A DNA stretch of 49,538 nucleotides. It comes from a virus. Below are positions 1 to 49,538 of the stretch, in pieces (position 1 is the stretch's first letter; the number at the start of each line of letters is the position of its first letter). The position numbers and the translations under genes were made by a program. The stretch lies in the IMG/VR virus record IMGVR_UViG_3300023273_000596, positions 1 through 49,538 of that record. The stretch is one strand, 5' to 3'. A model generated the notes under the pieces. It worked only from the letters and a program-made list of their open reading frames with translations. It was not told the DNA's origin and did not search any database.

Positions 1-28
1 GCAGTACTAGTGTTAGAAGTTTTTTCAT
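1..28 (-). CDS. N-terminus of a secreted or membrane protein (partial)
   Basis: Only the first nine residues are in the window (MKKLLTLVL). They have the lysine-lysine-plus-hydrophobic pattern that begins a Sec signal peptide or membrane anchor. The start is supported by an AAGG ribosome-binding site seven bases upstream. The gene follows tRNA-Thr and is probably served by the strong sigma70-type promoter at 144-172. The rest lies beyond the left edge, so the product cannot be named. Confidence 0.6.
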
Positions 29-48
29 GTTGTGCCTTGGTTATTGAT

Positions 49-124
<76 letters not shown>

Positions 125-143
125 ATTCTTTTATTTAATACCT

Positions 144-172
144 ATTATACAGTCTGTTATTTTTTGTGTCAA
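144..172 (-). promoter_or_regulatory. sigma70-type promoter for tRNA-Thr
   Basis: Perfect TTGACA (167-172) and perfect TATAAT (144-149) on the minus strand, separated by 17 bases. It sits directly after the radical SAM stop codon and about 20 bases before tRNA-Thr. The match to host housekeeping consensus suggests early transcription by unmodified host polymerase. Confidence 0.85.
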
Positions 173-1681
173 TTAGGTTTGTATTAATTTGAATAATTTT
201 TTCTTATAGTCTTGTATAAACTGGTTTCTTGCATGTCGTATCAGAGATACGTCTACGTCCTGTATTAATGTCTTACGCATTATGTCAAAGTTTAAGGACG
301 GTGCCGGGAATGTATGGGTCCCTATTGCTAATAATCCATCATAATGATATCTACCACATTTTAAACTTTTTACTTCTTGTTCATTTGACCACTTCCAACA
401 ATCTTCAAAGTTCCAGTCCTCTCTTTGCCAATTTACAAGAGCATTATTAGTAACTTGGTTAACAGTTTTTTGGTCAGCCCATAGATAGCCTTTGTTTCTA
501 TATCCATACTTCTCGTATTCTAAATTAAAGTTACTATCAGCCTGATACATACCAGGCTTTTGAATAACGAATGCCATCCAGTTCCAACTATCTAGTGATA
601 TTTTGCCAGATTGCAAGTCTTCTGAAGTCCTTTCCAGTGATGATATAGGTTCGTAGGGCAAGCCTGCAATAAATCCACTATGCATTGACAAGTCTGAGAA
701 CTCTGTACGCAACATCTGTAGTGTGTCTATTACCTTTTGTCTACTTCCGCCCTTACCGATCACTGATGCGGCTTTAGGGTGCATTGTTTCTATACCAAAT
801 ATAGTAGCCCTTACACCTATGTCCTTCAGTATTGGAATACTTTGTGGATTGCGACCTAATAAATCTAGCCTCATATAACACCAAAGTCTTAACTGTTCTG
901 GTAGTGTGTCTGTTACTTTACATATTTGTTCTAGTTTGTCTACGTCGTCATTAAACGTATCGTCTACTACTGCATAATGCTTTATACCATAGTCCCAGTA
1001 TGCTTGATGTAATTCTTGTTTTAGTGCATCAAACTTCTTAACATATTCTAATTTCTTTTTTCCTAAATTTCTATGAAAACAAAACTTACATTTAAATATG
1101 CAACCTCTGGCCATTTCAATTGGCAATGTTGTATAATTAACTACATCCTCAGGTAGCCAATGCATTACATCAGACATAAAGTTATATGTTTCATTATGTT
1201 GACTATCAACTATAGTAATACCATATATGTTTACAAAACTATCCTTTAGTGGTTGTCCATGATCTAGATGATTCATTATGTTAATAGTACTGGTCTCACC
1301 AAGGCCTACCACTGCGAAATCGACATTTTTGTTTGCAAACTCTCTATGTGTTTTTGCTCCGCCTATGACAATCTTAACATCTTTGTTATATTTTCTTATT
1401 TCGTTTAGAATCATTTCCTCTCTGCTTTTCTCTCCTGAGATAAGTCCGTCCTCACTTACCCAAAGGAAAGTCGTACTGAATCCAACAAATTTTGTGTTAG
1501 GTCCTATAGCATAAAAAAATAATTGTTTGAAGTCTTCTTCAGTGAAATTAACTGTGTTTGTGACTACAAGACATTTGTAGCCTAGTTTGCGTAGTACATG
1601 AGCACATTTGTATGGGCCTAATGTTATGATGCTAGTAGCTGTTATATCATCATGGTCAGTTAAAAAGACTGCATCATACAT
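173..1681 (-). CDS. Radical SAM protein with N-terminal B12-binding-like domain
   Basis: This 502-residue protein has the architecture of B12-binding radical SAM enzymes. Residues about 1-150 look like a Rossmann-type cobalamin-binding domain, including an IVIGG strand and a GLGETSTINI segment typical of the domain end. The [4Fe-4S]/SAM motif CIFKCKFC (CxxxCxxC) lies near residue 194, followed by a TIM-barrel-like region with GIETMHP and GFIAGLP. The classical DxHxxG cobalamin-ligand motif is not evident, so B12 binding is uncertain. The substrate is unknown; this superfamily includes methylases, methylthiolases and cyclases. The gene sits between tRNA genes, so tRNA modification is a thought but is unsupported by any motif. 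The start follows tRNA-Ser by 14 bases. Confidence 0.85.
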   Translation of the reverse strand: MYDAVFLTDHDDITATSIITLGPYKCAHVLRKLGYKCLVVTNTVNFTEEDFKQLFFYAIGPNTKFVGFSTTFLWVSEDGLISGEKSREEMILNEIRKYNKDVKIVIGGAKTHREFANKNVDFAVVGLGETSTINIMNHLDHGQPLKDSFVNIYGITIVDSQHNETYNFMSDVMHWLPEDVVNYTTLPIEMARGCIFKCKFCFHRNLGKKKLEYVKKFDALKQELHQAYWDYGIKHYAVVDDTFNDDVDKLEQICKVTDTLPEQLRLWCYMRLDLLGRNPQSIPILKDIGVRATIFGIETMHPKAASVIGKGGSRQKVIDTLQMLRTEFSDLSMHSGFIAGLPYEPISSLERTSEDLQSGKISLDSWNWMAFVIQKPGMYQADSNFNLEYEKYGYRNKGYLWADQKTVNQVTNNALVNWQREDWNFEDCWKWSNEQEVKSLKCGRYHYDGLLAIGTHTFPAPSLNFDIMRKTLIQDVDVSLIRHARNQFIQDYKKKLFKLIQT

Positions 1682-1694
1682 AGAAATATTTACC

Positions 1695-1787
1695 TGGCGG
1701 AAGAGGAGGGATTCGAACCCTCGATACAGGTTATCCCCGTATGCATTCTTAGCAGGAATGTGATTTCAGCCACTCATCCACTCTTCC
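1695..1787 (-). tRNA. tRNA-Ser (GCU anticodon)
   Basis: Class II tRNA with a long variable arm. The acceptor stem is GGAAGAG/CTCTTCC. The anticodon stem CATTC/GAATG encloses loop CTGCTAA, giving anticodon GCU for AGC/AGU. The variable arm is about 15-20 bases (around ATACGGGGATAACCTGTAT). The T-arm GAGGG/CCCTC has a TTCGAAT loop. The discriminator is G at 1698 and the CCA end is encoded at 1695-1697. Confidence 0.95.
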
Positions 1788-1791
1788 GGTT

Positions 1792-1866
1792 TGGAGCGGA
1801 TAGTGAGAATCGAACTCACATTGTAGCGTTGGCAACGCCACGTAATGACCATTATACGATATCCGC
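1792..1866 (-). tRNA. tRNA-Gly (GCC anticodon)
   Basis: The acceptor stem GCGGATA pairs with TATCCGC. The anticodon stem TGGCG/CGCTA encloses loop TTGCCAA, giving anticodon GCC. The T-arm GTGAG/CTCAC has a TTCGATT loop. The discriminator is U, as in bacterial glycine tRNAs, and CCA is encoded at 1792-1794. It lies between tRNA-Ser and an upstream 123-residue gene, probably in one transcript. Confidence 0.95.
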
Positions 1867-1868
1867 TT

Positions 1869-2240
1869 TTATACTTCTTCTGCTTCTACATGTAAAACTA
1901 CAGGAACCCATAATTGATTAACCAACCACTTGTATTGGTTTGCACGATCTTCTTCAGTGAATCTAGTAACAGTATACAAAGGTCTGCCTAATTCATCTAA
2001 TATAAATTCACCTGGGTTACTATACTCTTCAGTATCTTCCCCAAGTATCAACTTACCATCTTCCCATTCTTTGTACAAGTGTTTTTGTATAATATCTACG
2101 TCACCTGCCGGCATTTCTGCGCCGTATCCTGTATCTGGCAGTCTATCCTCTTCTACACACTGTGTATAAAGTGAGTTAATAGGATATCTATGATCGTAAT
2201 CTTTTGCGTAACTCTCAATAACCTTATAAATTGTTGCCAT
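1869..2240 (-). CDS. Hypothetical acidic protein, 123 aa
   Basis: I do not recognise the family. The protein is acidic and soluble, with no signal peptide or membrane segment. It is rich in Asp, Glu and Tyr, including the segments KDYDHRYPINSLYTQ and EEYSNPGEFILDELGRPLYTV. It starts 12 bases after the ferredoxin reductase stop, with a GGAGAGGG ribosome-binding site, so the two are very likely co-transcribed. Small acidic proteins of this kind are common in phages as host-takeover factors, but nothing here shows a role. Confidence 0.8.
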   Translation of the reverse strand: MATIYKVIESYAKDYDHRYPINSLYTQCVEEDRLPDTGYGAEMPAGDVDIIQKHLYKEWEDGKLILGEDTEEYSNPGEFILDELGRPLYTVTRFTEEDRANQYKWLVNQLWVPVVLHVEAEEV

Positions 2241-2251
2241 TGCCCTCTCCG

Positions 2252-2983
2252 TTATTTTTCAACAAATGCTCTCTCAAAAACGTACTCTCCTGGTGTTCTT
2301 AAGGTACCCTCTTGCATCCCTAAACTTTCACACCATGACATAATGTCTTCATTGAATTGCATGTTGCCACAGATCATAACTCTATCTGTACTTGTATTTA
2401 TTTGTAGAGTACCTGATGATAGTTGTTCTGTAATACGCTTATCGCCTTCACCAGTCACAATAGGCACATATTCTAATGCACTATGTAATATCTCAAACAG
2501 CTCAGTGCCTACAAAACTTCGTGTAAGCTCGTGATTATAGGCAAGTTCTTCCCTATTACGAACACTGTGTACTAGTATAATTTTAGGCCAGCGTTCTAAT
2601 GTATCGATGTCACGTATAAGACTCATAAACGGAGCGAGTCCTGTACCTGTCGCCAGCATCCAAAGTACTTCACCATCTGTCAGTGCATCGTTACGCAGTG
2701 TACCCACACACTTAGGTTGCATTATGACTTCATCGCCTACTTTTAAGTTCTGTAGTCTACTGGTAAGTTCACCATCCTGTACCTTAACGCTGAGCCATTC
2801 AAGTTCTTCTTCCCAGGGCGCACTAACAACACTATACGCTCTAAGTATATTTTTATCAGGTGTCTCCAGCCCAATCATAGCAAACTCTCCAGCATTAAAT
2901 CTAAACGACTGATTACGAGTCGTTCTGAAACTGAAAGTTTTGTCGCCCCAATGATGGACCCACGTTACTTTTTCTTTATACAA
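2252..2983 (-). CDS. fpr: Ferredoxin/flavodoxin-NADP+ reductase
   Basis: This 243-residue protein matches bacterial Fpr in length and motif order. RAYS (residues about 49-52, within ILRAYSVVSAP) is the FAD-binding RxYS motif. GTGLAPF is the NADP-binding glycine motif near residue 132, and CGNM lies in the nicotinamide pocket region. The C-terminus EYVFERAFVEK resembles the tail of subclass-I bacterial FPRs. The enzyme moves electrons between NADPH and ferredoxin or flavodoxin, which radical SAM enzymes and some reductases need. Several radical SAM genes (QueE and two others) are in the window, so it may power them; that is inference. It heads a unit served by the promoter at 3011-3039. Confidence 0.9.
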   Translation of the reverse strand: MYKEKVTWVHHWGDKTFSFRTTRNQSFRFNAGEFAMIGLETPDKNILRAYSVVSAPWEEELEWLSVKVQDGELTSRLQNLKVGDEVIMQPKCVGTLRNDALTDGEVLWMLATGTGLAPFMSLIRDIDTLERWPKIILVHSVRNREELAYNHELTRSFVGTELFEILHSALEYVPIVTGEGDKRITEQLSSGTLQINTSTDRVMICGNMQFNEDIMSWCESLGMQEGTLRTPGEYVFERAFVEK

Positions 2984-3010
2984 CTTTATTCCTTTGTTAA
3001 TTTACAATTG

Positions 3011-3039
3011 ATTATACACTAAAAAACTAATAATCGCAA
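3011..3039 (-). promoter_or_regulatory. sigma70-type promoter upstream of fpr
   Basis: TTGCGA (3034-3039), 17-base spacer, TATAAT (3011-3016) on the minus strand, about 28 bases upstream of the fpr ATG. The -35 box overlaps the end of the metallopeptidase gene. Confidence 0.7.
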
Positions 3040-3512
3040 CGTTTACGTATATGTTGTATCCACGCATATATCCAATCCATGTCATGCCCTTTAGACTGTG
3101 CGTACTTGTGCTGTAATTGATATGCTTGTATTTCGTTATCTGTCCATTCTTTGCAATTTTTGGCTACACCTCTTGTGTGCCATTGTGCTACATGTACTAG
3201 TTCGTGATATAAAATAGAATCTCCTTCTGGAGTATCTAAGTCCACATACTTAGACAATAGTATTAGGTTCCATTTAGCGGCTGCCACAGCACCACATTGC
3301 ATCGTGTCAGGACATACTAACTTATATACTTCCTCATACGGAACATATACTATTGTGGGATAATTTGGAGTACCTTGTTTAGGTATATCCAGTCCAGAAC
3401 TAAGATGTATGTGCTTAAAAAGTAACTGTACATAATCGTAATTTATTACACCATTGCCTTGTGCGCTGGAGGATAACACAAACATTAAAATTATTGACAG
3501 TAATCTTTTCAC
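3027..3512 (-). CDS. Secreted zinc metallopeptidase-like protein
   Basis: Residues 1-20 form a Sec signal peptide (charged start, hydrophobic core, SSSAQG). H103-E104-L-V-H107 is a zincin HExxH motif. About 20 residues later NEIQAY provides Glu127 in the right place to be the third zinc ligand of a gluzincin. The protein is predicted to act in the periplasm. The start is GTG, overlapping the previous stop as TAGTG. Substrate is unknown. It could cut peptidoglycan-linked or envelope proteins, or modify a host surface factor. The neighbour upstream (3512-3829) is another small exported protein, so they may work as a pair. Confidence 0.75.
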   Translation of the reverse strand: MKRLLSIILMFVLSSSAQGNGVINYDYVQLLFKHIHLSSGLDIPKQGTPNYPTIVYVPYEEVYKLVCPDTMQCGAVAAAKWNLILLSKYVDLDTPEGDSILYHELVHVAQWHTRGVAKNCKEWTDNEIQAYQLQHKYAQSKGHDMDWIYAWIQHIRKRCDY

Positions 3513-3829
3513 TATGGTAGTCTCTTGATGCAGGCTTCGTACATGATGTCTCCTGTTTTAATAGGATCTTTATTCATCTGAAAGCCTTCGCAAGTGTACT
3601 CTTTAATAAATGCTATTTCGTATTCTGTTTCGTTACCGTGCCAAAATATCTTTATGTTGCCACAGTCTGTTGCGTGTTTTTGAATCCGTAACCAGGCACC
3701 CGCCGCTCCTAGTTTAGCTTGATATACACATTGTTCTATCGGAAGTAACTGATCAATATAAACTCTAGGCATTGCGAAAGAAATCGCCGAGTACAACATG
3801 GCGCATAACAAGGTAAAAGTGCGAACCAT
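3512..3829 (-). CDS. Small exported protein, 105 aa
   Basis: The N-terminus has a signal peptide (MVRTFTLLCAMLYSAISFA) with likely cleavage after SFA. The mature part holds four cysteines (C34, C57, C80 and C99 by count), suitable for two periplasmic disulfides. No family is recognised. Its stop overlaps the GTG start of the metallopeptidase by one base, so translation is probably coupled. An inhibitor, chaperone or substrate of the peptidase is possible but unproven. An AAAGGAA ribosome-binding site supports the start. Confidence 0.75.
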   Translation of the reverse strand: MVRTFTLLCAMLYSAISFAMPRVYIDQLLPIEQCVYQAKLGAAGAWLRIQKHATDCGNIKIFWHGNETEYEIAFIKEYTCEGFQMNKDPIKTGDIMYEACIKRLP

Positions 3830-3846
3830 GTAATTCCTTTTAGTGT

Positions 3847-3876
3847 AATATATTTATTAAATAAATTTAATGTCAA
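3847..3876 (-). promoter_or_regulatory. sigma70-type promoter for the exported-protein pair
   Basis: TTGACA (3871-3876) lies inside the first codons of the divergent methyltransferase gene. An 18-base spacer separates it from TATATT (3847-3852), about 18 bases upstream of the 105-aa gene. The A/T-rich spacer also contains TAAATA-type boxes on both strands. Confidence 0.6.
3858..3863 (+). promoter_or_regulatory. TAAATA late-promoter-like box before the PRMT-like gene
   Basis: TAAATA ends six bases before the ATG at 3870. No Shine-Dalgarno sequence is present between them. The spacing implies transcription starts at or next to the start codon. Confidence 0.5.
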
Positions 3877-4793
3877 AGCACCATCCTGTACAATCAAATA
3901 CATTGGTACAACACGCTAATATGCTTAACGATAGAGCTCGTAACGAGTGGTTTCAGCACCGTATTGAGCAAGTTTCTGCTAATAAAGTAGTGTTGGATGT
4001 AGGCGGTGGAGCAGGACTACTAACATACTATGCTTTACAAGCAGGCGCCAAACATGTGTACGTTGTGGAGTCTGATCCAGATATCCTACGCATTTTACGT
4101 GGTGTTTTGTCAAAATGTTTTGATGCTGAACGTTATACAATTATAGATAAAAACTTCTGGACTATTGACGTAGAGCAGTATATACCCAAAAACAGTATAG
4201 ATGTTTTTGTAAGTGAAACACTAGGCGGAGCAGGCATAGATGAAGGACTACTGACAACCTGGTGGTGTGCCAAACTATTTGCAAAAGAAGATTGTGTATA
4301 TATTCCTAACGACACAACTATAGAAGTTTGTTATATGGATACATTAGGATTCTTAGGCGATGTTCCTGATAACGCACAAAATTTAATCGAATCTAACTTA
4401 CCCAGCCAATTTTTAGATGCTGTGATAAAGACAGACGCAGAATATATTGATCTGTTTGACTGGCGTGATGTAAAGACGTACACAAGAGGCAGGACACCAC
4501 TAACAACCGTGCATAGTTTGCAATGGGATATACATAATTTACCAGAGTATAGGTTTGATTTAGCGTTCCCTAATCACGTATTTCCTATAATAGACTTTAC
4601 TTTAGATTTGGACAGAGGACTATTAACTTTCATACCTAAAATGGAGGATAGTTACTTGTATACGTTTGAACATACACACTGGTTAAAGGCTCCTTTTTAC
4701 TATATACCAGTCAAGGGTACATATAGGATAACCTATAAAAATTTAGGCACTAGTAATTTAGAAACGCAGTGGGTTATTCAGCGTGTTCTTTAA
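3870..4793 (+). CDS. Protein arginine methyltransferase-like (PRMT) enzyme
   Basis: This 307-residue class I SAM methyltransferase carries PRMT hallmarks in order. Motif I is VLDVGGGAGLL (residues 41-51), with the SAM-ribose acidic residue E67 in VVESDP. The double-E loop is SETLGGAGIDEGLL, with E116 and E125 nine residues apart as in PRMT1 (E144/E153). The THW loop is T269-H270-W271 (HTHWLKAPFYY). A beta-barrel-like half lies between. Known PRMTs methylate arginines in proteins; they are mainly eukaryotic. Target here is unknown (host RNA polymerase, ribosome or nucleoid proteins are guesses). The gene is on the plus strand among minus-strand genes, which suggests separate acquisition. Its 3' end overlaps the next gene by 20 bases. 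Confidence 0.8.
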   Translation: MSKHHPVQSNTLVQHANMLNDRARNEWFQHRIEQVSANKVVLDVGGGAGLLTYYALQAGAKHVYVVESDPDILRILRGVLSKCFDAERYTIIDKNFWTIDVEQYIPKNSIDVFVSETLGGAGIDEGLLTTWWCAKLFAKEDCVYIPNDTTIEVCYMDTLGFLGDVPDNAQNLIESNLPSQFLDAVIKTDAEYIDLFDWRDVKTYTRGRTPLTTVHSLQWDIHNLPEYRFDLAFPNHVFPIIDFTLDLDRGLLTFIPKMEDSYLYTFEHTHWLKAPFYYIPVKGTYRITYKNLGTSNLETQWVIQRVL

Positions 4794-4935
4794 CTAGTGT
4801 TAGTCTGCCGTTTTCGTTTACTCGTGCTTTGAACGTTGCACCATCTTCGATAAGCTCTTTCACATCTAACTCTCGGTCAAACATAATTGAGTTTCCCCTC
4901 TCATCGATATGGAACGTATAGTCAATATAAAACAT
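4774..4935 (-). CDS. Hypothetical small acidic protein, 53 aa
   Basis: I choose the ATG at 4935 over one 14 codons upstream because GAGGGGAG lies about nine bases before it. The protein begins MFYIDYTFHIDERGN and looks like a small beta-rich domain (alternating hydrophobic residues ending NENGRLTLVKEHAE). No family is recognised. A TAAATAC late-type box lies 19 bases upstream. Its 3' end converges on and overlaps the PRMT-like gene. Confidence 0.7.
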   Translation of the reverse strand: MFYIDYTFHIDERGNSIMFDRELDVKELIEDGATFKARVNENGRLTLVKEHAE

Positions 4936-4954
4936 ATTGTTGCTCCCCTCACTA

Positions 4955-4961
4955 GTATTTA
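4955..4961 (-). promoter_or_regulatory. TAAATAC late-promoter-like box
   Basis: TAAATAC on the minus strand, 19 bases upstream of the ATG at 4935, with the ribosome-binding site between them. Confidence 0.45.
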
Positions 4962-4975
4962 GTATTGGAAGCCAC

Positions 4976-5003
4976 AAAAAAGCCAGCCCTAAGTGAGCTG
5001 GCT
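4976..5003 (-). terminator. Rho-independent terminator after the peroxiredoxin gene
   Basis: A perfect 7-bp stem AGCCAGC/GCTGGCT with a 9-base loop, followed on the minus strand by a run of five to six T. It lies 18 bases past the peroxiredoxin stop codon and separates that unit from the 53-aa gene. Confidence 0.85.
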
Positions 5004-5021
5004 AATTCGTTCGACTGATGT

Positions 5022-5549
5022 TTAAGAAATGCTCTTTAAAACATTCTCTGGTGAACTTACACCGTATGGATCTGGATCAGCATCGGTTGCATCTGGTTCT
5101 ACAAATGCTTTCTCAACAACACCGTCGTTAATAACGACAGCAAAACGCTTTGAACGCTTACCAAAGGTAATGACACTAAAGTCTGCTAACATGCCTAGTG
5201 CATCTGCTAGTTCTCCGTTACCATCTGGAATTAATTTAACATTCTTAATGCCAAGATGTTGTGCCCATGCATTCATTACAAAACTGTCATTAACACTGGA
5301 TACATAAATTTCATCAATGCCTTTTGCTTTAAAATCTTCATATCCTTGCTCAAAGCCTGGTAACTGGTATGTTGAGCAAGTAGGTGTAAATGCTCCTGGT
5401 AGTGAGAATACAATTACCTTCTTACCACCAAAAAGTTGGTCTGTTGTAGTGGGTACGAAATCTCCACCAATTGCGCATCCACCGTCTTCTGGCTCTTCGT
5501 CGCCTACTCTGCACATAAATGTAATGCTAGGGATTTTTGTTTGTTCCAT
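5022..5549 (-). CDS. Peroxiredoxin (Prx5/PrxII-type)
   Basis: The 175-residue protein has the Prx5-family active site PGAFTPTCS with peroxidatic Cys58. A conserved Arg lies later in KRSKRFAVVI. The end FVEPDATDADPDPYGVSSPENVL matches the PrxII/Prx5 C-terminal pattern. It reduces hydrogen peroxide and alkyl hydroperoxides using thiol donors such as glutaredoxin or thioredoxin. Another cysteine (C25) lies in the N-terminal insert GGCAIGGD and could be a resolving residue. A phage copy could protect the infected cell or the phage's iron-sulfur enzymes from oxidation. A GGAG ribosome-binding site precedes the start, and the unit ends at the terminator at 4976-5003. Confidence 0.92.
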   Translation of the reverse strand: MEQTKIPSITFMCRVGDEEPEDGGCAIGGDFVPTTTDQLFGGKKVIVFSLPGAFTPTCSTYQLPGFEQGYEDFKAKGIDEIYVSSVNDSFVMNAWAQHLGIKNVKLIPDGNGELADALGMLADFSVITFGKRSKRFAVVINDGVVEKAFVEPDATDADPDPYGVSSPENVLKSIS

Positions 5550-5562
5550 TGTGTGTGTCTCC

Positions 5563-5811
5563 TTATCTTATTATTTTAATGTCACTTTCTGTCTCGATTA
5601 CAACTCTAGCACCACAACTCAGTATTTGTTTACCACCAATACCGTAAACAACCTTGCTGGGTCCTAGTATTTCTACTTCGTGACAGTACGTGTTCTTCTT
5701 TCCCTCTTTGATAGTTATGGTAGGTGCCACATCTATAAATTCAGGATCAGTACGTTGCTTTTTTAAGTTACTTTTAATTACGTTTTGATTAACATGAATG
5801 TATTTTTTCAT
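5563..5811 (-). CDS. Hypothetical protein, 82 aa, probable leaderless mRNA
   Basis: A small basic, beta-rich protein starting MKKYIHVNQNVIKSN. The core HEVEILGPSKVVYGIGG and the end CGARVVIETES resemble small conserved proteins I associate with T4-like marine phages; function is unknown. No other methionine fits the start. The TATAAT of the promoter at 5818-5846 ends only six bases before the ATG and there is no Shine-Dalgarno sequence, so the mRNA is predicted to begin at the start codon. It lies 13 bases upstream of the peroxiredoxin gene. Confidence 0.8.
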   Translation of the reverse strand: MKKYIHVNQNVIKSNLKKQRTDPEFIDVAPTITIKEGKKNTYCHEVEILGPSKVVYGIGGKQILSCGARVVIETESDIKIIR

Positions 5812-5817
5812 ATCTGT

Positions 5818-5846
5818 ATTATAACATCACTTTACGTCTTGTGCAA
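5818..5846 (-). promoter_or_regulatory. sigma70-type promoter abutting the 82-aa gene
   Basis: TTGCAC (5841-5846), 17-base spacer, TATAAT (5818-5823). The -10 box ends six bases before the ATG at 5811, which predicts a leaderless transcript. The promoter lies inside the 3' end of the HNH gene. Confidence 0.75.
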
Positions 5847-6306
5847 CACCTCTGACGTTCAATTGTTTAGCACGAGCCGCCTTTATTTTATCTTTTGCTT
5901 CTTCTGTGTGCTTCCATCCTTCACGACTTTTACGCCAATTTTCAATTTGCTCCGGAGATTTCTTTCTACCCTTCATTGCTTCACTACGTTTCTTGTTAGC
6001 AAGTTCTAGTGTCCCATCGGCACGTTGTCTTTCTACACGTTTCTTTGCGGCCTCTGAAATACGTTTACGTTGTTCAGGAGTACGTTTACGTCCTTTGTTT
6101 GCCATACCTTGTTTCATACGTAATATTTCTTCTTTGCCTATACGTCCACTAAGTCCTTCGTATGCAACTTTATCCTGCCAATGTCCGTGTTCTTCGTATA
6201 GTTTACGATGTGCTTCTGCATGTTCTTCTACAGTAAGTTCTACTAGGTTGTCAGGGTCATCTGTTCCGCCTAGATATTTTGGTATAATGTGATGTATGTG
6301 TTTCAT
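5827..6306 (-). CDS. HNH-type endonuclease with NUMOD-like motifs
   Basis: Residues 1-25 (MKHIHHIIPKYLGG, then DDPDNLVELTVEEHAEAH) match the HNH nuclease pattern H-H-x8-N-x6-H used by phage homing endonucleases. Two downstream repeats, GRKRTPEQRKRISEAAKKR and GRKKSPEQIENWRKSREG, are NUMOD3-type DNA-binding helices. The protein is very basic. I start at the ATG at 6306 rather than 14 codons upstream because a TAAATA box sits five bases before it and homology to the HNH pattern begins there. It probably nicks or cuts DNA at a specific site and is mobile or once was. It is inserted between the pqqA unit and the 82-aa gene. Confidence 0.85.
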   Translation of the reverse strand: MKHIHHIIPKYLGGTDDPDNLVELTVEEHAEAHRKLYEEHGHWQDKVAYEGLSGRIGKEEILRMKQGMANKGRKRTPEQRKRISEAAKKRVERQRADGTLELANKKRSEAMKGRKKSPEQIENWRKSREGWKHTEEAKDKIKAARAKQLNVRGVAQDVK

Positions 6307-6311
6307 ACATT

Positions 6312-6317
6312 TATTTA
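6312..6317 (-). promoter_or_regulatory. TAAATA late-promoter-like box before the HNH gene
   Basis: TAAATA, within ATAAATA, ends five bases before the ATG at 6306 and no Shine-Dalgarno sequence intervenes. Confidence 0.5.
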
Positions 6318-6353
6318 TCCCAATCGTAAGTTCGAAACCAAATAGCAACCAAT

Positions 6354-6376
6354 AAAAATGCCCACCGAAGTGAGCA
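6354..6376 (-). terminator. UUCG-loop terminator after pqqA
   Basis: A 7-bp stem TGCTCAC/GTGGGCA (one G-U pair) with a TTCG tetraloop, followed on the minus strand by TTTTT. It is about 30 bases past the pqqA stop codon and insulates this tiny unit from the HNH gene. Confidence 0.9.
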
Positions 6377-6404
6377 CTTTTGTATCTTCAAAAATTACTG
6401 TATA

Positions 6405-6476
6405 TTAGCGGTTAGCGATATACATTGTGATTTCGAAGCCATAACGCATTTCTGTGTATTCTGGTTTTGTCCACAT
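6405..6476 (-). CDS. pqqA: PQQ precursor peptide PqqA
   Basis: A 23-residue ORF that begins [11 protein letters not shown] and ends [11 protein letters not shown]. It matches beta/gammaproteobacterial PqqA along its whole length. Glu15 and Tyr19 (E-x3-Y), the two residues crosslinked and excised to build pyrroloquinoline quinone, are both present in the spacing of Klebsiella PqqA. AAGGAA lies nine bases before the ATG. No pqqB, C, D or E gene is seen in the window, so the peptide would need host PqqBCDE. It has its own late-type box, leader hairpin and terminator, so it is a monocistronic unit of about 180 bases. PQQ is the cofactor of methanol, glucose and alcohol dehydrogenases. A phage copy could raise precursor supply during infection. 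Confidence 0.88.
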
Positions 6477-6510
6477 GGTGATATTTCCTTTCGATAATTA
6501 ATTAAAGATT

Positions 6511-6529
6511 GTTGAAATTGTGTTTCAAC
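6511..6529 (-). promoter_or_regulatory. Perfect inverted repeat in the pqqA leader
   Basis: GTTGAAA/TTTCAAC, 7-bp perfect arms around a 5-base centre, between the late-type box at 6535-6540 and the pqqA ribosome-binding site. It could be a repressor operator or an mRNA-stabilising hairpin. It is not a terminator, since no T-run follows. Confidence 0.5.
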
Positions 6530-6534
6530 GCTAG

Positions 6535-6540
6535 TATTTA
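6535..6540 (-). promoter_or_regulatory. TAAATA late-promoter-like box for pqqA
   Basis: TAAATAC on the minus strand about 58 bases upstream of the pqqA ATG. It matches the boxes seen before many other genes here. Confidence 0.45.
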
Positions 6541-6610
6541 ATATAAGTATATAGAGAGTTTACCCTAAAGTACATACAGAAATTCATTAAAATAATCTAC
6601 GTAAAACTGC

Positions 6611-7543
6611 ATGAGATTAACTATACAGCCTGGTGTTAAATTTGTGTTTCCAAGCGATACCGCTGACGCAAACCGATTAGAACAAGAGTTCAATTATTTT
6701 ACCACTGCCATGAAGACATTCCATAACATAGAATTGGAATTCCACCCAGAAAGTTCTATTGGTTGGCTGCCTCCATATTATGTGGCTGGAGATCCAGACT
6801 GGCTTTCTAATCAATATTACAGAGACCAGTTGCGTGTGCATTACAGACATAGCAGGCGTATTATCTTATGGGATATAGGGTACCCAGAAGTAGACTACAG
6901 TCAAGTTAATAACGTGTTTTACGATAAAGAACTTTGTATTGTTACTGACAAATTAATAGTTCCAGAAATTAAAACCATACATTACGACTGGTGCTGGAAT
7001 CATTTTAAGTACTACGCTACGCAAGATGTACGGGATACCAGATCATTTTGGAACTATAAAGATTATCATATGCCTATGTTATTGTCCGAAAAAAATATAC
7101 ATGACATAATTAGGTATGATGGTGAACATGAACAACTTAGAGAAGTATTATTCACAGACCACAACGGTCAAATAACTGATGAAGATGACTTTATACATAC
7201 TGCTGTCAGTGTTGTGCATGAGCCACAGTTAGGTGTTAAGACATACTTTGCACTTAGTAGGGGACATCTTGTAACTTTATATAGTGCACCAAACCAAATA
7301 CAGAGACTGGGAGAAAAAGGTTTCTGGCTAAGCGATCTCTTCGACTACAGTTATGATAAGGAACCTGACGATTTTAAAAGACTAGAAATGTTTGTTGATA
7401 GTCTACGTAAATTTAGAGCTGGTATACACAAAGGATCGTTACATAACTTCTATTTAGACAACTTATCTAAGTTACGTGATAATCAGAAACTATTCTTTGA
7501 TGCCGACTATGATAAAAGTATCGAAGTGTTATTTAAAACCTAA
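6611..7543 (+). CDS. Hypothetical protein, possible glycosyltransferase relative
   Basis: A 310-residue soluble protein on the plus strand. No catalytic motif is certain. Its C-terminal half (VVHEPQLGVKTYFALSRGHLV, then the segment with GEKGFWLSDLFDYSYD and KRLEMFVDSLRKF) follows the layout of the 401-aa protein at 42109-43314 (ETHF, TEKTFKPI, GYKTFGNW, DYDRVVND), so the two may be distant relatives. That layout resembles GT-B glycosyltransferase C-terminal domains, but the TEK motif is replaced by LSR here. No clear Shine-Dalgarno sequence precedes the ATG. It overlaps the convergent gene at 7533 by 11 bases and is one of four plus-strand islands. Confidence 0.7.
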   Translation: MRLTIQPGVKFVFPSDTADANRLEQEFNYFTTAMKTFHNIELEFHPESSIGWLPPYYVAGDPDWLSNQYYRDQLRVHYRHSRRIILWDIGYPEVDYSQVNNVFYDKELCIVTDKLIVPEIKTIHYDWCWNHFKYYATQDVRDTRSFWNYKDYHMPMLLSEKNIHDIIRYDGEHEQLREVLFTDHNGQITDEDDFIHTAVSVVHEPQLGVKTYFALSRGHLVTLYSAPNQIQRLGEKGFWLSDLFDYSYDKEPDDFKRLEMFVDSLRKFRAGIHKGSLHNFYLDNLSKLRDNQKLFFDADYDKSIEVLFKT

Positions 7544-7901
7544 GCCCTAGTCCTATGCTAAGGTTGTTTACTGACGCCGCACCATTAACTACAAATCTAG
7601 CAGTTAGATACCAGGCTCTATGTTCCTCATTAGTAAGATAGTCTGTAATATAATAATGAGAGATGTAGTTTACTAGAAAAAATAAATCTACAGTATCCTT
7701 GTCTGGACGATCTCCTAGTAAAGGATTGTGTTCTTTAAATCCTTCATCATAGCGACTAGCCATGTCCCGTGTGGTTAAATGATCTACAGCGATTAATGCC
7801 GTAGTAGTCCAGAACATTTCCTTATCCCACTTATCCCAGTCTTTATACTCTGCCTGAGCCAGTAAAGGAAAGCATAATAGTGCTAGTAAAAGTTTTTTCA
7901 T
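7533..7901 (-). CDS. Exported/membrane protein, 122 aa
   Basis: Residues 1-17 form a signal peptide (MKKLLLALLCFPLLAQA). The remainder has hydrophobic stretches (FWTTTALIAVD; DLFFLVNYISHYYITDYL) and ends in NLSIGLGLRF, an aromatic terminus seen in some outer-membrane proteins. The segment DHLTTRDMASRYDEGFKEHNPLLG resembles small membrane proteins found in several phages, but I cannot assign a function. It is divergent from the PiT-like gene, with 73 bases between them. Confidence 0.75.
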   Translation of the reverse strand: MKKLLLALLCFPLLAQAEYKDWDKWDKEMFWTTTALIAVDHLTTRDMASRYDEGFKEHNPLLGDRPDKDTVDLFFLVNYISHYYITDYLTNEEHRAWYLTARFVVNGAASVNNLSIGLGLRF

Positions 7902-7974
7902 TGTATTACTTATTTGTAATATTACTGTAACACAGATAACATTAAATAAAAGTGGTTAGAGGAGATCAATTACA

Positions 7975-8934
7975 ATGGATGCACTAACGCTGTGGACTCT
8001 AGTAGGCTTTTTATTAGCCGCTTATTCTGTAATAGCAAACGACTCAGTTCAAACACTGGGTACCTGGATTGCTAGTAATAACGAAAGATTCAATTGGAAA
8101 ACCATGTGGGCCGCCGCTAGTGCGGTTTTATTATGGGCATTGTGGTATGGTTGGTATACTAACGGTGGTGACATCAGTTATGGCAGACTAAACAAAATAC
8201 CCTGGCAAGAAATACAATGGTATCATGCTATGGCACCAGGTGTGCTGTTGTTGATGACACGTATTGGTGTGCCAGTATCAACCAGTTTCCTAGTATTAAG
8301 TGCGTTTGCAAGTACATTTGTGTTGGAAAAGATGCTGATGAAAAGCATCATGGGATATGCTGTAGCCGCAGTAGCCGCTTATGCAATATGGATTGTTGTT
8401 ACTAAGTTGCTAGACGAAACCAAACCAGTACCAGACAATCAAAAAGCATGTTGGCGTGTAGCACAATGGATAGCAACTGGCTTTTTATGGTGGACATGGT
8501 TAAGTCATGACATGGCAAACATTGCTGTGTTCCTGCCAAGACAAGTTCCAGTAGACTTGATGATATTAATTAGTGTTGTGTTTATTGTGGGACTAGGTTG
8601 GATGTTTAAGGAACGTGGTGGTCGGATACAAACCATTGTGTTAGAAAAACATAATACTAGATATGTAAGGTCGGCTACACTAATCGACCTTTTTTATTGG
8701 CTAGTACTTTGGTTCTTTAAGGAACTAAATGACATACCAATGTCAACTACTTGGGTGTTTGTTGGTTTGCTATGCGGACGTGAACTTGCAAGAGCAACGG
8801 TGATAGGCAATGGTACGTTTAAGGGAGTGTTCCCATTGGTTGCAAAAGACTTTGTAAAGATGATGGTAGGCTTAGGTGCTAGTGTTGGTATTGTACTAGC
8901 AATACACCAAATAATAATTCCTAACGGACTTTAG
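7975..8934 (+). CDS. PiT-family inorganic phosphate (or sulfate) permease-like transporter
   Basis: A 319-residue polytopic membrane protein with the duplicated signature of the PiT/PHO4 family. ANDSVQTLG (21-29) and SHDMANIAVF (177-186) match the paired GANDVANAFG-type motifs. PVSTSFLVLSAF (100-111) and PMSTTWVFVGLLCG (255-268) match the paired PVSTTHTLVGAILG-type motifs. The two halves are internal repeats of the expected inverted topology. PiT proteins import phosphate with a proton or sodium ion; a sulfate permease is an alternative. A phage copy could supply phosphate for DNA synthesis in a phosphate-poor sea. A GAGGAG ribosome-binding site precedes the ATG. A weak TTGTAA-17-TAACAT promoter lies at 7914-7942. 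Confidence 0.75.
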   Translation: MDALTLWTLVGFLLAAYSVIANDSVQTLGTWIASNNERFNWKTMWAAASAVLLWALWYGWYTNGGDISYGRLNKIPWQEIQWYHAMAPGVLLLMTRIGVPVSTSFLVLSAFASTFVLEKMLMKSIMGYAVAAVAAYAIWIVVTKLLDETKPVPDNQKACWRVAQWIATGFLWWTWLSHDMANIAVFLPRQVPVDLMILISVVFIVGLGWMFKERGGRIQTIVLEKHNTRYVRSATLIDLFYWLVLWFFKELNDIPMSTTWVFVGLLCGRELARATVIGNGTFKGVFPLVAKDFVKMMVGLGASVGIVLAIHQIIIPNGL

Positions 8935-9314
8935 TCTTCTTTAGGTTCTTCAGGAGTGCTACGGTCTGTTTGCTCGTAGTACTCCTTGTACTTTGCAATG
9001 ATAAGTCTTTGCTCTCTAATCATCGCTAATAGTTGTTGCATGGTAACTGCAAGTGTCTTATAGCCAGTGTCATCTAGAGCATAGAACGCAATAAAATCGT
9101 CAGGATTTTTCTTACGCTCGTTAATTAACTCGTCTATGTTTGCTTCTGTAACAATAATCCAGTCTGCATTCTTTAAACGTAGCGGAGCAGGTTGCTCTAA
9201 GTTAAGAGGTGTACGCTCTACCAGTTTTGTCTTAATAACGATCTCTGGCTCACGCTTACTAAACATCGAACATCCTGTAAGGACCACTAAGGATAAAATT
9301 ACTAGATATCTCAT
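8931..9314 (-). CDS. Outer-membrane lipoprotein, probable o-spanin
   Basis: Residues 1-15 are a lipoprotein signal with lipobox LTGC (Cys15). The mature part is 112 residues, charged and helical at the end (QQLLAMIREQRLIIAKYKEYYEQ). The gene overlaps the 3' end of the membrane-anchored coiled-coil gene at 9311-9808 by four bases, the arrangement expected of an Rz/Rz1-type spanin pair. Spanins fuse inner and outer membranes in the last step of lysis. It is long for an Rz1, so another envelope role is possible. Confidence 0.65.
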   Translation of the reverse strand: MRYLVILSLVVLTGCSMFSKREPEIVIKTKLVERTPLNLEQPAPLRLKNADWIIVTEANIDELINERKKNPDDFIAFYALDDTGYKTLAVTMQQLLAMIREQRLIIAKYKEYYEQTDRSTPEEPKED

Positions 9315-9808
9315 GGCTTCTCCTTAGGTACGTAGTTAGGGTTTGCTAAGTCTGGACATTCATTATTTGCTTCGCTTTTCTTAGTAGCCGCTATCTCATC
9401 TGGTGTAAGTGGACTGCCACTTGCGATCTCTAAACAGCGCATTACATTCTTACTGGCGTTGTTAATAATCTTGGTGACCATTTTAGTTTTACGAACTGCG
9501 GCTTTGTTTATGTCACGTTGCTTGCCAGTTGCTTCGTTTACTTTGTTAAGACGGTCGTTTAAATCAGCAATACTTTTATCGCTGGCTTTTTTACTTGCCT
9601 CAAGCTCTTTGCTAATTTCTTTTTGCAGAGCGATATCCTTCTCTTTTACTGCTAACAGTTGTTTTTGCTCTTCTACTGTTTGCTCGAGAAGTTTCTGATT
9701 TATTCTGGAGGTTTCTAAGTCTGAACGTAAGTTCTTAACATATAACGCTCCGCCGCCAACTGCGGCAACGATTGCTATGATTATTCCTACTTTAATTGAT
9801 GTAAACAT
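9311..9808 (-). CDS. Membrane-anchored coiled-coil protein, probable i-spanin
   Basis: Residues 7-25 form a single N-terminal transmembrane helix (VGIIIAIVAAVGGGALYV). Residues about 28-120 are a long coiled coil rich in Lys, Glu and Gln. The end MRCLEIASGSPLTPDEI resembles the C-terminal region of Rz-type i-spanins, which often have RCLELASG-like text. It would cross the periplasm and meet the lipoprotein encoded immediately downstream. A TAAATAC late-type box ends five bases before its ATG with no ribosome-binding site, so it is probably expressed late as a leaderless message. Confidence 0.75.
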   Translation of the reverse strand: MFTSIKVGIIIAIVAAVGGGALYVKNLRSDLETSRINQKLLEQTVEEQKQLLAVKEKDIALQKEISKELEASKKASDKSIADLNDRLNKVNEATGKQRDINKAAVRKTKMVTKIINNASKNVMRCLEIASGSPLTPDEIAATKKSEANNECPDLANPNYVPKEKP

Positions 9809-9813
9809 AAAAG

Positions 9814-9819
9814 TATTTA
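9814..9819 (-). promoter_or_regulatory. TAAATA late-promoter-like box before the i-spanin gene
   Basis: TAAATAC with the TAAATA ending five bases before the ATG at 9808 (pattern TAAATAC-TTTT-ATG). Confidence 0.6.
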
Positions 9820-9822
9820 GTT

Positions 9823-10809
9823 TTAGTTGGGATATGGGCTTCCTAGTAAATCTGCATATCTCTGCGCTTCATCTGATAGTTTGTTTAATTCGTACTTACC
9901 ACAGAACTTAAGGAATTTTGCGCCTACCATACTTACAGACTTCACTTCGCTTGCTTCAGCAATAGTTTCTGCTATCTTTTGTTTAATGTCATCTGGTTGC
10001 GCAGTCAAGTCAATAAGTGTTACATTACGGTTGTAGTCGTCCAACACCCTGTGTTCTTCACCGTTGTGGTCTGTCCAACGTTGTAACATCATGTTATTCC
10101 AGTTGAAGCCTTTCTTGTCTTTGTCCTCAAATGCTTCTAACAAACCAATCTTATTCTTACTGCCTTTTTTACGCACACCAGGATATGCTGAAAACACGTT
10201 ATCACTTGTGTCACCACGCATACACTTCTCGAACAACATCCACTTAGGGTTAACTTCTTTAGGCTCTTTAGTTTTCTTATCTATAACTAAATCACCTTTC
10301 TTATCGTATACACCTTCAGTAGTCCAAAGCTGATCTGTAATACCGTTGTACTGATTTACGTTTTCTGATAGTAGTTGTTGAAAGTCTGTGTCACTGGAAA
10401 CAATAGTATGATGGTCACCGGGGTGTGCTTGTACCCATCCAGCAATTAAGTCATCTGCTTCTAGTTCCGGATGTCGCATAACAGTACAGTTAGACTTTTC
10501 TGTGAGGAATGTTTTGATATCATCAAATGTATCCCAGAACAGTTGATCTTCTTCTGCCTCTGCTTCTGTTAAAGCATCACGTGCCGCTTGTCTATTCTTT
10601 TTGTATGGCTCGTAAAAGTCTTTACGCCAACTTCTACCTTCTAGACAAATTACTACATGTCCAGCGGCTTGGTCTCTCCAGGCTTTGGCAATACTAGCTA
10701 ATGTTAGGTGTACTGCAAAGCCTAGTTTGGTCCATTGATCTGACCCACGATGTGCAATATGGCGGGCTCTAAAGAAAGTATTTGCTAAGTCGACTATTAA
10801 GTATCTCAT
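9823..10809 (-). CDS. rnh: 5'-3' exonuclease / RNase H (T4 Rnh-like, FEN family)
   Basis: This 328-residue protein has the acidic motifs of the FEN/T4 RNase H family in order: D7 (YLIVDLAN), the ELEADDLI cluster, SSDTDFQQL and RGDTSDNV. These ligate two metal ions that cut RNA primers and flaps from the 5' end during lagging-strand synthesis. The length is close to T4 RNase H. The ATG at 10809 must be right because D7 follows it directly. The TATAAT of a perfect promoter ends seven bases before that ATG, so the message is probably leaderless. Confidence 0.9.
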   Translation of the reverse strand: MRYLIVDLANTFFRARHIAHRGSDQWTKLGFAVHLTLASIAKAWRDQAAGHVVICLEGRSWRKDFYEPYKKNRQAARDALTEAEAEEDQLFWDTFDDIKTFLTEKSNCTVMRHPELEADDLIAGWVQAHPGDHHTIVSSDTDFQQLLSENVNQYNGITDQLWTTEGVYDKKGDLVIDKKTKEPKEVNPKWMLFEKCMRGDTSDNVFSAYPGVRKKGSKNKIGLLEAFEDKDKKGFNWNNMMLQRWTDHNGEEHRVLDDYNRNVTLIDLTAQPDDIKQKIAETIAEASEVKSVSMVGAKFLKFCGKYELNKLSDEAQRYADLLGSPYPN

Positions 10810-10826
10810 AGCCTATATTATAGGCT
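10810..10826. promoter_or_regulatory. Inverted repeat across the -10 box of the exonuclease promoter
   Basis: AGCCTAT/ATAGGCT, 7-bp perfect arms with a 3-base centre. It spans the TATAAT box and the bases up to the start codon. Its place suits a repressor operator, or an mRNA hairpin hiding nothing but the 5' end. Confidence 0.5.
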
Positions 10827-11553
10827 CACTCAGTACTTTTGTCAAGTGTGGTAATAAATGATGTGCCCATGCTTGATGCCCATCTGCCATGTAATGTCCG
10901 CCGCCTGCTTCAGAGGCTGGACTTGGCCTTACCTTAAATCCTTTTGTGTTCAATAGGTTAAAATATGTTCGAGATTCTGTGTAAGGATCTACGTAGTTAT
11001 TGCCCCAGTCTTTACGGTCATTAATTAAACTAAATGATATATGACTATTAAAAAACAAGTGTTTAATATTTTGTTCATTTAGTTCACAATGTAAGTCCCA
11101 GACTTTTTGGTGCCATTTTTGCTGATGTGCATACCAGTTAGTGGCTGTATCTATAATCCATTGTTTATATTTTAACTGCAATGGTTCAGGGAGTCTGTCT
11201 AAACCACTGCTATTAACTTGGTAATATTCGCCTTCGTGTAGCCATTCTTCACGTTCCCAGGTAGTCCAACCTATTAACACAAATACATCTTCATTGACTT
11301 GCTTCTTATAGTGTCCTTTGAGGAACTCCTGAGTTGTCCTTAGTATACGATCATTACTGGCGGCACTTTCTGCATCACAGTATAGTCTTGCTTGTAATAA
11401 CTTGGCTAGTACAGCACTAAAACTAACTGCTAAATTTTCTGGATGTGGTTTACGTTTTAGGTAAAAGTATCTTGAATCATCTTCAGCAAAACAGGCAGTA
11501 TTTAAAGCCTCACCTGCCGCCACATGGCTACAACCGTTTGTGTATAATATCAT
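10813..11553 (-). CDS. SGNH-like hydrolase family protein, 246 aa
   Basis: Begins ILYTNGCSHVAAGE, like the GDS/S block of SGNH hydrolases with GCSH in place of GDS. It contains SAASNDRILR near residue 65 (block-III-like Asn) and ends with ADGHQAWAHHL, which supplies a D-x-H pair as in block V. Proteins of this form occur in T4-like marine phages without known role. An esterase or acetyl-transferase acting on glycans is plausible. Its start overlaps the 66-aa gene by four or fewer bases and it is followed by the exonuclease promoter within its last codons. Confidence 0.6.
   Translation of the reverse strand: MILYTNGCSHVAAGEALNTACFAEDDSRYFYLKRKPHPENLAVSFSAVLAKLLQARLYCDAESAASNDRILRTTQEFLKGHYKKQVNEDVFVLIGWTTWEREEWLHEGEYYQVNSSGLDRLPEPLQLKYKQWIIDTATNWYAHQQKWHQKVWDLHCELNEQNIKHLFFNSHISFSLINDRKDWGNNYVDPYTESRTYFNLLNTKGFKVRPSPASEAGGGHYMADGHQAWAHHLLPHLTKVLSEPII
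10817..10845 (-). promoter_or_regulatory. Perfect consensus sigma70 promoter for the exonuclease gene
   Basis: TTGACA (10840-10845), 17-base spacer, TATAAT (10817-10822). The -10 box ends seven bases before the ATG at 10809, so the transcript should start at or next to the start codon. Confidence 0.85.
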
Positions 11554-11750
11554 TTTTTAATTATTGTAAAAATGTTTGCGTATTCGTAACCGTCTTTGTT
11601 ACCAGCGAAACGTGGTGTGTACCTTACATATCTACGATAACACTTCTTCCAAAAAATACGTGCACCATCTATTGTTCGCACTGGGTACCATGCAAACCAT
11701 GTGTCCCATTTACCTGTTTCTGTCACATAGTATTTAGGTACCATGCCCAT
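11550..11750 (-). CDS. Hypothetical basic aromatic-rich protein, 66 aa
   Basis: Starts MGMVPKYYVTETGKW and is rich in Tyr, Trp, Arg and Lys (FWKKCYRRYVRYTPRF). I start at the ATG at 11750, two bases after the upstream stop, with GGAAGGA ahead of it. A GTG nine codons earlier is possible but lies inside the neighbour's last codons. No family is recognised. It is in a tight run with queE and the 122-aa gene. Confidence 0.7.
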   Translation of the reverse strand: MGMVPKYYVTETGKWDTWFAWYPVRTIDGARIFWKKCYRRYVRYTPRFAGNKDGYEYANIFTIIKK

Positions 11751-11751
11751 G

Positions 11752-12120
11752 TTAATTGTATTCTGTCCTTCCGCCACCTAAGTCTTTTTTGTTTACTCGG
11801 TCGCCAGTGTTGTTTGCATCATACTGTTGATAAGTTTCTAGTACAACATGTCTACACACATCTTGGAACCAGTTGTCAACAATATCCTCGTCTGTTTTAC
11901 CTTGATATCCCGACTTAACAAGTTTTGCAACAAAGTAGTCATTCCAGTCCAGTTCAAAACTGCCGTTACCCGGATTTTCAGGATCAAGTTCTACTTGTAA
12001 TACGTTTACCCAAGGTTCTTTCTTATCCGTTGCTATGTCTTTTTCAGACTTCTTAGACTTGCGTTGCTTAGGTTTAGGTTCTTCTTTCTTTTTAAATACG
12101 TTTTTAATTTTATCAAACAT
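11752..12120 (-). CDS. Conserved T4-like phage protein, 122 aa, function unknown
   Basis: The N-terminus is a lysine-rich tail (MFDKIKNVFKKKEEPKPKQ) followed by a folded domain with WVNVLQVELDPENPGNGSFELDW and a helical end (VDNWFQDVCRHVVLETYQQY). I recall near-identical small proteins in marine T4-like phages, always unnamed. The start at 12120 overlaps the queE stop as TGATG, so translation is coupled; an ATG four codons earlier is less likely. Confidence 0.8.
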   Translation of the reverse strand: MFDKIKNVFKKKEEPKPKQRKSKKSEKDIATDKKEPWVNVLQVELDPENPGNGSFELDWNDYFVAKLVKSGYQGKTDEDIVDNWFQDVCRHVVLETYQQYDANNTGDRVNKKDLGGGRTEYN

Positions 12121-12995
12121 CAAGTACTCCAACTGTTACCCCAGATGTCTACATGCAATCTAGGACTGTATCTGTAACCCTTACTTAGTGCATATTCGGC
12201 TACTCGTTTGTTATTTTGGTTGTATGCTTCTGCTACCCCACCAACAGGCATGATATAGACGTTGCCATTTACTCCTGCTTTACGGTATGCATTAACTGCT
12301 TCGTCTACTTCAGCCATATGTTGATCGTTCTCTACTACAAACTTTAGGTATGTATTGCCGATCCAGGAATACTCTGCAACAACATCTGGCAGTATAGCGT
12401 CCTCCCACGCTTCACCACTAGCACTTAGTTTAGGGCTAACACTAAATGTTATGTTATGATAGTTGTGATTGTTTTCTTTCCATTTGTGGAAGAAGATTTT
12501 AAAGTCATCGTGTAATCTCTGTGTACCATTTGTTTCGAACGTAATGTTCTTCAAGTTACGCATTTGATCATGTTCTAGTAATTCGGAATATATACGTTGC
12601 CATCCTAACAGTGGTTCGCCACCAGTAACTACTAAGTGTATGTCGCTACCGTTGTCTTGTTGCCATGTATTATTAGGGATTAAATCTGTTAACTTGCCAA
12701 CAAGTGTGTCTATGTCGTATGTTGGCGAATACTTTTTAAACTTTGGATGCCAACTTGCATAACTGTCGCAACCTGTTGTAACTAGTGGCAAGTCTTCTAA
12801 CTTCTTATACTTGTCTGGATCTTGCTCTACTAACTTAATTATTTTGTTAACTTCGTCTGTCTTTTCACCTTTGGGAAGCCCAAAGCCTGGACATTCAAAG
12901 TTGCAACCAAACAGTCTTAGGAATACACTGGGTACTCCAGTAAATCTACCTTCACCTTGTAGACTGTAAAATATCTCACTTACTTTAAATTTCAT
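12120..12995 (-). CDS. queE: 7-carboxy-7-deazaguanine synthase-like radical SAM enzyme
   Basis: Begins SEIFYSLQGEGRFTGVPSVFLRL, the QueE signature. C31 and C35 lie in GCNFEC. The third cluster cysteine appears to be C76 in GCDSYASW, which mirrors the usual CDTxYxW, so about 40 residues are inserted between the second and third cysteines. VVTGGEPLL is the SAM-binding GGE motif; ITFETNGT and FSVSPKLSASGE follow as in the family. QueE converts 6-carboxytetrahydropterin to 7-carboxy-7-deazaguanine, the third step toward preQ0. FolE, a QueD-like protein and a DpdA-like transglycosylase are also encoded here. A GAGGA ribosome-binding site and a TAAATAC late box lie upstream. Confidence 0.9.
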   Translation of the reverse strand: MKFKVSEIFYSLQGEGRFTGVPSVFLRLFGCNFECPGFGLPKGEKTDEVNKIIKLVEQDPDKYKKLEDLPLVTTGCDSYASWHPKFKKYSPTYDIDTLVGKLTDLIPNNTWQQDNGSDIHLVVTGGEPLLGWQRIYSELLEHDQMRNLKNITFETNGTQRLHDDFKIFFHKWKENNHNYHNITFSVSPKLSASGEAWEDAILPDVVAEYSWIGNTYLKFVVENDQHMAEVDEAVNAYRKAGVNGNVYIMPVGGVAEAYNQNNKRVAEYALSKGYRYSPRLHVDIWGNSWST

Positions 12996-13010
12996 TGTAT
13001 CCTCTAATTG

Positions 13011-13016
13011 TATTTA
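13011..13016 (-). promoter_or_regulatory. TAAATA late-promoter-like box upstream of queE
   Basis: TAAATAC on the minus strand, 15 bases before the queE ATG, with GAGGA between. Confidence 0.5.
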
Positions 13017-13033
13017 GACTACCTGTAATGCGG

Positions 13034-13039
13034 TAAATA
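13034..13039 (+). promoter_or_regulatory. TAAATA late-promoter-like box before the plus-strand 2OG oxygenase
   Basis: TAAATA ends five bases before the GTG at 13045, the same geometry as on minus-strand genes, and no Shine-Dalgarno sequence is present. Confidence 0.5.
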
Positions 13040-13044
13040 GTTTT

Positions 13045-13755
13045 GTGACAGAACTTGAAACATTTATTTCCAGTAACTCTGAGTGTACATTTGACACCAG
13101 TCAACTTCCTGCTGATGCCGATTACGAATGGATTGTTACTGAAAGTAACCTTCCTTATGTTCCTCTTTACATACCTGCACAGTGGCCAATGCTTGCTACT
13201 GAAGCCGAACGTGCTACTTATCACGAACATAGGGATAATAACAGTAGCGGTTGGTCCAGTGTTTGTATTCATGGTATTAGTCAGAGCCATACGGATCATT
13301 ATGAAGTATATACGGAATATAGGAACTTGTCAAGTAGAAATGTGCCATATGACTGGACAGACATAGATGCTCCTTATACAAAGTTTTGGCTACAAGAGTA
13401 TTTTCCATATGATGTTTATCATCGTGTTCGTTTTATGAAAGTTAAACCCGGTGGATACATTTTACCACACACTGATGGTAACCAATATAGTTTAAATGCT
13501 GTAAACATAGGTATTTGGAATCCTAACGGATGTAAACTTGTAGTTAAAGATCGAGGCACCGTGCCGTTTAATCACACTGGCAGTGTATTTCTTTTTGCTA
13601 ATAACTTTGAGCATGCTGTTTTTAATGATTCCGAACAAGATAGATATCATATGATTATACATGGTTACCCTGACGATTATAGAGTAAGTGAACGCTTTCG
13701 TAAACTAGTCGTTGAAGGTTACAGGTCCTTGTTGCCAGGGATCCATCAAGTCTAA
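13045..13755 (+). CDS. Aspartyl/asparaginyl beta-hydroxylase-like 2OG-Fe(II) oxygenase
   Basis: A 236-residue cupin-fold protein. The iron site is likely H-T-D in GGYILPHTDGN together with the later His in FEHAVFNDS. The segment VRFMKVKPGGYILPH and the DRYHMIIHG strand match aspartyl/asparaginyl hydroxylase-like proteins, which hydroxylate protein side chains using 2-oxoglutarate and oxygen. The target is unknown. The start is GTG with a TAAATA box five bases ahead. It is on the plus strand and its end overlaps the convergent gene at 13705 by 51 bases. Confidence 0.72.
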   Translation: MTELETFISSNSECTFDTSQLPADADYEWIVTESNLPYVPLYIPAQWPMLATEAERATYHEHRDNNSSGWSSVCIHGISQSHTDHYEVYTEYRNLSSRNVPYDWTDIDAPYTKFWLQEYFPYDVYHRVRFMKVKPGGYILPHTDGNQYSLNAVNIGIWNPNGCKLVVKDRGTVPFNHTGSVFLFANNFEHAVFNDSEQDRYHMIIHGYPDDYRVSERFRKLVVEGYRSLLPGIHQV

Positions 13756-15045
13756 TACAAACCGTTTACCCGTTGCTTTAAGCCCATCTATTAAACGTTG
13801 TCTATATTCATAGACTTTCTTTTTACCAATAGTAACTAAAGCATATTCCATATAGAAGGCGTTGCTTAGCCAAAGATATGTTGTATCATTTTGCTTAACT
13901 AAATCTATTATGTAGTCTTGTCCTTGTTCAGTATACAAGTCAAGTATTTTATAATTCTGTTTTTTATCAAGTTGTCTCCAAACTTCAGTAAACACGTTGG
14001 CGTCTAGTTGCATACTTGTTAGTTGGTTTATTAGTTCTTTGTCGTATGGTCCTGGTGGATCACAACTTTCAAACATAGGATTATCTTTGAGGAAGTTCTG
14101 TACAAATGTACTAAATGTTCCAACTTCGCCCGACCAAGTGTCTAAATTACGCTGAAATGCTACCGCACCGTCTGAAAAATCGCAAAAATTAATTGTTACA
14201 GGGTCTGTTTCGTTAGCATAGTACATAGGTAGTAACCAAGGCTTTAAACCACTTGCTACACATATGAAGTTATTAATTGGAAAATCTATCTTGTCATTAC
14301 CAACAGGCTCTGTGTTTAATGGGTAGAACTGTCGCTTTACATTTTTTGCTAAGTGTTTAATAAGATCACTGTACCAAACTTGACTACTCTGTGTTCCTGT
14401 ATATTCGCCTGTTTTGAGGAAGTTAAAGAATTTGTCAGACTCTATGTCTGGATACAAATGAAACTTGTTGTCACGTAACTTCTGTGTGACATTAATAATT
14501 TTAAGTCCTTTTTCTAAGAAATGTTTTATAATCCAAGCACCTGTTTGCATCTCACGAACTTTGAATGTTTTGCGCTTAAGTCCTGGTCTAATGTATATAG
14601 GAGTATAATCATCGTGGTATGTTTCTTTGCTAGGAATACAGTCTACACCCATAAACTCCTGCTCTTTACCATCATAGTTAAACGTGGGTTGTCCTGCCTT
14701 GACCCAACTTGGATAATGTATAACAAAGAACTGCGGATGAAAGTGTATGTATTGATCTTCAAAGTTTAACAAGTGACACATAAGTTTTACATCAAATACT
14801 TCACATACTTTGATTGCCTTATCGTACATGTCTCTGTCTTGTGTGCAATGACCAAGGCTAACAACCACTACCCACTCTGCTGAACTATCTAAACTTGCGA
14901 AAGCATCGTCTAAGTCAGATGTTTCAACTACTGTAAAGTCTGTGTCAAAAGGCAGTTGCTGATGAAACTGTGCTATGTCCCTAATACGTTCTTCGTATTC
15001 TGGATCGCTGTTTGCTATTGGATTATAACGTATAAAGTATTTCAT
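13705..15045 (-). CDS. Hypothetical protein, 446 aa
   Basis: No family is recognised. The chosen ATG at 15045 overlaps the upstream stop by four bases; ten earlier codons would run into that gene. The protein starts MKYFIRYNPIAN and seems to have two parts: an alpha/beta region (VVVVSLGHCTQD near residue 75) and a second half with a possible Rossmann-like core (NNFICVASGLKPWLLPMYYA; INFCDFSDGAV). The second part could be a nucleotide- or SAM-binding domain, but no motif is decisive. It sits in a run with the 261-aa unknown and a 2OG oxygenase. Confidence 0.75.
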   Translation of the reverse strand: MKYFIRYNPIANSDPEYEERIRDIAQFHQQLPFDTDFTVVETSDLDDAFASLDSSAEWVVVVSLGHCTQDRDMYDKAIKVCEVFDVKLMCHLLNFEDQYIHFHPQFFVIHYPSWVKAGQPTFNYDGKEQEFMGVDCIPSKETYHDDYTPIYIRPGLKRKTFKVREMQTGAWIIKHFLEKGLKIINVTQKLRDNKFHLYPDIESDKFFNFLKTGEYTGTQSSQVWYSDLIKHLAKNVKRQFYPLNTEPVGNDKIDFPINNFICVASGLKPWLLPMYYANETDPVTINFCDFSDGAVAFQRNLDTWSGEVGTFSTFVQNFLKDNPMFESCDPPGPYDKELINQLTSMQLDANVFTEVWRQLDKKQNYKILDLYTEQGQDYIIDLVKQNDTTYLWLSNAFYMEYALVTIGKKKVYEYRQRLIDGLKATGKRFVLDLMDPWQQGPVTFND

Positions 15046-15827
15046 TCTACTCTTAGTTGTTGAACAAAGTCCCACTCAGGACCTGGTAATTCTTCTGCTG
15101 TGGCAAGTATAACCCTACCGTAACACATACGTGGATCATGTGGCCAACTTATACCGTATTTACGAAGGAAGTATGACTTGTTTTCGTAAAACCATTCTAC
15201 AAATCCTTTCCTGTCCTCATAGATATGACTGTTGTCTTTGTACCACCACATACAACCACTAGTTACATCTTCCTGTATACGACAACTAGTTGATAAACTT
15301 GTATCGTCTTTGTAGTACCAAGTATTGTGTGGGGTACGACCAACATGGCTAAAGTCTGCTTCTAGATAATTCTCACAAGGCTGTGTGGTATAACATTTAT
15401 AATCTTCTGGCTCCATAGGAATACGTATGCCAGGTGGTACCCACTGTAGTTTTTTAAATACTACTTCTCGAGCACCTTCCCACAAACTTTCCAGGTAGTG
15501 TATGTCGTTGTGTAGCGTTAATAACTTGTCTGCTTGTTCATGATTATCTTCAATGTATCTGTGTATTGTGTTAACTGCATCTTGGTCAATAACTGTAAAC
15601 TCTAGTTCAGGTATTAGATCCAGTTGTGCCTGAATACGTGCTTGATATATTTCTGGATCTTCTTCTAAGCGTCTTGGGAACCCAAAGTCATTAGGAGCAC
15701 CTTGAACACTCTTAATGCACTCTGCCCACTTCTGTGCGTAACTGTGGTCATTAAGTTTAAACTCTACATCAACGGTGTCTGTAGCACGTTCAATATGGCT
15801 TAGTGTTATGATCGCTCGCTTATACAT
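15042..15827 (-). CDS. Hypothetical protein, 261 aa
   Basis: A soluble, Trp- and Tyr-rich protein. It contains DNHEQADKLLTLHNDIHYLE, helical, then a region with many aromatic residues and paired cysteines (YTTQPCENYLEADFSH, GRTPHNTWYY, CRIQEDVTSGCMWWYKD). No family is recognised. It overlaps the 2OG oxygenase upstream by eight bases and the 446-aa gene downstream by four, so all three are translated as a coupled set. Confidence 0.75.
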   Translation of the reverse strand: MYKRAIITLSHIERATDTVDVEFKLNDHSYAQKWAECIKSVQGAPNDFGFPRRLEEDPEIYQARIQAQLDLIPELEFTVIDQDAVNTIHRYIEDNHEQADKLLTLHNDIHYLESLWEGAREVVFKKLQWVPPGIRIPMEPEDYKCYTTQPCENYLEADFSHVGRTPHNTWYYKDDTSLSTSCRIQEDVTSGCMWWYKDNSHIYEDRKGFVEWFYENKSYFLRKYGISWPHDPRMCYGRVILATAEELPGPEWDFVQQLRVE

Positions 15828-16344
15828 TTACTTGTGCCATTAAACTTAATACGGAACGTAACTGTCCACAAGACCTTATAGGACCCTTGCCTATGTGTGG
15901 TATGTTACTGGGAAATATAATCATTCTGTTAGGTTTAAACTCCACAGTGGTTATCGGGTCTGTATGTATAACAGTCTCTCCGCCCCAGTGTGGCTTAAAG
16001 TTTGGTGTGATGTGTAATACACCTGTATAATTACCGGGCTCTTGTCGGTCCCTGTGTACGTCACCGTCTTGCCCATAGGTATTACCACATAACATAATAC
16101 GTTCTATGTTTACATACTCACCAAAGTAATCATTAACTGTTCTACAAAACTTATCTGCTATTGATCTATAGAAAAAATTACTTATGGTGTCGCCTGCATA
16201 GTATATCTTTTGATACCACATAGGGAACTGGGTCTCTGGAACGCTCCGTTGACCGAATTCCCATTTAGGCGATTCTACTTCTTTTTGTAAAAACTCTAGT
16301 GTATTAGAGTCGTAAAAGTCGTCAATGACAACAGGATTATCCAT
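15820..16344 (-). CDS. 2OG-Fe(II) oxygenase (prolyl-hydroxylase-like)
   Basis: The 174-residue protein has the double-stranded beta-helix iron triad. H-R-D in DGDVHRDRQ gives the HxD pair and PSNIPHIGKGP the distal His. The following RSVLSL supplies the Arg that binds 2-oxoglutarate. GGETVIH and FKPNRMIIFP match the family core. Such proteins are frequent in marine T4-like phages; targets may be protein residues or nucleobases. It overlaps folE by eight bases. Confidence 0.85.
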   Translation of the reverse strand: MDNPVVIDDFYDSNTLEFLQKEVESPKWEFGQRSVPETQFPMWYQKIYYAGDTISNFFYRSIADKFCRTVNDYFGEYVNIERIMLCGNTYGQDGDVHRDRQEPGNYTGVLHITPNFKPHWGGETVIHTDPITTVEFKPNRMIIFPSNIPHIGKGPIRSCGQLRSVLSLMAQVNV

Positions 16345-17017
16345 GTCCCTTCATGCTCATAACGATGTCATAAAATTCTTTCTTAAGAGGAGCATGCTCG
16401 TCAAATGCACCACGCATAATTGCTGTGGTCATATCTGATTCATGTTCCTTAACACCTCTATGAGTCATACAGTGATGTTCTGCTTTAACTATAACAGCAA
16501 TGTTGGGAGTCTTTGCATACTTGATTAACTCTTCTGCAATCTGTGTAGTCATTTCCTCTTGTATCTGAGGACGCTCTGCAATGTGATGTACAATACGATT
16601 AAACTTGCTTAGTCCAATAACTTCATCTTCTGGGAGTACACCAATCCAACACTTACCTACAATGTTCTGAAAGTGGTGTGCGCAAGTTGATCTAATACTG
16701 ATTGGTCCGCTTGTGTACAAACTCTTGTATCCCATGTTAGGGAAACTTGTTACTCTTGGCCGAGGCACATACCTACCACCAAATGTTTCGTGTACAAACA
16801 TTTTAGCAACACGTTTAGCAGTTTCCTGTGTGTTGTGGTCATTGTCTGTATCGATTACAAGTGCATCTAATACGCCTTGCATTGCTTCTTGTACTTCAGA
16901 TTGCAAGTTGTCTAGTTCACCTTCTTGGATGTATTCACTAATGTTATCATTAGAATGGAACCTTACACCTGCGTCTTTGAGTCGTTGCCTAATTTGTTCT
17001 GCTGTTGATAGTTTCAT
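16337..17017 (-). CDS. folE: GTP cyclohydrolase I
   Basis: The 226-residue protein carries the FolE zinc site C112-A-H114-H115 and C183 (EHHCMTHRG). The family blocks HETFGGRYVP-like text, GLSKFNRIV and ERPQIQEEMT are all present. It converts GTP to dihydroneopterin triphosphate, the first step of both folate and 7-deazaguanine synthesis. With queE, a queD-like gene and a dpdA-like gene in the same window, the deazaguanine role is more likely. Upstream is a sigma70-type promoter with a TAAATAC late box in its spacer. A GGAG ribosome-binding site is present. Confidence 0.95.
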   Translation of the reverse strand: MKLSTAEQIRQRLKDAGVRFHSNDNISEYIQEGELDNLQSEVQEAMQGVLDALVIDTDNDHNTQETAKRVAKMFVHETFGGRYVPRPRVTSFPNMGYKSLYTSGPISIRSTCAHHFQNIVGKCWIGVLPEDEVIGLSKFNRIVHHIAERPQIQEEMTTQIAEELIKYAKTPNIAVIVKAEHHCMTHRGVKEHESDMTTAIMRGAFDEHAPLKKEFYDIVMSMKGHG

Positions 17018-17059
17018 TTTATCTCCGAGTTAAAAAGAGGGGGAGTCTCTTAATGTTTA

Positions 17060-17088
17060 ATTATAAGGTATTTAGACAAGTACGTCAA
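17060..17088 (-). promoter_or_regulatory. Composite early/late promoter for folE
   Basis: TTGACG (17083-17088), 17-base spacer, TATAAT (17060-17065). A late-type TAAATAC (TAAATA at 17069-17074) lies inside the spacer. The predicted leader of about 36 bases begins with a weak AAGAG/CTCTT hairpin at 17035-17051. Confidence 0.7.
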
Positions 17089-17705
17089 GCTCTAATATTA
17101 AGTTGACGGCAGTCTGGATAATTGTAATGATGATCTTCCTGAACTGTAAAGATTTCGTTGTCCAAAAAGAAGCCTGCTGTTTGGCATTGTTCTGGTGTCA
17201 TGTAGTAATGGAAGCCTGGCTCCCATTCGGTTTGATCTGACCATTTTTCATATCTAAACAAGTCTCTGCCATCGTATCGCATACGACTTGCACGTTCGTA
17301 CAGTTCTTTATTGTCTGTAAGTATTGCCCCACCAAAGCCCATTGTTAATGGTTTAGTTCTACCAAAACTAAGACATTGTATTTGTCCAGGCTCGTACATA
17401 TCACGCTCTAACAGTCTAGCACAGTCCCATATATTAGTGTTATGAAACTGGTATTTGCCACGCCACTGTTCGTCGGTTAGATTGTACTTTATCCCAAGTT
17501 TGTGCATGACCATTACAACACTTACGTATGTAAATGCTGTAAACTCTACAAGTTTTGGTTTGGGTTGTAGGCGAAATGCAATCTCTATGGCATGGGTACA
17601 TCTATCAGTTGTTACTGCGTAGGGAGCGCCTGTGTATTCTGCTAGTTCTTTTTCAAAAGTGCGTATAGGTTCCCAGGGACTAACATCTTCGTCATACGTT
17701 TCCAT
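17085..17705 (-). CDS. Short DegT/DnrJ/EryC1-type aminotransferase-like protein
   Basis: At 206 residues it is only about half of a normal DegT aminotransferase. The PLP core is recognisable. FTAFTYVSVVMVMHKLG matches the PTFTFVATANAI region, NIWDCARLL gives the PLP-facing Asp94, and SFGRTKPLTMGFGGAIL holds Lys118 in the position of the catalytic lysine. The C-terminal domain is missing, so the active-site partner from a second subunit may differ. Family members aminate nucleotide-sugar ketones. Its start overlaps the phosphoribosyltransferase by 14 bases. Confidence 0.75.
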   Translation of the reverse strand: METYDEDVSPWEPIRTFEKELAEYTGAPYAVTTDRCTHAIEIAFRLQPKPKLVEFTAFTYVSVVMVMHKLGIKYNLTDEQWRGKYQFHNTNIWDCARLLERDMYEPGQIQCLSFGRTKPLTMGFGGAILTDNKELYERASRMRYDGRDLFRYEKWSDQTEWEPGFHYYMTPEQCQTAGFFLDNEIFTVQEDHHYNYPDCRQLNIRA

Positions 17706-18258
17706 ACCGACCTACATTCTCCCAAGGGTAAACTAACCAAACATCTTCTTCTGCTTTATTGACTTCATCACAGTAGTAACTAACATTGTGAAAGTTACTG
17801 GATAAATTCTCTGTAAGAACTGCAAACTTTGCGTTATTTTTCCAAACAACATTCCAGCCTGGCTCTTCTGGATAACAACATTGTTGCCACTGATGTCTAA
17901 GGTAATTAAATGTTGCACCACTGTCATTGATGTCGTCTACTATAAGAATCTTCCAACGTAATGCAATATCCCAACGGCTTTTATATGTGTCACGTTGTTC
18001 TTCAGGCACATAACCAAATGCTCGACGTGCTAGTTCACAGTTTATTTCATTCTCTTCACCAGGTTTGTTATCACGTAATTTAATTTTAATAGACTCACAT
18101 CGCACATCTAACATGTTACTAATGATAGTGGCAGGAATATTCCCACCACGTGTAAGTCCTACTACAATATCCGGACGCCAGTGTGAGTTGTACATCTGTG
18201 TAACTATATCTGTACACATTATTTCAACGTCTTCCCATGAATAATATTTTTTACGCAT
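17692..18258 (-). CDS. Purine-type phosphoribosyltransferase
   Basis: The 188-residue protein has the PRPP-binding motif ILIVDDINDSGATF and an early loop DIVVGLTRGGNIPA as in xanthine/hypoxanthine-guanine phosphoribosyltransferases. It would join a purine-like base to PRPP. Insertions between the two blocks are typical of phage versions. A salvage role, or a role with modified guanine bases given queE and folE nearby, can be proposed; neither is shown by the sequence. It overlaps the glycosyltransferase by eight bases. Confidence 0.85.
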   Translation of the reverse strand: MRKKYYSWEDVEIMCTDIVTQMYNSHWRPDIVVGLTRGGNIPATIISNMLDVRCESIKIKLRDNKPGEENEINCELARRAFGYVPEEQRDTYKSRWDIALRWKILIVDDINDSGATFNYLRHQWQQCCYPEEPGWNVVWKNNAKFAVLTENLSSNFHNVSYYCDEVNKAEEDVWLVYPWENVGRYGNV

Positions 18259-19339
18259 GTTTGCTCCTGTCTCTGATAGTTGAAATTAAATTCCCGCACC
18301 CAAAGAAATCATCTTTAAGTTTGGATACTTGTTGAGAAATTGCTGGTATGTAGTTGTCATAGTTTTCCATATAGTCAACTATGGCATCTATAACTTCTTG
18401 CTTGTGTTCTATATAACTGTCAAACGACTCAGTCCATGCACTCGGATACTTAAATTCGTCTACAGCCATTTCACTGTAACTTAGTCTATCTGGCACCATA
18501 GGTATACTACCTACCAGTGCGCCTTCGTACCAACTGATGCCAAGTGTTTCCTGCAAGTTAGCACTAAACACCATCTTAGACGATCCTAGTAAAGTATGAT
18601 ATTCGTCTTTGGACAGTTGTTGTTCTTGACACATTACAAACTTGTACTGTGGCAAGGACTCTTGCAAGTCTTTAAATATGTCAGGTTGTTTCTCAGGAGC
18701 GATACGATGCGGGAAAAGTATTATGTCTCGTTTTTCCAGACCACTGTATGGTGCAAGAGTATCTGCCATATATTCCATAGGCCAACCAGTGCGAGTTATC
18801 TTCCCATCACTATACATTCCATCACGCCATACAACCTGCCAAGGATGTTTGAGTACGCTATAGAACATCTTAATATGAAATACACTAGCAAAGAAGTTAT
18901 GATCAAACACTTCGTACATGCTTTTTTCAGCATGTCTTACCCAGGGCTTATCACCAATAAGTCTGCCTAAAAAGTCTTGTGGATCATAACTTCCGGCATG
19001 CCAAAGACCGCCTATCTTTATGTTGACGCCCAACAACTCTGCCATATACTTTAACTGTATAACAGTAGGGTTCCAAGCATCAGTATAAAGGAAGTAGTCA
19101 CCATCTTTGACTTTACCAGCACAAAATAGTTCACCTATTTGTTCTAGTTGTTTAGACTTGTAGACATTAGTGCCACCAAAGTTTAAGAACGCACCAGGCG
19201 TTGTTGCTTGTGGTGTTTCTCCGCCACTAATAACAGTGACAGGCTCGTCCAGTTCTCTCTGTAAGAGCTCTGGAACATGAGTCTTCCACTGTTTAGTGTA
19301 ACGTGTGTCTACTGCTTCTAAGTCTACTAAGTATATCAA
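18251..19339 (-). CDS. GT-B glycosyltransferase (GT4-like)
   Basis: A 362-residue two-domain protein. The C-terminal half has the GT4 pattern: ILFPHRIAPEKQPDIF, then YKFVMCQEQQL, and the donor-sugar site NLQETLGISWYEGALVGSIPMVPDR with the EGxxxG-like acidic motif. The N-terminal part is an alpha/beta acceptor domain (FLYTDAWNPTVIQLKYM; GGLWHAGSYDPQDF). It transfers sugars from a nucleotide donor. DNA, tail protein or host glycan may be the acceptor; modified DNA bases are a possibility in this phage. It overlaps the 70-aa gene by four bases. Confidence 0.85.
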   Translation of the reverse strand: MIYLVDLEAVDTRYTKQWKTHVPELLQRELDEPVTVISGGETPQATTPGAFLNFGGTNVYKSKQLEQIGELFCAGKVKDGDYFLYTDAWNPTVIQLKYMAELLGVNIKIGGLWHAGSYDPQDFLGRLIGDKPWVRHAEKSMYEVFDHNFFASVFHIKMFYSVLKHPWQVVWRDGMYSDGKITRTGWPMEYMADTLAPYSGLEKRDIILFPHRIAPEKQPDIFKDLQESLPQYKFVMCQEQQLSKDEYHTLLGSSKMVFSANLQETLGISWYEGALVGSIPMVPDRLSYSEMAVDEFKYPSAWTESFDSYIEHKQEVIDAIVDYMENYDNYIPAISQQVSKLKDDFFGCGNLISTIRDRSKHA

Positions 19340-19548
19340 CGACGCCTCTGCCAGTATCGGTTGTTGTCGTGTTTGTTGTTACGTTGCAATTTACGTTGCA
19401 TACGTTCCCAGTTTGTGCCTCTACGATACAAATCACGCTCATCAAATTTGCAATTATGCATTCTGCAATAATCGTGATACTCTTCGAGATCTTCAAAAAT
19501 ACGTTTTACTTCAGGTTTCATGCCTAAATGTTTTGGCTTGACAGCCAT
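19336..19548 (-). CDS. Small basic conserved phage protein, 70 aa
   Basis: Starts MAVKPKHLGMKPEVKRIFED and ends with an Arg- and Asn-rich tail. The ATG at 19548 is two bases after the queD-like stop with AGGAGAA ahead. An earlier start 15 codons upstream would overlap that gene. High charge suggests nucleic-acid binding, but no domain is recognised. Confidence 0.7.
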   Translation of the reverse strand: MAVKPKHLGMKPEVKRIFEDLEEYHDYCRMHNCKFDERDLYRRGTNWERMQRKLQRNNKHDNNRYWQRRR

Positions 19549-19549
19549 T

Positions 19550-19987
19550 TTAGTTCTCCTTGTCGTACTTAATAAAACTTCCGTTCTCACCATCTTCGCT
19601 TACGTCAATCCAGATGTTACGTCCTGGATAACGTTGCGCAATCTGCAAGAACAGATCATTAGATATCATTTCACAAGATTTGTGATCTAATTCTAAAACG
19701 CTGTTATCATATAAACGCTGTAACCAACGTTTAAACTGAATAAATTCTATATCTCTATCGTCATGGAATATTTCTATCCAGACTTTAAAGTGGAATATGT
19801 GTCTGTGTGGTACACCTAAAAAACTAACATCGTCCCAGTCGCCTGTTGCTAGTTTAGGATCTGTGTCTGCACCTGGATACATATGAATACCTTCCTTACG
19901 GAAAGTAACCCATATCATCTTACTTGCGTTATTTGCTTGCTTGACTAACTTTTCTGCCAGTGCCATTGCTCTTTGTTCTTCTATCAT
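19550..19987 (-). CDS. QueD-like (6-carboxytetrahydropterin synthase fold) protein
   Basis: The 145-residue protein is the length of QueD/PTPS. H35 together with H61-R-H63 (VPHRHIFHFKVWIEIF) gives three possible zinc ligands in the family order. EFIQFKRWLQ matches the vDFxxLK block, LELDHKSCE the catalytic LDH block, and DVSEDGENGSFIKY the terminal Glu block. The catalytic cysteine usually found before the HxH motif is absent here, although C105 follows LDH. It would turn dihydroneopterin triphosphate into 6-carboxytetrahydropterin, between FolE and QueE. Divergence leaves room for another activity. Confidence 0.6.
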   Translation of the reverse strand: MIEEQRAMALAEKLVKQANNASKMIWVTFRKEGIHMYPGADTDPKLATGDWDDVSFLGVPHRHIFHFKVWIEIFHDDRDIEFIQFKRWLQRLYDNSVLELDHKSCEMISNDLFLQIAQRYPGRNIWIDVSEDGENGSFIKYDKEN

Positions 19988-20334
19988 TGACTTTCCTGTA
20001 ATGGTTCAAAGTACTGATAAAGTTGATCGAACAACCAAAAACTTTGTCCGTATCCTAATACACATGCGACTTCCATGTTCATCTCAAATACTATCCACCC
20101 ATTAGTGTCGGGCTCTATCATTATTACTATTGTATTATCTGGGAAGTCATCTTTTAAGTTTGCACCTTGCCAAAAAACTTCTAAACCGTTTTCTTCTGCT
20201 AAGTCGACTACACTCTGTGCTTCGTAACACTGTACTGGTTTGTGTAATGTATCATCTGTGTCATCTAATAATTCTTGCGCTCTGGAAATATTACAAAAAG
20301 CAATTATGATGCCAAGTAAAAAAACTTTTACCAT
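19984..20334 (-). CDS. Small exported protein, 116 aa
   Basis: An N-terminal signal peptide (MVKVFLLGIIIAFCNISRA) with likely cleavage after SRA. The mature protein is acidic, with FWQGANLKDDFPDNTIVIMIEPDTNGW, and two cysteines. The FW-Q/HG pattern in the middle recalls the exported 105-aa protein at 3512 (IFWHGNETEYEIAFI), so they may be related periplasmic domains. Function unknown. It overlaps queD-like by four bases and the MDR gene by seven. Confidence 0.7.
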   Translation of the reverse strand: MVKVFLLGIIIAFCNISRAQELLDDTDDTLHKPVQCYEAQSVVDLAEENGLEVFWQGANLKDDFPDNTIVIMIEPDTNGWIVFEMNMEVACVLGYGQSFWLFDQLYQYFEPLQESQ

Positions 20335-21221
20335 TCTATGTATCCTCTGCTGTATCCTTTGGGACGATTTAAACCATCTTCAAATGCTTTTTGCCACTCT
20401 GTATGTCTATTATAACTTCTTGTCCAAAATGAGTCAACTTCAAGTACTCCATTGCTTATCCAGGCTTCTGCTATCTGCATACACCTGTAAAAGTTAGGGT
20501 TGCGTGGGCTTGGGAAGTTTACTGTTACTGCTTTCCACAGTAAGTTATTTAGGTCCATATTGACCTGCATGTTAGAACCCGCAATAATTAATGCGTTATC
20601 TTTGTATATTACATCAGTAAATGTGTTTGGGTCGCCCTTAAGATCAATAATAACATCATACAAACCTTTAAGAGCATCTTGTAACTTGTTACCCCATAGA
20701 TGTGTGTTACTTGATCCGACAACATCTATGTCTGCTTGTATGCCATGCTGTATCAAAGTAGTATATGCACAGTATGCTAGGAAGCCACTGCCTTTAATTA
20801 GTATTCTTAAGTTGTCATTTTGGCGTAGTAGTATTTGTTGCATGTTTTGTTCAACAACATTGATACCACACGCAACAGGTTCTAGTATATATTCTGGCAG
20901 TGCGTCTGGTATAACCACATACTCATTCTGTTTTACATTATAGTAATCAGCATACGCAGGTTCGCCTCGTGTAGCCACAAAGTCTCCTACGTTTGTATCA
21001 ATTATGTTCTCACCTACTTTAGTTACTTGTCCTACACCTTCATGTCCACTCATGTGTACGGGCAGTGGACCAAACTTACCAGTCATCATATCGATGTCAC
21101 TACGACATACGCCAGTAATAACAGCTCGCACTTCGATTTCGTTATCGGTTATTTCAGGCTTAGTCCAGTTAGTTTCGGTAAACTTGCCTTTACCATCTGT
21201 AACTAGTAGTTTGACATCCAT
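20328..21221 (-). CDS. Zinc-type medium-chain dehydrogenase (alcohol/sugar dehydrogenase-like)
   Basis: A 297-residue MDR protein. VCRSDIDMMTG holds Cys and Asp of the catalytic zinc site; MSGHEGVGQV is the GHE signature; VGDFVATRG and LEPVACGINVVEQ follow in family order. The nucleotide-binding glycines are degenerate (ILIKGSGFLAYCAY), and the structural zinc lobe is shortened, so it is smaller than usual 340-residue members. The gene is translationally coupled to a Gfo/Idh/MocA-type dehydrogenase, which suggests a two-step oxidation of a sugar or polyol. Confidence 0.8.
   Translation of the reverse strand: MDVKLLVTDGKGKFTETNWTKPEITDNEIEVRAVITGVCRSDIDMMTGKFGPLPVHMSGHEGVGQVTKVGENIIDTNVGDFVATRGEPAYADYYNVKQNEYVVIPDALPEYILEPVACGINVVEQNMQQILLRQNDNLRILIKGSGFLAYCAYTTLIQHGIQADIDVVGSSNTHLWGNKLQDALKGLYDVIIDLKGDPNTFTDVIYKDNALIIAGSNMQVNMDLNNLLWKAVTVNFPSPRNPNFYRCMQIAEAWISNGVLEVDSFWTRSYNRHTEWQKAFEDGLNRPKGYSRGYIEW
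20409..20437 (-). promoter_or_regulatory. Internal sigma70-type promoter in the MDR gene
   Basis: TTGACT (20432-20437), 17-base spacer, TATAAT (20409-20414). It lies within the 3' part of the MDR coding region and would drive the exported-protein, queD-like and following genes. Position inside a gene lowers confidence. Confidence 0.5.
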
Positions 21222-22102
21222 TATAAGTTTTCAATTTGTTTGTGGATCCACAAGTCTTTTTCTAATTGATCTTGCCAGAAGTCTTTGTTGTCTATATTTT
21301 GAATACAGTCTTTAACCATATTCTCGTATGCTTGTTCTGGACATAAACCTAATTCAAACTTGTAGTCTGGGTTAGAGAAAATTATGTTACGTTTATCTGA
21401 TTGTGTGTCTCGCCAGTCAGCGGTGAGTTTATATTTGTTGAAAGAAAGTTTACAAAGGTCATCGACATCGTAAACGCCATTAGTATTTACTTCTCCATAA
21501 TCAGTGCTGGATAATTCTTGTAAGTTGTAACGTCTGTGTGCTAGAGCTTGTGTTGGCTCTTCTGTACGCCAATTGTCATCAAACGCCATATATAAACTTA
21601 ACAAGTGTGGCATAAGGTCTCTACTAACGCCACCAAACGCAAGTTCTTTAGTAGTAAACCAAGAACCAGGACTAGGAACTCTGTCTTTGTTTATCCAGTT
21701 TAGTTCTACAGACTCTGCCTGTTTGGCATGTTTACATAGTTCACCAATGTTGTCACGCCACATATTATTCTTAACTAGAACAAACTTTGTGTCAGGATTT
21801 TGATCAACTAAACGTTGCCAGTCGTTAGTAGTTCTCACACCTGGTTTTTCTACAAATACTATTTTACAATAAGGTGCTATGTCGTGTGCTACACCATAGT
21901 GTGTAAAGTTTGGGGTGCAAACATGTCCAGTTATTAATCGTCCAGAGACAGACAACTCATGTTGTAACAGAGCATTGCCAAGGTTGGTGCTATCTGGCTT
22001 TTTGTTACTGTCCTTGTCAACAGTCAACACATCTATGTTAAGGTTCTCTAGTACAGACTTGTACAGATTGCCTATACCTAATCCAACTACTATGCTTTTC
22101 AT
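21221..22102 (-). CDS. Gfo/Idh/MocA-type NAD(P) dehydrogenase
   Basis: Begins MKSIVVGLGIGNLYKSVLENL, a GxGxxG-type Rossmann start. CTPNFTHYGVAHDI and IVFVEKPGVRTTNDW match the T-P-x-x-H and EKP blocks of the Gfo/Idh/MocA family, in which the EKP lysine helps catalysis. FGGVSRDLMPHLLSL resembles the GG..D.g.H..d block. Substrates in the family are sugars, inositols and nucleotide sugars. At 293 residues the C-terminal domain is reduced. It joins the MDR gene directly (start and stop share one base). Confidence 0.8.
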   Translation of the reverse strand: MKSIVVGLGIGNLYKSVLENLNIDVLTVDKDSNKKPDSTNLGNALLQHELSVSGRLITGHVCTPNFTHYGVAHDIAPYCKIVFVEKPGVRTTNDWQRLVDQNPDTKFVLVKNNMWRDNIGELCKHAKQAESVELNWINKDRVPSPGSWFTTKELAFGGVSRDLMPHLLSLYMAFDDNWRTEEPTQALAHRRYNLQELSSTDYGEVNTNGVYDVDDLCKLSFNKYKLTADWRDTQSDKRNIIFSNPDYKFELGLCPEQAYENMVKDCIQNIDNKDFWQDQLEKDLWIHKQIENL

Positions 22103-22269
22103 AAGGGCGGGGATTTAATTCTTTCTAGTTCGTCTTTGATAATGAGTTTTTGTTTTTTGATTTCTTTTACTCTTTGTTCTTGTACGTGAGGATGTTTGTT
22201 TAAAAAATTTAGTTCTTGTTCTAATAACTGATGTGCTTCTTTTAGTGATTCGATTCTATTAGATACCAT
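22099..22269 (-). CDS. Small coiled-coil protein, YdcH/DUF465-like, 56 aa
   Basis: Starts MVSNRIESLKEAHQLLEQEL and is helical throughout, with H13 and the later HPHVQEQRVKEIKKQKLIIKDEL segment, as in YdcH-type two-helix hairpins. Role unknown. GAGAGGAAAC precedes the ATG. Its stop overlaps the Gfo/Idh gene start as ATGA. Confidence 0.75.
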   Translation of the reverse strand: MVSNRIESLKEAHQLLEQELNFLNKHPHVQEQRVKEIKKQKLIIKDELERIKSPPL

Positions 22270-22281
22270 TGTTTCCTCTCC

Positions 22282-22581
22282 TTATGTTTTGATTTCTCCT
22301 GGACTCATGCATCTATCAAAAAAGTCGTCTCTTATTTTTTTAGGATCTAACTCTTGCTTTAGTATTTCTTGTATAGAGTTTACTAACCTGTCTCCTAAGT
22401 TCTGTGCATTGGGGTCTAACGGATCTCTGGGATCAGCAAAGTTAATGTTATCTGGATTAATGCCTTCTATTAACATTGTTGCAATGTCTTCAGCCAGTCT
22501 TGCATGCATTCTGCATGATTGTTCGTCAGCAATGCTAGGAGTTGCAGTTAAAAGTATAAATGTTAGAATAAGTGTTTTCAT
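22282..22581 (-). CDS. Small exported protein, 99 aa
   Basis: Residues 1-18 are a signal peptide (MKTLILTFILLTATPSIA). The mature part is acidic with two cysteines (C23 and C91 region, DRCMSPGE) and a conserved-looking loop NFADPRDPLDPNAQNLGDRL. No family recognised. A TAAATAC box ends five bases before the ATG with no ribosome-binding site, so it is predicted to be a late, leaderless message. Confidence 0.7.
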   Translation of the reverse strand: MKTLILTFILLTATPSIADEQSCRMHARLAEDIATMLIEGINPDNINFADPRDPLDPNAQNLGDRLVNSIQEILKQELDPKKIRDDFFDRCMSPGEIKT

Positions 22582-22586
22582 AATAG

Positions 22587-22592
22587 TATTTA
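22587..22592 (-). promoter_or_regulatory. TAAATA late-promoter-like box before the 99-aa exported protein
   Basis: Pattern TAAATAC-TATT-ATG on the minus strand, with TAAATA ending five bases before the ATG at 22581. It overlaps the stop codon of the FG-GAP gene. Confidence 0.6.
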
Positions 22593-25013
22593 AAAGTTTC
22601 TTGTATAATTAAACTGCGTTTTATTAAAGCCGTAGCCATTAGAGTAAGCATCAATACTAAAACTGCTGTTAAAGTCTAACTGTTTCTTATAGCCTAAGCT
22701 CACGTATTCTGCGAATGTGTTTCTAATTTTGTAGTCAAATTCAGTATACTTGACAGTGCCAGTAAAGTCAATACTTGTTGGCACTCTTAGTGTTATCCCA
22801 CCATCTACTAGATAAGGCATAGTTCCTATAGCGGCTCTAAACCCATTTTTCTTCCAACTTACTTCTGACCACATGCTTGTTAACGAATTAACGTCAGTAA
22901 CCAGTCCAGGAGTAAACGATGTGTTTGTGTACATAGTACCAAGGTTAACGGTAAAATCCTTGTGCAAGTGTGTAACTACTGTTTCAAAAGTGTCTGAACT
23001 GTTAATAGTACCCCACATACCGTCCATATGGAACCAAGGATTGCGACCATTTAATACAGTATATTGTCCTTGTAAGTACCAGTCTTTAGCAAGTTTAATA
23101 TGTTGTAAGCCTAAGGTATAGTTACCTGACTCGTCTGTGGGACTGTAGTTAAGCATGCCGTCGTTGTACACATAATCAAAGTTATAGTCCATCCTTGTAT
23201 AACTTTCGTCAGTAAAGTTTACATCATACCAAGTATCTTGTTGCACAGGATTATGCATGTTACCAATGCCTATCTCAAATCCTCTACCTAAACTGTCTAC
23301 TGCTTGTACTCTGTCTAGTTCACCAAAGTTAACACCTGTTAGTGATCCTGTAATTGCAACTGTACCAGCTCTACCGTCTAGTGGCATACGTAATTCACCT
23401 ACAGGCAACAATGCACGTTCCAAGTCAATAATACCAACACCATGTATGTCAGGATCAAACCCTTCAAAGTCTGTAAATGCAGTGCCAGCCAATATCTGTG
23501 CGGCTACTTCGTCTGTAACATAAGGCCATGTCTGTTGAATAAAATCAATACTAGCCTGTGCTGTGGTACCACCTGCATCACCTAGTTTACTGGTATAGAG
23601 TGCTACCTTACCGTCGTTGAGAGTAACAGTAGTCACTAGATACTTGTCACCGTTTGGTCCTGTTAAGAAACGTATGGTGTTTAATACATTGTTCTTATTT
23701 GTTTCTAGTGCTTGTGCCGCTGTTGAGAAATCCTCAAATACATCTGTAAAGCTCTGTACAAACTTACCTTCTTTAGTTTGTAGCAATACTCTTGTTGACT
23801 CGCTACCATTAAAATCCTGCGCACTAAACAGTAAGTCTGTTAATCCGTCATCGTTAACATCTAATACTTGTGGGTTGTAATCACCGTTTGTAAAGACGTC
23901 CCAGTCAACACGCACATCATCTGTAACGTCAGTAAAACTAGCACCACCGTTGTTTTGTAAAAACTGTATTTCTGTTCTGTTTTTGTTGTCTAAAGGAGAT
24001 GTACTATTGCTGATAACAACAACGTCTAGTAATCCATCGTTGTTAAAGTCAAATGGTACCGCTCTAATGTCGTGACCACGTTCTGTTTGTGCGGGATCAA
24101 ACAAGTCATCATATATTGCTAGTTCGAAACGACTGCTGGGCAAACGTGCAAGGCGTGTGAACTCGCCTGTGTTAGCACCTGTTTGACTGAAGCTCATTAG
24201 TGTCGTGTCGTCATCTTCATCACCGTCGCCAGTTGAATCAACAAACACAAAAGTTGTAGTGCCGTTACCTAAAAAGTCTCCAATAGCCAAACCACTGTTG
24301 CCGCTGTGTGTGGTGTCTAGTTGTGTAAAGCCAGCACCACCGCCCAACATAACAACCATGTTACTGTAGCCGCCTACAACAACATCGTCTATGCCATCTT
24401 GGTTAACATCACCTACACCAATATCGTGCATCCACTTGTCGCCAATGTCATGGTCTTCACGATTGAAACTACTAGCGCCTGTATTTTTAAATATAGTGAG
24501 AGGACCAAAGTGTTCCATGTCAGTTGAATGCCCTACTGCCATGTCTTTGTTACCATCACCATCAAAATCACCAAACTTAAGGCTAGGCTCAGTTCCTATA
24601 ATGACATTGTCTGCGCCTGTAAACCAAGAACTGGTTCTGTTTACTAATTGGTCATCGTTATTAAATTCGTATAAAGTAATATTACTGTTTTCCCAAGCGG
24701 CATTTTTAGCATCCTGGTCAGCGGCTTCTCGTAGTTGGGTCGCACTCTGACTCATACGTCCAGCGATAATAACTTCTTCTTTGCTGTCGTTGTTTAAGTC
24801 TTCTACAAATATATCTGATACCGGAAGTGTATCACTGCCACTAGCGAAGAATTCAAACTCGCCTGCTAGTCTAGGCGTAGCAAAGTTAACATCAGGCAAT
24901 GCTGGGTTAGGTGCTGATATGGGGTTTTGTCGTACATTAGGTCCGCCTGGACCACCACCACCTCCACATGCTGATAGCAGTGACACACATACTAATGTAG
25001 CAAATAGCCTCAT
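22590..25013 (-). CDS. FG-GAP/VCBS-repeat lipoprotein with autotransporter-like C-terminus
   Basis: An 807-residue envelope protein. Residues 1-16 are a lipoprotein signal (SLLSAC, Cys16) with a Gly-rich linker. At least six FG-GAP/VCBS blades follow, with calcium-type DxDxDG loops such as FGDFDGDGNKDMAVG, VGDVNQDGIDDVVVG and FDFNNDGLLDVVV. Near residue 500-540 comes VTDEVAAQILAGTAFTD and HGVGIIDLERALLPVG, which looks like the end of an S8-protease autotransporter passenger. The last ~220 residues alternate like an outer-membrane beta-barrel and end in NYTRNF. No catalytic Ser-His-Asp core is seen. It may be displayed on the cell surface and block superinfection or mediate adhesion; that is inference. 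A strong early promoter precedes it. Confidence 0.85.
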   Translation of the reverse strand: MRLFATLVCVSLLSACGGGGGPGGPNVRQNPISAPNPALPDVNFATPRLAGEFEFFASGSDTLPVSDIFVEDLNNDSKEEVIIAGRMSQSATQLREAADQDAKNAAWENSNITLYEFNNDDQLVNRTSSWFTGADNVIIGTEPSLKFGDFDGDGNKDMAVGHSTDMEHFGPLTIFKNTGASSFNREDHDIGDKWMHDIGVGDVNQDGIDDVVVGGYSNMVVMLGGGAGFTQLDTTHSGNSGLAIGDFLGNGTTTFVFVDSTGDGDEDDDTTLMSFSQTGANTGEFTRLARLPSSRFELAIYDDLFDPAQTERGHDIRAVPFDFNNDGLLDVVVISNSTSPLDNKNRTEIQFLQNNGGASFTDVTDDVRVDWDVFTNGDYNPQVLDVNDDGLTDLLFSAQDFNGSESTRVLLQTKEGKFVQSFTDVFEDFSTAAQALETNKNNVLNTIRFLTGPNGDKYLVTTVTLNDGKVALYTSKLGDAGGTTAQASIDFIQQTWPYVTDEVAAQILAGTAFTDFEGFDPDIHGVGIIDLERALLPVGELRMPLDGRAGTVAITGSLTGVNFGELDRVQAVDSLGRGFEIGIGNMHNPVQQDTWYDVNFTDESYTRMDYNFDYVYNDGMLNYSPTDESGNYTLGLQHIKLAKDWYLQGQYTVLNGRNPWFHMDGMWGTINSSDTFETVVTHLHKDFTVNLGTMYTNTSFTPGLVTDVNSLTSMWSEVSWKKNGFRAAIGTMPYLVDGGITLRVPTSIDFTGTVKYTEFDYKIRNTFAEYVSLGYKKQLDFNSSFSIDAYSNGYGFNKTQFNYTRNF

Positions 25014-25045
25014 AATCTACTCCTTGAGTATTTTAATATTGTGTT

Positions 25046-25074
25046 ATTATAAGGCTACTCGACTAGGCAGTCAA
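25046..25074 (-). promoter_or_regulatory. sigma70-type promoter for the FG-GAP lipoprotein
   Basis: TTGACT (25069-25074), 17-base spacer, TATAAT (25046-25051), then an AAGGAG ribosome-binding site about eight bases before the ATG. The -35 box overlaps the stop codon of the dpdA-like gene. Confidence 0.85.
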
Positions 25075-26543
25075 GCCATTTCGAATAGGTTATTAAACTG
25101 TGTGTTTGCGTTAAGAGCTTTCTTACCTGAGAATCCTCTGTTTCCAACTACTTGCATCCAGAGTGTACTATGTTTGTCAATGATTTCAAGGCTCTTTTCT
25201 TTTGTAGGCTGTGCAAATACTTCATTAATAATGTCTCTGACAGCAGTACCTGCACCCAGATCATTAACTAACATTCTGGGCATTTTACCTTGGTCATATA
25301 GTACATTTGAGTCCTGCACCGCTTTAATATGCATCCAAACGTTGTGTGCCATTAATATAGCGTAACTAAAACTATCCCAGGATGTCTTTCCTTCTTTACC
25401 AATCTTATTAAGATCACCTTTACCATATATACAGATATCGTTCATCTTTATGCCTTGTGTGACTATGCTATCAGTAAATTTGTCAAACAACTTGTCTTGC
25501 ATCACTGCTGACGCAAATGGGCGGGTGTCTGTGCTGTACTTCTTGTCATCGACACACGAACTCATTCTATATACCCATTTGCCTCTGTCTGGGTGTTCGT
25601 TTACAGAGTAAACTTGTCCGTTTGCTGTTGCTAAGAAAGGTGATGCGCAATCAAAACTGATAGTAAAGTTTGGATTATAGTTTGCCCTAACTGCACGTTG
25701 TACATCTGTTAATACACATGCCCATTCTAGTCTACTTGTGCCTAAAATGTGCATCCAGTCATGTATGCCTGTCTGCAATAAATCATCATAGTATAGTGTT
25801 ACAAGACGTTTTAGGATAAGATGTAGGTCACACATATTCTGACCTCCCATACCCCAACCATTAAAGTGATCGTTAGGATATTGCTTTGGATCACAGTACT
25901 TCTTCATTAAACTGTACCAGTGGTCTGCATCACTGTGGTTACTGCCTTGTAATACGTTTAAGAATTTACAGTCACCTGTTCTGTTCTTCATAAAGTATTC
26001 ATTGTTAAACTGTGTGATGTCCACTGCTTGTTGATAAGTTTTAATATTCGTCTTGGCACTTGCCTTTTTATCGTATACAGTCCAAGTGGGAATGTCAAGC
26101 GTCATACCATAGTCACATACAGAGTCCATCCAGGTAAGAACTTGTTTACGTTTTTTACCGCAATCTTTGTCTGTAGTATCAGGCCAGTTACCTTCCCAAG
26201 TGCCTTTAGCAATCTGAAAGCCACCTGAGTCACCTACAATAAGATTCTTCTTCTTGTCACGACGTGTCACCATCCAGTCTTTAGGATGATCTTTTGTGAC
26301 ATCTAACACTGCATGCCCTGCACTATATAATGCTTGATTGTAGGTAAACATTCCTTCTTTTTCATTAAGGAAGTTTATACTTTCTACACCATTTTGAAAA
26401 CTACTGGGCACTCTAGCAGGATCAACGTAGTTGCCTGTTTCCTGTTGTTTGCCAACAAATGTGGCATAGAAACTACTGAGTGCAGGCAAATATACTGCGT
26501 AGTCTTTTTGTTTAGCAGATAAGTTGTCTTGTTCAATCGCCAT
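25071..26543 (-). CDS. dpdA: DpdA-like DNA 7-deazaguanine transglycosylase (TGT family)
   Basis: The 490-residue protein follows the tRNA-guanine transglycosylase plan. GDSGGFQ (residues 104-110) is the substrate-binding DSGGFQ block with D105. TLDIPTW holds D150. GWGMGGQN (229-236) matches the TGT GLAIGG block, WMHILGTS (263-270) the MGVG block, and ISFDCASP gives D298 in the place of the nucleophile of FDCxxPTR. The TGT zinc motif CxCxxC is not seen. Phage TGT relatives called DpdA insert preQ0-type bases into DNA. FolE, QueD-like and QueE genes in the window fit that pathway. The gene overlaps the sulfotransferase by 11 bases. Confidence 0.78.
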   Translation of the reverse strand: MAIEQDNLSAKQKDYAVYLPALSSFYATFVGKQQETGNYVDPARVPSSFQNGVESINFLNEKEGMFTYNQALYSAGHAVLDVTKDHPKDWMVTRRDKKKNLIVGDSGGFQIAKGTWEGNWPDTTDKDCGKKRKQVLTWMDSVCDYGMTLDIPTWTVYDKKASAKTNIKTYQQAVDITQFNNEYFMKNRTGDCKFLNVLQGSNHSDADHWYSLMKKYCDPKQYPNDHFNGWGMGGQNMCDLHLILKRLVTLYYDDLLQTGIHDWMHILGTSRLEWACVLTDVQRAVRANYNPNFTISFDCASPFLATANGQVYSVNEHPDRGKWVYRMSSCVDDKKYSTDTRPFASAVMQDKLFDKFTDSIVTQGIKMNDICIYGKGDLNKIGKEGKTSWDSFSYAILMAHNVWMHIKAVQDSNVLYDQGKMPRMLVNDLGAGTAVRDIINEVFAQPTKEKSLEIIDKHSTLWMQVVGNRGFSGKKALNANTQFNNLFEMA

Positions 26544-27282
26544 AAAAGTGTACCATGTTATCTATAAATTCGTAATCTTGTTCCATCGCTTTTAATACAT
26601 TCATATATTCTACATTATTTTCTCTTAATAGTCTATCTAAATGTTGTTTTACTTTGCCGTTCCAGGACCCGCCTGTTGATACATGTACAGGCTTCTCACT
26701 TGCTATATTGTTAGGTATATTTAGAATAGTCTTGAAGTATTCTGAAATTTTATAGTTAAGTCCTTGTTCCTGTCTAAAGAACACACATTTTTCTAACGGT
26801 ACGTGTTGCAAGAAGAACAATTGGCTTTCAGTGTGATCATCAAACCATATACGTTGTGATAGTAAATTTAGTGTTAACGGGTTACTCAAGTAGTCAAATA
26901 TACCGTCAGGGTCGTTAAAATGCTCTCCAAAATATTCTGCTATGCCACTTAACCATCGGTCATAAGGGTCTCTCATAACTACAATAATTTTTTCGATATC
27001 ATCAGGTTTAATCATGTCAGTAGGTTCCACTGCAACCCAGTCACCTAACTGTAAAAATCTTGGTTGCCAACCTAAATCCAACACCTGCGTTTTCATAAAA
27101 CTACTTGCACATTTAGGAGTATTAATATATACAACAGGTTGATCTGGACATTTGTAGCATTGGCCCACAGTGTGACCTAACCTACTGTAGTATGTAAGCC
27201 CTATGTTGGGAACATATCCTTCCAGTGTATCCTCTCCATCAGGCTTTACATTTACTTTAATTTTATCTATGTAGTATGTCAT
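26533..27282 (-). CDS. Sulfotransferase family protein
   Basis: The 249-residue protein has INTPKCASSFMKTQ near residue 54, the 5'-phosphosulfate-binding loop (PKxxSS form), and VVMRDPYDRWLSGIAEYF near residue 101, the 3'-phosphate-binding block. These features bind PAPS, the sulfate donor. The acceptor may be a host or phage glycan. It overlaps kdsA by 20 bases, which suggests joint use on LPS-type glycans. Confidence 0.85.
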   Translation of the reverse strand: MTYYIDKIKVNVKPDGEDTLEGYVPNIGLTYYSRLGHTVGQCYKCPDQPVVYINTPKCASSFMKTQVLDLGWQPRFLQLGDWVAVEPTDMIKPDDIEKIIVVMRDPYDRWLSGIAEYFGEHFNDPDGIFDYLSNPLTLNLLSQRIWFDDHTESQLFFLQHVPLEKCVFFRQEQGLNYKISEYFKTILNIPNNIASEKPVHVSTGGSWNGKVKQHLDRLLRENNVEYMNVLKAMEQDYEFIDNMVHFYGD

Positions 27283-28075
27283 TCTTTAGAACCTTATCTA
27301 TCTTAATGATAGAAGTAAGGACGTCTTCTAAATCTTCTAACCTTACAGCATTAGGCCCATCACTAGCGGCATTATCAGGATCGTCATGTACTTCTAAAAA
27401 TACACCAGCAACGCCTACTGCTGTTGCGGCTCTTGCTAAGTGTGGTACCATACTGCGATCACCACCGCTTTTACCATCTAATCCACTTGGTTGTTGTACA
27501 CTATGTGTGGCATCAAATACGACAGGATATCCCATCATTGCCATGGTAACTAGTCCACGCATGTCATTGACCAGTGTCTTATAACCAAAACATGTGCCAC
27601 GTTCTGTTAACCATATATTATGATTGCCAGTTGACTCTACTTTTTGTACAGCATGCCTCATGTCATCTGGTGCCATGAACTGTGCTTTTTTGATGTTTAC
27701 TGTTTTGCCTGTTTCGCCTGCGGCTACTAACAAGTCTGTTTGGCGTGATAGGAACGCAGGTATCTGTATAACGTCTACAGTATCGGCTAGTACTGCACAT
27801 TGTTCTGGTAAATGTACATCTGTTAGGACAGGGACGCCATAACCTTTTTTAACAGCGTATAGCGTATCCCTTCCCCGGTGTATACCAACGCCTCTTTTTC
27901 CATTTATACTGGTTCTATTCGCCTTATCAAAACTGGCTTTGAATATCCATTCAACTCCAAGCCGTTTGCATATGGTGTTTATAGATTCTGCCATAAAGTA
28001 AGAATGTTCCTCACTTTCTATCTGGCATGGTCCCAGTATAAATTTTACTGGAGAGTCGTTAGATAATTTAATCAC
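27263..28075 (-). CDS. kdsA: 3-deoxy-D-manno-octulosonate 8-phosphate synthase
   Basis: A complete 270-residue KdsA. FILGPCQIESEEH is the start signature with the metal-binding Cys; FKASFDKANRTS and VGIHRG bind phosphoenolpyruvate and arabinose-5-phosphate; GVPVLTDVH, IQIPAFLSRQTDLL, TERGTCFGY, VVFDATHSVQQPSG and GVFLEVHDDPDNA complete the barrel and metal site. It makes KDO-8-P, the precursor of the LPS inner-core sugar KDO. The set of blocks is intact, so it is probably active. Phages rarely carry it. It is coupled to the clamp gene upstream (4-base overlap). Confidence 0.95.
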   Translation of the reverse strand: MIKLSNDSPVKFILGPCQIESEEHSYFMAESINTICKRLGVEWIFKASFDKANRTSINGKRGVGIHRGRDTLYAVKKGYGVPVLTDVHLPEQCAVLADTVDVIQIPAFLSRQTDLLVAAGETGKTVNIKKAQFMAPDDMRHAVQKVESTGNHNIWLTERGTCFGYKTLVNDMRGLVTMAMMGYPVVFDATHSVQQPSGLDGKSGGDRSMVPHLARAATAVGVAGVFLEVHDDPDNAASDGPNAVRLEDLEDVLTSIIKIDKVLKNDILHR

Positions 28076-28803
28076 TTAGTAAGTGCTGGAATAATGTAGT
28101 TGTATTCTGCAATACCGCTGTCTACAGTAATCATAGCCGCACCTTCATCGCTAAACTTAATAGTTTTATCACCTGTCAAGTTAAGGATAGCAGTAATTGG
28201 TGCTACGGGCCAAGACCAAGGCTTAGCAAGTTTGCCTTCTACGTCAGCCGCAAATACAAAGTTACCTGCGTGACTTGTTGCTTCACCAAAAAAGAACTTT
28301 AAGTCTGAGCCTTCTGTCTTAGCAATAAAACTTGGATGTTCTGCGTTTGCTTGTGTCTGATACTTAAAACGCTGGATGCTTGCATCGTTAGGGCTAAAGT
28401 CTACGTTCCAGTTAACACCTCTAAACTTAACTGTTTTAAGTTGCTCTTCCACAATCTCTTTGCTCATAAATCTGTAGTCGTTTTTAAAGTCGCCGTTAGC
28501 GTTCTCAAAACTAATACCTGTCTTAACAGTCTCACCGTTCTTTTCTTGTGTACTGATTGAAATCTTAGGATTGTCTTTGTATTCTGGAATACCTAAAATA
28601 ACATTTAGTTTGCTTAAGTTAGGCATACCAAATGTGCCTTCGAATTCTGCGATAGGTTGTTTAAATGCACCTTGAATAATAACAGTTCTATCTTCAGCAA
28701 TGGCGTCAACTTTTGTTTCTGTTTTGCCGCCCTGCACTTTGATAGTGTTGACATTACCCAGTGTAAATGTGTGCGATACTAGATCTAGTAAATTATCTTT
28801 CAT
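28072..28803 (-). CDS. 45: DNA polymerase sliding clamp (T4 gp45-like)
   Basis: At 243 residues it is close to T4 gp45 (228). LLDLVSHTFTLGNVNTIKV at the start and the end (AGNFVFAADVEGKL, then W-V-ILNL-KTIKFSD and DSGIAEYNYIIPAL) match marine T4-like clamp text. It forms a trimeric ring that tethers gp43 to DNA and, in T4, activates late promoters. The TAAATA late boxes in this window make that second role relevant. A sigma70-type promoter with an embedded TAAATA lies upstream and an AAGGAG ribosome-binding site is present. Confidence 0.85.
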   Translation of the reverse strand: MKDNLLDLVSHTFTLGNVNTIKVQGGKTETKVDAIAEDRTVIIQGAFKQPIAEFEGTFGMPNLSKLNVILGIPEYKDNPKISISTQEKNGETVKTGISFENANGDFKNDYRFMSKEIVEEQLKTVKFRGVNWNVDFSPNDASIQRFKYQTQANAEHPSFIAKTEGSDLKFFFGEATSHAGNFVFAADVEGKLAKPWSWPVAPITAILNLTGDKTIKFSDEGAAMITVDSGIAEYNYIIPALTK

Positions 28804-28825
28804 TGAATATTCTCCTTGTAGGATT

Positions 28826-28854
28826 ATTATAGTTGATATTTAGGTGGATTGCAA
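28826..28854 (-). promoter_or_regulatory. Composite early/late promoter for the sliding clamp
   Basis: TTGCAA (28849-28854), 17-base spacer, TATAAT (28826-28831). TAAATA occurs at 28837-28842 inside the spacer. AAGGAG precedes the ATG. Confidence 0.75.
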
Positions 28855-28868
28855 TAGTTATGGTTATA

Positions 28869-30005
28869 TTATTTGATGTTTTCGTCTTGTATAATTCGTT
28901 GTAATGCTGTCTCAAGAGTAAGGTTGTATTTCTTTCTATACTCTTTGGCTTTTTCCAACAGATCAGGCCTAGATCTTTGTAGAGCAAAACGTTGTTGCGC
29001 ATTCAGAGTGGACCTTAGTTCTTCCTGAGATCTTGCTTCGATACTCTTAGTATCTTCATCATCATCTAGTATTTGTATTACTGCTCCCAGAGACTGATGT
29101 GCTTTACAGGTTTTTAATTCTCCGTCTACTTGTAACTCAACCCAACTTACTGTAGGATCGAAGTCATGAGTGTCAATAACTTTAAAACCAAGACTTTCAA
29201 CTAATGGTATAAGCATGTGTTTGGGAGTGTGACACATAAATGCGTTCTCAACCATTTCTGCACCTTGCCAGCGATCACTGTTGTTATAACTAAACATCAG
29301 ATATCCGCCAGGACGCATAGTTTTTTTAATTTCTATCAAGTAAGATTTTATTGCTTCAAGTGGGAAATAGTTGAATACGTTCCATGCCAACACAAATGCC
29401 ATTTGTCCTTGAGGCAACATACTCAAATCATAGTCATTGTTAATAAGGTAAGAACGTAGCCTACGTGTTGCGTAAAATTCATTAAAACGATTTTTTGTTG
29501 TATCCAAGAACTCTTGATGTACGTCCACGATGTACAAGGGATCTCCAGCAATCATTTGTTCGGTGTACTCACCGTCTCCTGGGCCTATTTCTAGACTAGG
29601 ATATTGCCAGTTCACATAGCGATAAATCCTACTTTTAATAATTTCCTGTACATTACCATATGTGTATAGCCTCCTAATATCTCTATTTGTTGCTACATCA
29701 GCTTTTTTATGTTGAGACTCGTACATCTCATAACTGTCAATAAAGTATTGTTTGCCCCAATCAGATATTGCTTTTTCCAATTCATTTATTTTTTCTAACT
29801 TGAAACTGTCTACATTGTTTAATGTTTCATATATTGAACGATAACGTGACTGTAGTTCTTGAAAAAACCCAGCATCAGTAAATCTCTCAGAGTTCAAGGA
29901 TAGTTGGTGAAGATGTGAGATATTATCTTCTATTTTGGATATAATACCATCACTATTGTGATTTTGAAGATCCAGTTTATACTTTAATAATTGACTGAGA
30001 CGCAT
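28869..30005 (-). CDS. SAM-dependent methyltransferase domain protein, 378 aa
   Basis: The first 120 residues are helical (likely coiled coil). A class I methyltransferase domain follows, with SLEIGPGDGEYT near residue 138 as the SAM motif I, YIVDVHQEF with the acidic ribose contact, and FVLAWNVFNYFPLEAI and MRPGGYLMFSYNNSDR as the post-motifs. The C-terminus is charged and ends with LETALQRIIQDE. The target is unknown. A TAAATA box ends seven bases before the ATG and no Shine-Dalgarno sequence is visible, so a late leaderless mRNA is likely and a virion-associated role possible. Confidence 0.78.
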   Translation of the reverse strand: MRLSQLLKYKLDLQNHNSDGIISKIEDNISHLHQLSLNSERFTDAGFFQELQSRYRSIYETLNNVDSFKLEKINELEKAISDWGKQYFIDSYEMYESQHKKADVATNRDIRRLYTYGNVQEIIKSRIYRYVNWQYPSLEIGPGDGEYTEQMIAGDPLYIVDVHQEFLDTTKNRFNEFYATRRLRSYLINNDYDLSMLPQGQMAFVLAWNVFNYFPLEAIKSYLIEIKKTMRPGGYLMFSYNNSDRWQGAEMVENAFMCHTPKHMLIPLVESLGFKVIDTHDFDPTVSWVELQVDGELKTCKAHQSLGAVIQILDDDEDTKSIEARSQEELRSTLNAQQRFALQRSRPDLLEKAKEYRKKYNLTLETALQRIIQDENIK

Positions 30006-30012
30006 ACATAAC

Positions 30013-30018
30013 TATTTA
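30013..30018 (-). promoter_or_regulatory. TAAATA late-promoter-like box before the 378-aa methyltransferase
   Basis: ATAAATA with TAAATA ending seven bases before the ATG at 30005 on the minus strand. Confidence 0.6.
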
Positions 30019-30028
30019 TCATACGTCT

Positions 30029-32689
30029 TTATCCAAAGTCAAACAAGCTATCAAAAGTTGTGGTTATTCCTGTGTGGTCCGGAATGTTCCACCCTAGTAC
30101 ACCTAACAAGTTCTCTACTTTCTGATCAACAATTGTAGACTCCATTAAATCATCATCAAACGGCAAGTCTTTAAACCATTGTGGGATATGCAACTCATCT
30201 GTAGGATAACCAACGCTAGTAAACCCTAATGGATTCTGCTTAAGTTTACACACAATAGTTTTCATACCGTCAACAACTTGTGTGCTATAGTTGTCACCAT
30301 GCATACGTCTAAGGTTGTTCCAGTTCATTGCGGCTCTAACATGACCAGGCATGTTTGCTTTGCCCTGTCGCTTTTCTGCTTCAGTATACTTGGTTAGATT
30401 GTTTACACGCTTGGGAGTACCTTTTTCCCATGCTGGACGCTCTCTAAATGCTAATTTAAACTCACGTACTCTGTCATATATCTCTTCTTTTTCAGCACCA
30501 GTTAGTGTTGCCAGCAAGATTTCACTAAGGAAGTTTTGTACAACAGGTGGGGTATCACTTCGTTTTAAGTCAAGTCCCATGGCTTTGACCTTACCAGGCT
30601 TACCGCCTTGATCGAGTCTAAAACCCTCCATGTCATAAATCAATGCCGCATAACGCTTTTTCTTAATGAATAAACCTTTGGTTGCAGTAATTTCTCTACC
30701 ACCTTGTATAAGGTCTCCCATGTGCTTTGGGCAATGGAAAGCCTTGGCCATAAACTTAGGAAAACTTTCATTTAATTGCTCTGCTATCTGATCGTAGAGT
30801 TCTACTACAATGTCTTTGTTCCATTCCATTTTGCCTGCTTCGACATCGTCTTTAACTGCGGGCCACATAGTAAAGTAAACAGAGTCTGTATCACCATATA
30901 TAATAGATTCACCTGTGTGATCGTACACACCCATGATACATTCATTTGTGTATGCATCCATGTGTTTTGCAATACTTCTACCAGTTAGTGTAGTCGATTG
31001 TCCAATACGTTTGTCAAAGAACCTACAACCTGGATTAAGAATAGCACCATACAAACTGTTCAAGTTAATCTTCTTAACCAACTGACGTTTGTCCCAGAAT
31101 GCAATGTCTTCTTTGTCAGTTGCATCTTTCTTTTTTGCTTGTAGTTCTTTACGTTCTGCATACCAACGCTCTAGTAAGCCTGGGATAATACCTTTCTTCT
31201 CGTAGGTAAAGATAGTGCCGTTTGCACTAAGTATCCAACTGGTATTACTGTCAAACAGCATCTTCCAGAGCTCTGCACCTGTGTGTACAGTACTTTCACC
31301 GTTCTCCCAGTCTACAGTTATCTCTGTGCCTGCCTGCATTTCCATAACAGCAGTATACTCTAGTGTTGCGAATAAACCGTCCCAGCTGTCTGTGAAGCTC
31401 TTACCTGATTTGCGTTTTTCTGACAAATAACTGTCAGTCATAATAGGACGTAGTTGTCCTACAATAGTTTCTGGTCCCATGTTTAGGGCACGAATAGCAC
31501 TAGGATACAGACTGTTAATATCAATAGCACCTACCCAGTCGTGCATGCCTTTCTTAGGATGCGCAACATAAGCGCCAGCAGCCTGTGTGGTACCTTGATC
31601 GTCTCTGTTTCTATCAGGAACAATCATGTCAAGTTGATGTGCTTCGTTAATAATTGCTTGTTCTGTAACAGCCACAGCACCCATTGTTGTTGGTAGTAGT
31701 ACTGTGTTATCATGTGCAAGTTCGTTTGCTAGATCCAAGAACCTTAGTTTTTGATCTAGTTTGTGCAGTAGTGCAGTATCCTGTCTGTTATACTCAATAA
31801 ATGTTTTAAAGTCCTGATTGTATAACTGGTCCAGCGTACCTTCGTATGCTGTTTTACGTTCACCTAGTTCATGTTCGCCAATAGCATCTAGCGAATAACT
31901 GTGACGTTCCTCGTAGGTATATTTGCGATAGAGTTGCATGTAATCCATGTGTACTCTACCAATAAGATCAAATGTTACATTCTCTGCACCAAAACGTTCA
32001 AATGTACGCTTCTTAGGATACTGACCCCACAAACAAAAACGTCTTGTGTCGTCTTTACTGAGTACTCTGTTAATACGTAGTACTGTGTAGGGAATATCAT
32101 ATCCTTCACTGTTCCAGCCACTTAGGATGTCTGCATCATCAATTAAATTTAAGAACTGATCCAACATGTCTGCTTCTTTCTCAAACATGAATGTGTCTTC
32201 AAACTGGTCTGCAACTGCTTGTGCTTCTTCCCAGCTCATACCTTTAGGAGGTACAGCAAGTGTAATTAACTTGCCTAACCAGTCCAGGTATACTGTAATT
32301 GCTGTAATAGGATTAAAAGGATCATCAGGCGGACTAAATCCTCTTTTAGGATCAAAGTCAACCTCAATATCGAAAAAGCATGTATGTAGTTTGGGAGCAT
32401 CTGCACCCAAGTAGTGATCTTCTAGACATCTGTATACAACGTTGATGTCTGATTCCCATAGTCTTTTGCCACCACCTTGTATCTTTTTTTCCTTGTGGAA
32501 CTCTTTGCCATTACGTGTAGCAAACCTACTTACTGGTGTACCATAGATAGTTCTGTGTTTGCCTTTGGGATCGTCGTAATAGAATACATAGTTGGCAGGA
32601 AACTCGTTGTAGAGTCTATCACCGTTAACACGTTCTACAACATGTATCCTGTCTGTGTCTCTGTCATGTAATGCGTCTATGTAACTCAT
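30029..32689 (-). CDS. 43: Family B DNA polymerase (T4 gp43-like)
   Basis: An 886-residue replicative polymerase. Exonuclease motifs are FFDIEVDFD (D107, E109), SGWNSEGYDIP (D198) and EYNRQDT (D304). Polymerase motifs are A, DINSLYPS (390-397); B, KKINLNSLYG (539-548); C, IYGDTDS (597-603). All catalytic acids are intact, so proofreading and synthesis are both expected. The C-terminus FDSLFDFG is a hydrophobic tail like the clamp-binding peptide of T4-type polymerases. The gene start overlaps the radical SAM stop by four bases and its own promoter has TATAAT six bases before the ATG. Confidence 0.97.
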   Translation of the reverse strand: MSYIDALHDRDTDRIHVVERVNGDRLYNEFPANYVFYYDDPKGKHRTIYGTPVSRFATRNGKEFHKEKKIQGGGKRLWESDINVVYRCLEDHYLGADAPKLHTCFFDIEVDFDPKRGFSPPDDPFNPITAITVYLDWLGKLITLAVPPKGMSWEEAQAVADQFEDTFMFEKEADMLDQFLNLIDDADILSGWNSEGYDIPYTVLRINRVLSKDDTRRFCLWGQYPKKRTFERFGAENVTFDLIGRVHMDYMQLYRKYTYEERHSYSLDAIGEHELGERKTAYEGTLDQLYNQDFKTFIEYNRQDTALLHKLDQKLRFLDLANELAHDNTVLLPTTMGAVAVTEQAIINEAHQLDMIVPDRNRDDQGTTQAAGAYVAHPKKGMHDWVGAIDINSLYPSAIRALNMGPETIVGQLRPIMTDSYLSEKRKSGKSFTDSWDGLFATLEYTAVMEMQAGTEITVDWENGESTVHTGAELWKMLFDSNTSWILSANGTIFTYEKKGIIPGLLERWYAERKELQAKKKDATDKEDIAFWDKRQLVKKINLNSLYGAILNPGCRFFDKRIGQSTTLTGRSIAKHMDAYTNECIMGVYDHTGESIIYGDTDSVYFTMWPAVKDDVEAGKMEWNKDIVVELYDQIAEQLNESFPKFMAKAFHCPKHMGDLIQGGREITATKGLFIKKKRYAALIYDMEGFRLDQGGKPGKVKAMGLDLKRSDTPPVVQNFLSEILLATLTGAEKEEIYDRVREFKLAFRERPAWEKGTPKRVNNLTKYTEAEKRQGKANMPGHVRAAMNWNNLRRMHGDNYSTQVVDGMKTIVCKLKQNPLGFTSVGYPTDELHIPQWFKDLPFDDDLMESTIVDQKVENLLGVLGWNIPDHTGITTTFDSLFDFG

Positions 32690-33729
32690 ATGTTTATTAT
32701 ACTATAATCAGTGAAGGGAAGTCTATCGAATAAGTTTTCATTTCTTTTTTTGTCCAACATTAGTACGTGCAGAATTGTGTCTTTAAACAAATTACAATTA
32801 TAATTATCTGTTGTGTATTGTATCAAATGATCTAATAGGTGATGGTCATGGTGGTAATTTTTTAATTCATCCAAACAGTCAATTGCTTGTTGCTTGTATC
32901 TTTCATCTATAGCATTTAGTGACAGATGCGGTGGGTAATAAAGATTGTTTAATTTTATGTTAAAATCTTGAAGTTCTTGCATTAGATTTTTTAACGTCCA
33001 AATGTTGAGTAAACTTACTGTCACTGCAATGGTTGTTTCTATAGGCCAATGTTTCATAATTTCCAAGTTTTGCTTAACCTTATCCCATTTGCCGCCGTGT
33101 CGGAGTATATTGAATTCTTCTCCGACCGCATCAATACTAAGCATTAGTTTTACATGTTTAAACTGTTTCCATATATCAATGATGTTTTTATCTTTAAATT
33201 TTGTTACTGTTCCATTGGAATTATAGGATATAACAATGTTTTTGCTGTAGCCTTTTTCTATTAATAGTTCTAACAGTAACCAGTGATCAGGGTTGAGCAA
33301 CGGTTCTCCGCCGGTGTAGTATATGTACTCTAGTTTATTGTTGACAATTTTTTCTAAATACTGCTCAATGTCTTGCTTAATTATAAAGTCTTTGTTGCCT
33401 AATTCTTTATTGAAAAGACTACTGTATTCTGGACCGCACATTCTACATTTCATGTTACAGAGATTTGTATTACGCACATCAAGATATCTGTATGACCTGT
33501 CGTCGTACGGTTTAAAATTTTCCCTCATACTTTCTAAGTTGTTTTTCTCAGCATCAATGCAGGACTTGCAAACAGGTTCGGGCTTGCCCGTTCTTATGTC
33601 TGCAAAAGGATCGTTAAACAATTCAGATACAGGTTTCCTGTAATCCTTGTCTATCATGCAACACGGCGCAATAGTTCCGTCTGGATGAAATACTACACCG
33701 TTTTCTATTAAGCCGCAACGCCAAGACAT
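32686..33729 (-). CDS. Twitch-type radical SAM protein
   Basis: The 347-residue protein has an N-terminal cysteine cluster resembling a twitch/SPASM auxiliary cluster (GTIAPCCMIDKDY, then CKSCIDAEK). The radical SAM motif CNMKCRMC follows near residue 110 and YYTGGEPLL is the SAM-binding block. An LSIDAVGEEFNILRHGG strand completes the barrel. Such proteins are frequent in marine T4-like phages; the substrate is unknown, and peptide modification is typical of the wider family. I chose the ATG at 33729, one base after the upstream stop, over a longer start that overlaps the 93-aa gene. Confidence 0.82.
   Translation of the reverse strand: MSWRCGLIENGVVFHPDGTIAPCCMIDKDYRKPVSELFNDPFADIRTGKPEPVCKSCIDAEKNNLESMRENFKPYDDRSYRYLDVRNTNLCNMKCRMCGPEYSSLFNKELGNKDFIIKQDIEQYLEKIVNNKLEYIYYTGGEPLLNPDHWLLLELLIEKGYSKNIVISYNSNGTVTKFKDKNIIDIWKQFKHVKLMLSIDAVGEEFNILRHGGKWDKVKQNLEIMKHWPIETTIAVTVSLLNIWTLKNLMQELQDFNIKLNNLYYPPHLSLNAIDERYKQQAIDCLDELKNYHHDHHLLDHLIQYTTDNYNCNLFKDTILHVLMLDKKRNENLFDRLPFTDYSIINI
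32696..32725 (-). promoter_or_regulatory. sigma70-like promoter abutting the DNA polymerase gene
   Basis: TATAAT (32696-32701) ends six bases before the gp43 ATG. The -35 is weaker, TAGACT (32720-32725), with an 18-base spacer. No Shine-Dalgarno sequence lies between, so the message would be leaderless. Confidence 0.55.
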
Positions 33730-33730
33730 A

Positions 33731-34012
33731 TTACCACCATCCCGATGCCACACCATATCCAAATACGTTAACAAATCCAAAGTATATTGTCAACATTGTT
33801 GGAAATAAAATTCTTCTTCTAATATACCCCAATGCACCTGTTACACTGCCCACAAAAAAAGCAGGATATATTGCTCGCATGTCTGGAGCATCAGCAGTAA
33901 ACGCTAACATGAAACTAGCACTGACTGTAGATACAAATGCAACTAATTCTAGGTAAAATGCAATGGGGTCACTTTTATAACTGTCTACGGCAAATTGCCG
34001 GATAGATTTCAA
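33731..34012 (-). CDS. Small membrane protein, 93 aa
   Basis: Two or three predicted membrane helices: residues about 19-38 (FYLELVAFVSTVSASFMLAF), 47-62 (AIYPAFFVGSVTGALGY) and 70-90 (PTMLTIYFGFVNVFGYGV). No family is recognised. It overlaps the dsbA-like gene by four bases and is followed one base later by the radical SAM start. Confidence 0.75.
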   Translation of the reverse strand: MKSIRQFAVDSYKSDPIAFYLELVAFVSTVSASFMLAFTADAPDMRAIYPAFFVGSVTGALGYIRRRILFPTMLTIYFGFVNVFGYGVASGWW

Positions 34013-34263
34013 AGTGTCTTACCAACAGTCTCTAGGATGTGTACGGTTTCTTCGTGATCTTGATTAACTTCGCCAAGTTTTGATTTATGTGCAATTCTAA
34101 TTGCTTTTTTTAGGACACTGGGTTTAATGTCCATTGACTCTGCTACTGCTTTAACAGTGTCACTGAGACCTGCATTAAGGTCTTCGACTTCCTGCATAAC
34201 TGCAATACCTTCGTTGATAACTTGGTTAAGTTTTGCTTTTTGCTCGCTGTTGTAAGTCTTCAT
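34009..34263 (-). CDS. dsbA: DsbA-like double-stranded DNA-binding protein (late transcription)
   Basis: The 84-residue helical protein begins MKTYNSEQKAKLNQVINEG and has SDTVKAVAESMDIKPSVLKKAIRIAHKS in the middle, like the DsbA-type proteins of T4-like phages. T4 DsbA binds double-stranded DNA and helps late transcription. That would fit the TAAATA boxes here. Its start and the stop of the 200-aa gene share one base. Confidence 0.75.
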   Translation of the reverse strand: MKTYNSEQKAKLNQVINEGIAVMQEVEDLNAGLSDTVKAVAESMDIKPSVLKKAIRIAHKSKLGEVNQDHEETVHILETVGKTL

Positions 34264-34865
34264 TAATTTTCCTTTATTAAATGTGTTGGCACTTGACCAT
34301 AAGGATCACACCTCATAGACAAACAAATTCTGGGTGTTGCTTTAGGATTTATAAATCTATGTGGCACGTCGTTCCTCATCAAAACTGGTTTAGTTAGCTC
34401 ATACTGTGATATTATAGTAAAACCATCTATTCCTTGTTCTGTAATACATTCATTATACACGTGCCCAACACCTATGTCTACACTTTTTGTTGTCATATTG
34501 TCAGGCTGATTATAAAAGAAAGTGGTAGAGCCCTCACAATTGGCCACAGGAAAATTAATACTTAACCCTGCTTCGTCTATGTCTGTATGTATATAATGAG
34601 GATCGTCGAATGGGTCGCTAACAAAAAAACACATAAACATTACAGTAATTTTTTGTTCATTTAACCATGCATCTAATAACGGAATGTTGTCAATCACATA
34701 CTTGTGATCTAGTTTCACAAAGGTTTTGTAGTGACCTTTGAGTGCCTTTTTAACAATCCATTGTAAATTTGTGTCTGTTTGGTAGGTATCTTGAACTTGT
34801 TTGACGATTGCATGGTCTACATCTAAAAAATTCCATACCCAATTACTAGGCAAGTTCTTTGCCAT
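34263..34865 (-). CDS. 2OG-Fe(II) oxygenase-like protein, tandem copy B
   Basis: A 200-residue cupin-fold protein. H-T-D in YIHTDIDEAGLSINFPV gives the iron-binding HxD and NDVPHRFINP the distal His; RICLSMRCDP supplies a possible 2-oxoglutarate Arg. The same layout and wording appear in the next gene upstream (34846-35484): INFPV, LTKP, PHxF, SMxxRC. The pair is a tandem duplication. The targets are unknown. It overlaps its paralogue by 20 bases. Confidence 0.72.
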   Translation of the reverse strand: MAKNLPSNWVWNFLDVDHAIVKQVQDTYQTDTNLQWIVKKALKGHYKTFVKLDHKYVIDNIPLLDAWLNEQKITVMFMCFFVSDPFDDPHYIHTDIDEAGLSINFPVANCEGSTTFFYNQPDNMTTKSVDIGVGHVYNECITEQGIDGFTIISQYELTKPVLMRNDVPHRFINPKATPRICLSMRCDPYGQVPTHLIKEN

Positions 34866-35484
34866 ACCACTTCTCTCTCCAGTCGTCGTCCCAGTGTATT
34901 GTATCTCGAGCAGTATCCCAACCCTTCATAATTTTATATGGTACTGTCTCTGGAGTACACCTAACAGTCATTGATATACGTATACCTTCACCATAATTCG
35001 TAAATTTATGTGGTATAGTATTGATACAGATCGTTGGTTTAGTTAATCTATAACTAGTAAGTTTTACCCAGTTTTCACTGTAGCACACCAGTCTTGTTTT
35101 TTCATTATACCTGTCTAATATGTGCTGTCTAACGTCGTCATTAGGCTCGTAAAATATAGTTTCAGTATCCTCACCGCAGCCTGACACAGGAAAGTTTATT
35201 CCTATACCTGTATTATCTGTATCTATGTGACAGTGATCTATCGTATAATATGGTCCGCTTATCAGGTATCCTAAGTAGTCAATGTCAATGCAGTTTTCTT
35301 CTACCCAGGAAGCAAAGCCAGGACACTTACTAAAGATATCTTCAGTTCTCAATCCAAGATATCCGTTGTCCTGTTCATATACTATTTTTTGTACTCGTTT
35401 TTGTAAATGGTAATCGTTTTTATAAAAGTTTTTGATTTCGTCTAAGATGTAATCATCTACGTCGATATGGTTCCAGATATACAT
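34846..35484 (-). CDS. 2OG-Fe(II) oxygenase-like protein, tandem copy A
   Basis: A 212-residue paralogue of the downstream gene. CHIDTDNTGIGINFPVSGCGEDT carries the HxD pair, and INTIPHKFTNYGEGIRISMTVRC holds the distal His and Arg. A ribosome-binding site AAAGGAA precedes the ATG and a GTAAATAC late box lies about 21 bases upstream, so this gene opens a late unit that runs toward dsbA. Confidence 0.72.
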   Translation of the reverse strand: MYIWNHIDVDDYILDEIKNFYKNDYHLQKRVQKIVYEQDNGYLGLRTEDIFSKCPGFASWVEENCIDIDYLGYLISGPYYTIDHCHIDTDNTGIGINFPVSGCGEDTETIFYEPNDDVRQHILDRYNEKTRLVCYSENWVKLTSYRLTKPTICINTIPHKFTNYGEGIRISMTVRCTPETVPYKIMKGWDTARDTIHWDDDWREKWYGKELA

Positions 35485-35505
35485 GTAATTCCTTTATTGA
35501 TAAAG

Positions 35506-35511
35506 TATTTA
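35506..35511 (-). promoter_or_regulatory. TAAATA late-promoter-like box upstream of the tandem oxygenases
   Basis: TAAATAC on the minus strand, 21 bases before the ATG at 35484, with AAAGGAA between. Confidence 0.5.
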
Positions 35512-35916
35512 CTGGGGTGCAATTGTGCCAGTAGGTTTTATTGTAGAAGAACTACTACCAGGACGTTGCTGTTGTGCGGCTTGCTGGGCGGCTTGTTGTT
35601 GCTGTTGTTTACGCACGGCCATATCACCAATACGTCTATATTCGTCTTGAAATTCAGGATGCTGTCCCATACTTGTTACTAACTGTAAGTAAGGTGCATC
35701 TCTGTATGTTTTAGAGTCTGCTGACTGCTCTTTTTTAGATATTTTGCTTGCAAGTGCTTTAATAGCGGCTCTTGTACCGGGATCTTGTGTAATAGCCATT
35801 ATTACTTCTGCATCTGGACCTAGTTGACCTAGGTCCGCATCTGTGGGTTTGTCTGGTAGCGGTCTATTTAAAGGTGCTACCGGTGTCTGATCTTCAAACA
35901 GTTCTCTTATAAGCAT
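35509..35916 (-). CDS. Tag-bearing protein with Gln-rich tail, 135 aa
   Basis: Starts MLIRELFEDQTP, one of six N-termini here with the form M-x2-x2-(I/L)-(F/I)-x-E. The middle is helical, with DPGTRAAIKALASKISKKEQ, and the C-terminal part is low-complexity Gln/Ala (repeats of QQQAAQQAAQQQ type) then Ser/Pro. A TAAATAC late box ends five bases before the ATG. A virion or prohead-associated role is likely for a late, tagged, low-complexity protein but is not shown. Confidence 0.72.
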   Translation of the reverse strand: MLIRELFEDQTPVAPLNRPLPDKPTDADLGQLGPDAEVIMAITQDPGTRAAIKALASKISKKEQSADSKTYRDAPYLQLVTSMGQHPEFQDEYRRIGDMAVRKQQQQQAAQQAAQQQRPGSSSSTIKPTGTIAPQ

Positions 35917-35921
35917 AATGG

Positions 35922-35927
35922 TATTTA
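35922..35927 (-). promoter_or_regulatory. TAAATA late-promoter-like box before the 135-aa gene
   Basis: Pattern TAAATAC-CATT-ATG, with TAAATA ending five bases before the ATG at 35916. It overlaps the stop codon of the 50-aa basic protein. Confidence 0.6.
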
Positions 35928-36077
35928 TCTACCTTGTCCTCTATATCTTTTGAAACTTCTGCGTTTAGACTTGTTCATACTTCTAAGCGATACTTTACGC
36001 CCATTCCCCTGACTAGTTTTTTTGTATTTTGCTCTAGTTGACCACAAGTCTGTAGCCAGTTGTTTAATTCTTGCCAT
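35925..36077 (-). CDS. Small highly basic protein, 50 aa
   Basis: Starts MARIKQLATDLWSTRAKYKK and ends SKRRSFKRYRGQGR. About one third of the residues are Lys or Arg. I recall similar small basic proteins in T4-like marine phages, without a known role. DNA or RNA binding is likely; it could be capsid-internal or ribosome-like. GGAG lies about nine bases before the ATG. Confidence 0.75.
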   Translation of the reverse strand: MARIKQLATDLWSTRAKYKKTSQGNGRKVSLRSMNKSKRRSFKRYRGQGR

Positions 36078-36092
36078 TTTTAGTCTCCTCGA

Positions 36093-36314
36093 TTAATAAA
36101 AATATTTGATATCTGACCACCAATGTTTGCCTTTGCTCATAGCTCGCATCCACCTATCGTAGTCTGCTTTACTTACACCATCAATAATGTATTCTCCGCC
36201 ACCTTTGGTTCTCATACGGACGCCGGGCTTTCCATTATCAAAAACAAAATAGTCCAAGTCAGTAATCCAACTACTGGCTACTGGCTCTTCACGTATTATC
36301 TCGCTTGCTCTCAT
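36093..36314 (-). CDS. Tag-bearing small protein, KTSC-like, 73 aa
   Basis: Starts MRASEIIREEPVASSW, matching the shared N-terminal motif of this cluster. The rest (FVFDNGKPGVRMRTKGGGEYIIDGVSKADYDRWMRAM) resembles small KTSC-type beta domains. The ATG at 36314 lies within the end of the Cys-rich gene; a start 32 codons upstream would read that gene out of frame and is unlikely. Confidence 0.65.
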   Translation of the reverse strand: MRASEIIREEPVASSWITDLDYFVFDNGKPGVRMRTKGGGEYIIDGVSKADYDRWMRAMSKGKHWWSDIKYFY

Positions 36315-36444
36315 TTTCTTCTCTGCACTTATCGCAAAAACATTCTGAACAGTAGTCGCAGTCTTCATCCATACAACTATGTCCACAATGTGCAGGATGC
36401 CAGCATCCACGGCAAATTGTAATCTCTTCTACTTTTAATGTCAT
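36289..36444 (-). CDS. Cys-rich zinc-binding-like protein, 51 aa
   Basis: Starts MTLKVEEITICRGCWHPAHC. Ten cysteines and three histidines in 51 residues form CxxC- and HxxH-like pairs (CRGC, CSEC, CDKC), as in small multi-zinc proteins. It overlaps the 84-aa gene by four bases (ATGA) and the tagged 73-aa gene by 26 bases. The overlap with two genes suggests it is real and compactly coupled. Function unknown. Confidence 0.7.
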   Translation of the reverse strand: MTLKVEEITICRGCWHPAHCGHSCMDEDCDYCSECFCDKCREENESKRDNT

Positions 36445-36695
36445 TTGGTTTTAACGTTCTTGGCTGGGCCACGTCTATTTTTGTTTGGATCTTCTCTACG
36501 TTTGCGACTAGCCGCCGTTTTGCGACCTTTTTTGCCTAGTGCGTGTGCTTTTGCTTGTGGTAAGCATTTAGGTTTGCCTTCTTTAGAACTGCCTCTTGCA
36601 CAATCGCCACGTATCTTGCCATCTGGTCCGAAACGTACCCACTTCTCTTTGAACCATTTACGTAAGTCCTCGGTAACTATTTCAGCGACTTTCAT
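36441..36695 (-). CDS. Tag-bearing small basic protein, 84 aa
   Basis: Starts MKVAEIVTEDLRKWFKEKW, with the shared tag motif. The core FGPDGKIRGDCARGSSKEGKP (first 20 residues shown) and the segment CLPQAKAHALGKKG are familiar from T4-like marine phages, where the domain has no known function. The C-terminus is Arg/Lys-rich. Two cysteines may bind metal. Confidence 0.75.
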   Translation of the reverse strand: MKVAEIVTEDLRKWFKEKWVRFGPDGKIRGDCARGSSKEGKPKCLPQAKAHALGKKGRKTAASRKRREDPNKNRRGPAKNVKTK

Positions 36696-37066
36696 TATTT
36701 TTTGCTCTTGTTGCCCCAGTTCTTAGCACCTACTTTACGGCACTTTACTAATGCACCACTTGCGTATGCACTGGGCCATACTTTGTAACGACTTTTAACT
36801 TTGTGATAACATGCGTCTTTTTTACCAGCCGCTTCATCAAACTGTTCTTCAGTCATCATTTGTGAATTATCAAATTTTTCAAATGCTTCTGCTACTTCGT
36901 CTTCTTTAACTTCACCTACAAGTTTACCTTGAAAAGGATGCTTGGTATAAGGACCATCATACTTAGGCTTGCCTTTACTAGGCTTGTCAGTACCTTTAAC
37001 CTGATCTTTGTGACCAGAGCTAATTTTGTCCATGCCTTCTAGGATTTTGTAGATATCGTTGCTCAT
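36695..37066 (-). CDS. Tag-bearing protein, 123 aa
   Basis: Starts MSNDIYKILEGMDKI, a looser form of the tag. A Lys/Gly-rich linker leads to the C-terminal domain DACYHKVKSRYKVWPSAYAS, then GALVKCRKVG and NWGNKSKK, which is shared by several T4-like marine phage proteins. Its start shares one base with the stop of the 127-aa gene. Confidence 0.72.
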   Translation of the reverse strand: MSNDIYKILEGMDKISSGHKDQVKGTDKPSKGKPKYDGPYTKHPFQGKLVGEVKEDEVAEAFEKFDNSQMMTEEQFDEAAGKKDACYHKVKSRYKVWPSAYASGALVKCRKVGAKNWGNKSKK

Positions 37067-37449
37067 TATCGCTTGATAACCTTTTTCTTAGCGCCTAATG
37101 GTTGAACAACTGCGGCTACTGCGCCTGCTGTAGTAGTCTCGCCTAAGTCCATTTCTGTTTCAACTTCAGGCTCAACTGCTTCCACTGGCATCTCACCATT
37201 AGACAACATTTCATATTCTAAGTAATGCTTTACAGCACTTAAGTAATCACTTGCTTTAGTAATCTTTGCTTGTACCCATGCTTCTAATCCTTGCTCTTCA
37301 CTAACGCCTTTAAGCATATTGTGTAGTTCAATAGAGTACTTTGCACACTTGTATAACTGTCCACGAGCCATTTGAATCTCATGATCCATTTCGCTCTTGG
37401 CAGCCATGTCGCTTAGGATGCCTTCTTCAATAATGTCTTTTGCTTTCAT
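37066..37449 (-). CDS. Tag-bearing acidic protein, 127 aa
   Basis: Starts MKAKDIIEEGILSDM, a clear tag. The middle is helical (QLYKCAKYSIELHNMLKGVSE; WVQAKITKASDYLSAVKHYLE), then an acidic Glu/Val-rich linker and a basic end AKKKVIKR. A TAAATAC late box lies 17 bases upstream with AAAAGG between. Confidence 0.75.
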   Translation of the reverse strand: MKAKDIIEEGILSDMAAKSEMDHEIQMARGQLYKCAKYSIELHNMLKGVSEEQGLEAWVQAKITKASDYLSAVKHYLEYEMLSNGEMPVEAVEPEVETEMDLGETTTAGAVAAVVQPLGAKKKVIKR

Positions 37450-37466
37450 TTTAATAACCTTTTTTG

Positions 37467-37472
37467 TATTTA
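37467..37472 (-). promoter_or_regulatory. TAAATA late-promoter-like box before the 127-aa gene
   Basis: ATAAATAC on the minus strand, 17 bases before the ATG at 37449, with a ribosome-binding site between. Confidence 0.6.
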
Positions 37473-37745
37473 TGCTACTGTAAACTTCAACGTATCTGTT
37501 TCTTTACCGTCAACCCATATGTTACGTAACTCAAATGTTCCTAGTTCTGGGTGTAGGTTTTCTACTACAAACTCATGCTCTCCCAATTCTACTTCAACTT
37601 TGGACAACTCACGCACAAATGCTTTACGGTTATCAAAAGTGTATGTACGTTCTGTTAGTAAATCACCATCACAATATAATCTATATGTTGGCGGTGCTTT
37701 TGACCACTTGCAGTACAAATCAAACTGTATGTCTACTACTTTCAT
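37470..37745 (-). CDS. CBM-like beta-sandwich protein, 91 aa
   Basis: An all-beta protein with LYCDGDLLTERTYTFDN, FVRELSKVEVELGEHEFVVE and NIWVDGKE. It shares a plan with the 145-aa protein at 40662 (a tense-and-respond pattern of EL, GEH and IxIDNIE), which resembles small carbohydrate-binding modules of phages. It overlaps the GH73 gene by four bases. Confidence 0.68.
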   Translation of the reverse strand: MKVVDIQFDLYCKWSKAPPTYRLYCDGDLLTERTYTFDNRKAFVRELSKVEVELGEHEFVVENLHPELGTFELRNIWVDGKETDTLKFTVA

Positions 37746-40627
37746 TTGCGCATTATAGCTCTAAAGATAGCACTCTCTCCTACTTTAGGTTTAAAAGTAC
37801 TTGTGTTCATATTTTTTTGTACACCTACGCCGGTAGCCATAGGAGCCGCTGTGTTACGTGCCGCTTGACGGCGTTGTTCTTCAGCTTTACGTTTTGCTTC
37901 TGCCTCTTGACGCTGACGCTCCTGCTCTTGTTTTTGTTTTTGAGCTTGTGCTTCCTGTTCTGCCTTTTGTTTAGCGGCAGCCGCTTCTTGCTCTGCTTTC
38001 CTAGCATCTGCTTCTGCTTTTTGTTTTTGTAGGTTTTGTGCTTGTTGACTTGCGTTATTTTTACCTAAGTTCGTACCAGATTGTACTGCTTTTCCAATTG
38101 CACTTTGAGCATCACTTACGTTAGCAGGTGGAACATTAGCCTTAACAGGTTCGTCTCTATTAATAGACTTGTCAACAATAGGTGTCATACCTTTTTGTAG
38201 TTCGGCCATGCTAGGTGCTTTAAATCTAATAGCATCTAAAGCGGCATCACGTTTCTTTTTATCTTCTGGTGTTCTAGCAGACATACCAAGTATCTTACTA
38301 ACTTCTCTCGCCTTAGCAGGATCTACAAGTTGTGTGCCACCTTCAATACCACTTAACTGTTGCTGATGCTTAATGTCTAGTAGAGATCTTGGCTTTAATG
38401 ATTCTGGGTCCCTTGCAGGAGGCCCACTACGCACATTAGCGTTTTTATTCATGTTTGCTTGATTTCGCTTACGCTTTTCATGATCACCAATAACTTTTGC
38501 TTTCTGACTGTCACTTAGTTTGTTAAAGATTCTAAGTTCTTCACCTGTGTACCCTGGATTAGGATAAGGATCAACTTTAGGTGTTGCGCTTACTGTTGCA
38601 TCAACTTCTGCCCCTTGCCCATAACCACCACCTTTGCTAGTTGCTCCACCTGTTGACGCTACTGCACCACTATATGAAGTTTTAGCGGCTGTAGTAGACT
38701 TAGGCTCTTCTGGTTTTACTTCTGGTTCTACTTGTGGTCTCTTGTCTAGAGGAGTAGGATCTACTTTTTTCTTCTCATCGTCTAATGTGCTTGTTCTGTC
38801 CCAAGCACCTTCACCTTTTTCTGCATCTTGTCTGTCAGCTTCGGCTTGGTTTTGCTGGAATTGTTCACGTTCTTCGCCCTCAGGCTTCTGGAACATGTTT
38901 ATACCAGTAGTGTTTCCTGCTTTTACATCATCAATAGTACGCTGAGCTTGGTCAGGATTCCCTGCACCAGACATCCAGGTTACGCCAAGGTCTACCATGT
39001 CCTGTCTAACCTTCATGTTAGCGTCAGCCTCCTTTCTAGCGGCTGCCGCAACTTCTGGTTTGCCTTCTTTTTCTGCTTGTGCGGCATATCTATAAGCTCT
39101 AGCCGCATCTAGTTCTAGCTCACCTACTGACTTGTTACCTACAAGTGCAGGATCTGGTTTTCTGCCTTCTTCTTTGGCTTTTTTAATTTCTAAGTCTTCT
39201 TTTTCTTTTGCTTTTAAAAATTCCAACTGCTCTGGTGTCATACTACCACCACCGTCTGACGTCATGCCAGGATCTTTAATAAATGCTATTGCACGTTTCT
39301 TAACATCTATCTCACGTTCTAGCTCTTTCTTCTGTGCGGCGACTTCTTCTTCGCTTTGGCGTTCGCCACCAAATGCATCTTCAGTTCCTGCGTATTCTAG
39401 TTCTGTTTGTAAACGCTTTAGTTCTGCTTCTTCTTTTTCTAGTCTATCATTGTTTAATGATTCCTTACCTCTCTCAGCGTAAGTTTTGCTTAGTTCTTCT
39501 GCCTGCTTGTCTTGTAATGCGGCATCTTCTTCGCTACCAAATGCATCTTTTACATCATCGTACTCACTGGCGGGTGTAGGAGTTGCTCCTGCGGCATCTG
39601 CACCGCCTACTTCAGAATTAATAGCATCGTCTTTTGCTTTTTCTTTTTCGATCTGAGCAGCCATAGCCTTATCAGCAGGTGTTTCGCCGTCTTTATCCAA
39701 TCTACTTTGTGTTGCGTCAACAGCGGCCCTGTTCTGTCTCTCAGGACTTATGTCTCCAGCCTTGTATTCGTTCTTGGCTACAGACTGCATTGCCTTATCG
39801 CCACCTAGTGCTTTAACATTTTGCAGAATGTCATTCATTGCTTTACCATCACCATCTTTCATGGCTTTCTGGAATGCTGTTTGTAGTGTTGCTATTGCGT
39901 CTACATTTTGCTTAGGCTCTTCTTCTGCTTTAGGTGTTGCGGAAACTGTTGGTTGCTCTGCTTTAAGTTTTTCTTGTTCTTCAGGCGGAACAACTTTTGC
40001 AATTTGTTTTTTGGTAATTTTTTCTTGCTTTAAAATTTTATCTGCATACTCAGGGTCAGTTGCATAACCTGCTTTCTGTAGAGCAGCCATGTACTCTTCG
40101 CTATTCTTTGCATCGAATACACCTGCTTCTGTATACCTTGGGTTGTTCTTAATAAAATCTACATAATCATCTACAGCATCATCTAAACTGTCATACGATC
40201 TAAACTTATCTTTAATGTTTACTTTCTTACCATCTTCGTATTCGTGAGTGGCAACTTCTTTACTATCACCTTTGTATCCTTTGTTGGCTTTAAGGCCAAA
40301 AAAGTTGTTATTACCTGAAACTTTAGACCCCCACCCACTTTCGAATCCCCACTGGGTTACTAATAATTCAGGTGGAATCTGTAAGCCTAGTTTGCTAACA
40401 GCCTTAAGAGCCATGGGATACATCTCTTTATAGTATTCGTCTCTGTTTTCAAATGAACCATCTGCTCTAGGCGACTCAGTAAGACCTAATGCTTTACGAT
40501 TCTTTTTAGGAGTATCAGGTCTTACGTCTTTGGTAAGACTGTGACTATATCTTGGGTCTTTTGCTTGTTTTTTGCTGGCTACTACGCCAACACCGTAGGA
40601 TTCTTTAAAGAGTTCAAAAATGTTCAT
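37742..40627 (-). CDS. Giant tag-bearing protein with GH73-type glucosaminidase domain
   Basis: A 961-residue protein. Residues 1-12 (MNIFELFKESYG) carry the tag. Residues about 60-215 form a FlgJ/GH73-type N-acetylglucosaminidase domain: YYKEMYPMALKAVSKLGLQ, LLVTQWGFESGWGSKVSGNN with the likely catalytic Glu, FFGLKANKGYKG, and FRSYDSLDDAVDDYVDF. The remainder is low-complexity, charged and repetitive, with Ala/Lys/Glu coiled coil and a TolA-like stretch near the end. It could cut peptidoglycan during DNA entry from inside the virion. A late box lies upstream. Confidence 0.8.
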   Translation of the reverse strand: MNIFELFKESYGVGVVASKKQAKDPRYSHSLTKDVRPDTPKKNRKALGLTESPRADGSFENRDEYYKEMYPMALKAVSKLGLQIPPELLVTQWGFESGWGSKVSGNNNFFGLKANKGYKGDSKEVATHEYEDGKKVNIKDKFRSYDSLDDAVDDYVDFIKNNPRYTEAGVFDAKNSEEYMAALQKAGYATDPEYADKILKQEKITKKQIAKVVPPEEQEKLKAEQPTVSATPKAEEEPKQNVDAIATLQTAFQKAMKDGDGKAMNDILQNVKALGGDKAMQSVAKNEYKAGDISPERQNRAAVDATQSRLDKDGETPADKAMAAQIEKEKAKDDAINSEVGGADAAGATPTPASEYDDVKDAFGSEEDAALQDKQAEELSKTYAERGKESLNNDRLEKEEAELKRLQTELEYAGTEDAFGGERQSEEEVAAQKKELEREIDVKKRAIAFIKDPGMTSDGGGSMTPEQLEFLKAKEKEDLEIKKAKEEGRKPDPALVGNKSVGELELDAARAYRYAAQAEKEGKPEVAAAARKEADANMKVRQDMVDLGVTWMSGAGNPDQAQRTIDDVKAGNTTGINMFQKPEGEEREQFQQNQAEADRQDAEKGEGAWDRTSTLDDEKKKVDPTPLDKRPQVEPEVKPEEPKSTTAAKTSYSGAVASTGGATSKGGGYGQGAEVDATVSATPKVDPYPNPGYTGEELRIFNKLSDSQKAKVIGDHEKRKRNQANMNKNANVRSGPPARDPESLKPRSLLDIKHQQQLSGIEGGTQLVDPAKAREVSKILGMSARTPEDKKKRDAALDAIRFKAPSMAELQKGMTPIVDKSINRDEPVKANVPPANVSDAQSAIGKAVQSGTNLGKNNASQQAQNLQKQKAEADARKAEQEAAAAKQKAEQEAQAQKQKQEQERQRQEAEAKRKAEEQRRQAARNTAAPMATGVGVQKNMNTSTFKPKVGESAIFRAIMRK

Positions 40628-40655
40628 GTATGCACACCATATCTAATATATAGTG

Positions 40656-40661
40656 TATTTA
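40656..40661 (-). promoter_or_regulatory. TAAATA late-promoter-like box before the GH73 gene
   Basis: ATAAATAC on the minus strand, 28 bases before the ATG at 40627. Confidence 0.55.
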
Positions 40662-41099
40662 TTACATGTTTTCCAAAAGCCAAATATAAAAAGGTGAGGT
40701 AAATTTGAGGATATATGTGCCGTTCCAGCCCAAATCGACACATTCTTGTAGTGTTTCATGCTGTCTTGTGTCTGTTGGAACAAATGTGCTACATGTGTGT
40801 TTAATATGCTTTAGTTCTATGTTATCTATGCTGATAGAACTAACATGTAACTGCATGTCTTTTAGTATTGCTGTCTTATCTTCGTTTTGTACGCAATCAC
40901 TGTTTTCCTTGTTAAGTAATTTTATACCTAATGTGTGCTCTCCTTCTGAGAGTTCCTTATAAAAACTTTGATTATCTTGTTGGTCACAAACTAATTCAGA
41001 TACAACAACTTCATCATCTATTAGAATACTATACATTGGTTTTTTGTCCCAATGTGTAGACTTTAATGTTATATCGAATCTTAAATTTTCGCTACTCAT
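40662..41099 (-). CDS. CBM-like phage protein, 145 aa
   Basis: An all-beta protein with HVSSISIDNIELKHI and the ending CVDLGWNGTYILKFTSPFY. The pattern of W-G-x-W/Y then SPFYIWLLE is typical of small carbohydrate-binding-module-like proteins of T4-like marine phages, usually tail- or fibre-associated. Its start overlaps the 125-aa gene by eight bases. Confidence 0.75.
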   Translation of the reverse strand: MSSENLRFDITLKSTHWDKKPMYSILIDDEVVVSELVCDQQDNQSFYKELSEGEHTLGIKLLNKENSDCVQNEDKTAILKDMQLHVSSISIDNIELKHIKHTCSTFVPTDTRQHETLQECVDLGWNGTYILKFTSPFYIWLLENM

Positions 41100-41469
41100 A
41101 ATATAACATGTCGTCCTTTTTTAATTTAATGAATTCTTCGCTTAGTGCCACGGGATAGGTAAAGAACAGGTCTAATTTTTCACCTTTTACTATTTTTTTG
41201 TTTTTGCAAATAGTAGTAAGTTGGTTTCCTTCCCAGTCTTTAACCGCTAAATCAGATAATAATTCCATGAAGTCAACATGTAATTCATCTACCGCCTCTA
41301 GTGTTATTTTATTACGCCCCCAGATTACTCGTAGTTCAACATCTAACTCATCGCCCGATACCGCATGACACTCTTTGGTTTCTTTGCCGAACAATACGTT
41401 AAAATAACCAGTAGAAGATAGTCCCATTTTAACAATAAAGTTTCCTCTAACTATGTGTTCTATATTCAT
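41092..41469 (-). CDS. Hypothetical beta-rich protein, 125 aa
   Basis: Alternating hydrophobic residues (FIVKMGLSSTGYFNVLFG, VELRVIWGRNKITLE) suggest a beta-sandwich. It may be related to the CBM-like neighbours but no motif is decisive. It overlaps the glycosyltransferase upstream by 23 bases. Confidence 0.7.
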   Translation of the reverse strand: MNIEHIVRGNFIVKMGLSSTGYFNVLFGKETKECHAVSGDELDVELRVIWGRNKITLEAVDELHVDFMELLSDLAVKDWEGNQLTTICKNKKIVKGEKLDLFFTYPVALSEEFIKLKKDDMLYYE

Positions 41470-42112
41470 ATATTCCTACGTGTCCTAAATCAATGCCTTT
41501 GTGTATCCAGACTTTACCACCTATTGCTCTCCAGCGTAGGCAAAATGTCCAATCTTCACTCAAATAATAACCTTCTTGACTGATGTCCGTGTCGAACAGA
41601 GCATACAAATAAGGCTCATACTGCGCACCTAGTCCAACGTGTTCTTTATACTTAGTTTTAGGGTACGCTTCAATCATTTTATCAAACACTTGTCGTTTAA
41701 TAAGCATAAACCCTGTGCCTGCTGTACTTACTTCTACTAGATCACCTTCTGACTCACCGTCGGTCAGTTCGTTAATAACAAGTTTAGGAGGCATTTGTTT
41801 TACAGGATAAGCACCGCAACATACATCTTTGTCTGCCATTATGAGTTTAAATATATCACCAGGTGTAAATCTTATATCTGAATCTATAAACATCATGTGT
41901 GTGGCATTGGTGTTATGTAAAAATTTACCAGCAAGATTGTTTCTAGCTCTGGGTATAAGGCTTTCGTTGCCCATAGTGTCTAATGTCCAATTAAGACCTG
42001 ACTTACTTGCTTCAATTAAAAATTGCAATAAACTTATAAAGCATGACTCGTGCATCATGCCATTAAATGCTGGAATAGCAATATGAAGGTAAACCTTACT
42101 TAGGTCTTTCAT
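41447..42112 (-). CDS. GT-A glycosyltransferase
   Basis: The 221-residue protein has the GT-A fold of phage glycosyltransferases. VYLHIAIPAFNG starts the nucleotide-binding strand, FIDSDIRFTP holds the metal-binding DSD (DxD) motif, and AGTGFMLIKRQVFD and LSEDWTFCLRWRAIGG form the acceptor and catalytic block. Common in T4-like phages; may glycosylate DNA or structural proteins. It overlaps the 401-aa protein by four bases. Confidence 0.85.
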   Translation of the reverse strand: MKDLSKVYLHIAIPAFNGMMHESCFISLLQFLIEASKSGLNWTLDTMGNESLIPRARNNLAGKFLHNTNATHMMFIDSDIRFTPGDIFKLIMADKDVCCGAYPVKQMPPKLVINELTDGESEGDLVEVSTAGTGFMLIKRQVFDKMIEAYPKTKYKEHVGLGAQYEPYLYALFDTDISQEGYYLSEDWTFCLRWRAIGGKVWIHKGIDLGHVGIYEYRTHS

Positions 42113-43314
42113 GCTACCATCTTTTCTACTAGTCTGTTCAACTTGTCTTTTTTACTGCTTAAAAACAGTTCTTGGTTGTGCTGTAATACAGGTTGCATTT
42201 GTTTCATAAGTCCTATATGTTGTTCGTCTGATAACTGTGTTAGTTGCCATACTAACTTAAACACATAATACATTCTTTTCTCGTCATTTACAACCCTGTC
42301 ATAGTCTTCATTTATCCAGTTACCAAACGTTTTATAACCCATCTCTTTAAGTAGTAACAAACTACCAGGTGGGCCTAGTATTATAAAAGGCTGTAAGTTG
42401 AGTATTGGCTTAAATGTTTTTTCTGTTAAAAATGCGGTCCATGACGCAAAGTGTGTTTCAGCAACTACGTGCCAGTAGGCATCTTTATAAAACTTTTCTT
42501 CTATGTGCTTATGATCGTTGTGTTTGTCATCTGTCAGGTAGTCAGCATATATTGGCAAGTGCATACCAAAATTGTCTAATACTCTTGTAGGATTCGTAAA
42601 CCACTTTTTCCAGGAAAATATAGGATCTTGCTCTTCTACCACACTTAGTGTATTGTAATTCTGATTAGTGTAACTAAAATATGCATCGTTAGTAAGACCA
42701 TGATAGTGTAAACTGCCTGCAAACAAACGTCTAAAAGGTTTGTCCATTCTGTTAAGTAACGTAAACTTTTTACTACGTTTATCTAAACTTACGTCCTTAA
42801 CATAGTTGGATCCATTTAAATGCAAGTATCTATAATACAACTCATCATCTGGGGCATAATAATATCCAGGCATGTCTGTTACTAGTGCGTTTGCACACAC
42901 CATTTTAATTCTTTTACGTGGAATGCTATATTGATCACTTAGGATAGTGAGGTGTCCTGATATATCTATCATAACATCGTCACCTTCGCTATAGTAAAAC
43001 ACAATAGTTAGTGCATGTTCTCGAACTTTTTGTAAAGTCTCTGGCCTAATTAATGCAAAAAAGTCTATGCTTTTATCGTATATGTTTAGGTTGATAGGAT
43101 AAATGCCATCTGCACCCTGGTAGTCATCTATTAAGACTTCCTGGTAAGGTATATTTTCAACATCTAAGTAACGTAGGAATCTAAACTCAAAACTATATGG
43201 TGGTTGAATACACAGATCCCACCATGCTTTTGACTTAGGTTCGATGTCAGTGCGCTGGACAAGGTTAGGCACGAAGCCTGCATCGCCCTTGCGATCATAT
43301 ACTACAGTTAGCAT
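42109..43314 (-). CDS. Probable glycosyltransferase, 401 aa
   Basis: The C-terminal third has ETHFASWTAFLTEKTFKPI, LQPFIILGPPGSLLLLKEMGY and DYDRVVNDEKRMYYVF, the layout of GT-B-like proteins with the T-E-K motif also seen in fucosyltransferases. The N-terminal part is a second alpha/beta domain. It may share ancestry with the plus-strand gene at 6611-7543. The donor and acceptor are unknown. It is translationally coupled to the GT-A gene. Confidence 0.7.
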   Translation of the reverse strand: MLTVVYDRKGDAGFVPNLVQRTDIEPKSKAWWDLCIQPPYSFEFRFLRYLDVENIPYQEVLIDDYQGADGIYPINLNIYDKSIDFFALIRPETLQKVREHALTIVFYYSEGDDVMIDISGHLTILSDQYSIPRKRIKMVCANALVTDMPGYYYAPDDELYYRYLHLNGSNYVKDVSLDKRSKKFTLLNRMDKPFRRLFAGSLHYHGLTNDAYFSYTNQNYNTLSVVEEQDPIFSWKKWFTNPTRVLDNFGMHLPIYADYLTDDKHNDHKHIEEKFYKDAYWHVVAETHFASWTAFLTEKTFKPILNLQPFIILGPPGSLLLLKEMGYKTFGNWINEDYDRVVNDEKRMYYVFKLVWQLTQLSDEQHIGLMKQMQPVLQHNQELFLSSKKDKLNRLVEKMVA

Positions 43315-43320
43315 TAACTA

Positions 43321-43692
43321 TTAATTTAAATATTGAACTTTGGTTATTGTACCGGCTTCGAAATTAGTTACGTTGGCACGTATCCACACAAAGTTACCTG
43401 TAAAGGTAAACGTTGTTGCTGTGTTTTGCACTGCACTATCATCACCTAATACTGCTCCACTAACATCAAACCAATCTGCTTCTACAGGACTTGTTGCTAG
43501 TGTTGCTTGTATCTGTATGGTTGCTTCTAAGTTTGTTGGAAAGATAGCCACGGTGTGTGAACCGTCTGCATACCCGTAATATCCATCGCCCTTGTGTTTG
43601 TCACTACTAAAACTTAGGCTACTGCCATCGTAGTTTCCCACTGCAGAACCAAACGTTGTACTAGGAATAAGTGTAACTGTTTTCTTTGCCAT
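43321..43692 (-). CDS. Virion structural-type protein, 123 aa
   Basis: An all-beta, Thr/Ser-rich protein (TLIPSTTFGSAVGNYDGSS; LEATIQIQATLATSPVEADW) like small virion proteins of T4-like marine phages that sit in tail or fibre clusters. Its ATG overlaps the stop of the 54-aa gene by one base (TAATG). Confidence 0.75.
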   Translation of the reverse strand: MAKKTVTLIPSTTFGSAVGNYDGSSLSFSSDKHKGDGYYGYADGSHTVAIFPTNLEATIQIQATLATSPVEADWFDVSGAVLGDDSAVQNTATTFTFTGNFVWIRANVTNFEAGTITKVQYLN

Positions 43693-43856
43693 TAATTTTT
43701 CGCTATCTCAACAATGACACCATCACCGACGAGTTCTTGAACCACTGCTTCAAGCGAAGCGGCAACTTCCTCAGGTAATAGTACCTCATCAGGATCACTA
43801 TCCTTTTTGAGCTTGCTAAGTGCAATTACGACATGTTGTTCTTGAATTTTTGCCAT
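43692..43856 (-). CDS. Small acidic phage protein, 54 aa
   Basis: Starts MAKIQEQHVVIALSKLKKDS, then a helical acidic part (LPEEVAASLEAVVQELVGDG) and ends IVEIAKN. I recall near-identical short proteins in T4-like marine phages. GAGGT is the ribosome-binding site and a late box lies 21 bases upstream. It is coupled to the structural-type gene. Confidence 0.75.
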   Translation of the reverse strand: MAKIQEQHVVIALSKLKKDSDPDEVLLPEEVAASLEAVVQELVGDGVIVEIAKN

Positions 43857-43876
43857 AGTGTACCTCTATAATACAG

Positions 43877-44653
43877 TTATTTATGCTTTTTAGGCACTAA
43901 CTTGTAAACTTGTTTAGCACTACACGCATTGGGGCATATTAAATTAATAAAATCTAGTATTCCTACATCATTACAGTAGAAGTATGCAACTGTGTGCCAA
44001 GCATGCCCTCTAACAGCAAGCTCATGTTTAAACGAATCTGTATAATATACGTTTTCTTTGCCTAGTGTTTGTAAATATTGTAAAATTTGTGGACCATGTA
44101 ATCTTATATGTGGGCTTAGAGTAACAAATACTTTATACTTGTATTCTATTTTACTGTTTAGTATGACATTTGGTTTAAGTTCTTTAGCATGATTACTGTC
44201 AAAAATACCACTTACTTCTAGTAGGCACTCTCGTAAACAACTTTTTGGTAGTTTTTTTATGACTTCCTGTAATACAGCCTCGTCTTCATGATACAGGCTA
44301 ACATATGGTTCTTCTACTCTAAACTGTATATCAGATTCTAATTTTGCTTTTTTAAGTATTTCTAATACTGTAGGACGAGCTTTGTGAATAGATATTCTTT
44401 CCTGTCTAGACAGTATACGATTTTTTATGTGTGGGTTTATAAAATACTCACCGCTTTTTTCTTCTGCATGTATTCTTCTGTTAATGTATTGTACTGCGTC
44501 AATATCTCTATAACGGTGGCCTAGCCAACTTGAAAGATAGTTTCCGCCAGGTGCATATAATTTAACCTTGAAGGCATACTTGTTCCAAAATAACTTATTG
44601 GTAGGTTTAAGTTTAACCTTTGGGTTTAAATTGATCCAGTACAATGAGTCCAT
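43877..44653 (-). CDS. Hypothetical protein, 258 aa, in the dnaJ-clpA operon
   Basis: A basic soluble protein with two similar-looking parts around LYAPGGNYLSSWLGHRY and VTLSPHIRLHGPQIL. No family is recognised. It overlaps clpA by 41 bases, so it is probably the third gene of the dnaJ-clpA unit; an adaptor or substrate of ClpA is a possibility drawn only from this position. Confidence 0.72.
   Translation of the reverse strand: MDSLYWINLNPKVKLKPTNKLFWNKYAFKVKLYAPGGNYLSSWLGHRYRDIDAVQYINRRIHAEEKSGEYFINPHIKNRILSRQERISIHKARPTVLEILKKAKLESDIQFRVEEPYVSLYHEDEAVLQEVIKKLPKSCLRECLLEVSGIFDSNHAKELKPNVILNSKIEYKYKVFVTLSPHIRLHGPQILQYLQTLGKENVYYTDSFKHELAVRGHAWHTVAYFYCNDVGILDFINLICPNACSAKQVYKLVPKKHK
43878..43883 (-). 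promoter_or_regulatory. TAAATA late-promoter-like box before the 54-aa gene
   Basis: ATAAATA on the minus strand, 21 bases before the ATG at 43856, inside the end of the next upstream gene. Confidence 0.55.
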
Positions 44654-46904
44654 CTTTTTTCACTGAAGGTAACATCATTTTTCCGTTAACTTCGAATAAC
44701 AGTGCTCCTTCTTCATTTACATCTACTTTAATTGTAGTACCTGCACTTATGTTGTCAAACAGTATTTTTTTAGAAAGAGGCACTTTAATCTCTTCATCAA
44801 TCTTACGAGCCAGCGGTCGAGCTCCCATTTTGCTATCAAAGCCATGTTTTATTAACCAGTCCACACATGCTTCGGTAACATTTATCTTAATGTGCTTGTC
44901 GCTGATAAGTTCGTTAAGATCATTAATAAATTTAGCAACAATTTTACGCATAGCAATGTCTGTTAGTTTACTAAATTTAACTGTTGCATCTAATCTATTC
45001 CTAAACTCAGGTTTAAAGAACTTCTTCAAGGCTTTGTCATCTTCCGTAGTCTTTTCCAGGTCTCTGCCAAAGCCAATGTTGTTAAGTTCGTTATCTGCGG
45101 CTCCTAAGTTAGATGTCATCAATACAATAGTGTTTCGACAGTCTGCACGTTTGCCGTTGGATCCTGTAACAAAACCTTCGTCCATCAAACTTAGTAGTAC
45201 GCTGTTGATATCTGGGTGTGCCTTCTCTATCTCGTCAAACAAGATAACAGCATTAGGAGACTTTTCTATTTCTCTTATTAATAAGCCACCGCCTAAGTTG
45301 CTATCTTCGTAGCCTACATATCCTGGAGGCGCACCAATAAGTTTTGCCACACTATGTTTCTCTTGATATTCACTCATATCAAAACGTATTAACTTCATAC
45401 CCATGTGTTCTGCTAGTAGTTTAGCAAACTCTGTCTTACCAGTACCTGTTGGTCCTAGGAACAAGAAGTTTCCAATAGGTTTGTTAATAGTTTTAAGTCC
45501 TGCTCTTGCTACATAAATCTTTTCAAGTACTGTATCTACCGCTGTGTCTTGCCCATACAACCTGGATTTAATGTTGTCTTCTAGGTTCTGTAGTCCTGTA
45601 TTTGTTTCCTCTGATCCAATTTGGTCAATAGGAATCTTTGTAAACTTACTAATCAAGTCTACTATATGACTTTTACGTAGCATATAGTTAGGAGTTTTAA
45701 TTTTTAGTTTAGCACAGGCAGTATCAATCAAGTCTAATGCTTTGTCAGGCAGTTTCTTATCGCTTTGATATCTTACACTAAGGTCAACTGCTGACTCAAT
45801 AGCCTCATCACTAATCTTGCCTTTGTGAAACTTTTCAAATCCTTCTTTTAGTCCGAATAAAATATCTTTAGCAACTTCAGGGCTTGGCTCCTCTACTGTT
45901 AGTCTATGGAACCTACGCATTAGAGCTCTGTCTTTTTCAAAACTTTGTGTAAATTCTTCCCAAGTAGTTGATGCAATAACTTTTATATCACCTTTTGCTA
46001 GTGCTGGTTTAAACATCTCTGCAAATGATACTCCACTGCTACTACCTGCACCCGCACCATGCATCTGATGTGCTTCATCAATAAACAATATTACATTGCC
46101 TTTTTCTTTTATGCTTTCTAGTACCTCTCTAACCTTCTCTTCGAACTCTCCTCTATACTTAGATCCTGCAAGTAGAGTACCTACCTCCAAATTAAGTACT
46201 GAGAAAGGTAGCAAATAATCAGGACAATTATGAGATTTTATCTTAAGTGCTATTCCTTCAGCAATTGCAGTCTTACCTACACCTGGATCACCTACCATTA
46301 AAATGTTAGACTTATTCTTTTTAGCAAGTACATTAAATATTTCATCTGTTTCTGCATCTCTGCCTATTACAGGGTCTATCTTATCTTGTTGTGCAAGGGC
46401 TGTAAGATCAGTGCAGTACTCTTCTAATATTTTGTCTGCGTGTTGATGTTTTGCTTTATTGCCCTTGCTGTCTGTATAGTTCTCATTGAAGAACTTAACT
46501 AGTTTTGTTCCGTCGATACCATACTTTAATAAGAAATATGCCGCATGACTGTTTGTTTCCTGTAGTATACTAATGAACAAATCTATGGTCTGCATATGAG
46601 CTCGACCACTAAACATTACTTGTGTAAATGCACGATTAAACACACGTTCTAGTGCGTAAGTTTTTTTAGGGCTTAGGTCTCCACCTTCCTGTATAAGTTC
46701 CTGTCTATCTTCAAGATAGAGTTTAACTTCCGCTACTAAACTCTCGTAGTCGCACCCATATTCAAGTAACATTGTCTTAAAATTATCGTAAGTTACTAAT
46801 GCTAGTAATAGATGCTCTATGGTCACATACTCGTGACCCATGTCTTTAGAGTAGTCGGTTGCCTTTGCAATAATTGTTTCTATTTCAGGATTGTGTGCTA
46901 ACAT
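44613..46904 (-). CDS. clpA: ATP-dependent Clp unfoldase, ClpA-type
   Basis: A full 763-residue class I Clp ATPase. Residues 1-150 are a Clp N-domain (GHEYVTIEHLLLAL). D1 has Walker A GDPGVGKT (205-212) and Walker B VILFIDEAH; D2 has Walker A GPTGTGKT (484-491) and Walker B VILFDEIEKAH. Between them is the short ClpA-type connector with no ClpB middle coiled coil. An IGF tripeptide at 610-612, aligned with the ClpP-docking IGL loop of ClpA, suggests it can dock on host ClpP. No clpP gene is in the window. It overlaps dnaJ by 20 bases. Confidence 0.93.
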   Translation of the reverse strand: MLAHNPEIETIIAKATDYSKDMGHEYVTIEHLLLALVTYDNFKTMLLEYGCDYESLVAEVKLYLEDRQELIQEGGDLSPKKTYALERVFNRAFTQVMFSGRAHMQTIDLFISILQETNSHAAYFLLKYGIDGTKLVKFFNENYTDSKGNKAKHQHADKILEEYCTDLTALAQQDKIDPVIGRDAETDEIFNVLAKKNKSNILMVGDPGVGKTAIAEGIALKIKSHNCPDYLLPFSVLNLEVGTLLAGSKYRGEFEEKVREVLESIKEKGNVILFIDEAHQMHGAGAGSSSGVSFAEMFKPALAKGDIKVIASTTWEEFTQSFEKDRALMRRFHRLTVEEPSPEVAKDILFGLKEGFEKFHKGKISDEAIESAVDLSVRYQSDKKLPDKALDLIDTACAKLKIKTPNYMLRKSHIVDLISKFTKIPIDQIGSEETNTGLQNLEDNIKSRLYGQDTAVDTVLEKIYVARAGLKTINKPIGNFLFLGPTGTGKTEFAKLLAEHMGMKLIRFDMSEYQEKHSVAKLIGAPPGYVGYEDSNLGGGLLIREIEKSPNAVILFDEIEKAHPDINSVLLSLMDEGFVTGSNGKRADCRNTIVLMTSNLGAADNELNNIGFGRDLEKTTEDDKALKKFFKPEFRNRLDATVKFSKLTDIAMRKIVAKFINDLNELISDKHIKINVTEACVDWLIKHGFDSKMGARPLARKIDEEIKVPLSKKILFDNISAGTTIKVDVNEEGALLFEVNGKMMLPSVKKDGLIVLDQFKPKG

Positions 46905-47733
46905 CTAACGCCTTTTTTAAGTTCTCAATTTGTGTTTTATCGTTTATGTTCGGTATTTTTATATTTAATTCTATAATTAAGTTACCTCTATAATTACAAT
47001 CTGTATCTCGCCATAAGCCTTTGTTTGGAATGTTAAACTTTGCCTTACTTTGTGTTCCAGCAGGTATAGTTATATTATAGTAGGTTCCATCTAGTCCTGC
47101 AACCTGTACTTTGCCACCTTTTATAGCAGTGGCAAGGTCACAACTTGCTTTAGCCATAACATCTATTTCCGTTACTTTTACAAACTGATGTGTATTAGCA
47201 TGTCGTATGTAAACGTACAAGTCTCCTCTGGGCATAGAGTCAAAAAAGTTGTCTCCTAGCCCTGGATACTTAACTCTAACATTACTTTGTACACCGGCAG
47301 GTATCTGTATTTCTACTTCAGTATCAGAGCCTTTGCTGGTCTGTAATCTTACAGTTTTTGTTTGTGATTCTATAAGTTCTGTTAAAGGCACTTCAACAGT
47401 GATCTTCATGTCTCTGTTGCGTTGCTGTCTGGGACGTTGCTGTCTACGATTTCCAAAGAAGTCAAAGATATCTCCCATGCCACCTTGATCAAAGATATCA
47501 TTAAATGCTTGATTAAAATTAGCATTATTGAAATTTTGATTTTGACCGCCAGCATCATACATTGCCCGCTTGTTTGGATTACTTAGGGTGTCGTATGCTT
47601 CTTGAAGTTTGGTGAACTGATCCTTATCACCGCCCCTGTCAGGGTGGTGCCGCATTGCTTGTTTACGGTAGGCTTTTTTAATATCGTCTGCAGAAGCAGT
47701 ACGATCTATGCCCAGAATCTTGTAGTAGTCCAT
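46885..47733 (-). CDS. DnaJ/CbpA-type co-chaperone
   Basis: A 282-residue J protein. Residues 1-65 form the J domain with HPD (30-32), then a Gly/Phe/Asn-rich linker (IFDQGGMGDIFDFFGNRR) and the two C-terminal beta domains (VEVPLTELIESQTKTVRLQ). The zinc finger of DnaJ type I is missing, as in CbpA. It brings clients to host DnaK. With the promoter's TATAAT six bases before the ATG, the message is probably leaderless. Confidence 0.92.
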   Translation of the reverse strand: MDYYKILGIDRTASADDIKKAYRKQAMRHHPDRGGDKDQFTKLQEAYDTLSNPNKRAMYDAGGQNQNFNNANFNQAFNDIFDQGGMGDIFDFFGNRRQQRPRQQRNRDMKITVEVPLTELIESQTKTVRLQTSKGSDTEVEIQIPAGVQSNVRVKYPGLGDNFFDSMPRGDLYVYIRHANTHQFVKVTEIDVMAKASCDLATAIKGGKVQVAGLDGTYYNITIPAGTQSKAKFNIPNKGLWRDTDCNYRGNLIIELNIKIPNINDKTQIENLKKALDVSTQS

Positions 47734-47739
47734 GGGCTT

Positions 47740-47769
47740 ATTATACTACGGATAAAGCAGGTTTGTCAA
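47740..47769 (-). promoter_or_regulatory. sigma70 promoter abutting dnaJ
   Basis: TTGACA (47764-47769), 18-base spacer, TATAAT (47740-47745), ending six bases before the dnaJ ATG at 47733. The -35 box lies in the loop of a GCAGG/CCTGC hairpin (47757-47778). Confidence 0.8.
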
Positions 47770-47778
47770 TTATCCTGC
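47757..47778 (-). terminator. Possible weak terminator/hairpin after the holin gene
   Basis: A 5-bp GCAGG/CCTGC stem with a long 12-base loop followed by TTTA on the minus strand. The stem spans the holin stop region and the dnaJ -35 box. The stem is short, so termination would be leaky. Confidence 0.35.
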
Positions 47779-48036
47779 TTTACCGTCTCTCTTTTCCATT
47801 GTACGACCAAATGCTGAGATACCAAGTACCGCACCCATTGCAATATGGAAGAAACCTGCACCTTGTAGTGTTAAGGGCATCCATTGTTGTGCTACTGCTC
47901 CGCCTTCGTCTGCTTGTGCTAGTGTCCATAGTACAGGTCCAACAATAAAATCAAATATACATACCGACATGTACATCCAACCCATTGCTGGTCGCCACTT
48001 GGTTTTCATCCAATCGTCTTTTTTTGCTTCTGCCAT
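47770..48036 (-). CDS. Holin
   Basis: The 88-residue protein has membrane segments near residues 18-41 (MGWMYMSVCIFDFIVGPVLW) and 56-75 (LTLQGAGFFHIAMGAVLGISA), with charged ends. Its text (KWRPAMGWMYM; QWMPLTLQGAGF) matches holins of T4-like marine phages. It opens the inner membrane at lysis time. It shares one base with the bL33 gene and ends just before the dnaJ promoter. Confidence 0.8.
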   Translation of the reverse strand: MAEAKKDDWMKTKWRPAMGWMYMSVCIFDFIVGPVLWTLAQADEGGAVAQQWMPLTLQGAGFFHIAMGAVLGISAFGRTMEKRDGKAG

Positions 48037-48224
48037 TAGTTATGTCCTGGTGCTTTTACTTCTACAAACATCTCGTGCTTGCGTTTAACAGGGTTAAACT
48101 TACGAAACTTTACCTTTTGACCTTTTAAGTTTTTGGTCTTTTGTAAAGTATAGTGATACGTATGACTGTCTCGAGTCTCACCTTCTGGTATTAGATATAC
48201 AATGTCTTTACGTTTTGTTGCCAC
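48036..48224 (-). CDS. rpmG: Ribosomal protein bL33-like
   Basis: The 62-residue basic protein follows bL33: RDIVYLIPEGETRDSHTYHYT at the start, TKNLKGQKVKFRKFNPVKRK as the core (KKFDPVxRxH in bL33) and HEMFVEVKA at the end. It lacks the zinc Cys pairs, as do some Gram-negative forms. Phages encoding ribosomal proteins are known; a phage bL33 could enter host 50S subunits. It sits between the holin and a two-helix membrane protein. Confidence 0.78.
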   Translation of the reverse strand: MATKRKDIVYLIPEGETRDSHTYHYTLQKTKNLKGQKVKFRKFNPVKRKHEMFVEVKAPGHN

Positions 48225-48548
48225 TTATTTTTCTCCTTTGAATGCCGCACTTTGTTTGCTAGTACCTGCGTATAGACCAAACCATGCCGCACCCGCACCT
48301 ACTACAACTGAGATAAGTGCTGACTGTTCCATGTTGGGAGCATCAAGTCCCATAAACCAGTTTACTGTTCTGTATAGTAGTACAATATAAACTGTTAAGA
48401 ATAGTCTTGGAAATATACGCCAACTATCTACTGCTCTTGCTAAGTCAATCCACTTTTGATATGGATTAACTTTTTGCTCTTTGTTTACAATAGGATCAAT
48501 CTCTACTTCGATATTAATCTTTTTTGTTTCTGTTCCCTCTTCAGCCAT
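48225..48548 (-). CDS. Membrane protein, holin-like, 107 aa
   Basis: A charged N-terminus, then two membrane helices near residues 47-63 (FPRLFLTVYIVLLYRTV) and 76-94 (QSALISVVVGAGAAWFGLYAG) and a basic tail. Two-helix proteins of this size in phage lysis regions are often holins or holin partners. GGAG precedes the ATG at a good distance. It could be an antiholin to the neighbouring holin. Confidence 0.65.
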   Translation of the reverse strand: MAEEGTETKKINIEVEIDPIVNKEQKVNPYQKWIDLARAVDSWRIFPRLFLTVYIVLLYRTVNWFMGLDAPNMEQSALISVVVGAGAAWFGLYAGTSKQSAAFKGEK

Positions 48549-48556
48549 GTCTGCTC

Positions 48557-48817
48557 CTATAAAATAAAACTTGCGCCTGTTTTAGCCCAATCGAAAATTT
48601 GTGCTAATGCGGCTTTGCCTTCAAGGTCTTTACACTCTGCGTTGATAAATTGCTCACGCTCTACGTCTGCTAAAAGTTCTTTATACTCGTCTTCTGAGAT
48701 ATCTTTTGCTTCTAACATTTGTGCAAGTTCCTCTAATTTTCCAGCAACTTCTTTAAGTGCGGCATCATCGCCTGCCTTAATATCCTTTACAACTCCATAC
48801 ATTTCAGTTAATGTCAT
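48557..48817 (-). CDS. Acidic helical protein, 86 aa
   Basis: Mostly helical and acidic (ALKEVAGKLEELAQMLEAKD; EDEYKELLADVEREQFINAE). No family is recognised. It overlaps the lipoprotein by four bases and lies before the holin-like gene, so it is part of the lysis-type unit. Confidence 0.75.
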   Translation of the reverse strand: MTLTEMYGVVKDIKAGDDAALKEVAGKLEELAQMLEAKDISEDEYKELLADVEREQFINAECKDLEGKAALAQIFDWAKTGASFIL

Positions 48818-49242
48818 AGTTCTTTATCTCCAATTGCTTCCTGTATCTGTGCGGCACTTGCGCTTAGTGACTTCATTTTCATTTTGCAGTATGCGGCACT
48901 AGGTGCTTTACCACCTTTGCTGTACTCCATGTACTTGTTACCCAAACCATCTGCAATGTCATAAAGTACTCCGGTTAGTTCAATAACGTCTTTGTTTTCG
49001 TTCCTGTTAAAACTATAGAGTTTAAGTTCTCTAGATGCGATCCAAATCATATTAGCAAAACTACCTGCTTGTTCTGGGTCATCGCAATAGTTACGTGCTA
49101 TTTCTGCTGTTGCACTTACTTTGCCTGCCAGTAAGTATTCGTTGTTATCGAATTTAGCCATTGTAGCGGCATCGTAACCTGATTTGAATAGTGCGCAACC
49201 ACTCAGTAAAGTTACTACAAGTAAACTTGTTATTAATCTCAT
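48814..49242 (-). CDS. Lipoprotein, 142 aa
   Basis: Residues 1-16 are a lipoprotein signal with lipobox LSGC (Cys16). The mature part is helical, with several cysteines (NYCDDPEQ, YCKMKMK). No family recognised. It overlaps the M15 endolysin stop as ATGA. It may be a lysis helper or an envelope-protection protein. Confidence 0.75.
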   Translation of the reverse strand: MRLITSLLVVTLLSGCALFKSGYDAATMAKFDNNEYLLAGKVSATAEIARNYCDDPEQAGSFANMIWIASRELKLYSFNRNENKDVIELTGVLYDIADGLGNKYMEYSKGGKAPSAAYCKMKMKSLSASAAQIQEAIGDKEL

Positions 49243-49538
49243 GCAATTAACCCTTGTTTATAAACTGTCTTACCGTTCTCTTTCATAGCAGTAAGAATAC
49301 TTCTACGTTGTTCGCCATCTGAATTGTAACTTACATGCACCCAACCTGAGTCAGGAATGCCTGGTGTGTAAAACTCTAATATAACTTGATCAAAGTCTGT
49401 GTTGTCCACAATCCATTGTGCAACATCTGCGTTAGGAACACCTGGACATTCAATGTCAGCGGCTTCACCTTTACAATGCTGAGATGTTTTAGATCCACCG
49501 ACTGCTTCGTTTAGTTTAGGTCCACGGTACCCACTGTT
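49239..49538 (-). CDS. M15-type peptidase endolysin (C-terminal 99 residues)
   Basis: The visible part has SQHCKGEAADIE, the S-x-H-x6-D zinc block of Peptidase_M15 enzymes, and GWVHVSYN, the W-V-H-V-S block with the second His. These are L-alanyl-D-glutamate or D-Ala-D-Ala peptidases that cut peptidoglycan cross-links. The N-terminus lies beyond the right edge. Its stop overlaps the lipoprotein start by four bases. Confidence 0.85.
   Translation of the reverse strand, partial: NSGYRGPKLNEAVGGSKTSQHCKGEAADIECPGVPNADVAQWIVDNTDFDQVILEFYTPGIPDSGWVHVSYNSDGEQRRSILTAMKENGKTVYKQGLIA

Follow-up and report, generated by a model that had tools for sequence, protein, structure and literature searches.

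Can a phage profit from a gene that encodes a single peptide of 23 residues, and is that peptide PqqA, the precursor of PQQ? The question is raised by a locus in a 49,538-nt stretch of viral DNA (IMG/VR record IMGVR_UViG_3300023273_000596), the whole of which is referred to here as the window. An earlier note, made from the letters of the sequence, had described the locus as a phage-borne pqqA in a miniature transcription unit of its own, in a window devoid of pqqBCDE, and had proposed that it supplies the enzymes of the host.

The pqqA unit and the identity of its peptide

The features of the locus are collected in Table 1. The ORF, its sequence, its strand and the E-x3-Y spacing were all as the earlier note had described them, with Glu15 and Tyr19 in place, the two residues between which PqqE forms the cross-link in known PqqA. 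The claimed identity also held, as the 23-residue peptide exceeded the curated cut-offs of both models for the family (TIGR02107, 45.1 bits vs. a cut-off of 20, E=6e-12; PF08042, 36.3 bits vs. 21.1, E=5e-9). ORF 6405-6476 was the sole PqqA match within the 49.5-kb record. PqqA peptides are about 22-25 residues long, a range that accommodates the window peptide (23 residues) and the other viral copies (23-25 residues). The window peptide resembles the PF08042/TIGR02107 family in sequence, length, E-x3-Y spacing and WT-P-MR-GFE-TMY core; the viral copy differs in its genomic setting, as no pqqB-E was found in the same virus. With both curated models passed, the sequence identifies the window peptide as PqqA and excludes a chance match. 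No family matching the PqqA peptide was found in PHROGs v4.

Table 1. Coordinates of the pqqA unit and of the adjoining HNH ORF in the window.
Feature	Positions	Strand	Remarks
pqqA ORF	6405..6476	(-)	23 codons + stop
Codons 15-19 (E-I-T-M-Y), holding Glu15 and Tyr19	6420..6434	(-)	From the sequence; invariant in the 218 viral copies listed
Ribosome-binding site AAAGGAA	6485..6491	(-)	8 nt 5′ of ATG; kept in relatives L212 and L215
Leader hairpin GUUGAAA-CACAA-UUUCAAC, 7 bp	6511..6529	(-)	At leader start; predicted by folding
Late-promoter-like box TAAATAC, within ATTAAATACTAG	6534..6540	(-)	From position statistics and relatives
UUCG-loop intrinsic terminator hairpin, 12 bp	6354..6381	(-)	U tract runs on to about 6350
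HNH endonuclease ORF, outside the pqqA unit	5827..6348	(-)	PF01844; directly downstream of the terminator

All elements of the separate unit proposed earlier (the TAAATAC box, the leader hairpin, AAAGGAA and the UUCG terminator) were located, and the unit as a whole folded better than shuffled sequences (z=-3.3). Three relatives retain both the ORF and the terminator, and the core stem and loop of the terminator are identical in all aligned sequences. In relative L213, the ribosome-binding site reads GAGGAGAA and the leader hairpin occupies the same place with different bases (GUGUUAGA...UCUAACAC), while L215 carries a weaker version of the hairpin with G-U pairs. Because just three clearly different sequences are compared, conservation of the leader hairpin by base replacement across relatives can be called suggestive only. 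Among viral pqqA copies at large, a Shine-Dalgarno sequence was seen in nearly all and a terminator in many.

On the late-type character ascribed to the box, the observations point both ways. On the minus strand, 9 of 15 copies of TAAATAC lie at most 70 nt upstream of minus-strand genes, which places it at the top of 105 same-letter permutations; its total in the window, at 18 copies vs. 15.4 expected, is not above chance. The box of pqqA is present in L212 and L215 and absent in L213, and no exact match to the T4-type late promoter, TATAAATA, occurs in the window.

Positions 5828-6354 of the window are absent from contig L130, which is elsewhere >99% identical to it. Since the HNH ORF is missing from this near-identical contig, it is probably a mobile insertion, and one that looks recent. 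An HNH homologue is found at the corresponding place in L213; none is found in L215.

Phage carriers of pqqA

Genes of the window match phage DNA polymerase (656.7 bits), exonuclease and endolysin families, and the nearest named polymerases are those of the jumbo phages Phosso (51%) and Atu_ph07 (46%). Given these polymerases and relatives of up to 289 kb, the window represents part of a large phage genome. Among IMG/VR relatives with polymerase identities of 78-88%, pqqA is present in contigs of 93, 141 and 289 kb. Its occurrence is patchy, and several long contigs at about 77% polymerase identity are without it. As a host-pathway gene inside a genuine phage genome, and one that is also found in cultured phages, pqqA qualifies as an AMG. 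Other genes of the window include an 807-aa lipoprotein-like ORF that contains FG-GAP repeats and matches no PHROG (22590-25013), a KDO-8-phosphate synthase above its cut-off (27263-28075), and FolE- and QueE-like genes below their equivalog cut-offs (16337-17017 and 12120-12995).

A tblastn search for pqqA over 50,697 phage records returned, as true phage matches, nine Methylophilales phage genomes (MEP401, MEP402, MEP301, Venkman, P19250A and four Melnitz isolates) and one uncultured spring virus; further Methylophilales isolates in NCBI (MEP431-434, HIM624-A, phiMB624-A and Venkman EXVC038S) stand outside the count of nine. As Methylophilales phages, these carriers are phages of methylotrophs that use PQQ. 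The gene is unannotated in MEP401, MEP402, MEP301, Venkman and P19250A, and the annotation of the Melnitz isolates and of the spring virus gives instead an ORF on the opposite strand. Viral pqqA has probably been overlooked because it is only 23 codons long. The antisense “hypothetical proteins” that lie over pqqA at 2961-3056 of the Melnitz-1 locus and at 2067-2195 of MW202481.1 were called on the wrong strand.

IMG/VR was searched for pqqA with degenerate DNA patterns. The first scan gave at least 120 contigs with pqqA, and a scan for peptides like that of the window gave 98. By these pattern matches, pqqA is present in about 200 or more IMG/VR contigs belonging to several unrelated phage types, with carriers that span the jumbo-phage group, a T4-like member of the Kyanoviridae, the Zobellviridae and other small tailed phages. 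In many podovirus-like contigs (loci L341-L438), pqqA lies directly 5′ of a tail-fibre-like gene (MAI[YF]RG[PA]GG[SP]GDATTDAA...), which resembles those of T7-like marine podoviruses and has its nearest counterparts in Pelagibacter and Roseobacter phages.

Two records named Acinetobacter phage MD-2021a (CAKLQF020000010.1 and CAKLQH020000055.1) also matched pqqA. One of the two was inspected: CAKLQF020000010.1 contains ppk and a complete bacterial pqqABCDE operon, and both matches were for this reason set aside as bacterial DNA. Records of this sort can mislead surveys of viral genes. They are also what could be said in favour of a chance ORF or of host contamination of the window contig, a reading with next to no probability and one refuted by the TIGR02107 match (E=6e-12), by the same phage-contig genes flanking pqqA in independent contigs, by the lack of pqqB-E near pqqA and by the copies in cultured phage genomes.

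Orphan state and selection

The earlier claim that pqqBCDE are absent from the window was borne out, as queries for PqqB, PqqC, PqqD and PqqE found none there, in the 218 viral loci listed or in seven phage loci; the same queries recovered the host operons in a control set. No PqqE match above the cut-off was obtained in 50 long viral records or in relatives of the window of up to 289 kb. Weak matches to PqqE in five viral records fell far below the cut-off, and control genomes give such matches too. Since no pqqB-E was found, the window locus is an orphan pqqA and not a pqq operon. Three radical-SAM ORFs of the window were considered as PqqE substitutes and rejected, there being no PqqE match in the record: ORF 32686-33780 is a twitch-domain radical SAM protein, ORF 12120-12995 is QueE-like (below cut-off), and ORF 173-1681 resembles B12-binding radical SAM families (below cut-off).

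No PQQ-propeller domain was detected in the window. A PQQ alcohol dehydrogenase was found in one of the 50 long viral records (G065, IMGVR_UViG_3300025120_009955); 15 relatives and isolates gave none. G065 is a 72-kb phage contig with structural, ligase and ribonucleotide reductase genes, and its PQQ dehydrogenase, of the methanol/ethanol family, scored 608 bits vs. a cut-off of 480. From its gene complement, G065 is read as a phage with a small methylotrophy module. At positions 1490-6284 of its locus, L440, the PQQ dehydrogenase precedes formate dehydrogenase alpha, and pqqA lies about 3 kb further on (~9388-9459). G065 also carries nrdA, dnaK and groEL.

Conservation of E15 and Y19 in relatives, under purifying selection, had been named in the earlier note as a check on its reading. 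A second IMG/VR scan, in which codons 15 and 19 were left free, returned the same loci (at least 120), and a third left residue 15 and residues 17-23 free. Glu15 and Tyr19 were kept in 120/120 and 98/98 of the viral copies listed (218/218), in searches that left their codons free. At free codons, pN/pS was 0.29 in set 1 (107 distinct sequences) and 0.20 in set 2 (39 distinct sequences); at residues 15 and 19 it was 0, with silent changes common there, chiefly TAT/TAC. The selection argument is built on the free codons alone, other columns fixed by the search patterns being excluded. Both parts of the check came out in favour of the reading, and the ratios indicate strong purifying selection on the peptide throughout its viral carriers. 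Among 129 cellular matches, one chromosomal pqqA-like copy, in a Methylotenera MAG, has Tyr19 replaced by Cys; this sole case would reflect either decay of the copy or an error.

Genomes of Methylophilales, Methylophaga and Burkholderiales commonly encode peptides of the viral type. Candidate host genomes contain 1-7 pqqA copies each (n=19), and PQQ alcohol dehydrogenases were present in 5/5 of those checked. The closest cellular peptide, from the betaproteobacterial MAG TMED22, matches at 20/22 residues, and its gene is followed by pqqB; because 23 residues are too few to fix a host, none can be firmly assigned from the peptide. In a methylotroph, pqqA copies outside the operon are expressed (PMC9851590). 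Such chromosomal orphans (e.g. pqqA3-5, PMC9851590) are, like the phage gene, single genes that draw on enzymes encoded elsewhere; the phage gene differs in being virus-borne, with a late-type box and terminator of its own and with the enzymes in another genome.

Proposed role and precedents

Taken from the sequences, the peptide is PqqA under purifying selection, with expression signals of its own that are predicted, and it is unaccompanied by pqqB-E. We consider it very likely that the locus holds a true orphan pqqA, an AMG of a large phage carried on its own short and probably late mRNA, which provides precursor for host PqqBCDE. Feeding of the host enzymes by the phage peptide is the most likely mechanism. 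Host PqqD and PqqE would bind the peptide, Glu15 would be cross-linked to Tyr19, and host proteases together with PqqB and PqqC would complete PQQ; dehydrogenases that depend on PQQ (for methanol and other alcohols) could thereby keep their cofactor during the shutdown of host gene expression.

Each PQQ costs one PqqA peptide, whereas PqqB-E turn over and can be used again. Among single genes, the one for the substrate (72 nt) is therefore the cheapest contribution open to a phage. In Acetobacter, overexpression of pqqAB raised PQQ by 29% (PMC7936290); against this 29%, full pqqABCDE gave an 8-fold rise, so that PqqA need not be what limits PQQ in the hosts of these phages.

Two other readings are about equally improbable. 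The peptide might imitate PqqA and so occupy or divert host PqqD/PqqE, or it might be cut to a product other than PQQ, so that PQQ metabolism is lowered or redirected. Short RiPP precursors can, as a matter of general knowledge, be competitive substrates. For an inhibitor, however, there is no need to retain the cross-linked pair, and the 218 copies listed show no variation at E15 or Y19; several phage PqqA peptides are letter-for-letter those of Methylophilaceae hosts, and the G065 phage brings a PQQ dehydrogenase of its own and hence needs PQQ. Alternatively, pqqA might be a host-derived passenger with little effect on infection, as its patchiness among polymerase relatives and the many dispersed host copies, which make it easy to acquire, would allow. 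Such a passenger is hard to reconcile with purifying selection across many lineages, with signals that are retained in the jumbo-phage group across about 20% polymerase divergence, and with the recurrence of the gene in unrelated phage types.

Beyond the window, the supply of precursor to host enzymes can be framed more generally. Orphan pqqA is, we think, likely to be a hidden and repeatedly acquired AMG in phages of methylotrophs and other PQQ-makers, from small podoviruses to jumbo phages, which supplies a consumable ribosomal peptide and not an enzyme. The AMGs of marine myophages (photosystem, MazG, PhoH) are likewise host-type genes in lytic phages that probably aid host metabolism; they provide an enzyme or protein subunit, in contrast to the consumable peptide substrate given by pqqA.

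Methanol from algae is linked to CO2 by methylotrophs, OM43 among them, and its oxidation requires PQQ. If many methylotroph phages bring the PQQ precursor with them, viruses exert a control over marine C1 metabolism that has escaped notice, 23-codon ORFs being skipped by gene callers and PHROGs v4 lacking a matching family.

The statement in the earlier note that there was no established description in phages has to be withdrawn. A 2020 study of the Lake Baikal virome reported PqqA and methanol dehydrogenase in one methylophage population, VP_266 (PMC7678222), and pqqA is among the viral genes reported from sediments (PMC13188868); because of these two reports, viral pqqA is not new in kind. 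VP_266 likewise encodes PqqA, with a proposed support for host methanol oxidation. As described, it is a single freshwater population from a metagenome, with a methanol dehydrogenase gene as well, whereas the window holds an orphan pqqA on a piece of a jumbo phage, and the gene turns up again in many kinds of phage, cultured methylophages among them. The papers on Melnitz, MEP401/402 and Venkman (PMC9004378, PMC10580990 and PMC8163748) name no pqqA, and in the open-access literature searched we found neither so broad a distribution nor the orphan pattern, and neither cultured methylophages nor a jumbo phage as carriers. These four aspects are what we regard as new, viral pqqA as such being already known. 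Cultured phage-host pairs with pqqA (Venkman/H5P1, Melnitz/H5P1, MEP301/FZCC2181 and MEP401/FZCC0133) make this tiny gene directly testable.
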